From a virus: 51,439 nt of DNA. The DNA lies in the IMG/VR virus record IMGVR_UViG_3300020442_002879, positions 1 to 51,439 of that record; one strand, written 5' to 3'. Shown here one piece after another: positions 1-51,439 of the stretch. Each line of letters opens with the position of its first letter. The first letter of the stretch is position 1. The notes below the pieces were generated by a model. That model did no database searches and had not been told where the DNA came from. It saw only the letters and a program-made list of their open reading frames with translations. The translations under genes and the position numbers were made by a program.

Positions 1-147
1 AGTTTGTGTGTTTTATTCCTCTCTAAATGTCTCCACTAATTGTACTCTTAGCACGCTCGCTAACAGATGTCAACCCCTCTGAAATACCTCGGAGATACTC
101 TCATCACCATTGCTAATCATTCGCCTCTGAGTGTCACATAGGGGCAC
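1..147. other. Left-edge non-coding stretch
   Basis: No open frame with a credible start lies here. The only readable left-edge frame on the plus strand is about 22 codons long and ends at a TGA near position 89, so it could at most be the tail of an upstream gene. I see no tRNA or strong hairpin. The stretch leads into the promoter at 148. Confidence 0.4.
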
Positions 148-176
148 TTGACAAACTAACACTTATGGTGTACAAT
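148..176 (+). promoter_or_regulatory. Sigma70-type promoter (TTGACA, 17 bp, TACAAT)
   Basis: A perfect -35 hexamer TTGACA at 148-153 is followed by exactly 17 bases and then TACAAT at 171-176, which matches five of six bases of the -10 consensus. Transcription would start near 183, about 38 bases before the ATG at 221. Host-type promoters of this kind drive early or middle genes in T4-like phages, so the small genes to the right may be transcribed independently of the late programme. Confidence 0.7.
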
Positions 177-220
177 AACACTGTAAGGGTTCAAACAAAC
201 CTCTAAGATCTTAAAGACTT

Positions 221-424
221 ATGCAGTATCTTATCTACGATGATCGTCAGTGCCTCAGAGGAACTTTCAACAGCATATATGACCTTGAGAGGTATATCGA
301 TGGTGTTCGGAATGACCTGGGAGATGCATTCCCAAACACTCCGAGAATGTCGCCCTTCGATTATATCAAACACATCAAATGGCACTGGGAATGTGTTGAC
401 AACTATGCCACCAGTAAGGTATAA
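221..424 (+). CDS. Small hypothetical protein, 67 aa
   Basis: This 67-residue open frame is the first gene downstream of the promoter at 148-176. The product looks like a small soluble globular protein with mixed acidic and aromatic residues and no signal peptide or membrane segment. The Shine-Dalgarno sequence is weak: only short purine stretches precede the ATG. Competing frames here (240-428 plus, 203-385 minus) are less convincing because the promoter geometry and protein-like composition favour this one. I do not recognise a family. A hairpin at 460-481 follows 36 bases after the stop, consistent with a short single-gene transcript. Confidence 0.55.
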   Translation: MQYLIYDDRQCLRGTFNSIYDLERYIDGVRNDLGDAFPNTPRMSPFDYIKHIKWHWECVDNYATSKV

Positions 425-459
425 TTAGGAGAGACAATTAGAGAGTCTTCGATGTTACT

Positions 460-481
460 GGGGGCAGTTAAATTAGCCCCC
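460..481 (+). terminator. GC hairpin, possible terminator
   Basis: GGGGGC at 460-465 pairs with GCCCCC at 476-481 around a 10-base AT-rich loop. The bases after it are TTAAATATAAAAAA rather than a clean T-run, so termination on the plus strand is uncertain. It sits between the 67-aa gene and the next gene at 593, where a boundary would be expected. Confidence 0.45.
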
Positions 482-592
482 TTAAATATAAAAAACAGCC
501 ACTACCCTAACCTACAAAGGTTCCCCAGAGCGATTGATATATTATTTTCAAAAAGTTTTCCACAGGTTTTAAAAAATTTTCTGAGGTAAAAA

Positions 593-811
593 ATGGACTC
601 CAAGACCCGCATAGAGAGGCAAGAGACCCGAGTATGGGCAATTGAGCAATTACTGAGGCATGAGGGGTTTCTAGACCCTCGTATGTATGAGTGTGCAGAC
701 TATTATGCGTCTGCATATGCTTCTCAAGTTCTAGAAGATCTATATACACTATGGGTTGAGTGGAAAGCAGAACATCCGTCAGACAACCCTCAGGTAATCA
801 ATCGTATGTAA
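593..811 (+). CDS. Small hypothetical protein, 72 aa
   Basis: A good Shine-Dalgarno GAGG at 583-586 lies seven bases before the ATG. The product is charged and aromatic, probably mostly helical, with no membrane segment. I recognise no family. The stop codon at 809-811 is followed after five bases by the next start at 817, so the two genes are probably translationally coupled. The preceding 168 bases hold only the hairpin at 460-481 and AT-rich sequence. It could be a small regulatory or accessory phage protein, but the sequence gives no specific function. Confidence 0.6.
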   Translation: MDSKTRIERQETRVWAIEQLLRHEGFLDPRMYECADYYASAYASQVLEDLYTLWVEWKAEHPSDNPQVINRM

Positions 812-816
812 AAGTT

Positions 817-987
817 ATGTCCCATAGATTCACAACAAGACTGGACGAGGATGATTTTGGTGATTTAATCCTTACAATTCCTTATGAGGTATGTGAAGAA
901 TTGGGTTGGGACATTGGTGTAGAATTAGACTATGAAATTACAGAAGATGGAACAGCATTCACCCTCCGAAAAGCAAATGAAGAGTGA
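817..987 (+). CDS. AbrB/MazE-like small protein, 56 aa
   Basis: The chosen start is the ATG at 817 (MSHRFTTR...), not the upstream in-frame ATG at 760, which would lie deep inside the preceding gene. The pattern 'GDLILTIPYEVCEELGW' followed by a glycine/aspartate turn and a short strand resembles the swapped-hairpin AbrB/SpoVT/MazE fold, in which a 'G-x-hydrophobic-x-IP' strand leads into a helix and a GD-type turn. Such proteins often bind DNA or act as antitoxin-like regulators, and short single-domain versions are common in T4-like cyanophages. The fold call rests on pattern only. The 3' end overlaps the next gene by 11 bases. Confidence 0.6.
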   Translation: MSHRFTTRLDEDDFGDLILTIPYEVCEELGWDIGVELDYEITEDGTAFTLRKANEE

Positions 988-1213
988 AGAGATTTATGAG
1001 GCATTTAAAGATAATGCCGATGCACATGAACTTGTCAATGAGATGCTTGTAAAAATTGGGAAGCGATTGCAGTCACTAGAGGAGGCAGTGCAGGAACTTC
1101 CCACACCAGACAAGACATATTATAAACCAAGGGGCACAGAGGATTATTTGACACTGTGTGAGAACTTAGATGCTATCTACGCACGTTTAGAGAGGTTAGA
1201 AAATGGGGTGTAG
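977..1213 (+). CDS. Small coiled-coil hypothetical protein, 78 aa
   Basis: The start at 977 (MKSEEIYEAF...) is chosen because it overlaps the end of the preceding gene by only 11 bases; an in-frame ATG at 932 would overlap it much more. The product is acidic and helical with two heptad-like stretches (near residues 20-40 and 62-76, for example LDAIYARLERLE), suggesting a small oligomerising protein. No family is recognised. The last 11 bases overlap the start of the 834-aa virion gene at 1203, whose Shine-Dalgarno sequence lies inside this gene, so it is probably co-transcribed and coupled with that structural gene. Confidence 0.6.
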   Translation: MKSEEIYEAFKDNADAHELVNEMLVKIGKRLQSLEEAVQELPTPDKTYYKPRGTEDYLTLCENLDAIYARLERLENGV

Positions 1214-3707
1214 GAATCAGGGGAGTCCTTGTGAGGAAGGTGATCATTGTACGCGCCGAAGACCACAGGCAGTAAGTAGTAGCGCGGGCGTCTCCACAGA
1301 ATATACAGAGTATCCAGTTACAAAGTTTCGTACAGGGAACTATAACATCCCTAAACGTACTGGTAATGCAGTAATGCACGATTCAGTATTTGTTGCTTAT
1401 CAGCAATCAAATAAAGCAGGTGCAGGTGGATATGATGACGGGGGTGCTGCTGGCACTTCAAGTAACTGTGGAAAACTACGATATACAGGATGTGCCACTG
1501 GTTTTGGTGGTGGTGATTATGTGTATGACTACTATCCAAATGAGTTGTCTTTTGACTGGCAATCATCTGATACATGGATAGCGTATCTGTTTGACACCTC
1601 TGGAACTCCTGGAGCGGGCGGTGCAGGTAGTAATGTGTATTATATTGAAACGTGTACTGATGAGACTACAACTCCTTCATCAGGCACACAGGGTCAACCA
1701 GGATATGATCCAGGTGGTACAACTACTACTTCAACCACTTCATGTCAACCGTGCTCTGCACATACATGTACAGCAGCAAATACAGATGTAAAGTACACGT
1801 ATAGTGGTCAAAATTTAACCAACGACCCTGATTGTCCTTTCCCTGATTTGTTTGGAATTGGCACCGAAAGCACTAAAGTTGTGTTTTCATACAATTCTTT
1901 GTCAACAACATTGCCTAATGGAGTCACTGATCTTGCTCTTTCCTACAATGGCGCAACATATGTTGATGTTTATGATGAAACCTTAGGTATTGGTTCCGAA
2001 TATAACTCTACACAAAACCCATGGCAGACTGGAGAGGAGACCTTTAGTACGTTTGAAATCTATGATGAAGATGTATTCAACTCTGAAACTAAGTCTGGAT
2101 TTAGAATTAAGGTGCAAATTGAGCCAATCATGGATGAAACTCAGACACCAGCAGTATTTACTGGCACCAAATGGACTGTTTTGGAGTTAATGAATCCTGG
2201 TAGCGGGTATTCTGTAGGTGAAGTATACACTTTAAACTACAATCATACTCATCCAGACCTTACTCAGACTACTTTCACGGTAGATTTGAAGTTTACTAGC
2301 ATTGGTCCAGTGCAAATTACGCAAGGTCAAGAGGGTTTTGACGTATTGAGAACCAATGATACGCTCAACGGACACACAATTCTCCGTGTTTATCACACAG
2401 ATCTTGATAATTTTCCTTATCATGTCGCGTATTTGAGTGGAACTGGTAGTGATTTTGAAAAAGATACGCAATATACGTCTTCTAGAAACCATGTTGTCAC
2501 TGCAAAAGCGGGATATGGTATTGCAGATAGAGCATGTTTAGTCGGAAGATACGAATTTACGGAAAAATCCATTCAATATGTGACTGCAAGTATCGATAAA
2601 AACAGTCCTGATGTCTTTAATGACGTTGTTTTGCCTGACGCAGACGCAACTGTGACAAATGGAAAGGTTACTAGCTTTACAATTACTCAAACTGGTGCAA
2701 ATTTGACGCGAGCATACCTAAATGGTGAGGAACCTATCCTCATTGTTACTGGATCTCCTTCAGAAAATGGTCAAGATGCGGAAGTTGAGGGGATTTTTGT
2801 TGGTGGACAACTATCTGATATCAAAATTATCAGTGGAGGTACGCTATACGATGCAAATGACCCCCCAAAAATTTATATTTCAAACACATATAAAAAAGCG
2901 ACGACAAGATATAGCAATGAAGGGTATGAACCAGGTAAACTAGAGCGTTATGCAGAGTATTTTGATGCATATCCTGGTCAAGAAGATCCAGGTGCTAGGT
3001 CAGATTTCAACGCATCTGCAGATTCTATTCCTAAAGACGTTAATTTTACTACAATTCAAGAAAATATTGATATCAAATTTGATCCTAATCGTAAAAAAGC
3101 GGATGTTTTACCCCAAAGTCTTTATAGTAAAGACAAAACAGACCCTTTGATTGATATTTTAGTTAGAGATGTTGATAATAGACACCTCAATAACTTTGAA
3201 TATCGCTCAATGGCTAAAGAAATTTTCGATGAAGAGGAAAATAGAAAACAACGTATTAAGCAACAAGTTACTGATATTACACAAGAGCAAATTCCAGAGT
3301 ATAATGTAACTCCAGAAGTTTTAATTGAAACTGTTCAAGGTAGACTTGGAGATTTGCCATATGCTTCACAGTATACTAAATATATTTTGAAACAGTATCG
3401 TCCAGATCCTACGGAAAGTGCAACAATTCAAGTTACCTTGAGTTGCTCTCCAACTGAACCTGGTATTGATACGAATATTTGTCCTGCTCCTAATGCAACT
3501 CCTGGTAGCAATTTTCAGACTACAGACCCTGAAACTGGAATTACCTCTTCAACTTCTAGAAGTTGTGTTGTGACAGGACCACACGGACCAGGTTGTAAAG
3601 CATGGGAAGCAAAAGGTAGTATGTTATTTTTACATGATGTAACTAGATCTGCAGCAAATGTTGTCGCAGCTTCTAAAGCATTTGGTAATCCACTTTTACA
3701 AACATAA
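1203..3707 (+). CDS. Virion structural protein, 834 aa, Cys-containing, upstream of PAAR
   Basis: AGAGG at 1191-1195 lies seven bases before this ATG. The N-terminus has cysteines at residues 3, 10 and 16, and a later segment has CxxCxxxxC (SCQPCSAHTC, near residue 180). Glycine- and threonine-rich stretches fill residues 60-190. Single GSGY-type beta repeats occur near residue 330 (NPGSGYSVGEVY) and a variant near 545. A charged helical region lies around residues 650-720, and the C-terminus has two more cysteines (SCVVTGPHGPGC). It is followed after three bases by a PAAR-like gene and then by baseplate genes, so a baseplate-associated virion protein is likely. It does not look like gp5 lysozyme. 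The exact role is unknown. Confidence 0.7.
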   Translation: MGCRNQGSPCEEGDHCTRRRPQAVSSSAGVSTEYTEYPVTKFRTGNYNIPKRTGNAVMHDSVFVAYQQSNKAGAGGYDDGGAAGTSSNCGKLRYTGCATGFGGGDYVYDYYPNELSFDWQSSDTWIAYLFDTSGTPGAGGAGSNVYYIETCTDETTTPSSGTQGQPGYDPGGTTTTSTTSCQPCSAHTCTAANTDVKYTYSGQNLTNDPDCPFPDLFGIGTESTKVVFSYNSLSTTLPNGVTDLALSYNGATYVDVYDETLGIGSEYNSTQNPWQTGEETFSTFEIYDEDVFNSETKSGFRIKVQIEPIMDETQTPAVFTGTKWTVLELMNPGSGYSVGEVYTLNYNHTHPDLTQTTFTVDLKFTSIGPVQITQGQEGFDVLRTNDTLNGHTILRVYHTDLDNFPYHVAYLSGTGSDFEKDTQYTSSRNHVVTAKAGYGIADRACLVGRYEFTEKSIQYVTASIDKNSPDVFNDVVLPDADATVTNGKVTSFTITQTGANLTRAYLNGEEPILIVTGSPSENGQDAEVEGIFVGGQLSDIKIISGGTLYDANDPPKIYISNTYKKATTRYSNEGYEPGKLERYAEYFDAYPGQEDPGARSDFNASADSIPKDVNFTTIQENIDIKFDPNRKKADVLPQSLYSKDKTDPLIDILVRDVDNRHLNNFEYRSMAKEIFDEEENRKQRIKQQVTDITQEQIPEYNVTPEVLIETVQGRLGDLPYASQYTKYILKQYRPDPTESATIQVTLSCSPTEPGIDTNICPAPNATPGSNFQTTDPETGITSSTSRSCVVTGPHGPGCKAWEAKGSMLFLHDVTRSAANVVAASKAFGNPLLQT

Positions 3708-3710
3708 GAT

Positions 3711-4340
3711 ATGGCATCGGGAATTGGGTTATTCATGGGCACTTGCTCTGGACATGGAATGGGGTCTGCTGGAGCGGCTGCTGGAGCAGCTGCCGCAGCG
3801 TCAGGTTCAGCGAAACCAGCTGGGTCTAGTCATCATCCAGGGTTGGGTGGTCCTATTCTTCCTGGGTGTGTCATGCCACCTTTGGACCCTAAGATTGTTC
3901 CTAAACCTGTAATTGCAATGGATGCAGTTACTATGTGGGCACCAACTCCCCAATTGCCTCTTGGCGTTGCAAAAGCAGCTGCTGCAAGAGTGATTGTAAA
4001 CGGGATTGTGCCTATGGTAGACCAAGATATTCTCACACCACATCCAACTCTCACTACGCATACTGTTTCTTACACTGGAATTCCTCAAGGATGTCCAGGT
4101 GGAACAGTAACAAATGCTGCTTGGTGGTGTACATTTGGTATTACTGGTGGCAGAGAAGCACCTGTAGGACATGGTAGGAAGGTCATGGCAACCGCTAAGA
4201 CTGTCTTTATAGGTAAAGTACGTGTTTCTAAGTTTGGAGACCCTCTAGGCGATAAAACACCAGCATTTCCTTGTAACTCAGTGGTCACTGGTTGTAGTCC
4301 AAATGTTTTTATTGAGATGAGTGGCGGCGGCGCTGTCTAA
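3711..4340 (+). CDS. PAAR-like spike-tip protein, 209 aa
   Basis: The protein is rich in Gly, Ala and Pro, with an early low-complexity Ala/Gly segment (residues 18-40). The C-terminal third has a PAAR-like layout: KVRVSKFGDPLGD, then a Pro/Cys strand and GCSPNVFIEM, matching the family pattern in which a 'G-D' turn is followed by cysteine and a 'G-S-P-x-V-x-I' hairpin. PAAR proteins form a sharp metal-binding tip on the central spike of contractile machines; T4 gp5.4 is the 97-aa counterpart. This one is about twice that length, with extra His and Cys residues in the middle that could be additional metal ligands. It sits just upstream of gp25 and gp6, as expected for a baseplate tip. A DUF4150-type PAAR-like variant is the main alternative. 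Confidence 0.75.
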   Translation: MASGIGLFMGTCSGHGMGSAGAAAGAAAAASGSAKPAGSSHHPGLGGPILPGCVMPPLDPKIVPKPVIAMDAVTMWAPTPQLPLGVAKAAAARVIVNGIVPMVDQDILTPHPTLTTHTVSYTGIPQGCPGGTVTNAAWWCTFGITGGREAPVGHGRKVMATAKTVFIGKVRVSKFGDPLGDKTPAFPCNSVVTGCSPNVFIEMSGGGAV

Positions 4341-4342
4341 TA

Positions 4343-4351
4343 TGCTATAAT
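4343..4351 (+). promoter_or_regulatory. Extended -10 promoter motif (TGCTATAAT)
   Basis: TGC directly precedes a perfect TATAAT hexamer (4346-4351), giving the extended -10 consensus. There is no convincing -35 box, which extended -10 promoters can lack. It lies right after the PAAR stop and 24 bases before the 48-aa gene at 4376. Because it also resembles an imperfect late motif (CTATAATA), the class of promoter is uncertain. Confidence 0.5.
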
Positions 4352-4375
4352 ATAGGGGTCACTCACAGAGAAATT

Positions 4376-4522
4376 ATGGCAAAAATGAAAAAGTCCCTGT
4401 TGGGTTCTGTTTTTATCGATTCACAACCGAAAAAAACACGTCAGGGTTCGAGTCAGCACACTAAGTATGCTTCTACCTCTCGTAATAAGGCAAAAAAGCG
4501 ATATCGAGGTCAAGGAAAGTAG
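4376..4522 (+). CDS. Small basic protein, 48 aa
   Basis: The reading frame starts ATGGCAAAAATG and ends at TAG 4520-4522, giving 48 residues. It is strongly basic, with about 14 Lys/Arg and few acidic residues, starting MAKMKKSLLGSVFIDSQPKK and ending KKRYRGQGK, with no hydrophobic core for a membrane segment. A conserved small protein of this kind next to baseplate genes in T4-like cyanophages is my recollection, not something the window proves. The composition suggests binding to nucleic acid or an acidic partner. A promoter motif lies just upstream, and its stop codon abuts the late promoter of gp25. Confidence 0.7.
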   Translation: MAKMKKSLLGSVFIDSQPKKTRQGSSQHTKYASTSRNKAKKRYRGQGK

Positions 4523-4530
4523 GATAAATA
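4523..4530 (+). promoter_or_regulatory. T4-type late promoter (GATAAATA) for gp25-gp6
   Basis: GATAAATA matches the NATAAATA late motif of T4-like cyanophages (T4 consensus TATAAATA). It lies directly after the TAG of the 48-aa gene and 22 bases before the gp25 start, leaving a predicted leader of about 15 bases. It is placed to drive gp25, gp6 and the giant gene. Confidence 0.75.
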
Positions 4531-4551
4531 GTACGATAGTGCTTAAATGGA

Positions 4552-4971
4552 ATGGCTCTCAAACCTGTTGCTGGTAAGAATATAAAGAGATCTAAGTCTT
4601 TTAAAGATTTTAATATCTCCTTTGCCAGGAATTTGTTTACTGATGATGTTTCTGCGGTTACCAACGAAAACTCTATAAAACAGGCAATCAAAAACCTCAT
4701 TTTGACTGTTCCAGGAGAAAAACCTTTTCAACCTTTAGTTGGGTCCAGGGTCTACGAACTTTTGTTCGAGCCTTTGGACCCATTTACAATAGATGCAATT
4801 CATGATGAGATAATAAATACAATTAGGCAGAATGAAACTCGTGTTGAACTGACAAATGTTAATGTAATTCCAATTTACGAAAACAATAAAATTAATGTAT
4901 CGATTGAATATAAGGTTGTTGGAGTTCCTATTGTAGAAGAGATCACGTTTGTATTACAGAAACCAGAATAA
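4552..4971 (+). CDS. gp25: Baseplate wedge subunit gp25 (GPW/gp25 family)
   Basis: At 139 residues it matches T4 gp25 (132 aa). The core shows the family signature: a 'Thr-Val-Pro-Gly-Glu-Lys-Pro-Phe-Gln-Pro' strand, then GSRVYELLFEPLDPFT, as in GPW/gp25 proteins where a conserved 'G-E' turn is followed by 'G-x-x-hydrophobic-LFEP'. gp25 is a lysozyme-fold-derived structural protein at the inner baseplate that joins the wedge to the hub and starts sheath assembly. The fold is reused and is not expected to be an active enzyme. The next gene is gp6, whose start overlaps the stop codon (TAATG), matching the T4 gene neighbourhood. The Shine-Dalgarno sequence is weak, as the short late-promoter leader leaves little room. 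Confidence 0.93.
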   Translation: MALKPVAGKNIKRSKSFKDFNISFARNLFTDDVSAVTNENSIKQAIKNLILTVPGEKPFQPLVGSRVYELLFEPLDPFTIDAIHDEIINTIRQNETRVELTNVNVIPIYENNKINVSIEYKVVGVPIVEEITFVLQKPE

Positions 4972-7004
4972 TGCAACCAAATAATTTAACCGCACTAGAC
5001 TTTGAGGATATCAAAGCTTCTATTAAGTCATATTTGAGAACTAGAACTGAATTCTCGGATTATGATTTTGATGGGTCTGCATTATCCTATCTTATCGATA
5101 CTTTAGCATATAATACTTACTACACCTCTTTTAATGCTAATATGGCATTGAATGAGGCATTTTTACCATCTTCTACTGTTAGAGACAATATTGTAAAAGT
5201 AGCTAAACTTTTAAATTATACTCCTAAATCGATTCTCTGCTCAAGAGCATGTTTGAATGTGCAGTTTCAGACTACTGCTGTTAATGGATTTTTCCCTTCG
5301 TCTGTAACTCTTCCAAGAGGTCCTGTAGCGACTGGTGGTAACTATATTTGGAATGTTATTGATGACGTTACCGCCGAAGTTAATACTTCTACTGGTATTG
5401 CAGAATTTGATGATTTGGAAATTTATGAAGGCAGTTTAATTGAGTTTAACTATCTGGTTAATACCTTTGCAAATCAACGATATATTATTCAGTCGCAAGA
5501 TGCAGATATTTCTACGTTGACTGTTAGGGTAAAACCTAATGAAACATCTACAAATTCAGACTTGTATTCTAGAGTAGATAATATCACTCAATTGAATGCT
5601 ACTACTAGGGCATATTTCATCTCAGAAACTGATGATATGCGATATGAAATTAAATTTGGTGATGATAGTGTTGGTAGATCTGTAAAAGATGGTGAGGTTA
5701 TTTCCTTACGTTACATGGTAACGGATGGTAAAGACGCAAATGGTGTTCAGACATTTTCATTTATTGGTAACACTACTGATAGCAATGGAAATGTTTATTC
5801 TCCTAGTGCTGTAGACGTTACTGTAAAATCAAAATCAGTTCTTGGTGATGATGCAGAAACTGTTGAGTCTATTAAATATTATGCTCCAAGATATTATTCA
5901 GCACAATATAGAGCAGTAACTGCACAAGATTATGAAGTAATTACTAAAAACATATATGACAACGCTGATGCTGTTGTTGCTTTTGGGGGGGATTCAATGA
6001 ATCCTCCTGTATATGGTAAAGTTTATGTTGTAATTAAAACTAAAACAGGTTCTGATTTGAATGATCAAACTAAATCTAGTTTGAGTTCTCAACTTAGGAA
6101 GTATGCAATGGCTTCAATTGAAGCAGTGATTGTTGATGTTGATAATATCTACGTCAATCCTAAGATTTTTGTTACCTATGATACTGGGTGTGGTTCTAAT
6201 ACATCTCAAATTAAGTCTGATATTTCTCAAGCTATTCTAGATTGGGGAAGTCAGTCTAAGATTAATAACTTTAATTCATCTTTTAGTACACAGTCTTTTG
6301 AAAGAGCAATCGAACTTTCAAATAGTTGTATTACCGATGTTTCTACTCAACTGACACTTTTAAAATATATTAAACCCAACGCAGACCAAACAAACACATA
6401 TTGCATTTCTACGGGTTCACCCATTTACAATAGTGCTCCCTCTCAAGACGGTGATAATGGTGATTGTAAGAAAGAACCTGTAATTTTATCTGGTCCTTTC
6501 AGAACAGCAGATAGACCTGGTGTTGATCAACAGTTTGAAGATGATGGATATGGTAACTTGAGAATGTTCTATAATACAGGAAACAGAAAGGTTTATACAA
6601 ATAATAATGCGGGGACGGTTAATTATGCAACAGGTGAAATTTGTTTTGGTCCCGTAAATATTATTGGTGCAGGAGGTAATAATGTTCCTGATATTGATAT
6701 TGTAATTACAGATTCTAGCACAGGACTTGGTTCAGTAATTAATACCGATAATCTTCCCACTGGTCTTCAAGTTCCTGTTCAAGTTATTCCATCAAACAGT
6801 GCTGTATTGCCTGCTACAACCCCTGGAACAATTATTAATATTATTAGTCCTGAGATTTCAGTTACCCCAATTGGAACACAGTTCCCATCTCAGATCCCAC
6901 TAAATAGTTTGACGCCAGGAGATTTTAATGTAACTCCAGTTGTTCTGGATATTCCAACAATTGACAATTCTGGTTCTCTTAATACATCCTCTTGTTTTAC
7001 GTAG
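4971..7004 (+). CDS. gp6: Baseplate wedge protein gp6 (baseplate J-like)
   Basis: The 677-residue length fits T4 gp6 (660 aa), and the gene directly follows gp25 with a one-base TAATG overlap. The N-terminal region (LDFEDIKASIKSYLRTR, then FDGSALSYLIDTLAYNTYY near residue 40) is the conserved gp6/gpJ N-terminal helical part, where the tail protein builds the wedge ring. The middle has the 'YYAPRYYSAQYRAVTAQDYE' type motif seen in baseplate J-like proteins, which precedes a ferredoxin-like repeat region. The C-terminal 150 residues are rich in Pro, Thr and Ile and probably beta-structured; this tail seems less conserved. gp6 dimers form the continuous inner baseplate ring that rearranges when the sheath contracts. 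Confidence 0.92.
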   Translation: MQPNNLTALDFEDIKASIKSYLRTRTEFSDYDFDGSALSYLIDTLAYNTYYTSFNANMALNEAFLPSSTVRDNIVKVAKLLNYTPKSILCSRACLNVQFQTTAVNGFFPSSVTLPRGPVATGGNYIWNVIDDVTAEVNTSTGIAEFDDLEIYEGSLIEFNYLVNTFANQRYIIQSQDADISTLTVRVKPNETSTNSDLYSRVDNITQLNATTRAYFISETDDMRYEIKFGDDSVGRSVKDGEVISLRYMVTDGKDANGVQTFSFIGNTTDSNGNVYSPSAVDVTVKSKSVLGDDAETVESIKYYAPRYYSAQYRAVTAQDYEVITKNIYDNADAVVAFGGDSMNPPVYGKVYVVIKTKTGSDLNDQTKSSLSSQLRKYAMASIEAVIVDVDNIYVNPKIFVTYDTGCGSNTSQIKSDISQAILDWGSQSKINNFNSSFSTQSFERAIELSNSCITDVSTQLTLLKYIKPNADQTNTYCISTGSPIYNSAPSQDGDNGDCKKEPVILSGPFRTADRPGVDQQFEDDGYGNLRMFYNTGNRKVYTNNNAGTVNYATGEICFGPVNIIGAGGNNVPDIDIVITDSSTGLGSVINTDNLPTGLQVPVQVIPSNSAVLPATTPGTIINIISPEISVTPIGTQFPSQIPLNSLTPGDFNVTPVVLDIPTIDNSGSLNTSSCFT

Positions 7005-7008
7005 TTAG

Positions 7009-10000
7009 ATGAATATCAATAAGGTCTCCAACGCAGTTTCTAGCCAACTCCCAGACTTTATTTCTACGGAGTATGAACTGTTCTCAAAGTTCATCGAGTA
7101 TTACTATAAATCTCAAGAGAAAACAGGTTTAGGGCAAAATATCCTAAACAATTTCTTAGAGTATCTTGATATCGATAAATTGGATATCGATATCCTTGAT
7201 GGTGCCACCACACTTGTAGAAGATATCTCTAAGGATGATACAGTAATTACTGTTGAAAACGTAGAAAAGTTTTTAACGGAAAATGGATCTATTAAGATTG
7301 GTGATGAAGTAATCTTTTATGAGAACGTTTCATCTTCACCCAATATTTCCTTTAGACCTGGTGTATCTTATGAACAGGTCAATATTAAGCAAATTGAGTT
7401 ACAAAGTCCCCTTCGTAGTTTTGATGGGACTACACAATCGTTTGCACTTTTAAGTGAAGATAGTCCAGTTAGTCCTGTTAGTGCAAATCACTTAATTGTA
7501 GAAGTTTATGGTGAATATCTTGTACCTGGTATTGACTATACTGTTTCTGGAACGAGTATTGTTTTTACTGAGGCACCTAGAGCAGTACTGACTTCTGACA
7601 GTGCAGATTTAACAAGTATCAAATATTTTAGTGGATATATTGAAAATACTATTTTCTCTTTAAATGATATTTCTGCTAGTTTTGGTGATGGAAAAACTCA
7701 ATTTAAAGTAACTCGTAATGGGGAACAATTTGTTCCAGAAATTGATGAATATGTTATTGCTTATTATGATAACAACTTATTACATCCAAAAGTAGATTAT
7801 GTTTTTGATGAAGATCTCTTAATTTTTAGGGGATTTGCTCCTTTGAAAGGACGAAAATTAGATTTATTCTATATTGATGCGCCAATTCCTTCTTTTGGTA
7901 GTAATGCAGCTGCACATGCTAGAATTAATGATGCTGGACAACTTGAAAGTATTAAAATTGATGATGCTGGGTCTTCATATAGATTTGATTACCCACCTGC
8001 TATTGGTATTGGTGATGAGAATGGTTCTGGTGGTGCTGCAAAGGCACTTATCAATGGTGTAAAGAATTTGCAATTAATTAATGGTGGAATTGGATATAGT
8101 GATACCAATCCACCTATCGTAAATGTAGAATCACCAACCCAAGATGGATCTACTCCAGCAAAAATTACTGCAACGGTTTCGGGTGGAGTAGTTACTGGTT
8201 TAACTCTAATAGATTCTGGTAGTGGATATACTTTTGTACCTAGAGTCACATTTTCACAACCAGGAGGAGCAGTTGTAGATGCTCCTACCATTGTTGATGG
8301 TTCTATTTCTGGTGAGATTGTAGTATCTGCTAAGGGTTCTGGGTATACTACTGCTCCTGAAATTTATATTGATGAACCAACAGGTGATAATCCAATTAAG
8401 GCATCGTTCCAATCAGTTATCAACAGTGATGGTGAGATCACTTCAGTAACTATCTTGAATAGAGGTCAGGGATACACTACGACTCCCAGAATTCAGGTTA
8501 TTCAACCGACAGGTGCTCAAGTTTTAGAGACCACAGTTGATGCTGATGGTCGAGTTACTGGTATTGAACTTCTTAACGGTGGTTCTGGATATGAAGATGT
8601 CCCATCAGTCTACATCATTGATGACAGAACAGATCCATCTACAGGTGCATATTTGGGTGGCACTGGAGCAAAAGCAGTAGCATCAGTATTCAATGGTAGA
8701 ATTACTGATATCAATGTCACTGAGTTTGGAACGGGATATAGTCAAACAAGTCCACCTAAAATTATTATTCAAAGTCCTCCTCAAGCTTCGGCATCGGTTG
8801 AAATTGGTATTAACGAAATTACTGGATTTGAAATTTTAGAATCTGGCACAGGGTATTCCAAAGCACAATTTATTGGATGTGCTAGAGCAGCAAGTGGAAT
8901 TACTGGATATACTGAAGATGGTAATGCTATTTTTAGTAGAGATACCACTGCAACTGCACATAGCAATAATGATTCTATCAGTTGTTTAGATTCTTTATTT
9001 GTAAAAAGACTTCTTGACAAGTATAAGGAGCAATTTTTGCCTGATGTTCCTGAGTTAGACTATAAAAAAATTGATGTGCGTACATCAATTAAAAATATCA
9101 AAGATTTTTATCAGACTAAAGGTACTACTTTTAGTATTGAATATCTTTTCAAACTGCTTTATGGGGAAACTGTAGATGTTTCGTACCCTAAAGACCAAAT
9201 CATTAAACCTTCTGCGGCAACTTGGTCTATTAACACAATTCTTCGTGCCACATTAGAAAGTGGTGATCCTAGAAATATTCAAGATGCTTTGATTCAACAA
9301 GAAGCGGATATTGCAGACCCAAATGTTTTGGAGGCGAGTGCTCTTGTAGAAAATTATATTGCTATTAATACTGCAAATATTACTATTTACGAATTGGTCC
9401 TTTCGGAAGAAACAATTCAAGGAACTTTTGTTGTTCCATACAAAACAAGACTTGCTGAACCTCTTGGAGAAACTGATAGTATTATTACAGTTGACTCTAC
9501 AATTGGTTGGCCAGAAAGAAATGGTGAGTTTATTTTAGGTGGAGCAGAGGTTGTTCGTTATAAAGAAAAGTCATTAAACCAGTTTATTGAATGTACTCGT
9601 TTATCTCCTGGTAGTATTGGTCTTAATCCCTATGTTTGGGATTCTGCTACTGAAGTGGTCTCAAACTTTAAGGTTTATCTTAACAAGGGAACTGCTCAAG
9701 AAGTTGTCATGAATATTGTTGGTATCGTTGATGCACAACAAACTAATTTAACTGACACTGGATCTTACTATCTTCCTGGTGATAAACTTACTGTTGCTAA
9801 ACTTGGTGGCACTGGTGAGCAACCCCTTCTCACCACCTGGTTGTATAACGTTAAGAAACTCATTGAGGTTGAAGGTATTACTTTCGGCGGTGTTGATGAC
9901 AGATTTGCTACTGTAACTTGTACAAATAATCATGGATTACTGGTTGGGGACGAAGTTACCATTTATGGTGCAAATCCAATCATTTACAACGGAACGTTCC

Positions 10001-13000
10001 AAGTAACTTCTAGGGATAGTGATACCGTATTCCAATATCAATTGCCTCAAACGGCACTTGTAACTCCACAAGGTAATATTCTTGTATCTGTTAACTTAAA
10101 CAAAGGAAAGTCAACTAACACTCCTATTAACAACAGTATTTCTTCGTATACTACGAATATTCAGAATTCATTCTTTAATGATGATTATATCTACGTAGCA
10201 TCTACTGGTATTCCCAATTATAATGTTGGTCCTTTTGTTGGATCTGCACTTATTCCAGGAAACCAAAGAAAACTGAACAGATTTGTACAAAATCCAACTA
10301 CAATTTCTACCAAGAATACTATTAAACCTGGTCCTATCGGAACATGGGTTAATGGTGTTTCTGCTTGGTCTTATAAGTCTACACTATCGAAGACATTTGG
10401 ACCTATTACTGATATTACTATTTCCAATTCTGGTATAGATTATGACGCTGCATCTCCACCAACTGCAACTATTAGCGGTGGTGGTGGATCTGGTGCTACT
10501 GCGGAAGTTGTTGTAAACGGTTCTGTAAGCAGTATCAGTGTTGATACTGGTGGTAGTGGATATACATCTTCTCCCTTGGTTTCTATCGTCGGTGGAGGCG
10601 GTTCTGGAGCATCTGCAACCGCTATTATTACTAAGGGTAGTGTATCTAATATTTTAATTACGAATGGTGGTACTGGTTATACTTCTCAACCAGAAATCAC
10701 TATTGTTGGTGGTGAGGGTACTGGCGCTACTGGCACTGCATCTGTTAGAGGTCCTATTAAATCTGTAAATTTAACTTCTGGTGGTACTTCTTATACATCT
10801 AGTCCTACTGTTACCGTAAGTTCTGGTACTGGTGCAGTTGCACAAGCAATTGTTAATAATGGTAGAATTATTTCCATTGCTATTATTTCTGGTGGTTCTG
10901 GATACACGACAGCACCAGAAGTTCAAATCCAAGGTGTTGGATTTGGTGCGAAAGCAAGAGCAGTAATTGATAAAGAAGGTGAAAATGCAGGTAAAGTTAC
11001 TAGTGTCGAAATCTTAAATAGGGGGATTAACTATGTTCAAGGAACTACAGTTATTAACCTGACTTCTGTTGGGCAGGATGCAGAATTTTCTGCTAATGTA
11101 TTCCAATGGACATATAATTTACAAGAATCTTCCACTTTTGATGATTCGCAAGGTTCTGTTTTTGAAGGATATAACACTCAATATGGTGGTGAATATGCTC
11201 ACTTGTCTAATCCTCAAAGACTCAGATATATCCTTGGTGATAATCTGATTGAAAATAATGATGGAACTATTATCGAGAGAGAAACTCAGTTAAATCACTC
11301 TCCCATCATTGGTTGGGCATTTGATGGTAATCCCATTTATGGTCCTTACGGATATTCTGATCCTACAGACCAATCTTCTAATATCACAAAAATTTCTTCT
11401 TCCTATAGATTAAAAACCGCTTTAGTCTTAGATGAAATTACAAATCCAAATCCAGTTAGAACAGAAGGTCCACTTCTTAGTACTGATTCTGCGGGTACTT
11501 ACGTTGAAGATTATGAATACGTTTTCAATCTTGGGGATTTGGACCAGTATAATGGACGTTTCTGCAAAACTCCAGAGTTTCCAAATGGTAGGTATTGCTA
11601 TTTTGTAACTATTGACAATACTGAAGCAGGTAATCCAGTATTCCCATATGTTTTGGGAAGCGATTTCAATTCCGTTGTCGATTCTTGGAATTTGAACGCA
11701 GATGCTACCCAACAAAATATCCCAAGAGGTGTTGTTCGTTATAGAGATCCATATCAAAATGTTGATATTGATGTTGAGAGAACTCCGAATGCTTCTACAA
11801 ATTCATTATCTTTAGAAAATGGCGATATACTTTTATTTGAAGTAGAAGATGAAAATAGAGATGGTGTAATTAGTGAAGATGAGATTAATGACCCCGATCA
11901 AATTTTAGAAGAACCCCCTCTTCAGATTTTTGATTATTTCCCCAAAGTAAAGACAGAATCTAAAGTTGATATCGAAGTTGAAACTATTAGTAGATTTGAA
12001 AATGCTTCTATCACAGATTTTGTTATCGAAAATGCTGGTAGTAGTTATCAGGTAGATGATAAATTAATCTTTGATAATTCTGATACTGGTGGATCTGGTG
12101 CTTCTGCTCGTGTTTCTAGAATTAAAGGCGAAACAATTTCTAGTTATGGATATGAATATCGTCAGGGTGTAAATTACGGTAAAATTGTAACAACTTCTCC
12201 ACACACCTTAGAAGTAGGTGATACTGTTTTTGTTGATTATTCTGAAAATATTGAAACTACAAATAAAGAATTTGACGTAAGGCAGTTAAAAGGCATTGAA
12301 GAGGTTGTTGTCAATCAAACTGGTAGTGGATACAATGAGGAAATTCCTCCAACAATCCGTATTGATGGCGATGGTAATAGTGGAGAACTAGAGGCAGTCG
12401 TTGATTCTCTTGGTGCTATTAAAACAGTTAATATCATTAACTCGGGTAATGGATACACTACAAATCCAAGGGTTATTCTTTCACACCCTCAAGTCTTTAA
12501 GAAAGCAGATTACTATGTTGCAAAAATTGCAAATGAAGAAAATGTAACCATAAATGACGTTTTTGTGAATGATAGTAAAGAAACATTTATTTGTGGACGT
12601 ACTTTAGATGATAGTGGTAATACAGTAGCATTTGTTGCTAAGTTATCTGCTGGTGGTGTAAAAGAGTGGGAAAAAACACTTGAACTCACTAGTGGATTAA
12701 ATTATGCAGAATTCCAAAGAATATATGTTGAAGGTAATAACGTTTGGGTTGCAGGTATCAACAAACCCAATAGTACTGTATTAAATGCATATAACCCTGA
12801 TATCATTGTTGCTAAGTATATTCAATCGTCTGATGGACTGAGTGCTACTCTTAATTTCCAAAAAGCATATGGTGGTATCTCTGGTGCTCAACGTGCTGAC
12901 AATATTACATCTATCATTGGAACTACTGATAATAGAGTAATTATCGGTGGATACACGAATACAAATTCACCAAATCCATATGATGCTTTTATTGGTATTC

Positions 13001-16000
13001 TTGATTCTTCTGGCACATTTACAGTTAAGAGAAAAATTGCATCTTCAAGTGGAAATGAAGAAGTTAAAGATCTTCTCTTAGATTCTTCTGGAAATCTTTA
13101 CTTTATCTTAGAGACCTCTTCTACCCAAAATGCTAGTGCTAGAAATTTTGCCATCGGTAAAGCAACTATTACTTCTACCAGCATTACAACCACTTGGATT
13201 AAAGAAATTACAAATAATTCATACTCTTTCTTGAATACCTCATTCGCCATTGATGAGTTTGATGATATCTATGTTACTTCTACTCTTCAACTGAAGAGTG
13301 ATAATACAACGAGAGATAGTTTCTGGGTTGGTAAGTTTGATACTGATGGTGATACTACATGGAACTATCGTTATGCTGCCCCTGGTAGAGATATTAATTT
13401 AGCACCCAAGTGCGTTCTTGATATCTTTAATGAATTGAATATTGCATTTACCAGATCTGATAATACGACAGACAAGAAGACTGTAGATATTGTAAAACTT
13501 AATTATAAGGGTGAAATTATAAATCATACAACAAATGACTTCACACAAAATACTGTCGAAGGCATTACTGCTAATGCTCTTATAGTTGACAATTCTGGCG
13601 ATCCTTACATCTTTGGACAAACTTCTTGGAATAGAAACGAAGCAGTCTTTACTTTTGATACTGACTTAAGTGATACTACCACACATCATACCTTGACTAC
13701 TCTTGGTCTTGGTGGTTCTATTGCGAGAGATTCTGATGGATACATGAAGATTTTTGGATTCCAAACAGGTCAATCTACAGTATTTGAGAACAGTGCTATC
13801 AAAATTGCTGCAACCAGCTTAGGCAACGCATTGTCAAATGACTTTACTATCGATTTCCTTCTTTACAAAGATGCTGACAACGGTAATGCAGAAACATTGA
13901 GTGCAGATCAACAGACTCTCATTGCTATTGGTGATGCTCAGTCTGCTACTGGTGGTCTTTGGTTATACTATAATACCGATGGAACTGCTGCCGATGGAAG
14001 AATTGAGTTAGTTGTTACTAATGACACTACAGCATTCTCTGGTGCCTCTGCTGCAACAGGAACAAATACAGGATTGTTTGCTGATGATACTTGGCAGTTG
14101 ATTTCTCTTAGAAAAGAAACTAATACTTTTAAAGTATACGTAAATGGTCTTGAGCAAATCTCTGCTACGGTTGCTGAAACTTCTCTTGGTTCTAAGGATA
14201 TTCATATTGGTAACGTTCCTGGATTCCCTAACGCAGGTGGATTTATTGAAGACAATCAGGGTCAATTCTTTGTCGATTCTTTAAGAATTCGTAATAGAGC
14301 AGCCACTGTAACAGCACCTAGTGATTTTGGTAACCCATTAGTCCTTCCTGCTGCAGATGCAGTTGCTTTAGATCATACATTTGCAGATACCACATGGTTT
14401 GCACAGCAACATGCCAGATATGATTACATTGATTATGAAGCATTTGGATTAAAAGTTGACAAAGATGCCGATGCTGTTAGAAAGGGTACATTTAACTCTA
14501 ATACTGATAGTGATTATGGATTTACAAGAACTGCAGTAACTCCTGTAACTGGTACTGCCTTAACATTAGTATCTACTGGATATCCACTAGCAGAAGTTGG
14601 TTTCCAAACTTTAGATTTGAGCACGGTTATCACTACTATGTCTGAGGCAACGGAGTCTCTTGCATATAGCAGAGATATTTGGAGCTCTAGAACTGCAACC
14701 GTTCCTTCTCCTGGATCTCAGAAACTAAAAGTAACTGCAAATGTCAAGAATCGTTATTATTTTGAGACATTCAATCTTCTTAAGATTGATAATGTACAAG
14801 AACTTACTATTAATCAATTATTCAACTTTACTGTTGGGGCAAAATTAGTTCTTAGAAATGGTTCTACCTTTGTCAATAGTGGATATATTACTAGAATTGA
14901 TAGGGACAATAAAAAGGTATATGTTGCTATTAATAATAATGAGTGGAGTAATGATGTTGATGTATATGAATTATCTACTGAGCAGTTTAATGAGCAAAGT
15001 TCTTTCAATATTGTTGGTCCTGTTCCCAATGATATTAACGAAATTGCACAAACATTCCCCGATGTAGTAAATACAACTCCTGGAACATTTGACATTGATT
15101 TAGCAGATTTTAATGCTCCTGAAGATGTTGGTGGAACAAATAACTTAGATGAATATGCTAAGTTTAAATCTTATGCTGATGATGACTATAGTGTCAAAAT
15201 TGTTGAAGTTAGTGGATCGTCTAGTTTTGTTGTAGGTTCTGTTGTAACATTAAACTCTACTGACGTATCTTTCAATTCTTCTCGTTCTACAGTACAAATT
15301 ACAAATCTTACTGGTGTTACTAAGATTACTTTAGTTGCTAATCTAAGCAAAATTCTCCAAGTAAGTGCCGTTGCAAATAGTGATACAGTTTACTGTGTTT
15401 CGGACACACTTCATTATCTCAGTGATGGTGAGCAACTGTTTATTGATGGTAATCCAAGTCAAGAAGTTTCTGGTACTGTATATGATGAATATGATGGTTC
15501 ATTCCCTGTAGAACGAGTCATCAGTCCAATTGAATTTACATATAAACTTCCTCAGGCAGCAGTCAGTTCTCCTGCTACATCAGGTTCTTCTGTAAGTGTA
15601 TTTGTTAAGTCTCCTACTCTGAAGATGTACTATGGGCATCAATATTTGTTCAATCTTGGACATTCTTCGATGCTTGGTGGCAATTTATCCTTTGCCAAAG
15701 ACCCTCTCTATAAACTAGAGTATTCTTTTAACTCTATTGAGCGTATTGGCACCCCAGGTGTTACGGGTCAAGGTGTTCCTACACCAACAGTTAAGTTTAA
15801 GGTTACTGAGGATGTAATTACTAATATTTCATATTATTTTGATCCTTCGAGAACTGGTGATGATTCTCCCGTTATTCCTGATAGTTATTTGGATGTTACT
15901 TTCTCTCCATATGTCGGTACATTTACTGTAAGTTCTACTTCTGGTGGAACAATTACTAGTGGTGACAATACATTCCAATTTGTTCTCACCAATCAACCAG

Positions 16001-19000
16001 AAGATGTTGCTACTATTGCGAATGCAACATACAGCACTAGTTCCAAGAAAGCAGTTGGAGCTATTTCTAACATTCGTATTGTTAATCCTGGTGGATTCTA
16101 TACTAAACTTCCAGTAGTTGATACTATCGAATCAACTAGAAAAATTGAAAGAGTTGACATTGTTGACCCTGGAACTGAATATGCTGTAGGCACATACAAA
16201 GCTGTTCCTATTGCTGGTGATGGTGAAGGTGGATTAGTACAAATTACTGTTGCTGATGGTACAGATTCTGAGGGTGTATTGATTCCTGGTCAAATCCAAT
16301 CTGTTGTAGTTACTACCCCTGGTAAGGGATATACTACTGCAAGTATTGATGTTGAAGCAATTAATGGCATTCTTGGACCAGGACTTACTGGTTCGGGAGC
16401 AGAACTTAATGTTGTTATTCCTTCTTCGGGTTCTGGTGCATCTATTTTCACATTGGGTGAAGAAATTGGTAAGATTAAAAACCTTAAGAATAATAACTTC
16501 GGTTTCGATTATTCTCATGACTACACCCTACGTCCTGAAATTTCTTTCCCAATCAATGCACAACTGACTGCTACAAGTATTCTTGACAGCATCACTGTTA
16601 CCGATCCTGGTTCTGGATATACTCAGGCACCTACAGTTGTTATTTCTGGTGGTGGTGGAACTGGTGCAATTGCTGAAGCAACTATTAAGAATGGTAGACT
16701 ATTTGCCATTGAAGTCAAAGATCCTGGGTCAGGATATTCTTCTCAACCACAAATTAATCTCAAATCATCCTTCAACTATGTTGTAAACCTTGATTTGGGT
16801 CTGCTACAGTTCGCGTTCCCACATGGCATTCAAAATGGTGCTGAAATCACTCTTTCGGCTACTGATACTGGTGATGGCGCAGAATTGCCACTTGCAGCTG
16901 GTGCTATTGGTAGATTAAGTGCAACTACCACATATTATGCTATTGCTGGTTCTGGAAACTCTTTGGAAGGCGATCAATTGAAACTTGCAATTACTTCTGC
17001 AAACGCAGAACTTGGTGATGCAATTTCTTATGTCAATGCTGGTACTGGTCGTCAATCGGTTCTTACCGAATCGTTTGGTGGTGCTGCAGAAGCAAATGTC
17101 ATTACTTCTACCTTCTTGGAAGGTGAGTTAGTATATCAAGGTGATTCTCTGGAAAATGCAACTGCTCAAGGATATGTTTCTACAAACTCTGGTTGGCAAG
17201 TTGGACCTAGAATTCTCAAGTTAATTGATTACACTGGAACATTTGCAGAAGGTCAAACAATTACTGGTGTTATTTCTAAGTCTTCTGGTATTATCTCTAG
17301 ACTTAAGATCGCTAGAGGTGTTCTTGAAGTTGGTTCTATCACTAAAACTACAGGTCAATTTGTTGATGATGTTGGTAAACCCTCTGAAATTATTCAAAAG
17401 ATTCAAGACTCTTACTATTATCAAGACTTCTCATATGCTGTTAAGTCTTCTGTATCGATTAGTGAGTGGAAAGATGTTCTTGTTAGAAATGTACACCCTG
17501 CTTCCTTTAAGGTGTTTGGTGAACTTTCTATCGGTGACTATGCTACAATTCCAAATAAAGAAACCGATTTTGAGTTAACAAAGTCTGTTGAACTTGCTAA
17601 TGAGGCAATTGTTCCTAATATTCAAAACTTTACTCTTGTTGAACCCATTTATAGTGAGTTTAATAATACTGAGATTCTTTTCCGTCAAAAGAGACTGACT
17701 TCTTCGGAGAATATTCTTACTTCTGTTGTTCAAAGAATTGATGATATTTCTGGATTGTTTGATGGTGTTAGAACCTCATTCCCACTAACAGTTAATAATG
17801 GCGATTCTGTCATTGCTAATGCAAATCAATTGATGGTCATTATGAATGGTGTTGTTCAAACACCAGAGGTTGCGTTTGAAATTCAAAGTGACTCTATTGT
17901 CTTCTCTGAACCTCCTGCACCCCCTGCTAGTGTAAAATATGTCAATGTTGAAATTGCACCAATTTCGATTATTGAAAATACATTTGCTAGCACTAGTGGA
18001 ATTGTACCTAGTGTTGGACAAACTTTAACAGGTACTGGATCTGGAGCAAGACTGACTGTTACTAGGGTTACTGCAACAACGGTCAATATTGGAAGTCAAG
18101 AGGCACCTAATAATGTACAAAAAGAACTGATTGAGGGTTTCTTCACTGAAGGTACTGCATTCAGTGCTAATGAACTTGTTCTTGGTAATGCAACAGGATT
18201 CTCGGCATTATTTGAGACTGCTCAGGCAGTTGCAAATAACGGATTATTTGAATTTGGTGAGACTGTTACTGATCTTAGTGGTGATACCGCAGTTGTTGAA
18301 GATATCAACCTTGAGAAGGGTGCAGAAACACCAATCGCTAAGTTGAGATACACTGTAGGTCCTTCGACAACCTCTTTTGAAGCAATTGCTCAAGATTCGA
18401 CTATTAATGCACCTGCTCCCGTAGCAGAAGGAACATTTGTAGTTGATAGTAATTATCAAATTGGTAGTGAAATTATTACAGTCACTGCAATTACTCAAAA
18501 TACTGAGTCTACGACATTAACAGTCACTAGAGCACAACTGGGTACTTCAGCTGGTGGTATTCAGCAAAGCACTCCTCTGTATGGAACTGATATTACAATT
18601 ACTGATGATCTTACTTTAAGTAAGACTGTTGGTACATATCAGTCCAAACCTGGTTTATATGATATTCTCTTAGATGAGATTATTATCGGTGCAAAATCTC
18701 GTGTTGTTGCAAGAATTACGTCTACAACTCCATATACAGATCCTACAACAAATCAGGTTGTTGAGTCTGTTGAGATTTCTGAAGGTTCTTCTTTCTTCGC
18801 ACTTCTGTTCGATAGAATTCAGTCCACTACTTATCCAAACATTGTCCTTGATGACATTTCGCAATCTCAGATTGCAGTTGTTGATTTCACTGATAACAAT
18901 ACAGACTTTAACGTCAAGTTCCCTGAAAATGAAACTATTAATCATTATGTAATTCCTTACGATAATGAGACAGGCGATCTGCAAGATGATGAGTATATCA

Positions 19001-22000
19001 GAAATTATAAGATTGAATATGGTAATGATAGTGGTAACTTTACATCTGGTGAAGACCTTTCTATCCGTAAACTGGCATTAACAAACGCTGTCGGTGATGG
19101 ATTCTTCTCCTTGGGTCAAACTCTTCGCTCTAGAGACAGTAAAGCAGAAATTATTGGATATAATCAAGCACAGAAGACTGTCTACCTCGGAAAGGTTGGT
19201 AGAGTACGTAGTACTGGAGAAGACTACCATACAGCAACATTTAATGGCGATGCACAATTAGATACTGCTCAGATGAAGTTTGGTACAGCATCGTTGCTTC
19301 TCGACGGAACTGGTGATTATCTTTCCATTCCAACTTCTAATGAATTTGGTTTTGGTACGGGTGTATTCACTATCGAGTGTTGGATTCGTCCTTCAAGTGT
19401 TGCCAGTGGAACAAAAGTAATTGCAGATTTTAGACCTACTAGTAGCGATAGTGCTGCATTGTTACTTTTAAGCGGTTCTACACTGGAATATCAATCGTAC
19501 CTTGGTGCTGGTTCTATCACTTCAACCACTAATCTTTCTGCTGATACTTGGTATCATGTTGCTATTTCCAGAAGTGGTTCTACAACTAGACTATTCATTG
19601 ATGGTGTTCAAGAAGGTGGCGATCTTACAGATAACACTGATTATGGTTCAACAAGACCAATTAAAATTGGTTCCAACCTTAATGGAAGTGCAGAATTCCC
19701 TGGACACATTGATGAATTTAGAGTTTCTAACCTTGCTCGTTATACAACAACATTTACTCCCCGTGATGGAATCTTCCAAGGTGATATTAATACTAGACTT
19801 CTTCTTCACTTTGATGGAGCAGATGCTCAAACATATACTGAAGATTGGTCTGGTTCTCAAGACTTTACTAAGGGTGAGGAGTTTAATAATGATGCCATTA
19901 ATGCAACCACAGATGCTAACGGTAGTGCTGTAGTTACTGGTTTTACTGGTAAGACACACAGATATTATGATGCCGCAAATCTTCTTGAGAAAAACAAGAA
20001 TTTCCTCGCAAAGGAAGTTGTATATCTCTTGACTCAGCAGTATCCTTCATTAACTATTCCTGGTGGTAATGTCAACTGTGAGGACGACATTGAGGATATC
20101 GTTGAGGCAATTGTTGAGGACCTTCGCAATGGTTCTAACAATCACATCTGGGACGCTGCAGCACTTTATGTTGACAGAACTGATACAAATGCAGTAACCC
20201 TCAACCACGTTGAGACTGAAATTGATGAAACTGTCTGGGCATACAATAAACTCGGTGATCTAATTCCTTACATTATTAATAATGTTCTCTGGACAGTATC
20301 TGGTTCTCATGGATTGACTCAATACACTGATGCCACAATTACAGATTCTAATAATACTGTATATGGTCAATACACTCCAACTGCAGCAACATATGATGCT
20401 GCAACAGGTGTCATGGTTCTCACTATTGGTTCACACAGTTTGACAACTTCAAGTCAAATTGCTCTTGAAAATGGTAGTATTGTATTCACTTGTTCTTCTG
20501 ATAATAATGCAACTCAGCATAGATACCCCAGAAGTGATGATCCAGCATATGAGAGCGTTCTTAAGGTAACTGCTGTTACTGGAACAACGATTACTGTCAA
20601 TGTTGGTGCATCTCCTGTAGATAGACAGTACACCCACACATTTGTTTCTGCAGATTCTAATGCTGTCAGACTTCTCAATTATACAGTCGGTGATTGTGCA
20701 GACGTTGCTTCTACTGCAGACAACCTGCTTGATATTTTAATTGACACTCTGACAAATGCAGACTTGGCAACTCCTGTTGACCACCTGGGAACTATTACTA
20801 AGGTTTCTCCTGCAGTTGAATATCAAGGTGCTACTGTAGATAGTTTCTATGAAGAGACTCTGCAAGCAAACTATACTGACAATGCAAATGATACTTTATA
20901 TTCTAATATTATTGGTTCTAGTTCTCAGTATAGATTTAAGGATGCTGCTAACTTGATTCGTGCAAATAGAACTGCAATTGTCGATAAGGCAGCGTTTGAT
21001 ATGCTTGATAGATATCCAGATCTTGCTAACTCAATGCCTAGAAATGCTGATGGTACAAGCACTGCAGGTACTGAGCGTTGTAAGACTGATTTGGGTCTGA
21101 TTTTAGATGATATTGCCACTGATATTGAAAAGGGAGGCAACAAAACTGTTGCAACCACATCTAAGTTCTACATTGGTAACAATAACGAACTTCAGCACAT
21201 TCGCTTACAAGTATGGCAGTCTGTATATGCACATGAAAGACTTGGGTATTATGCAAAACAGGCAATCAATGGTGATTTAACCACTGATAATACTGATGAA
21301 TTAATCATTGGCGATTGGGGTATTACAAATGACCCTGGTCAATGTGCTAACGTTCAAACTGCTATTGATAACCTGATTACACTTCTGAATGATACAATCG
21401 CTCCTACAGGTTCTGATTACAATATCGCTGCAGACAGACTTTACTTCAACAGGTCTTTCATGGCAGAAGAGGCAACAGGATTACTCGATGCTGAATTCAC
21501 ATATGTTCTGAATAACATTTCATATAGAGCGTTTGATTATCCAAATGGAAATGCTGGCAGAGAAAAATGCCAGAGAGACCTCAAGTTGATTATTATTAGC
21601 ATTATTTCTGACCTTCAAACTGGTGGAAACAATAGCACTATTGATGCAATTGAACTCTATCTCAATGCAAATCTCCAATTAGACCATATTGAAGAGCAAC
21701 TTGCTGCGACTATCTTCGGTATTGAGAGTCTTAGAACTCTTGGATTAAAAGCAGTTGAAAATCTTCTCTACAGCTCTGGTACAGCGGTAACAGGCGATCA
21801 ATACTCTGGTACATATGCAACCACTTCTGCATATAGAGATGCTTTAAGTATGACTGATGTTGAATCAGTCAAGGCAAGATGGGGTGAATTGATTGATATT
21901 GCAGTTAGAACTCTGTCTCCTGCAGGTATTCCTGGCAGATATGCTTCTCAGCAGATGCTGTTCAATAAAAATTATTATAGAACAGAAATTACAAACACTG

Positions 22001-25000
22001 TTAATAATCAGTTTGGTGCATCTTCTTGGTCTTATGATTCATTCCTTGATGGATTAGTTGATAACCTTTCTCATGATATTATTATTACTGATACTTCATC
22101 TAATAATAGAACTGATGCTAGAAGAATTTCTCTTGAAAGAGAAGGCGTTGTAAACGAACTTGTATTCACTAATGGTGCTGGATATCAGTCAGTTCCAACA
22201 ATTGCATTTGATGCACCTGCAGCGGGCATTACTGCTGCAGCAGTTGCGACTCTTGAAGCAACTGGTCCCCTCTCTTCAATTAATGTTACCAGTGGTGGTT
22301 CTGGATATACTGTTGCTCCTGATGTAACTTTAACAGGCACTAACATTGGTGATGATGGTGCAACTGCCGTTATCTCTAGTGGTGCTGTTACAGCAGTTAA
22401 TTATGATGGTATTGTTTGGGATGCTGAATCTGGTATTGAGTGGTTGCAGTTTGGTGCTGGTGCTGAAATTCAAGATGCTGGCACTGGAACTGGCACTACT
22501 GGTGGATTCGCTGGTCATGGTAAATACGTTAAACTTGGTGCCGCATCTGGTGCAAGATGGGCAATGACTACACGTAGAGATACCACAGATTCTGATATTG
22601 TTCGTATTTACGCTATTGCTGGTAATAATACAAACGGTGGTGAACGTCCTGATAATAGTGAAGACCTTAGACTCTACTACAGAGCGAATGGGTCTAATGG
22701 TAGTTGGGTATTTATCGATAGAATCATCTACGGTGGTACTGGTACTGGAACAGGCAATCAAAATTATGCAAACTTTAGTGATTGGACTGCTATTGATGTA
22801 ACTTTACCTGCAGCAGCAAAAGCTCCAAATACACAGTTTATTGTGTATTCCACAGGTTCTAACAGTCTCCTCTTTGACCATTATGGTGTTGCTAGAATTG
22901 GTGCAATTGATAGCACTAAGGAGTTTGAAGGTACAGTAACAGTTTCGTTTGCAGATGGTGCTGAAGAAACTGGGACTCCAACTGCAGCAACTGCAGACTT
23001 TATTACTCTTCGTGAAGTTTCTGATGTAACCATTACCAATCCTGGTCGTGGATATGATCCTGCCAATCCACCTTCAGCAACATTTAGTGGTGGTAATCCA
23101 AGCACGGCTGCTACAATTACTAACGTTAACGTTGTTCTGGATACCTCTAGATTTACTGATGGTGAGACCTTGACCTCTAGTGGTGGGGGAACTGCTACGG
23201 TTCTTGAAGATACTGGTAACGCAGTTTACATCGGTCCTATTACAGGAACAGTATTTGCTGATGGAGATACGTTAACTGGTGGAACTAGTGGAGTTATTTC
23301 TACTATTCCTACGGGCGGTGTTGGAACAGTCTTTGATTATTATACTAATGTTGGTAACGTACTTACATTCAATGATGCTAGATTGATTCAATCTCCTATT
23401 GCAGACCAATTCTCTGTAACTAATCTCTGGACTAATCCCGAAGCATTTGAAGTTAACTGGAATAGTCCTGATACCACATTTACAGCGAATAATCTTCTTG
23501 CTCCAGATAGCACACAAACAGCAGAAAAAATTACTGCAGATGCTACCACCAGTGAGCATTTTATTGATAGAGTTTATAATCTATCCGCATTTGAAACTTT
23601 TGATGGCACAACTACATTTGACTCTGAAGTTGAAAGTTTCGATACTGGATCGATTGTTGAAGGTGAAGACCAGACCTTTACGACTTCTCTCTTTATTAAA
23701 GCAGGTGAAATTTCTACCATTAGATTTATGGCAATTCTTGATGATGGCGATCCTGGTGAGCAAAGACTATTCTTTGATGTCAATTTAACAGACGGTTCTA
23801 CTGGTTCTATCTTCCAACCTGAAAATGGTTTGGTTTCTTTCTCCACTGGGGTTGTTCCTTTTGGTAATGGTTGGTATAGGATTTTTGCAACCCTTCAGTT
23901 CTCATTCGGTTTTGGTAGTTTGACAACGCGAATCAAACTTAAAAATCCTGCAGAATCGTTTGCTGGTGACGGAACTTCTGGTATTTACGTTTGGGGTGCT
24001 AAACTCAATAAAAATGCAGTTGATGCATATACTGCAGTTGGTGGAGAAGTATTCTACTCCAATACCGAATATAATGTTAAGAGATTTGCTCTTGATTTAC
24101 TTGAAGACTATATCGAAAATGCTCTGGATGGTGTTCTCTCATCTCCTACACCAAATGGTGCATATGCATTCGATAATTCTACGTGGAGAGCAGCGTATGA
24201 TACTGATGAAATTCTTAGAATTGTTAGAGAGAACGTTCAGTTCTATAGAGAACAATTGGACAACTCGACATACTATGTCGATGTAACTGTCAATCCTGGA
24301 ATTACAATTCCTACTAAGGAATATGGTATTGATTATGTACCCACGGGTGCTGGTGGTGGATTAACTACATCCGATTATTTCTATGGTCAATATTCTGATC
24401 AGAATGCAGAACTTGAAACCTTCTTGCTAAATGAGGCACAAATTGCTAAGGTTTATAAGAGGTTCCGTATCGATGGTGACATCACTGATGGACCATTTAC
24501 TATGGGTGAAGTCGTATCCAAGCAAGGTGCTTCTGGAGTAACGGGTGTTGTTTATGGATTCCATGAAGATGAAAATTATAAGTATCTTGATGTTGAAGTT
24601 ACTGCAGGTACTTGGGCAATCAACGATATCATTGAAGGTGCAGAAAATACCACTACTGCTACATTGAGTTCCATTGAAAATAGAATTCATATCATTAAAC
24701 TGAAGGGAACGTTTACTGATGACATTCCTTTCTACGCATACACTAGTGAAGAGTCTGCTTCTCCCACAGGATTCCTGAGAAATGAGGCAGCAGTACTGGA
24801 TAATAGTGGTGGTAAATTAACTGTTGACACTGACACCTTGCTTGGTACATTTGACAAGAATTCTGTCGTTTACTCTAGTTCTACAGAACTTTATATTGAA
24901 GTTCAGAAGTATGAAGGTACGGATGTTAAGATTGGTGATAAGATTATTTCTGGCGGAAATGTACGATTTAGTTTCTCTACTAGCGTAGCAGACTTTACTG

Positions 25001-26298
25001 TTGGACATTACGTCTATAAATTGAATTCTGGTGGTGGTAGAGACATAAGCAAGAGAGCAATTATTACTGGTAAAGATACTGCTAATAATTATCTCTATGT
25101 TGCTCCTATTGATGGAACTTTTGTAATTACTGATTCGATTGGTGATTTTGGTGCAGCAGGTGGTGGTGCAAACACAGTCGCTACGGGCACAGTCGCTACA
25201 GTAGTTACTACTGCTGGGTCTGCATATGCACTGATTGGAAACATTGTTACCGTTGGTGTTAACAAGCGACTTTATCTGACCAATGTCATTGGTACATGGG
25301 ATGCAAATGATTATGTTGTTGGTAAGAATGATTATAGGTCTGTTATACTCGATAAGGTGGTCTCACGCGCCCGCGTGAAGAGATCCTTCCGTGGATTTGA
25401 TGGTACTCAAACAACGTTTGACCTTACGATTAACAATGGCACTGCATATTTACCTGACCCCGCAGGTCACATGCTTATCTTCGTTAATGGTATCTTGCAA
25501 CCTCCTGGTGCTGGTAATGCATATAACGCATTCTCTGATAAGATTCAGTTCGCAGAGGCACCCGATCCTGGTTCAACATTTACTGGATTCTATGTTGGTA
25601 AACTGAGACAACTGGATGATATTTCGTTCGAGTTTGACTCCTTGCGTCAATCCTTCAACCTTAAGCGTGATGATGTTTTCTACTCTTTGACACTGACTGA
25701 AGGTGTACAGTCCACAACCATCAGACCTGAAAATAATATTATTGTTTCTCTCAATGGTGTTATTCAGGAACCTGGTGTTGGTTTTGAGATTGTTGGTTCT
25801 AGAATTATCTTCTCCGAAATTCCACGTTTTGGTTCTAGCTTTGCAGCATTCTCTTATGTTGGTTCTGAAGCAGACGTTGACGCAGCAGAAGTTGTTCCTC
25901 CTGTTGAACCTGGTGATTTCCTCTCGATTCAGGGTGAGACCGAAGATCGTGAAGTTGCGGTTATTGAATCGTCAAACTCACTTATCACATTTGATTATCT
26001 TGGTTCCGTATTCGGTCAGAATGCTGAGGCAACAGCAGTCCTTACAAAGGGATTCATTGAAAAAGTTAGCGTAACTTCTCCTGGTTCTGGTTATACTAGC
26101 AGACCCGTTGTTAGAGTTGACTCTATTAGTGGATTCAACGCCGACATTCGTGCAATCGTCGGCATTGGCAAGGTTGAAGTTAGTAATGTAGGTTCGGGAT
26201 ATAAAAATCCTGAAGTTTTAGTTGAATCTGAAGTTCCTGACGATTGGACTGCTCCAAACCTTGCAGACTACGGTGAAGAACCCGTTGATTATCTCTGA
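7009..26298 (+). CDS. Giant virion protein at the gp7 position, 6,429 aa, with many adhesin-like modules
   Basis: An uninterrupted 19.3-kb frame starting four bases after gp6. Residues 1-65 (LPDFISTEYELFSKFIEYYY) and 690-740 (DFYQTKGTTFSIEYLFKLLY, then a YPKD strand) look like conserved cyanophage wedge sequence, and synteny puts it at gp7 (T4 gp7 is 1,032 aa). Then, approximately: GSGY repeats 314-621 and 1131-1358; YHYH-like 1428-1564; EF-hand-like loop 1614-1625; beta-propeller-like 1828-2214; LamG-like 2218-2441; GSGY 3018-3258; 'NGVVQ' module 3578-3651; second LamG-like 4073-4278; three or more helical repeats 4318-5034; jelly-roll 5134-5301; CBM-like 5473-5678; two 'NGV-Q-PG' modules 6123-6285; GSGY to the end. 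No signal peptide or membrane helix is seen. It is probably a wedge component fused to a receptor-contacting arm. Fold names are pattern-based inference. Confidence 0.8.
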   Translation: MNINKVSNAVSSQLPDFISTEYELFSKFIEYYYKSQEKTGLGQNILNNFLEYLDIDKLDIDILDGATTLVEDISKDDTVITVENVEKFLTENGSIKIGDEVIFYENVSSSPNISFRPGVSYEQVNIKQIELQSPLRSFDGTTQSFALLSEDSPVSPVSANHLIVEVYGEYLVPGIDYTVSGTSIVFTEAPRAVLTSDSADLTSIKYFSGYIENTIFSLNDISASFGDGKTQFKVTRNGEQFVPEIDEYVIAYYDNNLLHPKVDYVFDEDLLIFRGFAPLKGRKLDLFYIDAPIPSFGSNAAAHARINDAGQLESIKIDDAGSSYRFDYPPAIGIGDENGSGGAAKALINGVKNLQLINGGIGYSDTNPPIVNVESPTQDGSTPAKITATVSGGVVTGLTLIDSGSGYTFVPRVTFSQPGGAVVDAPTIVDGSISGEIVVSAKGSGYTTAPEIYIDEPTGDNPIKASFQSVINSDGEITSVTILNRGQGYTTTPRIQVIQPTGAQVLETTVDADGRVTGIELLNGGSGYEDVPSVYIIDDRTDPSTGAYLGGTGAKAVASVFNGRITDINVTEFGTGYSQTSPPKIIIQSPPQASASVEIGINEITGFEILESGTGYSKAQFIGCARAASGITGYTEDGNAIFSRDTTATAHSNNDSISCLDSLFVKRLLDKYKEQFLPDVPELDYKKIDVRTSIKNIKDFYQTKGTTFSIEYLFKLLYGETVDVSYPKDQIIKPSAATWSINTILRATLESGDPRNIQDALIQQEADIADPNVLEASALVENYIAINTANITIYELVLSEETIQGTFVVPYKTRLAEPLGETDSIITVDSTIGWPERNGEFILGGAEVVRYKEKSLNQFIECTRLSPGSIGLNPYVWDSATEVVSNFKVYLNKGTAQEVVMNIVGIVDAQQTNLTDTGSYYLPGDKLTVAKLGGTGEQPLLTTWLYNVKKLIEVEGITFGGVDDRFATVTCTNNHGLLVGDEVTIYGANPIIYNGTFQVTSRDSDTVFQYQLPQTALVTPQGNILVSVNLNKGKSTNTPINNSISSYTTNIQNSFFNDDYIYVASTGIPNYNVGPFVGSALIPGNQRKLNRFVQNPTTISTKNTIKPGPIGTWVNGVSAWSYKSTLSKTFGPITDITISNSGIDYDAASPPTATISGGGGSGATAEVVVNGSVSSISVDTGGSGYTSSPLVSIVGGGGSGASATAIITKGSVSNILITNGGTGYTSQPEITIVGGEGTGATGTASVRGPIKSVNLTSGGTSYTSSPTVTVSSGTGAVAQAIVNNGRIISIAIISGGSGYTTAPEVQIQGVGFGAKARAVIDKEGENAGKVTSVEILNRGINYVQGTTVINLTSVGQDAEFSANVFQWTYNLQESSTFDDSQGSVFEGYNTQYGGEYAHLSNPQRLRYILGDNLIENNDGTIIERETQLNHSPIIGWAFDGNPIYGPYGYSDPTDQSSNITKISSSYRLKTALVLDEITNPNPVRTEGPLLSTDSAGTYVEDYEYVFNLGDLDQYNGRFCKTPEFPNGRYCYFVTIDNTEAGNPVFPYVLGSDFNSVVDSWNLNADATQQNIPRGVVRYRDPYQNVDIDVERTPNASTNSLSLENGDILLFEVEDENRDGVISEDEINDPDQILEEPPLQIFDYFPKVKTESKVDIEVETISRFENASITDFVIENAGSSYQVDDKLIFDNSDTGGSGASARVSRIKGETISSYGYEYRQGVNYGKIVTTSPHTLEVGDTVFVDYSENIETTNKEFDVRQLKGIEEVVVNQTGSGYNEEIPPTIRIDGDGNSGELEAVVDSLGAIKTVNIINSGNGYTTNPRVILSHPQVFKKADYYVAKIANEENVTINDVFVNDSKETFICGRTLDDSGNTVAFVAKLSAGGVKEWEKTLELTSGLNYAEFQRIYVEGNNVWVAGINKPNSTVLNAYNPDIIVAKYIQSSDGLSATLNFQKAYGGISGAQRADNITSIIGTTDNRVIIGGYTNTNSPNPYDAFIGILDSSGTFTVKRKIASSSGNEEVKDLLLDSSGNLYFILETSSTQNASARNFAIGKATITSTSITTTWIKEITNNSYSFLNTSFAIDEFDDIYVTSTLQLKSDNTTRDSFWVGKFDTDGDTTWNYRYAAPGRDINLAPKCVLDIFNELNIAFTRSDNTTDKKTVDIVKLNYKGEIINHTTNDFTQNTVEGITANALIVDNSGDPYIFGQTSWNRNEAVFTFDTDLSDTTTHHTLTTLGLGGSIARDSDGYMKIFGFQTGQSTVFENSAIKIAATSLGNALSNDFTIDFLLYKDADNGNAETLSADQQTLIAIGDAQSATGGLWLYYNTDGTAADGRIELVVTNDTTAFSGASAATGTNTGLFADDTWQLISLRKETNTFKVYVNGLEQISATVAETSLGSKDIHIGNVPGFPNAGGFIEDNQGQFFVDSLRIRNRAATVTAPSDFGNPLVLPAADAVALDHTFADTTWFAQQHARYDYIDYEAFGLKVDKDADAVRKGTFNSNTDSDYGFTRTAVTPVTGTALTLVSTGYPLAEVGFQTLDLSTVITTMSEATESLAYSRDIWSSRTATVPSPGSQKLKVTANVKNRYYFETFNLLKIDNVQELTINQLFNFTVGAKLVLRNGSTFVNSGYITRIDRDNKKVYVAINNNEWSNDVDVYELSTEQFNEQSSFNIVGPVPNDINEIAQTFPDVVNTTPGTFDIDLADFNAPEDVGGTNNLDEYAKFKSYADDDYSVKIVEVSGSSSFVVGSVVTLNSTDVSFNSSRSTVQITNLTGVTKITLVANLSKILQVSAVANSDTVYCVSDTLHYLSDGEQLFIDGNPSQEVSGTVYDEYDGSFPVERVISPIEFTYKLPQAAVSSPATSGSSVSVFVKSPTLKMYYGHQYLFNLGHSSMLGGNLSFAKDPLYKLEYSFNSIERIGTPGVTGQGVPTPTVKFKVTEDVITNISYYFDPSRTGDDSPVIPDSYLDVTFSPYVGTFTVSSTSGGTITSGDNTFQFVLTNQPEDVATIANATYSTSSKKAVGAISNIRIVNPGGFYTKLPVVDTIESTRKIERVDIVDPGTEYAVGTYKAVPIAGDGEGGLVQITVADGTDSEGVLIPGQIQSVVVTTPGKGYTTASIDVEAINGILGPGLTGSGAELNVVIPSSGSGASIFTLGEEIGKIKNLKNNNFGFDYSHDYTLRPEISFPINAQLTATSILDSITVTDPGSGYTQAPTVVISGGGGTGAIAEATIKNGRLFAIEVKDPGSGYSSQPQINLKSSFNYVVNLDLGLLQFAFPHGIQNGAEITLSATDTGDGAELPLAAGAIGRLSATTTYYAIAGSGNSLEGDQLKLAITSANAELGDAISYVNAGTGRQSVLTESFGGAAEANVITSTFLEGELVYQGDSLENATAQGYVSTNSGWQVGPRILKLIDYTGTFAEGQTITGVISKSSGIISRLKIARGVLEVGSITKTTGQFVDDVGKPSEIIQKIQDSYYYQDFSYAVKSSVSISEWKDVLVRNVHPASFKVFGELSIGDYATIPNKETDFELTKSVELANEAIVPNIQNFTLVEPIYSEFNNTEILFRQKRLTSSENILTSVVQRIDDISGLFDGVRTSFPLTVNNGDSVIANANQLMVIMNGVVQTPEVAFEIQSDSIVFSEPPAPPASVKYVNVEIAPISIIENTFASTSGIVPSVGQTLTGTGSGARLTVTRVTATTVNIGSQEAPNNVQKELIEGFFTEGTAFSANELVLGNATGFSALFETAQAVANNGLFEFGETVTDLSGDTAVVEDINLEKGAETPIAKLRYTVGPSTTSFEAIAQDSTINAPAPVAEGTFVVDSNYQIGSEIITVTAITQNTESTTLTVTRAQLGTSAGGIQQSTPLYGTDITITDDLTLSKTVGTYQSKPGLYDILLDEIIIGAKSRVVARITSTTPYTDPTTNQVVESVEISEGSSFFALLFDRIQSTTYPNIVLDDISQSQIAVVDFTDNNTDFNVKFPENETINHYVIPYDNETGDLQDDEYIRNYKIEYGNDSGNFTSGEDLSIRKLALTNAVGDGFFSLGQTLRSRDSKAEIIGYNQAQKTVYLGKVGRVRSTGEDYHTATFNGDAQLDTAQMKFGTASLLLDGTGDYLSIPTSNEFGFGTGVFTIECWIRPSSVASGTKVIADFRPTSSDSAALLLLSGSTLEYQSYLGAGSITSTTNLSADTWYHVAISRSGSTTRLFIDGVQEGGDLTDNTDYGSTRPIKIGSNLNGSAEFPGHIDEFRVSNLARYTTTFTPRDGIFQGDINTRLLLHFDGADAQTYTEDWSGSQDFTKGEEFNNDAINATTDANGSAVVTGFTGKTHRYYDAANLLEKNKNFLAKEVVYLLTQQYPSLTIPGGNVNCEDDIEDIVEAIVEDLRNGSNNHIWDAAALYVDRTDTNAVTLNHVETEIDETVWAYNKLGDLIPYIINNVLWTVSGSHGLTQYTDATITDSNNTVYGQYTPTAATYDAATGVMVLTIGSHSLTTSSQIALENGSIVFTCSSDNNATQHRYPRSDDPAYESVLKVTAVTGTTITVNVGASPVDRQYTHTFVSADSNAVRLLNYTVGDCADVASTADNLLDILIDTLTNADLATPVDHLGTITKVSPAVEYQGATVDSFYEETLQANYTDNANDTLYSNIIGSSSQYRFKDAANLIRANRTAIVDKAAFDMLDRYPDLANSMPRNADGTSTAGTERCKTDLGLILDDIATDIEKGGNKTVATTSKFYIGNNNELQHIRLQVWQSVYAHERLGYYAKQAINGDLTTDNTDELIIGDWGITNDPGQCANVQTAIDNLITLLNDTIAPTGSDYNIAADRLYFNRSFMAEEATGLLDAEFTYVLNNISYRAFDYPNGNAGREKCQRDLKLIIISIISDLQTGGNNSTIDAIELYLNANLQLDHIEEQLAATIFGIESLRTLGLKAVENLLYSSGTAVTGDQYSGTYATTSAYRDALSMTDVESVKARWGELIDIAVRTLSPAGIPGRYASQQMLFNKNYYRTEITNTVNNQFGASSWSYDSFLDGLVDNLSHDIIITDTSSNNRTDARRISLEREGVVNELVFTNGAGYQSVPTIAFDAPAAGITAAAVATLEATGPLSSINVTSGGSGYTVAPDVTLTGTNIGDDGATAVISSGAVTAVNYDGIVWDAESGIEWLQFGAGAEIQDAGTGTGTTGGFAGHGKYVKLGAASGARWAMTTRRDTTDSDIVRIYAIAGNNTNGGERPDNSEDLRLYYRANGSNGSWVFIDRIIYGGTGTGTGNQNYANFSDWTAIDVTLPAAAKAPNTQFIVYSTGSNSLLFDHYGVARIGAIDSTKEFEGTVTVSFADGAEETGTPTAATADFITLREVSDVTITNPGRGYDPANPPSATFSGGNPSTAATITNVNVVLDTSRFTDGETLTSSGGGTATVLEDTGNAVYIGPITGTVFADGDTLTGGTSGVISTIPTGGVGTVFDYYTNVGNVLTFNDARLIQSPIADQFSVTNLWTNPEAFEVNWNSPDTTFTANNLLAPDSTQTAEKITADATTSEHFIDRVYNLSAFETFDGTTTFDSEVESFDTGSIVEGEDQTFTTSLFIKAGEISTIRFMAILDDGDPGEQRLFFDVNLTDGSTGSIFQPENGLVSFSTGVVPFGNGWYRIFATLQFSFGFGSLTTRIKLKNPAESFAGDGTSGIYVWGAKLNKNAVDAYTAVGGEVFYSNTEYNVKRFALDLLEDYIENALDGVLSSPTPNGAYAFDNSTWRAAYDTDEILRIVRENVQFYREQLDNSTYYVDVTVNPGITIPTKEYGIDYVPTGAGGGLTTSDYFYGQYSDQNAELETFLLNEAQIAKVYKRFRIDGDITDGPFTMGEVVSKQGASGVTGVVYGFHEDENYKYLDVEVTAGTWAINDIIEGAENTTTATLSSIENRIHIIKLKGTFTDDIPFYAYTSEESASPTGFLRNEAAVLDNSGGKLTVDTDTLLGTFDKNSVVYSSSTELYIEVQKYEGTDVKIGDKIISGGNVRFSFSTSVADFTVGHYVYKLNSGGGRDISKRAIITGKDTANNYLYVAPIDGTFVITDSIGDFGAAGGGANTVATGTVATVVTTAGSAYALIGNIVTVGVNKRLYLTNVIGTWDANDYVVGKNDYRSVILDKVVSRARVKRSFRGFDGTQTTFDLTINNGTAYLPDPAGHMLIFVNGILQPPGAGNAYNAFSDKIQFAEAPDPGSTFTGFYVGKLRQLDDISFEFDSLRQSFNLKRDDVFYSLTLTEGVQSTTIRPENNIIVSLNGVIQEPGVGFEIVGSRIIFSEIPRFGSSFAAFSYVGSEADVDAAEVVPPVEPGDFLSIQGETEDREVAVIESSNSLITFDYLGSVFGQNAEATAVLTKGFIEKVSVTSPGSGYTSRPVVRVDSISGFNADIRAIVGIGKVEVSNVGSGYKNPEVLVESEVPDDWTAPNLADYGEEPVDYL
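7940..8880 (+). repeat. GSGY beta-repeat cluster I in the giant gene
   Basis: About ten divergent units of roughly 30 codons carry the pattern 'I-x-N-x-G-S/Q-G-Y-x-x-x-P-x-V/I' followed by a Gly/Ala-rich turn. Examples are LIDSGSGYTFVPRVTF and LLNGGSGYEDVPSVYI. The spacing and Gly-Tyr turn suggest beta-solenoid-like stacking. The same unit recurs in other genes of this window. Confidence 0.7.
10400..11010 (+). repeat. GSGY beta-repeat cluster II in the giant gene
   Basis: Six to seven units, more alike than in cluster I, for example DTGGSGYTSSPLVSIVGGGG and ITNGGTGYTSQPEITIVGGE. Each is followed by 'GSGASATA'-type turns. The near-identity of neighbouring units suggests recent tandem expansion. 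Confidence 0.75.
11848..11883 (+). other. EF-hand-like calcium loop inside the giant protein
   Basis: Codons for D-E-N-R-D-G-V-I-S-E-D-E (residues 1614-1625) fit the canonical 12-residue loop D-x-N-x-D-G-x-I-x-x-x-E with all ligand positions occupied. It lies just after the YHYH-like domain in an acidic segment. Confidence 0.6.
19960..22110 (+). repeat. Helical repeat modules (three clear copies, one partial) in the giant gene
   Basis: Copies start near 19960, 20928 and 21424, with a partial copy near 21940. Each begins with a 'D-A-A-N-L-hydrophobic-x-x-N-+' helix, followed by a tyrosine/proline segment and a conserved Cys-acidic helix: NCEDDIEDIVEAIVEDLRNG, RCKTDLGLILDDIATDIEKG, KCQRDLKLIIISIISDLQTG. 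Between them are Asn-rich and histidine-containing connectors. They contrast with the beta-rich rest of the protein and look like an alpha-helical spacer or multimerisation unit. Confidence 0.65.
25363..25378. repeat. Perfect GC-rich palindrome in the giant gene
   Basis: TCACGCG (25363-25369) and CGCGTGA (25372-25378) form a 7-bp inverted repeat around CC. The patch is far more GC-rich than the surrounding AT-rich gene. It encodes S-R-A-R-V within a short basic linker just before an 'NGV-Q-PG' module. Confidence 0.6.
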
Positions 26299-26304
26299 TA
26301 AATA
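26297..26304 (+). promoter_or_regulatory. T4-type late promoter (GATAAATA) upstream of the 409-aa gene
   Basis: GATAAATA overlaps the TGA stop of the giant gene and lies 20 bases before the next ATG at 26324. This is the same geometry as the gp25 late promoter: motif on the previous stop and a leader of about 14 bases. It would give the downstream fibre-like and YHYH genes transcription separate from the giant gene. Confidence 0.7.
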
Positions 26305-26323
26305 ACTAAAAAACTAGCGAGAA

Positions 26324-27553
26324 ATGGCTAAACAAACACTAGGACTTGGTGCAGCTGCTAATGACAACACGGGGGATACTCTCCGTGTTGGTGGTGATAA
26401 AATCAATGATAACTTTGATGAAATTTACTCTACCCTTGGCAATGGCACCACCTTAGCATTGACTACCGCAAATGCTGCTAGTGGTCATGTTCTTAAGTAT
26501 GATGGAAGTAACTTTGTTTCTGCTGACTTTGGTCAGTTAACAACATCGTTGGATATCAATGGAAATAGCATCGTTTCTACTAGTAATGGAAATATTCCTA
26601 TCATCCCTAATGGGACTGGAGATGTTTTAATTACTGCTGGTGGAGTAACTACAACATTTGAAGGTTCTGATGGGACTGTAGATTTCCCAACATCAATTAA
26701 ATATAAGAATGAGTATACTGCATTAGGTAATGCTCCTGCTGCAGCAACGTATCCTGGTTACTTTTTCACAGTTGATGGAGATGATAAACCATATGTAAAC
26801 ATGAATATCACTGCTGGTGGTGTTGGTGATACTAGAACGGTTTTGTTGACGGAATATTCTAGTGTTGATGACCTTACTGATGTTGATACAACTACAACAC
26901 CTCCTGCAAACGATCAAGTTTTAAAGTGGAGTTCTTCAGCTGGTAAATGGTTACCTCAAAATGACCAGTCTGGTTTAACTAACTTGAATTTGTTTGCAAC
27001 TATTAACGCTGATAGTGGAACTACTACTGCCGATAATTCTGCAGATACCTTGACAATTACTGGTGGTAGTAACATTACCACCTCAATCTCAGGAGATGAA
27101 GTTACTATTGCTTTCTCTGGAGTTGTTACTGATACTTTCGCTGGTCTTACTGATACAGACCTTACTGGTTTAACCCAAGGCGATAATTTATTCTACAACG
27201 GAAGTAATTGGGTGCGTGTAGCAAGTCCTATCACATGGTGGGAACTTGGTGCTGATGGTGCAAACCATTTCACATTTAGTGGTCCTGGTTTTCCAACTAC
27301 GGAGAATGATCCTACTCTCTATGTTCATAGAGGATTTACTTATGCCTTTGACAATAGTGCAAATGGTGCATCTCATCCATTTAGAATTCAATCTACAACT
27401 GGTCTTAACGGCAATGCATATACCGTAGGTCAATCTGGAAATGGTCAGTCGGTATTATATTGGACAGTTCCAATGAACCCCACTTTCACTACACTGTATT
27501 ATCAGTGTACTTCTCACGCCAACATGGCGGGTACGATTGTCGTAGTAAGCTGA
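26324..27553 (+). CDS. Fibre-like virion protein with C-terminal cupredoxin-like domain, 409 aa
   Basis: The N-terminus (GLGAAANDNTGDTLRVGGDK, INDNFDEIYSTLG) is a recognisable phage fibre or baseplate attachment segment. The middle carries fibre-type strands such as DLTDVDTTTTPP followed by a 'QVLKWSSSAGKW' unit. Residues about 305-409 resemble a cupredoxin: a YVHRGFTYAFDN strand pair, His351 in SHPFRI, and Cys395-x2-His398-x2-Met401 in YYQCTSHANMAGTIVV. That is the His, Cys, His, Met ligand set with the C-x2-H-x2-M spacing of amicyanin. Copper binding in the virion is inferred, not shown; a structural domain that kept the motif is the alternative. A late promoter precedes the gene, and the next gene has a related domain. 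Confidence 0.75.
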   Translation: MAKQTLGLGAAANDNTGDTLRVGGDKINDNFDEIYSTLGNGTTLALTTANAASGHVLKYDGSNFVSADFGQLTTSLDINGNSIVSTSNGNIPIIPNGTGDVLITAGGVTTTFEGSDGTVDFPTSIKYKNEYTALGNAPAAATYPGYFFTVDGDDKPYVNMNITAGGVGDTRTVLLTEYSSVDDLTDVDTTTTPPANDQVLKWSSSAGKWLPQNDQSGLTNLNLFATINADSGTTTADNSADTLTITGGSNITTSISGDEVTIAFSGVVTDTFAGLTDTDLTGLTQGDNLFYNGSNWVRVASPITWWELGADGANHFTFSGPGFPTTENDPTLYVHRGFTYAFDNSANGASHPFRIQSTTGLNGNAYTVGQSGNGQSVLYWTVPMNPTFTTLYYQCTSHANMAGTIVVVS

Positions 27554-27561
27554 GGATATAA

Positions 27562-30500
27562 ATGGCAAGAACAGTTCCTGGATCTGGCGCAGAAATTAAA
27601 CCTATCTTTGATAACCTATTTGGTGTTCGTGCCGTAGAGGTAATTAATCCTGGTAGCGGGTATGACCCTGAAGATCCTCCTAGACTAACCATTACTGGTT
27701 GTGGTATTCCAGAAGCAGAGGCATTACTATATCCAATTATCGATGAAGATTCTGGTAAGATTATTCACGTTCGAGTTTTAGAAAGAGGTCGTGGATATGA
27801 CCCATTAAGAATTCAGATTATCCCAACATCAGAATCTCTTGGTGTTATTGATTCATTCGATATCAATAGAGTTTGGCAATCACATCCAAACTCTTCAACT
27901 ACTGGTGTATTCCAAGTTGATGATGAAGGAAATCTTGTTGATAGACTTAGGATTCAGAGTGACAACGATCCTAAACCTGCTGATATTTTAGAAGAGAGGC
28001 AAGGCGCTGGTTCTATATCGGATAGAACCTTTGACCAAACCTTTATTTACAGAGGCGGTAAGCAAGTTCCCTTTGGTCAAAATAGACCTTTTCAAAAAAA
28101 TAAATCACTTGGCATCATGGCAAATGGTGTCTTATTACATACTCCAGAATGGGGTTCCGAACCAGGAGGTGCTCCTGTTGGTTTTGAATTAGACTCTGTA
28201 GCAGAACCTCATGTAAAAAGAGCAGATGTCTATGATGCTATCATTGATAATAACACTTATTATTATCAATCATCTAAATTAATTAATCATTTCAAGACCA
28301 AACATGGTGTTCTTGATTGGGGACTTCATGAAGTATTTACTTGGAGAGTAAAAACTGAAACTGATAATATTCTCGTAGATGTATCAAATCTAGATGAAAC
28401 TATTGGTGTTGTACAAGAGGGAAGAACTCTCATCGAAGTTGGTGGAGATGCTGAGGCAGAAGTTGTAAAAATTGTAAGAAACTCTCAAAATCAAATTACT
28501 CAAATCTATCTAAGAGATGTAACGGGCACATTTGAGTCTGGTGACAATGTACTCGGTTCTAATGGATTTGCATTTACTATTTCTGGAAATCCTCGTACAT
28601 TTACCTCTGGTATTTTTTATATTGAATTTGGTGCAGATGCAGCAGAATTTGGTCCTTTTATACCTGGTATATTTTACTTTGCGCCTGAGAACATTCAGGT
28701 CCAAAAAAACTATGTCATTATTTGGGACCAGTCAGATCCTTCAAATGGAGTATCTGCTGAATTTCCAAATGGACATCCCATGCAATTTAGTACCACTCCA
28801 GATGGCAATCTGAATAGTGGTGAATTGATGTATAACAGCAGTGGTGCTTCTGGTGCCATGGCTGCCGATTATGAAAATGCATTTAGACCTATCTTCATTA
28901 TGAATGAGGATGAGACTAATAGAATTTATTATTATTGTCAGTATCACAGATATATGTCTGGATATGAGGGTCATGAAGGATATATGACCTTGAGTAGTGC
29001 TGTGGAAGATGAAGCACCTGAAAATGATTACTATGTCACTGATTTCTTCCAAGAAAGAGTTGAGATTACTCCTGCAGACTTAGCACTTTCTAGTAATGGG
29101 TATAATCTTAACCTCCGTCATACTAGCTATACTAGTGGTGGTACTGGAACGGGAAGCACAGGTGGATTTAATATTGGAAATCACTTTAGACTTGGCGGTG
29201 CTGATGGTGGAACTGGACAAAGATGGGTAAGATTTAACGTTGATTTAAGAAACGTTGTTACCTTTGATGCTGAGGTAATTAGAGGTAACTGGAGCAATGG
29301 TGGTGAAAGACCCGACCAAGTTTTTGGTGAAGGTCTTCGTGTATATTTTTCGGGTAATGCGTCTTACGGTTCTGTTGAAATTGTTCGTGCTGATGATACG
29401 TCATTTGATTCTCTCAACACTGTAACAATTGCGGTTCCTCCTGCTTCCAGAAACCAAAATCAGACAGTATTCCTGTATCAAAATGGTGGAGATGGTACTG
29501 CAGATAACTGGGGTATTAGAAATATTACTGTTGGTAATGGTGCAGAAGACTTCTCTAGGCATCCTGATGGGCACTCTAAGATTCTTGGTATGTCCTTTGA
29601 TGGATACCCCATCTATGGACCATATGGATATTTTGGTTCCAATGACACAGTACAAAAAGCAACTTCGTCATTCCGATTGAAAGTGGGTGCTGAAATTGAT
29701 GGTGCTCGTGAAGAAGTAATCACACCATCTAATACAACATACACAGTTACGGTTTCTAATGGTCAATTCCAGTATGATGGATCTGTTCCAAATTTCTTGA
29801 ATTTACAACGTGGTAATACATATATTTTCAATCAGGATGATTCATCCAATGATGGAAATATTTTATTACTTTCTAATGATGAAGACGGTTGGCATCCAAC
29901 TCAAAATGTCGGAGACATTGGTAATTTAACTTATCTTTATGAACATCCCAACATCACTTATACTTTAGATGGATCTACTGTAACTTACGCTGCATATGTA
30001 TCTGGTTTCACTGCTGCAACAACCAGACAATTACAAATTGAAGTTCCCTCTAATATACCTAGAACATTATATACATTCTCGTATGCAAATGCTGAATACG
30101 GTGTAAGAACCGTTCAAGACGGTTATTCTATGGGAATGTTGGTTCAAGATTACATTTTTGATTCGACAGTAGGGGACTTAGATGCATTTAATGGTGCATA
30201 TGTTGTTACTCCAGAGTATCCTAATGGAACCTATGCTTACTTTCTAACAGAAACTTCTAACGGTACACCAACTTATCCATATTGCATTGGACCACAGTTT
30301 TTTGGAGCACCTTTATTTGAGGGAGACCCAGTTCCTGCTCTAACTTCTGTTTCTCCAGCAGGTGCAGAAGGTGAGGTCGTTCTTGACGACGATGGAACAG
30401 TCGATTATATAAGAATGACTAAAAATGGTGATGGATATTTTGGTACTGCTGAAGCTAGAATTCTTGGTGGTGAGGGTAGTGGTGCTACTGCTTCTCCTGT

Positions 30501-32235
30501 TGTTCAAACTGTGACAGGACTTACAATTGAAAATGAGGGTAGAAGTTTTGCTACTCCACCAACTCTCGTATTTGAAGGTGGTGGTGGGCAAGGCGCTCAG
30601 GGTGCTGCAGAAATTTCTACTTTAGGTAAAGTTACTGGTATCACAATTACTGATAATGGGGATTTCTATCAAGAACCTCCATTTATTCTTATTGATGGTG
30701 GCGGTGGTGCTGGTGCTAGTGCTACTGCACAGATTGACCAGGGTCAAATTAGTTCTATTACAATCAACGACCCAGGACAAGGATATGTTAATCCACCAAA
30801 CATCATCTTCACTAAGTTAATTAACTTAAAGAGAAAAACAAGATCTAGACAGTCCTTTAATTCTCAATTCCAATATCTTACAGGACTAACAAAAACTAGT
30901 GGAGCAGCAGATACTGAGATTTTTGTCAGTTCTACTGAAGCTTTCCCTGGTTCTGGTTCTTTTATCCTCAATAATGAAATTGTTACTTATACAGGTAAAT
31001 CGACAGGCAAATTTACAGGTTTGACTAGAGGGACAAACTTTAACTATGACCAAAGAGTTATTTTAGATTCCACTCAAGATGTTGGAGGAGTTTCTCCATA
31101 TCAGTTTAATGTTGGAGATGTTGTTATAAGAAGAGTTGAAAGTGCCAACAATAAAATTGCAAGAGTATATGATTGGAATCCAAATACAAAAGAATTACTT
31201 GTAACTTTTGAAATTGATGAACTTGCATTTATTGATGCTGGATTTGCTGTTACTGAAGATGCAATTGTTCAATTTGATGCAGGATTGCCCGATTCTACAA
31301 CTTCATCGCAACTTCCACATACAACGATTGTTTCTATAGGTGACGAAATTGTAACCTTGACTGTTCCTATTTCATCAATTCAAGATAGAACATTTGAAGA
31401 TGATGATGAAAACGAAGACCCCGATAATCCTGGTGTTTTCTTAGGTGATGGAATTCCAGACCTAATTAACACTGGTACTGATTATGCGGGTCAGATTAAT
31501 CTTGACGGCGGACTTTACAATTCCTTATATGGTATTGAAGAAACTCAAGGCGGAACAAACACAACTCTGTTTGCTGTTGGTGATAGTGTCTTTGATGCAA
31601 CTCCATTCCCAAATCAAAAAACTCCTACGATTACTATAGCAGGTGGTCTTTCTGAGGGTGTTGAGCATGTTGCTCAAGTTAGAATTACTATTGACAAAAC
31701 AAATGGAAACGGCACAAACTTTGGTGTCAATGAAATTGTGACTGGATCTATTTCTGGTGTAAGTGGAACAGTAGTTTCTTGGGACAGTACTGCAGGAGTG
31801 TTAGTTGTTAAAGATATTGTTCCTTTCAATACTGGTAATGTTAACAAAGGTGTTAATGGATATCTGAATGAATTTTCTTCTAAGGGGACAATTGTTGATA
31901 TTGTAGTTCAAGAACCAGGAATAAACTATTCTGCTGTTCCTACAGTCACAATTGAAGATGATGGTGATTTGCAAGCAACTGCTACAGCGGTGTTAACAAC
32001 AGCAGGAGACCAGATAGCATCCCTCACCATTACTAATGGTGGATATGGTTATGAACAGTATGTAGAAACGGGAACATTACATCCAACAATTACATTTACA
32101 AATGCTGTAGGAGACACGACTGGTTCTGGTGCTGTAGCATATGCTATTTTGGGTGGGGAAAATATTGTAGGTAATGCTGGTGCATCTTATCGAATTAAGA
32201 GCCTCGAATATCTTACGGTTGTACAAACCTCATAA
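27562..32235 (+). CDS. Large virion structural protein with YHYH and cupredoxin-like domains, 1,557 aa
   Basis: The start has GAGG at 27552-27555, six bases upstream. Two GSGY-type units open the protein. Residues about 360-480 look cupredoxin-like, with His405 (NGHPMQF) and Cys459-x2-His462-x2-Met465 (YYYCQYHRYMSG). Residues about 499-664 form a Gly-rich jelly-roll-like module (NGGERPD). A YHYH-like domain follows (about 663-914: GMSFDGYPIYGPYGYFG and EYPNGTYAYFLT), interrupted at 719-840 by a cupredoxin-like segment lacking Cys and Met ligands. Further GSGY units follow near 950-1090, then an acidic D/N/G-rich stretch near residue 1280 and GETVTG-type modules. It sits between the gp7-position gene and gp8, so it is probably a baseplate-attached protein. 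Confidence 0.75.
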   Translation: MARTVPGSGAEIKPIFDNLFGVRAVEVINPGSGYDPEDPPRLTITGCGIPEAEALLYPIIDEDSGKIIHVRVLERGRGYDPLRIQIIPTSESLGVIDSFDINRVWQSHPNSSTTGVFQVDDEGNLVDRLRIQSDNDPKPADILEERQGAGSISDRTFDQTFIYRGGKQVPFGQNRPFQKNKSLGIMANGVLLHTPEWGSEPGGAPVGFELDSVAEPHVKRADVYDAIIDNNTYYYQSSKLINHFKTKHGVLDWGLHEVFTWRVKTETDNILVDVSNLDETIGVVQEGRTLIEVGGDAEAEVVKIVRNSQNQITQIYLRDVTGTFESGDNVLGSNGFAFTISGNPRTFTSGIFYIEFGADAAEFGPFIPGIFYFAPENIQVQKNYVIIWDQSDPSNGVSAEFPNGHPMQFSTTPDGNLNSGELMYNSSGASGAMAADYENAFRPIFIMNEDETNRIYYYCQYHRYMSGYEGHEGYMTLSSAVEDEAPENDYYVTDFFQERVEITPADLALSSNGYNLNLRHTSYTSGGTGTGSTGGFNIGNHFRLGGADGGTGQRWVRFNVDLRNVVTFDAEVIRGNWSNGGERPDQVFGEGLRVYFSGNASYGSVEIVRADDTSFDSLNTVTIAVPPASRNQNQTVFLYQNGGDGTADNWGIRNITVGNGAEDFSRHPDGHSKILGMSFDGYPIYGPYGYFGSNDTVQKATSSFRLKVGAEIDGAREEVITPSNTTYTVTVSNGQFQYDGSVPNFLNLQRGNTYIFNQDDSSNDGNILLLSNDEDGWHPTQNVGDIGNLTYLYEHPNITYTLDGSTVTYAAYVSGFTAATTRQLQIEVPSNIPRTLYTFSYANAEYGVRTVQDGYSMGMLVQDYIFDSTVGDLDAFNGAYVVTPEYPNGTYAYFLTETSNGTPTYPYCIGPQFFGAPLFEGDPVPALTSVSPAGAEGEVVLDDDGTVDYIRMTKNGDGYFGTAEARILGGEGSGATASPVVQTVTGLTIENEGRSFATPPTLVFEGGGGQGAQGAAEISTLGKVTGITITDNGDFYQEPPFILIDGGGGAGASATAQIDQGQISSITINDPGQGYVNPPNIIFTKLINLKRKTRSRQSFNSQFQYLTGLTKTSGAADTEIFVSSTEAFPGSGSFILNNEIVTYTGKSTGKFTGLTRGTNFNYDQRVILDSTQDVGGVSPYQFNVGDVVIRRVESANNKIARVYDWNPNTKELLVTFEIDELAFIDAGFAVTEDAIVQFDAGLPDSTTSSQLPHTTIVSIGDEIVTLTVPISSIQDRTFEDDDENEDPDNPGVFLGDGIPDLINTGTDYAGQINLDGGLYNSLYGIEETQGGTNTTLFAVGDSVFDATPFPNQKTPTITIAGGLSEGVEHVAQVRITIDKTNGNGTNFGVNEIVTGSISGVSGTVVSWDSTAGVLVVKDIVPFNTGNVNKGVNGYLNEFSSKGTIVDIVVQEPGINYSAVPTVTIEDDGDLQATATAVLTTAGDQIASLTITNGGYGYEQYVETGTLHPTITFTNAVGDTTGSGAVAYAILGGENIVGNAGASYRIKSLEYLTVVQTS

Positions 32236-32238
32236 ATA
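32231..32238 (+). promoter_or_regulatory. T4-type late promoter (CATAAATA) for gp8
   Basis: CATAAATA overlaps the TAA stop of the 1,557-aa gene. The ATG of gp8 is 32 bases further on at 32270, with purine-rich AGAGGA at 32245-32250 and AGGA at 32265-32268 nearby. It would drive gp8 and the DUF4815-type gene coupled to it. Confidence 0.7.
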
Positions 32239-32269
32239 GACTAGTAGAGGAACATTGTATCCATAGGAA

Positions 32270-33802
32270 ATGGCAGCTTTACTTACTGATCAATTTAGAA
32301 TTTTTTCTGCGAAAAAATTTATTAAATCTTTGGAGGGTCCTGATGCCAACCAAAGTGATACTGATGCTGGTGCAAATAGAGACCGACTTTATTTGTTCAT
32401 TGGTAGACCCCAACCCTGGGATAATGAAAACTCACCACCTCAGGCGGTAGATTCATTCTCTCAATTTTCTACATCTTATGATGATATGATTTCTTTGAAG
32501 CGAGTTCTCGCTTCAGATACCATTCAAGTTGTTCGTAGAATTGACTGGGTTGCACCCGAAGAAACTACAGGTGGACTGGGTTTTACTTATGACATGTATC
32601 GTCATGACTATTCTCCTAGCAGAACTGCTTCCTCTGGTGCTACTAAATTATATGATTCTGATTTTTATGTTGTAAATTCTCAGTATCAAGTATATAAGTG
32701 TATCTACAACGGTACATCTCCTTCCGATCCTAACGGCAAACCCTCTACTGTTGAACCTACTGGTACTTCTACCGCCATTATCACAACTGGTGATGGTTAT
32801 CGTTGGAAGTATATGTACACCATCCCTGTTGCTTCTGTTTTGAAGTTCTTCTCTGGGGATTACATGCCAGTATTTACTAATGATGCAGTGAAAACCAATG
32901 CGGTTGCTGGTGAGATTGATAGTGTAGTTATCAATGCTGCGGGTTCTGGTTATAACAATGGCACCTATGATAACGTTGCTATCAATGGTGACGGTACTGG
33001 TGGTCGTGTTTCTATTGTTGTTGATGGTGGTAAAATTATTTCTGCCACTGTAACCTCTGGTGGTACTAATTACACTTTTGGTAAAATTACTGTAGAAGCA
33101 ATCACTGGTATTGGTACTGGTACTGGTGCTCAAGTCGATGTTATTATTCCTCCTCCTGGTGGTCATGGAGCAGACCCTGTTGTTGAATTGGGTTCTTTCC
33201 GTGTAATGATTAACGCTAAACTCTCTTATGATGAGGGTGCAGGTGACTTTCCAATTGATAACGACTATCGTCGTATTGGTCTTATTACAAATCCTCTTAA
33301 GTTTGGTACTGAAGAACTTATTGCTGACTTGACAGTTTCTGCTGCCAAAGCAGTTATTTTCTCCCCTACATTTCAGGGAAATTATTCTCCTGATGAAATT
33401 ATTACTCAAACTAGAGTAGTTGGCGGTACAAATGTTACTGCTCGTGGACGAGTTATTTCTTGGAATCCTACCACTAAGGTTTTGAAATATTATCAAAATG
33501 AAATTGACGGTATCTTCCCTGAAGTTACTGGTACACAAAATGAATTTGATGGTTCCAATGTTATCAGTGGAGCCACTTCTGGTGCGGCAGGTACACCAGA
33601 TACCAACTTCCCTGCTGTTCCCAATACATCCTCTAGAACTATTAACGCGACAGAGTATGACTTGGGTATGAAGTTCAACAATGGTTATGCAAAACCTGAG
33701 ATCAAGTCAAACAGCGGTAACGTTGTTTATATAGATAATAGAAGAGCAATTAGTCGTGCAAACGACCAAGTAGAAGACATCAAAATCGTAATCGAGTTCT
33801 AA
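32270..33802 (+). CDS. gp8: Baseplate wedge subunit gp8, 510 aa
   Basis: The sequence has typical cyanophage gp8 features: RLYLFIGRPQPW near residue 40, a 'V-V-R-R-I-D-W' strand, FTYDMYRHDYS near residue 105, DFYVVNSQYQVYKCIYNG, and 'DGYRWKYMYTIPVASV'. T4 gp8 (334 aa) shows the equivalent 'FGRSEPW', 'RRDW' and 'GYVWEYLFEIP' patterns. gp8 dimers sit in the outer wedge and connect gp7 and gp6 with the rest. Length beyond T4 is partly due to a GSGY-type insertion at about residues 217-288 (NAAGSGYNNGTYDNV, TSGGTNYTFGK) and GETVTG-like strands further on. The stop overlaps the next start (TAATG). Confidence 0.9.
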   Translation: MAALLTDQFRIFSAKKFIKSLEGPDANQSDTDAGANRDRLYLFIGRPQPWDNENSPPQAVDSFSQFSTSYDDMISLKRVLASDTIQVVRRIDWVAPEETTGGLGFTYDMYRHDYSPSRTASSGATKLYDSDFYVVNSQYQVYKCIYNGTSPSDPNGKPSTVEPTGTSTAIITTGDGYRWKYMYTIPVASVLKFFSGDYMPVFTNDAVKTNAVAGEIDSVVINAAGSGYNNGTYDNVAINGDGTGGRVSIVVDGGKIISATVTSGGTNYTFGKITVEAITGIGTGTGAQVDVIIPPPGGHGADPVVELGSFRVMINAKLSYDEGAGDFPIDNDYRRIGLITNPLKFGTEELIADLTVSAAKAVIFSPTFQGNYSPDEIITQTRVVGGTNVTARGRVISWNPTTKVLKYYQNEIDGIFPEVTGTQNEFDGSNVISGATSGAAGTPDTNFPAVPNTSSRTINATEYDLGMKFNNGYAKPEIKSNSGNVVYIDNRRAISRANDQVEDIKIVIEF

Positions 33803-36800
33803 TGGCACAAAATACCAACCTTAACGTCTCCCCTTATTACGACGACTTCGATAAGGATAAGAATTTTTATCGAGTGCTGTTCCGTCCTGGATTCCCCATT
33901 CAGGCGAGAGAACTCACTACGATGCAGAGCATCTTACAAAATCAGGTAGAGAGCGTAGGTGCTCACCTGTTTAAAGATGGTGCAATGGTCATCCCAGGTC
34001 AGGTAGGTTATGACCTGAATGTCGATGCAATTATGCTTCAAGAGTCCTTCTTGGGTGCTAGTGTTGAGCAGTATAGAAGTCAGATAACAGGTAAGATTAT
34101 TGAGGGTCTTACCTCAGGCATTAAGGCAAAGGTATTGTATAGTATCTCAGAGAGTGATTCTGAGAAAGGTTATATCACATTATATGTTAAGTATATTGAG
34201 TCTGGTGGCGATGCAAATGCACAGACTACTTTTACAAATAATGAGCAGTTAATTACAGACAAAGAAATTACTTTTGGTAGTTCTTTGATTGAAGTTGGTT
34301 CTCCTTTTGCACAACTGCTACCCACCAACTCAATTCAAACAGGTTCTGTTGCATATGTTCAGCAGGGTGTTTACTTTATTAGAGGTTTCTTCGTAGACGT
34401 TCCCTATCAGTATATTCTTCTTGACCAGTACGGTAGTAATCCCCAATATAGGGTTGGTCTCGATATTCTTGAATCTATTGTTACTCCTGAAGATGACGTA
34501 TCACTCAATGATAACGCTGCAGGCACATCTAATTATGCTGCTCCTGGCTCTCACAGATTCAAAATTGGCACAAGATTAATCAAAAAACTCCTTACAGATG
34601 ACGCTGATAAGGACTTTATCGAACTGCTGCGTATTAACGGCAATAGAGTAGAAAATCTTGTCGATAGAAGTGCATATAGTGAACTTGAAAGATCTTTAGC
34701 AACCAGAACATATGAAGAGTCTGGTGATTATGTTGTTCAGGACTTCCAAATCACCATGAGGGAGAACCTTGATAATGGTTTCAATAATGGTGTATATCAA
34801 CTGAATGATATCACTAGTGGTGGTGTTGCTGCACAAGAATCCCTGTATTCTGTTGAACTTGGTCCTGGTGCTGCATATGTTAGAGGTTATCGCGTTAAGA
34901 CTCTTTCCCCAACATATGTTGACCTAGAGAAACCAAGAGATACTAAAGCAGCACAAAACGCTATTGTGCCATTTGAATTAGGCAATTTCAGCATTGTTGA
35001 TAATGTCTATGGATTCCCCAACTTCTCTGGAACATCAATCAGTCAAGCATATCAAACTTTAGAATTGCGAGATAGGTCTACGGTAACTCCTGGCACTGCT
35101 GCTGGAGATATCATTGGATATGCTAGAGCTGCATCGATGGAATTTTACCAGGATGCAGATAATTCTTTTGGTAATACTGACGACCAGTATAAGTTGAATA
35201 TTTTTGACGTTCAACTGATTACAGTTATTGAATTGGCAAGCAATGTAACTATTGCACAGGGTTCTATTGTAAAAGGTAAGTCCTCTGGAGCATCTGGTCT
35301 AGTTGTTAGTGCTGAGGCTGACGAAGATCATATTCAACTTTATCAAGTTACTGGATTCTTTGAAGCAGGTGAGATGGTTACAGTTGATGGTATCAATCTT
35401 GATATCATTGAAAAAGTATATGATTATAACTATTCTGATGTAAGACAAATTCTTACAAGAGACGAAGCTTCTAATGCTATTGAATTTACTTGTGACATTG
35501 TTCTGCAAGATGAACTTATTCTTCAAGGTGTTTCATTCACATATGCAAATCTTGACGGTAATGTTACTGGCGTAAGTGCTACTGTTGCTGGTACAGGATA
35601 CGCTGCTGCAACAGGTCTCACTACCACTGGTTCAGCAACTGGAACTGGATTGACTGTTGACCTTACTGTAGATAGTGATGGTAATGTTACTGGAACTACA
35701 GTCAATGCTGCAGGATCTGGTTACTTGGTTGGTGATACAGTTACTGTCACTAATGCTAATGCTACTGGTGTTAAAACATTAGGTGCTATTACAACTGCTG
35801 GTACAGGATATGTGAACTCCGATACACTCGTCGGGTTAGCACACACTACAACGTCAAGCGGTTCTGGTACTGGATTGACTGTTGATGTTACTGTTGATGC
35901 TAATGGTGCTGTTCAAACAGTATCTGTTGTTGATGATGGTTTGAACTATGCTGAGAATGAAGTAATTACAGTCCTTAACTTTGGTGCTGATACTGGTATT
36001 GCTACTATTGATACCATTAGTGCTGCAGATAGTTCCAGAACTGCTGGTACATATACTATTACATCCTCAGAGTACAGTACCACTTCTTCTGGCGGTAGTG
36101 GTGCAGAATTCAGCATTACTGTTGATTCTAATGGTGCTGCAACTGTTAGTATTACCAATGATGGTATTGGATATGCTGTTGATGATACGTTCACTGTATC
36201 TGACGTTGACCTTGGTGGTGGCGGCGCTGCTCCTCTGACATTTGATGTTGCTACTCTTCACGGAAATGGATGTACTTTCCCTGTATCTGCACTTCATGGT
36301 AACGGACACACTGTAAGAATTGATGCCATCGGCAATGCAAATATTCAAGGTCTCAACTCTAATTTTGCTGCAGACCTTCGTGCTGGTGATAGAATCTACT
36401 TCACCAAGACCGAGTATGTAGATGTTGATTTTGTTTCAACAACAGATCTCACTGGAACTGGTCCAGAATACATCTTTGATTATGCCGCACAGCGAGTAAA
36501 TGTAACTCCACCTTCCTCGAATTATCCTACTGCTGGCGATTATACTAGTCTGATTCGTTATAGGGCAGCACTTTTCGGTAGTGATGAAAACTCCGACTTG
36601 CTGACCAGAATGCCCAAACCATATATTAAGTCCATTTCTGACGAGTCAATGACAGTCAGAAGAACTTTTGATGGTCAGACTGTTTCTGCAAACTCGGTAT
36701 CTATCACTCTGCCTGAAAATGAGCAGTTCTCTGCAATTTCCGATGAGAATTTCACATTCACTGTTTTATCTGGTACAAATTCAACCTATCCTGTAGGATC

Positions 36801-39800
36801 TCAGATTCCTATTGATACTACTAATACTGGTGCATTAGGATATGCAACATTTACTTCGTCTGATAGAACGACCATTCAGATTAACAATCTTTCTAATATT
36901 ACTGCAGTTAAAGTAACTGGTACTATCTCTAAGAATGTTACTCAGAGAAAGACCAAATCTGCACAACAGATGTTTGTCATGAAGGTCAATAAGACCATCA
37001 AAGATTTAGATAAGCAGAATTACAATCTATCATATCTGAATATTTACGGTACTAGAATCGAAGACCAGGAAATTTCTCTCGGTTTGAAAGATGCATATAC
37101 ATTACATGCAGTGTATGAATCTCTAGATGACAACGATCCTGTTATTCCTTCAGTAACATTAGTAGAACCAAAATTCTTTGAAGTTGGTTCTGTCGTTACT
37201 GGTAAGACTTCTAAAGCAAGAGCGAAGGTCGTTGAATTTGCTTCAGGTTCCCTCAAACTTTCTGTTGTTTATATTAGTGGTCAGTTTGTATTGGGTGAAA
37301 CTATTACTGGATTTGATAGTAATGGTGATGCTCTAACAGGTATTATCAATGATGCTGATGGATCTGTAGTTGTTGGTTCTAAAGTAGTAACTGATAGATA
37401 CTTCTTACAACCAGGTCAAACTGGATTTATGTACGATTGCTCCAGAGTTATTCGTAAGAAGGGAACTCCCACACCTATTAGAAAATTAAAATTGGTTGTT
37501 GACTATTACGGTCATTCTGCTACGGGCGATTATTTTGGTGGTCAATCCTATCTAGACACTACTTATGAAAATATCCCGAGTTATCAAGAAAAGTATCTTG
37601 CAGATTACTTAGACTTCCGTCCTGGAATTAAGAATCTTTATACTGGCGCTGGTACAGTTGCATCTCCTGCATTTGTTAATTGTTCCACATTCGACTTTAA
37701 ATCAAGAGTATTCAATGTTAGTGGCACACCAACTGCAACCGTATTTGATATTCCTAAATTAGAAAGTGATTTCCGTTGCGATTACGATTGGTATCTTGCT
37801 AGAGTTGATAAACTCTATCTTGATGAAGACGGGGACTTCCAAGTAATTAAAGGTAAATCTGCTGAGTTGCCTGAGGAACCAGATGATTTGCAGAATGCAA
37901 TGCTTCTTGCAGTTCTTCGCCATCAACCTTATGGATTTGATCCCGACAAAGATGTTGCAATTGAAAAGTCTGATAATAGACGTTATACAATGCGTGACAT
38001 TGGTAAAATTGAGAAACGATTGAATCAAGTCGAATACTACACTTCTCTTAATATGTTAGAGAGTGATACTATTAATCTCAATGTTACTGATGCAACTGGC
38101 AATAACCGTTTGAAGAATGGATTCTTCGTGGACGATTTCACAAATCAGTCTATGTCTGCTATGAATCTAGAAGACTTTGGTGCTTCTCTTGATTATGTTG
38201 AAGGTACATGCCATCCCTCTCACTACACAACAAATATTTCTTTAGTTGTAAATGACACCCTTAGTGCTGGAACTCAGAAAACAGGTCCCATCATCACATT
38301 ACCATATACAGAGACATTAATTATTGACCAACCCTATGCATCTCGTGTAGAAAATGTCAATCCCTTCAACGTCTTTACATATATTGGTCGTATTGACTTG
38401 ACTCCTGCATCTGATGATTGGATCGATACTAATCGAGTTCCTGCATTGGTTACTAACGTAGAGGGTAATTTTGAGTCTACTTTGCGTGAGCAGGGAGCAG
38501 GTAATGATGGATTTGCTCCTATTCAGTGGGGTGCTTGGAGAACTACCTGGAGAGGAGTTCGTCGCCGTCGTAGAACTATTCGCGCACGTCGTCACTCTAG
38601 TTGGGGTAGAGGTCGCGCAGTTGATAGAATTACGCGCACTACGGTAACAAGAAGACAAACCAGAGAGGGTATTAGAACTCAAGTTGTTCCTAGAATTGAT
38701 AACGTCTCTCAGGGTGATAGCATCATTGCATCTACTAGTATTCCTTGGGTTCGTTCTAGAAATATTGATGTTAACATTGCTAGAATGAAACCAAGAACTT
38801 CGTTCTTTGCATTCTTTGATGGAAAGGATATCGACGATTATATCATTCCTAAACTTGTCGAAGTTGTAAAAGACTCTTCTGTAGATGCTAGAACTAATGC
38901 AACACCATTTGTTATTGGAGAAACTGTCACTGGATTGACTTCTGGAGTTCAGTTCCGAGTTGCTGCTCCTAATGATCACTATGAATTCAGTCCATATGAT
39001 GATAGTGATATGCCTACATCATATTCATCTACCACTAACTTTATCAATGTAGATACTCTTGCTCTAGCAGAGCAAGCACAGGGTGAATACTATGGCAATA
39101 TTCAAGTCGGAGAGGTTCTTCAAGGTGCTTCTGGTGCTACTGCGGTAGTTGCAAACAGAAGAGTTCTTTCTGATAGATTGGGTCAATTTAGAGGTTCTCT
39201 CTTTATTCCCGATCCTAGTGTAGATTCTAATCCCCGTTGGGCAACAGGTACTAGAACACTTCGTTTTACAACTAGTGAGACTGATAGTAGACTTGCTGGT
39301 GCAGTTGCATCTTCTGCTGAAGTTGAATATGAAGCAGCTGGTACATTGAACACACTTAGAGAAAATGTCCTTGCTGTTCGTAATGCAGACATTGTTCGAG
39401 ATACGGTCACTCAAAATAGAACAGTTCGTACAACTCGTACATCTCGTCGTCAGGTTGGTTGGTGGGACCCTCTGGCACAGTCCTTCCTTATTGAAGAACA
39501 AGGTGGTGTGTTTTTAACATCAGTTGATGTATATTTCAACTCTAAGGATGATAACATTCCCATCTCCATGCAGATTCGTGCAATGGAAAATGGTTATCCA
39601 TCAACAACCATTCTTCCTTTCTCTGATGTTACTATTACTCCTAATAATATTCAGACATCGGAAACTGGTGCAATTGCAACTAAGTTTGTATTCAGAGCAC
39701 CTGTTTATATTCCTCAGTCTATTGAACATTGTTTTGTTCTTTTCTCAGACTCTAACGAATATCAAGTTTGGATTTCTCGTATGGGCGAACTGGATATTTC

Positions 39801-41751
39801 TGGTGACAGAACGATCTCCGAACAACCCTATGCTGGTGTCTTGTTCAAGTCGCAGAACGCAACTACTTGGACTGCTGACCAATATGAAGACCTTAAGTTC
39901 TCTATTTACAAGGCAACATTTGATACTACCGCACAATCGACTATCGTCCTTAATAATGCTGAGTTGAATATTGGTAATGGTGGTAAGTTAAACCTTAGTG
40001 TAGATCCTATTCAGACATTCCAACCTGAACTTCAACTAGTTACTAATTCTACAGTAATTAATTACACTATTGGCGCTAGAGTTTATCAAAAGACGACTTT
40101 AGCAGAAGGCACTATCATCGATTTCCAAGAAAGTAGTGGTGGTAATATCATTACCATTAATGATATTTCTGGTAGTTGGCAACAAGGTTCTGATACTGGT
40201 GGTGTTATTATCAATAGAATTGTTTCCTCCAAGACATTAGCAACAATGGTTGTTACTGGTGCATCGGGTGACTTTGAAGTTGGTGAAACTATTACTGGTA
40301 ACTCAGCAACTGCTCCTACGGCAGAAGTTGTTACTTGGGATAGTGGCACCAATACTCTGACACTTAGGTATGTTTCTAGTGTCTTTACTGTCAGTACTGA
40401 AACAATTACTGGAGGAAATAGTTCTGTAACAGCAACTGTTTCTACCATTACTTACTCTGGTGATGCTACAACTGGTTCTCCTCTTGCAGTTGCAGATGCA
40501 TTCGTAAGCACTACACCAACATATACTACTGGTCAAAGAAAGATTCGTGTTCGCCATAAAAATCATGGTATGCATGATGTTGATAATAATGTTGATATTA
40601 CTGGTGTGGAATCTGAAATTGGTCCAACATATCTGACATCTGCGATTTCTGCATCTGATACCAGCATTTCTGTAAACGATGCCTTGGCATTCCATACAAG
40701 AATCAATGGCGGAACAGTTGGCACATCTAACGTTGGATTTATTAAAATTGGTGACGAGATTATGTCCTACTCTGCAATTAGTGGAGATGGTAAAACTATT
40801 ACCGTCTATGAAAGAGGAGTTGGATCTACTACAGCAGTTGCTCATGCAGATGAGACCGTTGTTGAATGTTATAACCTTGACGGCATTCCCCTTACAGAAA
40901 TTAATAAGGTGCATGTTGGTATTTCTTCGCCAACATTAGATACCTATGATATTACCACCTCATCTATTTCTACTTTAGGTATCAATGCGGGTGGAAACAA
41001 TGTGATTGCTTCACAAAATATTCAATATGAGATTATTGCACCTCAGTTGCAAACAATGTTGCTACCTAAAACAACGGTTAACGCAAGAGTTAATACTGTT
41101 AGTGGTACTTCTATCAATGATGGGGAATCTGCTCTTCAGAACTCTTTTGTCAATGATGGATTATTTACTGATATTCTTCTTGAAGAGGATAACTATTTTG
41201 GAACACCTCAGATTATTTGTTCAAAAGTTAATGAAGATGCAGAACTCAATGGTGCCAAGTCATTTAGACTTGATTTAGCATTGACCAGTGAGAATCCTAA
41301 TCTCTCTCCTGTTTTTGATACCGATAGAATGTCTGCAACTCTGGTTAGCAGTAGGATTAACAATCCTTCCAATCCCAATTCGGCATTGTTGGCATCTGGT
41401 GATGACCATAATGCAGTCTACATTAGTAAGATTGCACAATTGACAAATCCATCATCTTCTATTAAGTTGTTATTCACTGGATATCGTCCACCCAACACTT
41501 TCATTAAACCACTATATAGAGTGTTACCTAAAGGTTCTACCGAATCGCTTGAATCTCTTGGATTCCAATTCTTCCCAACAAATGATGCAACAATTCCTGC
41601 AACAGAAGAGGAAGAAAACTACAGAGAATATGAATATGAGATAACAGGATTGGATTTTACTGAATATCAGATTAAAATTCTTATGGTTTCCTCGAACCAA
41701 GCATTTACTCCAATCATTAAAGATCTTCGTGCTATTGCTCTTGCTGTATAA
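33802..41751 (+). CDS. DUF4815-type baseplate/tail-fibre protein, 2,649 aa
   Basis: The N-terminus (YYDDFDKDKNFYRVLFRPGF, PIQARELTTMQSI) is the DUF4815 signature found in tail proteins of T4-like cyanophages. Residues about 580-813 are Thr/Gly-rich beta repeats (TVDSDGNVTG, GSGYLVGDT). GETVTG-type modules recur near 1140-1190, 1700 and 2150-2220. An arginine-rich stretch lies at about 1577-1632. The segment at about 1885-2043 (GWWDPLAQSFLI, GVFLTSVDVYF, IQIRAMENG-type) is a strongly conserved jelly-roll-like block, and the C-terminus (LLFTGYRPPNTFIKPLYR, then LDFTEYQIKILM) is the conserved end domain. A baseplate or fibre-connector role is inferred from position after gp8. Its start overlaps the gp8 stop, and its stop overlaps the next ATG. 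Confidence 0.85.
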   Translation: MAQNTNLNVSPYYDDFDKDKNFYRVLFRPGFPIQARELTTMQSILQNQVESVGAHLFKDGAMVIPGQVGYDLNVDAIMLQESFLGASVEQYRSQITGKIIEGLTSGIKAKVLYSISESDSEKGYITLYVKYIESGGDANAQTTFTNNEQLITDKEITFGSSLIEVGSPFAQLLPTNSIQTGSVAYVQQGVYFIRGFFVDVPYQYILLDQYGSNPQYRVGLDILESIVTPEDDVSLNDNAAGTSNYAAPGSHRFKIGTRLIKKLLTDDADKDFIELLRINGNRVENLVDRSAYSELERSLATRTYEESGDYVVQDFQITMRENLDNGFNNGVYQLNDITSGGVAAQESLYSVELGPGAAYVRGYRVKTLSPTYVDLEKPRDTKAAQNAIVPFELGNFSIVDNVYGFPNFSGTSISQAYQTLELRDRSTVTPGTAAGDIIGYARAASMEFYQDADNSFGNTDDQYKLNIFDVQLITVIELASNVTIAQGSIVKGKSSGASGLVVSAEADEDHIQLYQVTGFFEAGEMVTVDGINLDIIEKVYDYNYSDVRQILTRDEASNAIEFTCDIVLQDELILQGVSFTYANLDGNVTGVSATVAGTGYAAATGLTTTGSATGTGLTVDLTVDSDGNVTGTTVNAAGSGYLVGDTVTVTNANATGVKTLGAITTAGTGYVNSDTLVGLAHTTTSSGSGTGLTVDVTVDANGAVQTVSVVDDGLNYAENEVITVLNFGADTGIATIDTISAADSSRTAGTYTITSSEYSTTSSGGSGAEFSITVDSNGAATVSITNDGIGYAVDDTFTVSDVDLGGGGAAPLTFDVATLHGNGCTFPVSALHGNGHTVRIDAIGNANIQGLNSNFAADLRAGDRIYFTKTEYVDVDFVSTTDLTGTGPEYIFDYAAQRVNVTPPSSNYPTAGDYTSLIRYRAALFGSDENSDLLTRMPKPYIKSISDESMTVRRTFDGQTVSANSVSITLPENEQFSAISDENFTFTVLSGTNSTYPVGSQIPIDTTNTGALGYATFTSSDRTTIQINNLSNITAVKVTGTISKNVTQRKTKSAQQMFVMKVNKTIKDLDKQNYNLSYLNIYGTRIEDQEISLGLKDAYTLHAVYESLDDNDPVIPSVTLVEPKFFEVGSVVTGKTSKARAKVVEFASGSLKLSVVYISGQFVLGETITGFDSNGDALTGIINDADGSVVVGSKVVTDRYFLQPGQTGFMYDCSRVIRKKGTPTPIRKLKLVVDYYGHSATGDYFGGQSYLDTTYENIPSYQEKYLADYLDFRPGIKNLYTGAGTVASPAFVNCSTFDFKSRVFNVSGTPTATVFDIPKLESDFRCDYDWYLARVDKLYLDEDGDFQVIKGKSAELPEEPDDLQNAMLLAVLRHQPYGFDPDKDVAIEKSDNRRYTMRDIGKIEKRLNQVEYYTSLNMLESDTINLNVTDATGNNRLKNGFFVDDFTNQSMSAMNLEDFGASLDYVEGTCHPSHYTTNISLVVNDTLSAGTQKTGPIITLPYTETLIIDQPYASRVENVNPFNVFTYIGRIDLTPASDDWIDTNRVPALVTNVEGNFESTLREQGAGNDGFAPIQWGAWRTTWRGVRRRRRTIRARRHSSWGRGRAVDRITRTTVTRRQTREGIRTQVVPRIDNVSQGDSIIASTSIPWVRSRNIDVNIARMKPRTSFFAFFDGKDIDDYIIPKLVEVVKDSSVDARTNATPFVIGETVTGLTSGVQFRVAAPNDHYEFSPYDDSDMPTSYSSTTNFINVDTLALAEQAQGEYYGNIQVGEVLQGASGATAVVANRRVLSDRLGQFRGSLFIPDPSVDSNPRWATGTRTLRFTTSETDSRLAGAVASSAEVEYEAAGTLNTLRENVLAVRNADIVRDTVTQNRTVRTTRTSRRQVGWWDPLAQSFLIEEQGGVFLTSVDVYFNSKDDNIPISMQIRAMENGYPSTTILPFSDVTITPNNIQTSETGAIATKFVFRAPVYIPQSIEHCFVLFSDSNEYQVWISRMGELDISGDRTISEQPYAGVLFKSQNATTWTADQYEDLKFSIYKATFDTTAQSTIVLNNAELNIGNGGKLNLSVDPIQTFQPELQLVTNSTVINYTIGARVYQKTTLAEGTIIDFQESSGGNIITINDISGSWQQGSDTGGVIINRIVSSKTLATMVVTGASGDFEVGETITGNSATAPTAEVVTWDSGTNTLTLRYVSSVFTVSTETITGGNSSVTATVSTITYSGDATTGSPLAVADAFVSTTPTYTTGQRKIRVRHKNHGMHDVDNNVDITGVESEIGPTYLTSAISASDTSISVNDALAFHTRINGGTVGTSNVGFIKIGDEIMSYSAISGDGKTITVYERGVGSTTAVAHADETVVECYNLDGIPLTEINKVHVGISSPTLDTYDITTSSISTLGINAGGNNVIASQNIQYEIIAPQLQTMLLPKTTVNARVNTVSGTSINDGESALQNSFVNDGLFTDILLEEDNYFGTPQIICSKVNEDAELNGAKSFRLDLALTSENPNLSPVFDTDRMSATLVSSRINNPSNPNSALLASGDDHNAVYISKIAQLTNPSSSIKLLFTGYRPPNTFIKPLYRVLPKGSTESLESLGFQFFPTNDATIPATEEEENYREYEYEITGLDFTEYQIKILMVSSNQAFTPIIKDLRAIALAV

Positions 41752-41990
41752 TGAAACAACCTGTTAAAGGACATGACAACTGGTATCGAGACTCTCAAAG
41801 TGGGAGTTTCGATAATTCAGACACTGCTGAGTATACCAAATACATGGCAGCATATCGTGCTAAACAAAAAGAATCTGAAGACAAAGTAGCTTTACAAAAT
41901 GAGGTTTCTCAGTTAAAATCTGAGATGAGTGAAATTAAATCACTTTTACTAACGTTAGTCCAAAATCGAGAAAAACATTATGACGATTGA
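41751..41990 (+). CDS. Small coiled-coil protein, 79 aa
   Basis: The start codon overlaps the stop of the DUF4815 gene (TAATG). An aromatic N-terminus (HDNWYRDSQSGSF) leads into a clear heptad region at residues 45-70 (LQNEVSQLKSEMSEIKSLLL). The 3' end overlaps the next gene by 11 bases. I do not recognise a family. T4 gp57A, a 79-aa coiled-coil chaperone for tail fibres, has a similar size and architecture, and this gene lies just before a tail fibre, so a chaperone or fibre-assembly role is possible. There is no sequence evidence for true homology. Confidence 0.7.
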   Translation: MKQPVKGHDNWYRDSQSGSFDNSDTAEYTKYMAAYRAKQKESEDKVALQNEVSQLKSEMSEIKSLLLTLVQNREKHYDD

Positions 41991-42198
41991 AAAAGTCTCC
42001 CAAGAAGAAATGCTTGGGCAGTTTAAAGAACGCTATGCAAAACTGATTGAAGAAAATCAGAAAATGGCAGCACAAATTAAAGAGAATGAAGTGCAAGCAC
42101 TTAAACTTCAAGGTGCTATTGAAACTCTAGAGTATTACAGTGCTCAGGAAGAAACAATGTCTCATCCACCAGATGACGACACTGACGCTGCAGAATAA
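41980..42198 (+). CDS. Small acidic coiled-coil protein, 72 aa
   Basis: This gene overlaps the previous one by 11 bases in another frame. Residues 5-55 are a strongly heptad-patterned helix (MLGQFKERYAKLIEENQKMA, then LKLQGAIETLEYY), followed by an acidic disordered tail (HPPDDDTDAAE). The paired small helical genes may form a hetero-oligomer. A rho-independent terminator follows seven bases after the stop, so this is the last gene of the gp8 transcript. No specific family is recognised; a chaperone or assembly factor is a guess from position. Confidence 0.7.
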   Translation: MTIEKVSQEEMLGQFKERYAKLIEENQKMAAQIKENEVQALKLQGAIETLEYYSAQEETMSHPPDDDTDAAE

Positions 42199-42204
42199 TT
42201 ACGA

Positions 42205-42226
42205 GGGGACGTAAGTCCCCTTTTTT
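42205..42226 (+). terminator. Rho-independent terminator
   Basis: GGGGAC (42205-42210) pairs with GTCCCC (42215-42220) around a GTAA tetraloop, followed at once by six T residues (42221-42226). It ends the transcript of the gp8/DUF4815/coiled-coil genes. Confidence 0.9.
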
Positions 42227-42232
42227 ATTGCA

Positions 42233-42240
42233 TATAAATA
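42233..42240 (+). promoter_or_regulatory. T4-type late promoter (TATAAATA) for the tail fibre
   Basis: TATAAATA is the exact T4 late consensus. It begins six bases after the terminator T-tract and 42 bases before the tail-fibre ATG at 42275, where GGGA precedes the start. The terminator and promoter in series separate the fibre transcript cleanly from upstream genes. Confidence 0.85.
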
Positions 42241-42274
42241 ACTTGGAAGCGTAATCTCACACCACTTTTCGGGA

Positions 42275-45200
42275 ATGGCAAATAGAATTCAGTTAAGACG
42301 TGGCTCTGCTACGCAGTGGAGTAATTCAAATCCTACGCTGGCGCAAGGCGAGTTAGGAATCGAACTTGATACTGGTCGTATCAAAATCGGTGATGGTGTT
42401 ACTGCATGGAACTCTCTCAGGTATGAAAGACCTATTGAGTCGGTTTCTGCTACGGCAAATACTCTTGTTCAGCGTGATGCTGACGGTAATTTTTCTGCTG
42501 GTACAGTAACGGCAACACTTATTGGTAACGCTTCAACGGCAGATCGTCTGTCTTCTACCAGACAAGTTTCCCTTACTGGCGACTTAACTGGTTCTAATAC
42601 TTTTGACGGTGGTGCAAACCTTCCTATCAACGCAGAACTTGCACGTATCACTACGCTTCCTCACTATTCTAGTGAAAATACAGCAGCAACTGGAACCTAT
42701 ACTAAGGTCGTAGTTGACTCTAAAGGTAGAATTATCAACGCTTCAAATCCAACTACTATTCAAGACTATGGTCTGGATACTAGTGTTGTTGGTAGTGGTG
42801 CTCAACCATATGACTTAGACCTGGCAGCAATTACTAATCTTGCTGATGGTGCTGCTGGATTCGGTCTTATCAGTAGAACTGCTATTGGTACGATCACAGT
42901 TAGGGATATTGTAACTGCATCTACTCAACGTATTGTTGTTAATAACGGTGATGGAATCAACGGTAACCCAGAGATTGATTTGGGTTTGACCACAGTTGTT
43001 CCCGATACTTCAACATATTCTCAAGGTTTCTACAATACAGAAAGTCTTACATCGGTATCTGCAACTGGTGCAAATGGCGAACCTGTTGGTACTGAGACAG
43101 TAAATGCAGTTAAATTTACCGTAGATAAGTACGGTCGTTTACAGAGTGCTACAAATGTACCTATTGCTACTGCTACTGAAGGTAGCAAGTATGCTAACTA
43201 TGATGCAGGGACTGCTTATGTCAGATATGACATCATCCAAAACGCATCGAAGGTTTACCAAGCACTTACATCAATTAGTGCTGGTGCTGGTGCTCCTACT
43301 CATTCCAGCGGCGATACTGGAGGTTGGCGCTACCTCGCGGCTGAAGCAACCGAACAGAAGGGATTGGCTTCGTTTGCACAGGAAGATTTCGACGTTGACA
43401 GCAACGGGCACGTCACCATCGCCGCCGCTGGAGTAGATAATACACAACTTCAAAACAATAGAATTATTTTCACCGATGGTAATACCCTCGATGAGTTTGA
43501 ATTAGATAATGAACTTACAACATCTACAGCGCATACTGGTTTTGATTATCTCAACTATATCAAAATCAATGACACTAGTGGCAACTTACTGTTTGGCGCT
43601 AATAATACAGGGGACAGTGGCGCTGGTGAGATTGATGTCAATGTCCGTTCCTATTTTTCTGATCCTGATATTACTCTTGACGGAGCAGTTGCTCAGACAC
43701 TGGATAAAACTGGGGATGGTAACCTTACCTTCCAGTTAACTCAAGACTCTGCATCTGCTAGAAACCTCAGCATCCTCTCTACAAATGCTGGATCTGGCAC
43801 AAGCACAGTTACAATCACTGCAGAAGATGTTGTTGACATCGATGCCTCTGCTGCATCTGGTAAAGTACATATTGAAAATGCTAGATTCCAAGACAATTAT
43901 ATTGCTACAACTGACGCTACTCTCCACCTTGATCCTGGCGATGATCGTGCTGTTGCTGGCACCGTCCGTGTCTGGGGTGACCTTCAGGTAGATGGAGTAA
44001 CAACAACTGTCAACTCAACTACAATGACTGTAGATGATGTTGTAATTACTCTTGGTGGCGATACTGCACCTTCTTCCGATGACAACCTCGATCGCGGTGT
44101 TGAGTTTAGATATTACGATACTGAAGCACGTCTTGGTTTCTATGGTTGGGATACTAACTACACTGATCTCGGTGGTCATGGCGGTGGTTACCGTTTCCTT
44201 CATGCTGCTACAAATAGCAGTGAAACTTTTAGTGGCACTGATTCTGGTATTATTGCTGGTAATGTAAAACTCACTACTAACACCAACTCCACTTCTAATA
44301 CAACTGGCGATTTGGTTATTGCTGGTGGTGCTGGTATCGGTCAGGATGTCAATATCGGTGGTTTGGTTGACATTGACAGCACTCTGCGTGTCCACAGCAC
44401 TTCTCGTTTCGATGACAACGTGGTCATCCAAGGTGCTTCTAAGACTCTACAGTTAAATAATGGTAGTGGCACAACTCGTATTGAGTTGCAATCCACAACT
44501 GGTAATGCATCTTTCTACGGCATTGTAGATATTACAAATGATCTCAATATTAATACTAATAAGTTTAATGTTGCTTCTGCGACTGGTAACACCCTTATAG
44601 CAGGCACTCTTGGTGTTACAAACATTGCGACATTCTCTAACGATATTGACGCTAACGCCAATATGACTCTTGCTGGTGACCTCCACATGGAGAGCACCAA
44701 TGACATCACAGTTGCTAAGAATTCTGGCACTGGTGTATGGGAAATTCAATCTAATGACTACGGTGCTCTCCGTCTTGACGGCGGTCTATATGCCGCTGGT
44801 GATGCTCTGATTGATGGCACACTACACGTCAACGGTGCTATCGAAGTTAAGGATAGTGCAACAGAGGCAGAATCTAGACTTAACTGGTTGAGAGTTAGAT
44901 ACAGAGGTCGTTTCGGTGATTCCTATGGTGCAACTCCTTCCTATGCATCTCACAACACTACAACTCTGAGAGCACATGGTGGTGCTGGTGTTGAAAAGAC
45001 CCTACACGTTGGTGCTACTGGATCTGGTGAAGGTCTGTTTGTTGGTAAGAGAAACTCTGGTGATAGCGTTAAATTCTCTGTCATTGGTGCATCTGGTGAC
45101 ACTACTATTGAAGGCACCTTGCTGGTTGAAGATAACGTAAACTTCAACGGCACTTTAGATGTTGATGCAGACTTCGCTGTCAGAAACGGCACAACTGACA

Positions 45201-47395
45201 AATTCTTTGTTGACAATGTAACTGGCAATACCAACATCGAAGGCACTTTGGATGTCAACGGTGCAACTGAGATTACAAATACTCTGGATGTTAGCAACGC
45301 TGTTACATTCGATCAAACACTTCTGGTCCAAGGCAACTCCGAGTTTAACGGCACGGTTGATGTTGATGCTAACTTTGCAGTTAGAAGTGGTAGCACAGAC
45401 AAGTTTACTGTTGCTTCTTCCTCTGGTAACGTTGCAACTGACGGCACACTGGTTGTTCAAGGTCAGACAACTATCAATGATTCTCTGATTGTTGATGCTG
45501 CTAACGAAGTCTTCTCTGTTCGCAACGGTTCTGGTGCAAACAAATTTAGTGTTGATACTGATAATGGCAATACTACTGTCAATGGCACTCTCACAGTTGC
45601 ACAAGCAACTCAACTTAATAATACATTAGGTTGTACTAATGTTGTTTCGTTCACTAGAAACGATCAACAATCTATTACTGGAAGCAGCATCACTCTTGAT
45701 GGTGCTGTACAAATGTCTGGTGGTCTTGGTGTTTCTAAGAACCTGGCAGTTGGTGAAGACCTGATGGTCTATGGTGACTTCAACATTGTTGGTAATCAGG
45801 TCGTCAATGGTACTACCACTTATAATGCAAAAATTGATATCACAAATACTCAACAAGCAGACTCTATTGGTGATAATAATGTTGCATTCCAAGTCGATGG
45901 TGGTGGCATTGTCAGAAAGAATTTCTATGTTGGTGGTGATTTTGTTGTATATGATCAGGTAAACACTCTAAACGCATTTGTTGTTACCAGCACTGGTGAC
46001 GCAACTTTAGAGAACGACCTTACAGTCGGTGGAAACCTTGTAGTCAATGGAACAACAACTACTGTTAATAGCACGGTCACAACTCTCGATGACCCCATTA
46101 TTACTTTGGGTGGTGATACTGCTCCAACTCAAAGCGATTCCAAGGATCGTGGTGTTGAGTTCAGATATTATGATACAGAAGCAAGACTTGGTTTCTTTGG
46201 TTGGGATAATTCTTCCAACCAGTTCACTTTCTTAACTGCTGCAACCAATACTTCTGAGAACCTTTCTGGTACAGATGGCGCTCTTCGTGCTGGTTCTCTT
46301 AATCTTACTGGTTCTGGTACTGCACTTGACGTTGATAACAATGCCAATATTGATGGCACCCTGACTGTCGATGGTCGATTTATCTCCAATGTTGCTGATG
46401 GTCAAACTCCTTTTATCATTACATCTACAACTAAGGTCAGTAATCTGAACGTTGACCTTCTGGATGGCATGACAACTGCAAGTGCAAATACTGCATCTAC
46501 AGTTGTTAATCGTGATTCTAATGGCGACTTTGCTGCTGGAACTATCACTGCCGATTTGACTGGTAATGCAACAACTGCTGATGGATTCTCAGGTCAGGTA
46601 AATTATACTTTGAATGGTGATGTTAGTGGTTCGTTTACCGTTCAAGATAGTCCTGGTGCTGGTTTGATCAGCAACAATAGTTTTACCGTAAGTTTTACAG
46701 ATGATGACATCAATGGTCTGAAAGCAATGTCGGGCACTGGTCTTGTTACCAGAACTGGTGCAGGAACCTACGCACAACGCTCTATAAGCGCCACAACGGG
46801 GTCTGGAGTCACTGTTACTAATGGTAGTGGTGTTTCGGGTGATATCGTCATCAACGTCCTCTCAAGTGACACTAACGCAGCAAATCAACTGGTTCTTCGT
46901 GATAACAATGGTGACTTTGCTGCCAATGAAATCACTGCTGATTTGGTTGGTAATGTAGATGGTGATGTGACTGGTAATGTTACTGGTACATCTTCTCAAG
47001 CAACCAATATTGCCACACAAACTGTTCAGGCAGACTTCAACCAAGAGCATCCAGTTCTATTTGTACGCAACTCTACTGCTAGTGTAACGTATCAACATGC
47101 ACGTACAGAATCTAGTATTACCTTTAACCCATTCCAAAACAGACTTACTGTTTCTGGTGGTGTTGTTGCTGATGTTACTGGTGACTTGACTGGCAATGTC
47201 ACTGGTAACGTTACTGGTGATGTAACTGGTAATGTTGATGGTAATGTTTCTGGTGAAGTTACATTAGAGGGTGCTGCACCCGCCAGTGCAACTGCAACTG
47301 GTACTGCAGGTGATGTTCGTTATGATGCTGATTACATCTACATCTGTGTTGCCACTGACACCTGGAAGAGAGCAGCAATTTCTACCTGGAGCTAA
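42275..47395 (+). CDS. Tail fibre protein, 1,706 aa, with Mtd-like N-terminus
   Basis: Residues 1-55 (IQLRRGSATQWSNSNPTLAQ, GELGIELDTGRIKIGDG, TAWNSL) match the N-terminal attachment domain shared by phage fibres and the major tropism determinant. The shaft is a long run of beta modules: repeated 'DADGNFSAGTVTATLIGNAS' units, 'GTLDVDADFAVRNGTTDKF' units (about residues 955-1095), and two copies of a 'ITLGGDTAP...RGVEFRYYDTEARLGF' module (near residues 575 and 1257). Short 'TGNVTGDVTGNV' repeats precede the tip. The C-terminus (GDVRYDADYIYICVATDTWK) is a typical cyanophage fibre end. No S74-type self-cleaving chaperone domain is seen. It is transcribed from its own late promoter and probably recognises the cell surface. 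Confidence 0.88.
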   Translation: MANRIQLRRGSATQWSNSNPTLAQGELGIELDTGRIKIGDGVTAWNSLRYERPIESVSATANTLVQRDADGNFSAGTVTATLIGNASTADRLSSTRQVSLTGDLTGSNTFDGGANLPINAELARITTLPHYSSENTAATGTYTKVVVDSKGRIINASNPTTIQDYGLDTSVVGSGAQPYDLDLAAITNLADGAAGFGLISRTAIGTITVRDIVTASTQRIVVNNGDGINGNPEIDLGLTTVVPDTSTYSQGFYNTESLTSVSATGANGEPVGTETVNAVKFTVDKYGRLQSATNVPIATATEGSKYANYDAGTAYVRYDIIQNASKVYQALTSISAGAGAPTHSSGDTGGWRYLAAEATEQKGLASFAQEDFDVDSNGHVTIAAAGVDNTQLQNNRIIFTDGNTLDEFELDNELTTSTAHTGFDYLNYIKINDTSGNLLFGANNTGDSGAGEIDVNVRSYFSDPDITLDGAVAQTLDKTGDGNLTFQLTQDSASARNLSILSTNAGSGTSTVTITAEDVVDIDASAASGKVHIENARFQDNYIATTDATLHLDPGDDRAVAGTVRVWGDLQVDGVTTTVNSTTMTVDDVVITLGGDTAPSSDDNLDRGVEFRYYDTEARLGFYGWDTNYTDLGGHGGGYRFLHAATNSSETFSGTDSGIIAGNVKLTTNTNSTSNTTGDLVIAGGAGIGQDVNIGGLVDIDSTLRVHSTSRFDDNVVIQGASKTLQLNNGSGTTRIELQSTTGNASFYGIVDITNDLNINTNKFNVASATGNTLIAGTLGVTNIATFSNDIDANANMTLAGDLHMESTNDITVAKNSGTGVWEIQSNDYGALRLDGGLYAAGDALIDGTLHVNGAIEVKDSATEAESRLNWLRVRYRGRFGDSYGATPSYASHNTTTLRAHGGAGVEKTLHVGATGSGEGLFVGKRNSGDSVKFSVIGASGDTTIEGTLLVEDNVNFNGTLDVDADFAVRNGTTDKFFVDNVTGNTNIEGTLDVNGATEITNTLDVSNAVTFDQTLLVQGNSEFNGTVDVDANFAVRSGSTDKFTVASSSGNVATDGTLVVQGQTTINDSLIVDAANEVFSVRNGSGANKFSVDTDNGNTTVNGTLTVAQATQLNNTLGCTNVVSFTRNDQQSITGSSITLDGAVQMSGGLGVSKNLAVGEDLMVYGDFNIVGNQVVNGTTTYNAKIDITNTQQADSIGDNNVAFQVDGGGIVRKNFYVGGDFVVYDQVNTLNAFVVTSTGDATLENDLTVGGNLVVNGTTTTVNSTVTTLDDPIITLGGDTAPTQSDSKDRGVEFRYYDTEARLGFFGWDNSSNQFTFLTAATNTSENLSGTDGALRAGSLNLTGSGTALDVDNNANIDGTLTVDGRFISNVADGQTPFIITSTTKVSNLNVDLLDGMTTASANTASTVVNRDSNGDFAAGTITADLTGNATTADGFSGQVNYTLNGDVSGSFTVQDSPGAGLISNNSFTVSFTDDDINGLKAMSGTGLVTRTGAGTYAQRSISATTGSGVTVTNGSGVSGDIVINVLSSDTNAANQLVLRDNNGDFAANEITADLVGNVDGDVTGNVTGTSSQATNIATQTVQADFNQEHPVLFVRNSTASVTYQHARTESSITFNPFQNRLTVSGGVVADVTGDLTGNVTGNVTGDVTGNVDGNVSGEVTLEGAAPASATATGTAGDVRYDADYIYICVATDTWKRAAISTWS
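43988..44158 (+). repeat. Tail-fibre duplicated module, copy 1
   Basis: Encodes VNSTTMTVDDVVITLGGDTA, then a D-R-G-V-E-F-R-Y-Y block. It matches copy 2 about 2.05 kb downstream at both DNA and protein level, so an internal duplication is likely. Confidence 0.75.
46038..46207 (+). repeat. Tail-fibre duplicated module, copy 2
   Basis: Encodes TTTVNSTVTTLDDPIITLGG and RGVEFRYYDTEARLGFFGW, nearly identical in the second block to copy 1. Synonymous differences show the duplication is not very recent. Confidence 0.75.
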
Positions 47396-47401
47396 TAACT
47401 A

Positions 47402-48208
47402 ATGTCCGCTACTAGACCCGCTACTAAAACCGAACTAAGAGACTACGCTCTTCGTCGTTTAGGTTATCCAACGATTGATATCAACGTTGCCTCAGCGCAA
47501 CTGGATGACCTAATCGAAGAAGCGATCGATTACTATCAAGAATATCACTATAACGGAAGTTATAAGGCATTCATTAAAATTGAAGTAACCGAAGCAATCA
47601 AAACTGCTGCCAAGTCTACAACCCAGATGGGTTCAACAAACTGGTATGAGGGAAATGAGTATGTCTCACTTCCTCCTGGAGTTATGTCGGTGAATCATGT
47701 CTATAGCATGATTGGTGCTTCTAGTGTGACACCTGGTAATATTTTTAATATTAAGTATCAAATTTTCCTGAATGACATCTATGCGATGACGCATGGACAC
47801 ATTCTGCATTACTTCATGACATCTCAATATCTTGAGACTCTTGATTGGGTGACAAATTCTTCCATGAATCGCAGAGTTCGCTTCAACGAACATCAGGGTA
47901 GACTTTATCTTGATTTTGACTGGGAAGAGTTGCAAGTTGGTGATTATATTATGGTAGAAGTTTTGATGCGTCAGGACCCTGAGACTTATACAGACATGTA
48001 TAATGACAACTGGATGAAGGACTATGTTGAAGCATTGTTCCAACAGCAGTGGGGTCGTAATCTAAGTAAGTATGATGGCATTCAAATGTTGGGTGGTGTT
48101 ACACTCAACGGGCGTCAAATCCTTGAAGACGCTAGCCAGTTTAAAAAAGATTTGGAAGAAGAAATTCGTTCCAAGTATGAAATCCCTCCCATGGACCTTG
48201 TAGGCTGA
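47402..48208 (+). CDS. gp13: Neck protein gp13 (head completion)
   Basis: The 268-residue product begins [20 protein letters not shown] and continues with a [20 protein letters not shown] helix, the typical cyanophage gp13 N-terminus. T4 gp13 is 309 aa. The middle has aromatic-rich segments ([20 protein letters not shown]) and the C-terminal third has the '[20 protein letters not shown]' helix followed by '[10 protein letters not shown]'. gp13 and gp14 form the neck that closes the filled head and receives the tail. It is followed after one base by gp14 (TGA then ATG), in the T4 order 13-14-15-16. Confidence 0.9.
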
Positions 48209-48209
48209 T

Positions 48210-49376
48210 ATGGCATTTTCTAACGATCCACCAAACGATTATGTCTTTAGAGATCACACCAATCTTTTAAAGGCAAATGGTTCCGCTCAAGAGCAAACTT
48301 TCATAGAAAATCTGATTGTAGAAAGTATTGAAATCTATGGTCAAGATATCTACTATCTACCTAGAACTTATGTGAATAAAGACACTATCTTTCAAGAGGT
48401 AGAGAGTAGCACGTTTACTCAAGCACTTGCTGTTCGTGCATACGTTAATAACGTAGAAGGATGGGAAGGGCAGGGAGAACTATTGAGTAAGTTTGGTGTT
48501 CGTATTGAAGATAAGACAACTTTTGTTTTCTCTAGAGAGAAGTTTACTTCAGCAGTAGATGATAATGCTACGTTGAATGTTGAAGGTCGCCCTAATGAAG
48601 GAGACCTCATTTGGTTCCCATCAACGAAGCATCTTTTTGAAATTCAATTTGTTGAAGCAGAAAGACCATTCTATCAACTAGGTAAAGGATATGTCTGGGA
48701 GTGTCAATGTGAACTCTTCGAGTACAGCGACGAAGACCTCGACACTGGTGTTGCAGAAATCGATGCTATCGAAACTGCCTTCGCCGCTTCTATCAAGTTG
48801 GTTATGGATGCTGGCGGCTCTGGCGACTTTACAGTCGGTGAGGAGATTGTTGGCGATCAGTTCCGTGCAGCGGCAACTGCAACGATTGATTCGGGGGCAG
48901 TAAACGCAATTACAGTTTCAGATGGTGGTGAGCATTACAAGTCTGCACTACCACCTACAGTCACAATTACAGGAGGTGGAGGAAGTGGTGCTACAGCGAC
49001 TGCTACAGTTTCTGCTGCTGGTATTGTTACTGGCATTACTATCACAAGCGGTGGCAGTGGTTACACTTCTGCACCTACTGTCGCGATTGACTACTCACCC
49101 AAAGACTCTAGAGCAGAAGTCAAGTCCTGGAACTCTAGTACAAGAGAACTCCAAGTCATCAACAGAACAGGAACCTTTAATACTGCAGAGACCGTAAAGG
49201 GTCTCACATCTGGTGCTCTCTGGAGTCCCGAGTCTTACAACACTCTAAATAATACAAATACCGCTGACAGCATTGACCAGAACTATAGTTTTGAGACTGC
49301 CGATGACGATATTATCGATTTCTCTGAAGGCAATCCCTTCGGTTCTATTGGGTCCACTACTGACACTACAATCTGA
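48210..49376 (+). CDS. gp14: Neck protein gp14, 388 aa, with beta-repeat insertion
   Basis: The N-terminus ([40 protein letters not shown]) and the [21 protein letters not shown] segment are characteristic of cyanophage gp14. T4 gp14 is only 256 aa. The excess is explained by residues about 195-340: a '[10 protein letters not shown]' unit, two GSGY-type units ([20 protein letters not shown] and [16 protein letters not shown]) and a '[16 protein letters not shown]' unit. The conserved C-terminus ([27 protein letters not shown]) resumes afterwards. So modules typical of baseplate proteins have been inserted in a neck protein. The stop overlaps the gp15 start (TGATG). Confidence 0.9.
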
Positions 49377-50164
49377 TGTTAGGTACATATTCATATCACG
49401 AGATTTTTAGAAGAACTGTTGTTGCGTTTGGTACGCTATTCAACAACATCGAACTTCGTCGTTCAACTGAGGTAATGAAAGTACCTTTGGCATATGGACC
49501 AAAGCAAAAGTTTCTAGCACGTCTGGACCAAAATCCAGATCCTACAAACAAGAGAGTTCAAATCACTCTGCCTAGAATTTCATTTGAGATCAATGGCATT
49601 CAATATGATTCTAGTAGGAAAGTATCGCCTACACAGAAGATAAAGTTTGCAAAGGATACTGATGAGAACAAAAATGTTTTCATGCCAGTTCCATATAATC
49701 TATCATTTGAATTAGCAATTATTTCAAAAAATCAAGAAGATGGTCTTCAAATTCTTGAGCAAATTCTTCCCTTTTTCCAACCTCATTTTAATCTAGCAGT
49801 TAAGTTAGTTCCAGATGTTGATGAAACAAAGGATGTTCCTGTTGTCTTGAATAGTGTTGACTATGAAGATGACTACGAGAATAACTTTCAAACTCGTAGA
49901 GCAATCATTTATACACTTCAATTTACTGTGAAGACATATCTGTACGGTCCTGTTACCGATGCAAAAGTCATCAAAAAGGTTATCACCGACATGTATACAG
50001 ATACGAATACAACTTCTGCACCAAGAGAAGTTCGTTATACTGTTCAACCAGATCCTATTACAGCAGATGCTGATGATGATTTCGGATTTGGTATTGTTGA
50101 TGAAGACTTCACGGACTTCAAGAAACGTAATCCTACTAGTGGCGCTGACGAGGCAATAACCTAA
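49376..50164 (+). CDS. gp15: Proximal tail sheath stabiliser gp15
   Basis: At 262 residues it fits T4 gp15 (272 aa). The N-terminus (YSYHEIFRRTVVAFGTLFNN) and 'MKVPLAYGPKQKFLARLDQN' block are conserved gp15 features; 'LPRISFEINGIQYDSSRK' and 'PVPYNLSFELAIISKNQEDG' continue the fold. gp15 forms a hexameric ring that caps the tail tube and sheath and connects to the neck. It lies between gp14 and gp16 with one-base overlaps at both ends, as in the T4 operon. Confidence 0.93.
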   Translation: MLGTYSYHEIFRRTVVAFGTLFNNIELRRSTEVMKVPLAYGPKQKFLARLDQNPDPTNKRVQITLPRISFEINGIQYDSSRKVSPTQKIKFAKDTDENKNVFMPVPYNLSFELAIISKNQEDGLQILEQILPFFQPHFNLAVKLVPDVDETKDVPVVLNSVDYEDDYENNFQTRRAIIYTLQFTVKTYLYGPVTDAKVIKKVITDMYTDTNTTSAPREVRYTVQPDPITADADDDFGFGIVDEDFTDFKKRNPTSGADEAIT

Positions 50165-50595
50165 TGGCAAATCCTTTTGATGGACTAAATGATGCTTTTG
50201 GAACAGAACCTTCTGAACTCCAGAAGCATGTTGAAAAAGTGAAACCAGAACTTAAGAAAACAGATACTCCTGATGTGAAGCAGGATTATGAGACAACTCG
50301 TGCTCAACTTCACAACTTAGTAATGAAAGGTCAGGAGGCAGTCGATGGCATACTTGATGTGGCACGAGCGTCAGATCATCCTCGTGCTTATGAAGTTGCA
50401 GGTCAACTTATTAAGAATGTAGCAGACACTGCTGACAAACTCATTGATTTACAAAAGAAGATGAAGGAGTTAGATGCCGAGGATAAGAAGTCGGGACCGT
50501 CTACTGTTAATAACACGATGTTTATTGGCAGTACTGCGGACCTCCAAAAGATGTTAAAGAAACAAAAGGAGATAAATAATACTGATTCAAACTAA
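50164..50595 (+). CDS. gp16: Small terminase subunit gp16
   Basis: The 143-residue product compares with T4 gp16 (164 aa). It begins MANPFDGLNDAFGTEP, then a long central helical region with heptad character (about residues 35-105, including LHNLVMKGQEAVDGILDVAR and LIKNVADTADKLIDLQKKMK), as in small terminases that oligomerise through a coiled-coil core. The C-terminal TVNNTMFIGSTADLQKML motif is conserved in cyanophage gp16. The protein recognises DNA for packaging and stimulates the large subunit gp17, which must lie beyond the right edge. The start overlaps the gp15 stop (TAATG). Confidence 0.92.
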   Translation: MANPFDGLNDAFGTEPSELQKHVEKVKPELKKTDTPDVKQDYETTRAQLHNLVMKGQEAVDGILDVARASDHPRAYEVAGQLIKNVADTADKLIDLQKKMKELDAEDKKSGPSTVNNTMFIGSTADLQKMLKKQKEINNTDSN

Positions 50596-50606
50596 CCCGA
50601 TACAAC

Positions 50607-51143
50607 ATGGCAGTCATTAGAGTTTTAAGCACCAACGATATTGCTGGTGGTGCTACCGAATACCAAACTGTGCAGACTGGATACTTCCGAGTCCTTGCTC
50701 TTGCTGCAGACTCAAGCGTTTCTTTCAATGATGGTCCTGCTGCAGTAGTTATTCATGACCAGGAACTTCTTATCAAGTCTGGTGCAAAGGTCGGTCATGC
50801 AAATATTGTAAAAGCAACCGATTCTGCAACTGCAGTTTACACCTTGGGTCAGAACCTTGGTGAAGTTGGTGATACCCATCCATTCTCTGTAGGAGACTTC
50901 ATTTCTGTTGAAGACGCCTCAACCTCTCCTGCTATTGGCAGTGAATTTCTATCTGCTGGCACCGCTGGTAAGAAAATCACAGCGGCTACTGGCAGCACGA
51001 TTACAACTGATGTGGACTCTTCAGCTGCTTCTGCTGATTACACATATGCTTACAGCGGACCTCAAGCAGTTGTCAAGCGAGCAGTAAAAATCACTGCTGG
51101 CACTGGTGCAATCACAGTCGAAGAAATCGAAATCGTAGGTTGA
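50607..51143 (+). CDS. Unassigned probable virion protein, 178 aa, downstream of gp16
   Basis: The protein is beta-rich and alanine-, threonine- and glycine-rich. It contains tandem short-strand patterns (YFRVLALAADSSVSFNDGPA, SVGDFISVEDASTSPAIG) and ends VKITAGTGAITVEEIEIVG. It has no signal peptide, membrane segment or catalytic motif that I can see. Composition resembles structural or decoration proteins more than packaging enzymes. It interrupts the T4 gp16-gp17 pair, an arrangement seen in cyanophages as far as I recall. The Shine-Dalgarno sequence is weak; the gap to gp16 is 11 bases. A virion decoration or assembly protein is an inference. Confidence 0.7.
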   Translation: MAVIRVLSTNDIAGGATEYQTVQTGYFRVLALAADSSVSFNDGPAAVVIHDQELLIKSGAKVGHANIVKATDSATAVYTLGQNLGEVGDTHPFSVGDFISVEDASTSPAIGSEFLSAGTAGKKITAATGSTITTDVDSSAASADYTYAYSGPQAVVKRAVKITAGTGAITVEEIEIVG

Positions 51144-51144
51144 T

Positions 51145-51439
51145 ATGGCACAAGGGTTTCAGTCTGATATTCCACCTGCAATCAATCAAACCGCTAAGAA
51201 GTACATTAGGGGTATGATGAAAGGTAAACGTCGCTGGAACCGCTTGTATGGTTCGCGTGACAAAGAAGTCATGCATAAAACAGCAAACAAAATGGCGATG
51301 GGAGAAATGCAAAAGATGCCACCGACATATTATGACATCTATGAAAAAGCAAAATCCAAAGCACAACAAAGATTCTTCGGGATGGTTAGAGCGGCTCAGA
51401 AAGGGGAAATGGAAAATCCCTCGCCTGAGGTTGCCAAAG
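51145..51439 (+). CDS. DUF3008-like protein, 3' end cut by the window edge
   Basis: The start ATG follows the preceding TGA after one base. At least 98 codons are open to the window end with no stop, so the gene is partial. The N-terminal half is basic (KGKRRWNRLYGSRDKEVMHK). The last visible part, AKSKAQQRFFGMVRAAQKGE followed by 'NPSPEVAK', matches the DUF3008 pattern 'K-S-x-x-Q-Q-R-F-x-G-M-V-x-A-x-x-K-G'. DUF3008 has no established function, and occurs as a short domain in cyanophages. The neighbourhood (after gp16) suggests a packaging or head-associated role, but it is not the large terminase itself. Confidence 0.7.
   Translation, partial: MAQGFQSDIPPAINQTAKKYIRGMMKGKRRWNRLYGSRDKEVMHKTANKMAMGEMQKMPPTYYDIYEKAKSKAQQRFFGMVRAAQKGEMENPSPEVAK

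Follow-up and report, generated by a model that had tools for sequence, protein, structure and literature searches.

The stretch of DNA analysed here, called the window, is a viral sequence of 51,439 nucleotides (IMG/VR record IMGVR_UViG_3300020442_002879, positions 1 to 51,439). Its baseplate genes are the following:

4552-4971, gp25, upstream of gp6
4971-7004, + strand, gp6 baseplate wedge (phrog_219, E 1.7e-229), which fixes the position
7009-26298, + strand, giant gp7-family baseplate wedge gene, 6,429 codons
26324-27553, + strand, gp9 wedge-fibre connector (phrog_677, E 6e-186)
27562-32235, further wedge subunit, downstream of gp9
32270-33802, gp8, after the further wedge subunit

The order gp25-gp6-[giant gene]-gp9-...-gp8 places the giant gene directly after gp25-gp6, as expected for a gp7-type wedge, in agreement with the gp7 position proposed in the initial annotation of this DNA. 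In the ORF listing the gene starts with ATG and runs as a single intact frame encoding 6,429 aa, with a predicted mass of 690.6 kDa. It had been described as one gene with a 19.3-kb open frame, about six times the length of T4 gp7; both points hold, considering that the ORF is exact, that independent isolates carry a colinear single CDS and that the ratio to the 1,032-aa T4 gp7 chain in the PDB is 6.2.

ACG-2014b records from different isolates gave one colinear megablast match over 96% of the ORF length at 81% nucleotide identity, and the counterpart there is a single annotated CDS of 6,422 aa; that of S-RIM8 has 6,395 aa. In every ~400-codon window of the giant ORF, dN/dS was 0.05-0.33 against ACG-2014b and 0.10-0.27 against S-RIM8, and this purifying selection indicates that translation and selection extend over the entire frame. 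An assembly or misjoin artefact, already judged unlikely in the initial annotation, was rejected as having practically no chance of explaining the giant ORF, since same-length genes are known from many isolates and dN/dS is low throughout the frame. The absence of exact long repeats reported there was also confirmed: self-blastp of the giant protein at E<1e-3 returned no internal repeat, and a tandem-repeat search found none within the ORF.

The giant protein is a member of PHROG 701 (6,136 positions, of which 1-6132 were matched); the gene is an already catalogued family and the window gene a new member. Full-length orthologues of the window protein in marine T4-like cyanophages are annotated as PHROG 701 or T4-GC969, 'virion structural protein', where the phycobiliprotein content described below is not stated; otherwise there is no difference in kind. 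Two other PHROGs, phrog_19630 and phrog_18802, correspond to giant-protein residues 1-1276 and 3304-6427, which suggests that the gene is split or broken in some phages.

The product of the giant ORF is in all likelihood a real virion protein, as supported by published proteome data on its orthologue cluster: Sullivan et al. 2010 (PMC3037559) identified T4-GC969 among the proteins of purified virions of S-SM1, and the T4-GC969 tag is borne by the giant genes Syn19_088 (Syn19) and SSSM5_094 (S-SSM5). The shorter gp7-position protein ORF122 of S-CREM2 (1,937 aa) was detected with 91 unique peptides (PMC10665884). Our literature search found no baseplate structure for marine T4-like cyanophages.

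Other features were observed around the gene. A 209-aa protein with a PAAR-family PHROG match (3711-4340) sits between phrog_719 and gp25, and a 1,706-aa structural protein (42275-47395) matches the N-terminal domain of major tropism determinant (PF18454, E 1.4e-15) and has tandem repeats of 12 bases close to its end. The wedge gene at 27562-32235 has a YHYH match and repeats in common with the giant protein, and therefore modules move between neighbouring tail genes. ACG-2014d, S-RIM14 and S-WAM1 possess an extra ORF of ~530-590 aa between the giant gp7 and gp9 (22577-24340, 20739-22460 and 22335-23939 of loci L008, L009 and L010).

A gp7-type core opened by insertions

Comparison with short gp7s and domain searches divided the giant gene as follows:

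7009-7443, + strand, wedge core block 1, residues 1-145 (blastp, Melnitz-1 gp7 residues 10-163, E 1.5e-7)
8200-8880, + strand, GxGY glycine-rich repeat insertion, about residues 398-624 (motif map and PHROG repeat matches)
9001-9432, + strand, wedge core block 2, residues 665-808 (Melnitz-1 E 5.9e-16, phiM12 E 3.7e-16)
9028-9201, + strand, PF23786 Baseplate_wedge within core block 2, residues 674-731, above cut-off
11089-11619, + strand, YHYH domain, residues 1361-1537 (PF14240, E 1.1e-34)
11989-12474, + strand, wedge core block 3, weak, residues 1661-1822 (blastp, Melnitz-1 E 4.7e-4)
13792-14307, + strand, Laminin-G-like (concanavalin A fold) domain 1 (PF13385, E 5.9e-6, just under cut-off)
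17224-17556, + strand, wedge core block 4, residues 3406-3516 (Melnitz-1 E 1.7e-20)
19303-19740, + strand, Laminin-G-like domain 2 (PF13385, E 2.7e-23)
22540-22854, + strand, Reelin-subrepeat-like beta domain (PF21471, E 2.6e-5, below cut-off)
25366-26295, + strand, C-terminal region, residues ~6120-6429, with beta/GxGY modules also found at the C-termini of P-HM2 and S-SM2 gp7

GtgE, DUF4183 and other weak Pfam matches were taken as chance.

By blastp, the 896-aa gp7 of Melnitz-1 matches window residues 4-145, 665-808, 1661-1822 and 3406-3516 in the same order, and the last part of PF23786 is weakly seen again at residues 3464-3506. As the core blocks keep their order with large gaps between them, the core has been opened by insertions of ~520, 800 and 1,500 residues and extended by ~2,900. 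The proposal of a wedge gene grown by module accretion is thus well founded, the growth consisting of insertions into a small core. T4-type gp7 homology stops at core block 4, as the gp7-position protein of phiM12 (1,007 aa) has its C-terminus at window residue ~3529.

We also asked how the core relates to T4 gp7. A single-sequence PDB search with the N-terminus of the giant protein gave no match, and a profile of 36 short gp7s (A4) had as its sole PDB match the T4-type gp7 (9f4a), weak (E 0.28) and in three colinear pieces that begin at residue 639 of the chain. The N-terminal domains of T4 gp7 (residues 1-640) had no counterpart in this match. For the 896-aa short gp7, an AlphaFold model of low confidence (pLDDT 53), used as support only, was compared by Foldseek: the first two matches and one more among the first five are 5iv5_BJ, 9f4a_A0 and 5hx2_A (best E 8e-4). 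We take these to be gp7 from entry and chain length; they belong to T4 and Klebsiella phage baseplates, and their 1,004-1,031 residues fit gp7. Judging from these alignments and predicted structures, the giant protein is a relative of the gp7 core without the first ~640 residues of T4 gp7. It resembles T4 gp7, a 1,032-aa baseplate wedge protein, in gene order and in colinear core segments reached via short intermediates, and differs from it in having a core split by insertions, an extension of ~2,900 aa and no match to those first residues.

Lengths at the gp7 position range from 896 aa in Melnitz-1 and 1,007 in phiM12 to 1,454 in S-CRM01, 3,007 in S-SSM7, 4,156 in S-SM2 and 4,454 in P-HM2. 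Proteins of 6,171-7,124 aa are found in S-SSM5, S-RIM14, S-RIM12, S-IOM18, S-RIM8, ACG-2014b, the window, Syn19, S-WAM1, ACG-2014d and P-SSM7, and open frames of 5,424-7,312 in S-CREM1, Syn9, P-RSM4 and P-SSM4. On a gp6 tree the long forms (5.4-7.3 kaa) make one fully supported group of 18, with the forms of 0.9-4.5 kaa outside; the comparison with related cyanophages suggested in the initial annotation therefore shows length to be lineage-specific. Overall, that annotation was right about the gene, its position, its growth and its lineage-dependent length. Its view that both ends look like normal wedge sequence stands for the N-terminal half and fails for the C-terminal end, and it missed PHROG 701, the published mass spectrometry of the cluster and the phycobiliprotein-fold modules.

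Two other gp7 loci deserve mention. In Syn30 (HQ634189, 2005-5985) the match to the initial 997 residues of gp7 falls into two pieces, ~1 kb over the expected span, and the gene may contain an insertion or intervening element. S-SSM7 (L012 12151-21156) has a separate 3,001-aa gene, also named gp7, in which the module of window residues 4454-4556 is repeated.

Phycobiliprotein-fold modules of the extension

Three helical modules sit within the extension, at 19960-21801:

19960-20343, + strand, phycobiliprotein-fold module 1 (PF00502 at 19933-20085, E 5.7e-4)
20917-21402, + strand, phycobiliprotein-fold module 2, 162 aa, with Cys55 and Cys143 (PF00502, E 3.6e-5)
21415-21801, + strand, phycobiliprotein-fold module 3 (iterative searches)

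By inspection, module 1 is followed by a beta domain, which precedes its last helix. By iterative searches the window has three module copies and its relatives have 2-7. PF00502 (Phycobilisome), matched within the extension, is above the Pfam cut-off with a 1200-aa segment and under it with module 2 alone; the module-bearing tail protein of S-PM2 reaches E 1.1e-9. As Pfam sees some copies above cut-off, an automatic annotation may exist somewhere. A literature search that covered few subscription papers turned up no description of phycobiliprotein-like domains in the tails of cyanophages, and so far as this literature shows, the phycobiliprotein content and the link with cpeT are unreported.

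A single-sequence PDB search with the module region gave no match, and therefore profiles were used. A profile of 35 module copies (A1), searched against 177,635 PDB sequences, gave 114 matches at E up to 5, the best 60 of which are all phycobiliproteins or engineered derivatives (smURFP); the best E was 2.4e-5, and the phage Cys-x-x-Asp falls on the bilin-attachment residues Cys84/Asp87. Using hhalign, the modules matched a profile of 143 host cpcA/cpcB-type proteins with probability 95.2, E 2.6e-8 and a score of 54.9; column shuffling, done 30 times, gave no score above 18.6, and reversal of the profile gave 12.7. When the module 2 class was left out the probability was still 93, an independent match. 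The AlphaFold model of module 2, built from 50 alignment rows from the window and viral contigs only, reached pLDDT 80 and pTM 0.82. Its best 50 Foldseek matches in the PDB are all phycobiliproteins, mainly beta subunits, with probability 1.00, over 154-168 columns, TM 0.58-0.72 and sequence identity of about 13-18%. With regard to the N-terminal helices X and Y of phycobiliproteins, alignments of the module sequence begin at phycobiliprotein residue ~35-40.

Residues of the bilin site are conserved among up to 157 distinct module copies: the Cys84 site is Cys in 87%, the Asp87 site is Asp in 91%, the following Gly is kept in 94% and an Asn, located where the first two helices meet in a kink, in 100%. 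Many copies read K-C-x-R-D, as in phycobiliproteins. Some module 3 copies have lost the Cys, which is therefore not needed in every module. Module 2 contains two Cys only, 55 and 143, the latter where the last helix (142-161) begins, in 'ITNDPGQCANVQTAID', and host CpcB also contains two only, 83 and 154, with Cys 154 in 'ITRGDCSALISEIASYF'. The Cys before the last helix of module 2 matches the second-bilin Cys position of phycobiliprotein beta subunits, as hhalign pairs the Cys143 motif with the beta Cys154 motif, with low local confidence at that end; the Cys143 motif is kept in ten other gp7s. In beta subunits it is T-type lyases, among them CpcT, that act on the second bilin site (PMC10452541).

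Based on profiles and the predicted fold, the three modules are homologues of phycobiliproteins (PF00502; phycocyanin, phycoerythrin beta subunits), with which they share the predicted fold and the Cys and Asp of the bilin site, and from which they differ in being arranged in tandem within a giant tail protein. We considered whether this likeness could be due to convergence only, as the low Foldseek identity and moderate TM values would allow. This reading is largely refuted and very improbable: the Asn, Cys-x-x-Asp and Gly are specifically conserved, two module classes match phycobiliproteins independently with shuffled controls far lower, and the modules are distributed in cyanophages only. 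Indeed, tblastn of the module against 50,697 phage records gave 355 hits, 354 in records named Synechococcus, Cyanophage or Prochlorococcus and 1 named only 'Marine'. Because phage hits are confined in this way, we infer that the modules were captured from a cyanobacterial host.

The explanation that we favour as a whole, at a probability of about 0.78, is that of one 690-kDa virion protein made of a gp7 core, inserted arms and phycobiliprotein-derived modules. The gp7-type core, in the N-terminal ~3,530 residues and cut into blocks by GxGY, YHYH and lectin-like modules, would join gp6 in each of six wedges (six copies), while the insertions and the ~2,900-residue extension would stand out from the baseplate as large arms at its periphery, contacting fibres or the cell surface. 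The captured phycobiliprotein modules would have multiplied, serving cyanophage tails as compact helical building blocks, and the peripheral baseplate arms would be built partly from such antenna-protein domains.

CpeT and the role of the modules

A homologue of the T-type lyase CpeT (PF06206), frequently present in cyanophages and encoded there by a gene separate from the module, occurs in every module-positive phage tested. CpeT homologues were found in 22/22 module-positive and 0/6 module-negative phages, the module being detected with its own profile and CpeT with PF06206 plus a phage-built profile that was made from module-positive phages and might overlook divergent CpeTs in others. In four phages CpeT escaped PF06206 and was recovered by the phage-built profile; in the 6 module-negative phages PF06206, too, found no CpeT, and a 2010 table lists P-SSM2, S-SM2 and S-SSM7 without cpeT (PMC3037559). 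Seven further IMG/VR contigs, most of them fragments, are concordant on module and cpeT (3 and 4). The naive Fisher p is 2.7e-6 (1/376740), and the gp6 tree offers 2-4 independent contrasts only, all concordant (sign test p 0.5). The association is not significant once shared ancestry is corrected, and is a lead, not proof.

The position of cpeT differs between clusters. In S-CAM4, ACG-2014e, S-RIM44, S-PM2 and S-RSM4 it lies ~0.3-1.4 kb upstream, on the same strand, of a module-bearing tail gene of 3.8-4.5 kaa, whereas in cluster-A genomes it does not adjoin gp7 (12.7 kb vs 53.6 kb in ACG-2014b). The first five phages named belong to cluster B, and their loci (L230 3515-16502; L231 3953-17268; L233; L234; L235) show cpeT directly before a ~4-kaa module-bearing tail gene. 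In the S-PM2 record (NC_006820, 168556-173383; L231), 16 tRNAs are annotated inside the giant tail CDS; ARAGORN found none in this CDS and nine further upstream (3383-5303 of L231), and the tRNA coordinates of the record look misplaced.

A refinement of the favoured explanation, which we think probably correct, is that the modules have a structural role only, as a helical spacer or dimerisation unit that derives from a phycobiliprotein of old and carries no pigment, while CpeT serves host phycoerythrin and accompanies the modules via shared ancestry alone. The Cys missing from some module 3 copies, the distance between cpeT and gp7 in cluster-A genomes, the non-significant corrected test and an Fe-bilin reductase that does not track the module, being absent from most module-positive phages, are all consistent with it. 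Harder to reconcile with a purely structural role are the strong conservation of the two Cys and the Asp of module 2, the place of CpeT just upstream of the module-rich tail gene in five cluster-B phages and the 22/22 vs 0/6 distribution.

The contrary reading is that phage CpeT attaches a host- or phage-made bilin to the modules, resulting in a pigmented baseplate. Module 2 has both beta-type Cys positions, CpeT co-occurs with the module and adjoins the module-bearing gene, and the function of cyanophage cpeT and pebS was called unresolved, a mystery, in 2010 (PMC3037559). Against this reading, P-SSM2 and S-SSM7 own bilin reductases without the module, and we regard a pigmented baseplate as unlikely. 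We know of no precedent for a light-related role of a virion. The constant company of CpeT suggests, speculatively and not as proof, that some modules bind a bilin, and the phycobiliprotein-like modules may account for the pigment-attachment gene of these phages.

Returning to the favoured reading of a gp7 core with captured modules, a wedge protein that once had about 1,000 residues grew past 6,000 with its core still recognisable. The host photosynthesis genes so far known in phages supply enzymes; in the present case a light-harvesting domain of the host has apparently become a building block used repeatedly in the virion tail. This tail module, phycobiliprotein-like and with two conserved cysteines, is a concrete candidate substrate for phage cpeT. 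It is even conceivable, though we doubt it, that the baseplate and tail proteins of marine cyanophages are biliproteins in their own right, their modules being chromophorylated by phage-encoded CpeT. If true, cpeT (perhaps also pebS, pcyA and ho1) would gain a virion substrate, even in Prochlorococcus hosts, which have no intact phycobilisomes.

Follow-up and report, generated by a model that had tools for sequence, protein, structure and literature searches.

The gp9-type gene and its neighbours

The window, by which we mean the whole stretch of 51,439 nucleotides of viral DNA analysed here, carries a 409-aa ORF followed by further baseplate genes:

26324..27553, plus strand: gp9-type baseplate wedge/long tail fibre connector, 409 aa (phrog_677, 6e-186)
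26330..26626, plus strand: T4 gp9/10-like N-terminal module (Pfam PF07880, T4_gp9_10_N, residues 3-101, 1.9e-9)
27562..32235, plus strand: gp10-type baseplate wedge protein, 1557 aa (phrog_708, E-value 0, residues 1-1556)

The family phrog_677, described as 'baseplate wedge tail fiber protein connector', covers residues 1-408 of the 409, and the ORFs that follow match phrog_708 (gp10-type) and then phrog_438/Pfam Phage-Gp8 (gp8-type wedge). The protein shares with T4 gp9 and phrog_677 the N-terminal module and the gene order gp9-gp10-gp8; this order, together with the full-length phrog_677 match, is what characterizes a T4 gp9-type connector. The first-pass annotation had described the ORF as a phage baseplate protein, a description borne out by both phrog_677 and the Pfam module. 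Its source is a virus infecting marine cyanobacteria, and the protein is part of the tail baseplate. In a tblastn search with the whole 409-aa protein, 323 of 50,697 INPHARED phage records matched at E<=1e-5, with names beginning with Synechococcus (247), Cyanophage (50), Prochlorococcus (19), Methylophilales (4) and Marine (3), and the C-terminal domain alone matched 357 INPHARED records at E<=1.

A C-terminal domain with a predicted cupredoxin fold

The features of interest lie at the C-terminal end of the gp9-type protein:

27224..27550, plus strand: C-terminal cupredoxin domain, residues 301-409 (AlphaFold2 model, VIA-align, profile match to amicyanin)
27374..27376, plus strand: His351, putative first copper ligand (His in 50/50 alignment rows and 61/61 non-redundant domains)
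27506..27508, plus strand: Cys395, putative thiolate ligand (sole Cys of the protein; Cys in 61/61 non-redundant domains)
27515..27517, plus strand: His398, putative ligand (His in 61/61 non-redundant domains)
27524..27526, plus strand: Met401, putative axial ligand (Met in 60/61 non-redundant domains, Gln in 1)

His351 and the Cys395-x2-His398-x2-Met401 loop, which the first-pass annotation had named, were all found where it placed them, in the context YYQCTSHANMAG. The domain start quoted there, 27230, corresponds to residue 303, and the predicted domain begins at about residue 301. The copper ligands of amicyanin are tabulated as His53, Cys92, His95 and Met98 (PMC517927), and the loop spacing claimed for the phage protein agrees with the 92/95/98 positions of that table.

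AlphaFold2 gave a weak overall model of the whole gp9-type protein (mean pLDDT 73.8, pTM 0.37), within which a block of pLDDT 85-95 runs from about residue 301 onward. Residues 301-409 are thus predicted with high confidence to adopt the cupredoxin fold, of which an eight-stranded Greek-key beta sandwich is the hallmark. VIA-align matched residues 301..409 to nitrite reductase 2dv6 (residues 24..132) at Z 10.6, with 2.0 Å over 92 residues and 22% identity; rusticyanin aligned with Z 8.4-9.6. The N-terminal cupredoxin of three-domain nitrite reductases (2dv6, 6tfo) and rusticyanin are the best structural neighbours, at Z 8.4-10.6 and about 2 Å over 92-93 residues; they differ from the phage domain in their enzymatic or respiratory setting, and rusticyanin differs also in its longer loop, C138, H143 and M148 (PMC517927). 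A Foldseek search against the PDB returned 772 matches, of which the best 50 were all copper proteins of cupredoxin fold, led by a nitrite reductase (E 5.6e-4) and including amicyanin (1.1e-3), with 1 of the 772 at or below 0.001. Among structural matches to the gp9 model in BFVD were A0A481Z6J5 and A0A481YVH3, beta-sandwich proteins of giant viruses (Pithovirus, Marseillevirus).

The window's domain sequence alone matched no Pfam family at E<=1 and no cupredoxin family in NCBIfam, and against the PDB it matched only 2vmj (E 0.029), an engineered nitrite reductase with an amicyanin loop whose title names the loop swap. Direct assignment from the single sequence fails because the sequence is too divergent. 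A profile built from 13 domains, searched against PDB sequences, gave 45 matches; amicyanin was the best (E 2.3e-4), and nitrite reductases, plastocyanins, pseudoazurin and rusticyanin were also present. In the HMM alignments with amicyanin the Cys/His/Met loop is in register and the first His lies two residues off amicyanin His53; in one nitrite reductase alignment, the first His of the gp9 domain falls on a His. Computation shows that residues 301-409 are homologous to copper cupredoxins and have their predicted fold.

The first-pass annotation had called the ligand set amicyanin-type and had looked to structure prediction for confirmation. Loop spacing and a predicted cupredoxin fold uphold that description; membership of the amicyanin family does not. 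Like amicyanin (1AAC and others), the phage domain has a Cys-x2-His-x2-Met loop of equal length within a predicted cupredoxin fold, with Y-x-C ahead of the loop and M-x-G after it. The gp9 domain differs in belonging to a virion protein and in having Pro after the first His, where amicyanin has Asn (PHNVH). Across 61 non-redundant domains, this residue is Pro in 57, Ala in 3 and Gln in 1; in cupredoxins generally, Asn is known to follow the first His ligand. At E<=10, nothing in this record matches the NCBIfam amicyanin family TIGR02657 (curated cut-off 110.2 bits); of the 13 domain sequences, 8 give weak matches to it (best 0.0074), and the window's own domain is not one of these. We therefore rejected amicyanin proper as a family assignment, both because TIGR02657 is unmatched and because Pro replaces Asn after the His.

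Conservation of the ligand set

Three of the locus scans used the ligand loop as a pattern (as the sole pattern, as one of six, or in part), so that counts including loci from those scans lean towards the motif. This is not so for a search of viral contigs queried with residues 1-292 only, which yielded 80 loci: Cys-x2-His-x2-Met is kept in 75 of 75 complete ORFs, the other 5 of the 80 being cut by a contig end. In 20 of these loci (L232-L251) the query match is limited to the N-terminal 44 residues, and the proteins, 216-224 aa from stop to stop, consist of the gp9 N-terminal anchor and the cupredoxin domain alone.

In an alignment of 50 homologues, H351, C395, H398 and M401 are invariant. 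A profile search over all fetched loci gave 320 matches, from which 44 with less than 75% coverage were dropped; 273 of the 276 kept have all four ligands and 3 have Gln for Met; because the set holds profile matches only, degenerate copies were less likely to appear in it. Among the 44 dropped matches, 36 have all four residues, 2 have the Cys, His and Met with the first position gapped, and 6 have no letters at the loop. Reduction to less than 80% identity left 61 domains with a median pairwise identity of 34%, in which the first His, the Cys and the second His are each present in 61 of 61 and the fourth position is Met in 60 and Gln in 1. The first-pass annotation had proposed conservation of the four ligands as one check, and free substitution of Cys or His among homologues, which would have told against it, does not occur in this set. 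Stellacyanin, umecyanin and auracyanin naturally have Gln as their axial ligand (PMC517927).

Ranked by conservation, the top five of the 103 domain columns are the His, Cys, His and Met and one Tyr (61/61), two residues before the Cys. Fourteen domains that include one Bacteroidota cellular protein have 7 invariant columns, 4 of which are the ligands. In the 61 domains, the codons of the first His are CAT in 33 and CAC in 28, those of the Cys TGT in 39 and TGC in 22, and those of the second His CAT in 37 and CAC in 24. Since the ligand codons vary synonymously, the constraint acts at the protein level. The gp9-type protein has one Cys in 49 of 50 homologues and three in the other; an intrachain disulfide is therefore excluded in those 49, and we rejected it as the role of C395 there, while an interchain bond may remain.

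A second putative ligand set in the gp10-type protein

Two regions of the adjacent gp10-type protein resemble the gp9 domain:

28618..29007, plus strand: gp10 domain 1, probable cupredoxin-like, H405/C459/H462/M465 (gp9-domain profile, hhalign)
29764..30102, plus strand: gp10 domain 2, probable degenerate copy in which the Cys/His/Met loop is missing (weak partial profile matches, E 0.05 and 1.1)

The gp9-domain profile matches gp10 domain 1 at 28768-28962 (E 6.1e-5), and hhalign aligned it with the gp9-domain alignment at 91% probability with HP and Cys-x2-His-x2-Met in register. His, Cys, His and Met are present in 156 of 156 rows that have letters there, 2 of the 158 rows being gapped; the first-pass annotation had overlooked this second set. 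The AlphaFold2 model of the domain has a pLDDT of 94.7; in VIA-align a purple cupredoxin came first, at only Z 3.9 and amid Ig-like entries, and no cupredoxin stood among the best 50 Foldseek matches listed. Searched against the PDB, a profile of gp10 domain 1 itself matched only five antibody chains, with E-values from 0.35 upwards. We regard gp10 domain 1 as a probable cupredoxin-like domain, short of a proven cupredoxin.

In gp10 domain 2, the Cys column of the 158 rows holds Ala, Ser or Gly in 155, Cys in 2 and Thr in 1, and the intact motif occurs only in S-SSM4 and S-ShM2 (L081, L082). A related domain has lost the Cys, His and Met yet persists, so the fold by itself probably does not explain why gp9 has kept its ligands. 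This weakens the alternative, raised in the first-pass annotation, that the ligand set is kept by structure alone.

Other features of gp10-type proteins were also observed. Three gp10 ORFs (L157, L158 and L079) contain an extra cupredoxin-like domain with Cys-x2-His-x2-Gln, Gln taking the place of Met, and in L157 this extra domain is nested inside gp10 domain 1. The gp10-type protein of the window also has a YHYH domain at 30088-30264 (Pfam PF14240, 1.8e-15, best stretch residues 843-901).

Distribution among phages and other sequences

Among the matches listed, T4-like phages with enterobacterial and other non-marine hosts differ from the marine phages in matching only the N-terminal 41-44 residues of the gp9-type protein and nothing of the cupredoxin domain. 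To judge from these sequence matches, the domain therefore looks like an addition to gp9 in marine lineages.

The domain is not confined to gp9. Twenty of 21 further loci that were read carry the loop: it is found, among other places, on tail fibres of P-SSM2, Bellamy, the Pelagibacter phages Mosig and Baldr, the Methylophilales phage Melnitz and the podovirus P-GSP1, and also in a protein of S-BM3 annotated as an S8 peptidase and in a lipoprotein-like protein of Marinifilum. The twenty-first, in S-CAM1 (L263), has no loop in the matched stretch: the first half of the domain gives way to other sequence, and immediately upstream there is a loop-like segment, WYQCTAHPNM. The domains of this locus look interrupted, as if other sequence had been inserted.

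No relative turned up when genome contigs were scanned with the P-SCSP2 domain; a further scan of them gave four loci (L252-L255). Three of the four (L252, L254 and L255) look like phage tail proteins in bacterial assemblies. The fourth, L253 of Marinifilum caeruleilacunae, has HPF and YYQCSSHPKM, and so the same loop as the gp9 domain; it differs in being a cellular, single-domain protein of 155 aa with a hydrophobic leader and a Cys that resemble a lipoprotein signal. L253 is a possible cellular source of the cupredoxin domain.

In the window itself, a 6429-aa ORF at 7009-26298 contains many repeats of the G-x-G-Y type, and a stretch of it at 15565-15831 gives a weak cupredoxin-like match (E 0.006) without the loop. 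In the cryo-EM study of P-SCSP1u, the distal fibres are not resolved, and copper appears, in the text available from that source, only as grid material (PMC10575957).

Discussion

In this study, we sought to establish what the C-terminal domain of a marine phage gp9-type protein is, and we judge it to be a real type-1-copper-like cupredoxin module in the adhesion machinery of marine phages. Electron carriers and oxidases are known to contain type-1 copper centres, and to our knowledge no tailed-phage adhesion machine has been described with one. Among the openly licensed papers listed by our searches we found no report of this domain, and an earlier mention elsewhere is possible. The passages on plastocyanin in papers on T4-like genes of cyanophages concern the metabolic gene petE (PMC3037559, PMC2984593).

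His351, which precedes a beta strand, and Cys395-x2-His398-x2-Met401, in a loop of amicyanin length, would together make up a type-1 copper ligand set, and copper binding at this predicted site is likely. We favour, with somewhat better than even confidence, a model in which residues 301-409 form a cupredoxin domain that has all four type-1 ligands and uses copper as a structural or regulatory lock. T4 gp9 is a trimer present in 18 copies, with the long tail fibres joined coaxially to the C-terminal domain (PMC3004832). Each gp9 chain would bind one copper and, by analogy with T4, up to 18 copper sites could lie round the baseplate at the fibre socket. The metal may close and stiffen the distal end of the domain, the outer face of which may dock the tail fibre or touch the host surface; these are, with the role of the copper, the steps of which we are least sure. 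That role would be mainly to lock the adhesion module of marine phages, structurally or in a regulatory sense, and not to serve an electron-transfer chain. A lock is the likeliest role because the domain is a module found on many adhesion proteins, in phages of phototrophic as well as heterotrophic hosts.

The site could instead be redox-active, with cycling between Cu(I) and Cu(II) at gp9 (and gp10) sensing the host surface or its photosynthetic state and helping to trigger the baseplate, which we consider unlikely. The ligand set is indeed that of electron-transfer cupredoxins (PMC517927), and T4 gp9 binds the gp10 C-terminal domain upon fibre engagement and baseplate triggering (PMC3004832), which is of interest given that both proteins here have an invariant His/Cys/His/Met set. 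However, the domain is present too on phages of heterotrophic hosts (Pelagibacter, Methylophilales), and in gp10 the domain sits within the first third of the protein, towards the N-terminus, whereas T4 uses the gp10 C-terminal domain.

Phage tails are assembled in the cytoplasm, where free copper is scarce, and Cys/His/His/Met can bind Zn. Both points speak for a site that holds Zn or another metal in vivo and is purely structural. Such a site seems improbable to us, since its structural neighbours are copper proteins and the sole departure at the axial position, Met to Gln, is a natural type-1 copper alternative (PMC517927). A more elaborate proposal is that the baseplate of marine phages is loaded with copper and acts as a redox- or metal-gated trigger, its type-1 sites in gp9 and gp10 answering to copper or redox state at the host surface and helping to release the switch. 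This is a long shot; it would involve up to about 36 copper sites per virion if gp9 and gp10 were both present in 18 copies.

Conservation of a residue is not equal to metal binding, and the four residues might be held constant by the demands of the fold or of a protein interface, with no metal at all. We hold this to be very unlikely: gp10 domain 2 can do without the loop residues, the four ligand columns rank above almost all core positions, and a single Cys allows no intrachain disulfide. Finally, translation of the window in six frames gives four instances of Cys-x2-His-x2-Met, two of them outside the gp9 and gp10 frames (one of these running across a stop), but a chance motif in an unrelated beta domain is rejected as extremely improbable in view of the profile, fold and conservation results, with ligand columns near-invariant across the 61 non-redundant domains.

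The gp9 domain is found on T4-like cyanophages, which are among the commonest viruses of the ocean. The domain is predicted to be built like the blue copper proteins that serve as cellular electron carriers, and its four putative metal-holding residues are kept across very divergent relatives; this suggests that viruses with this gp9 domain bear copper at the site on the virion from which infection is set off. If copper is bound, there would be several copper sites per virion, adsorption could depend on copper or on redox state, and the site would offer a testable molecular handle on the triggering of cyanophages. For part of a set of proteins annotated only as baseplate or hypothetical, the analysis provides a fold and a testable chemistry.
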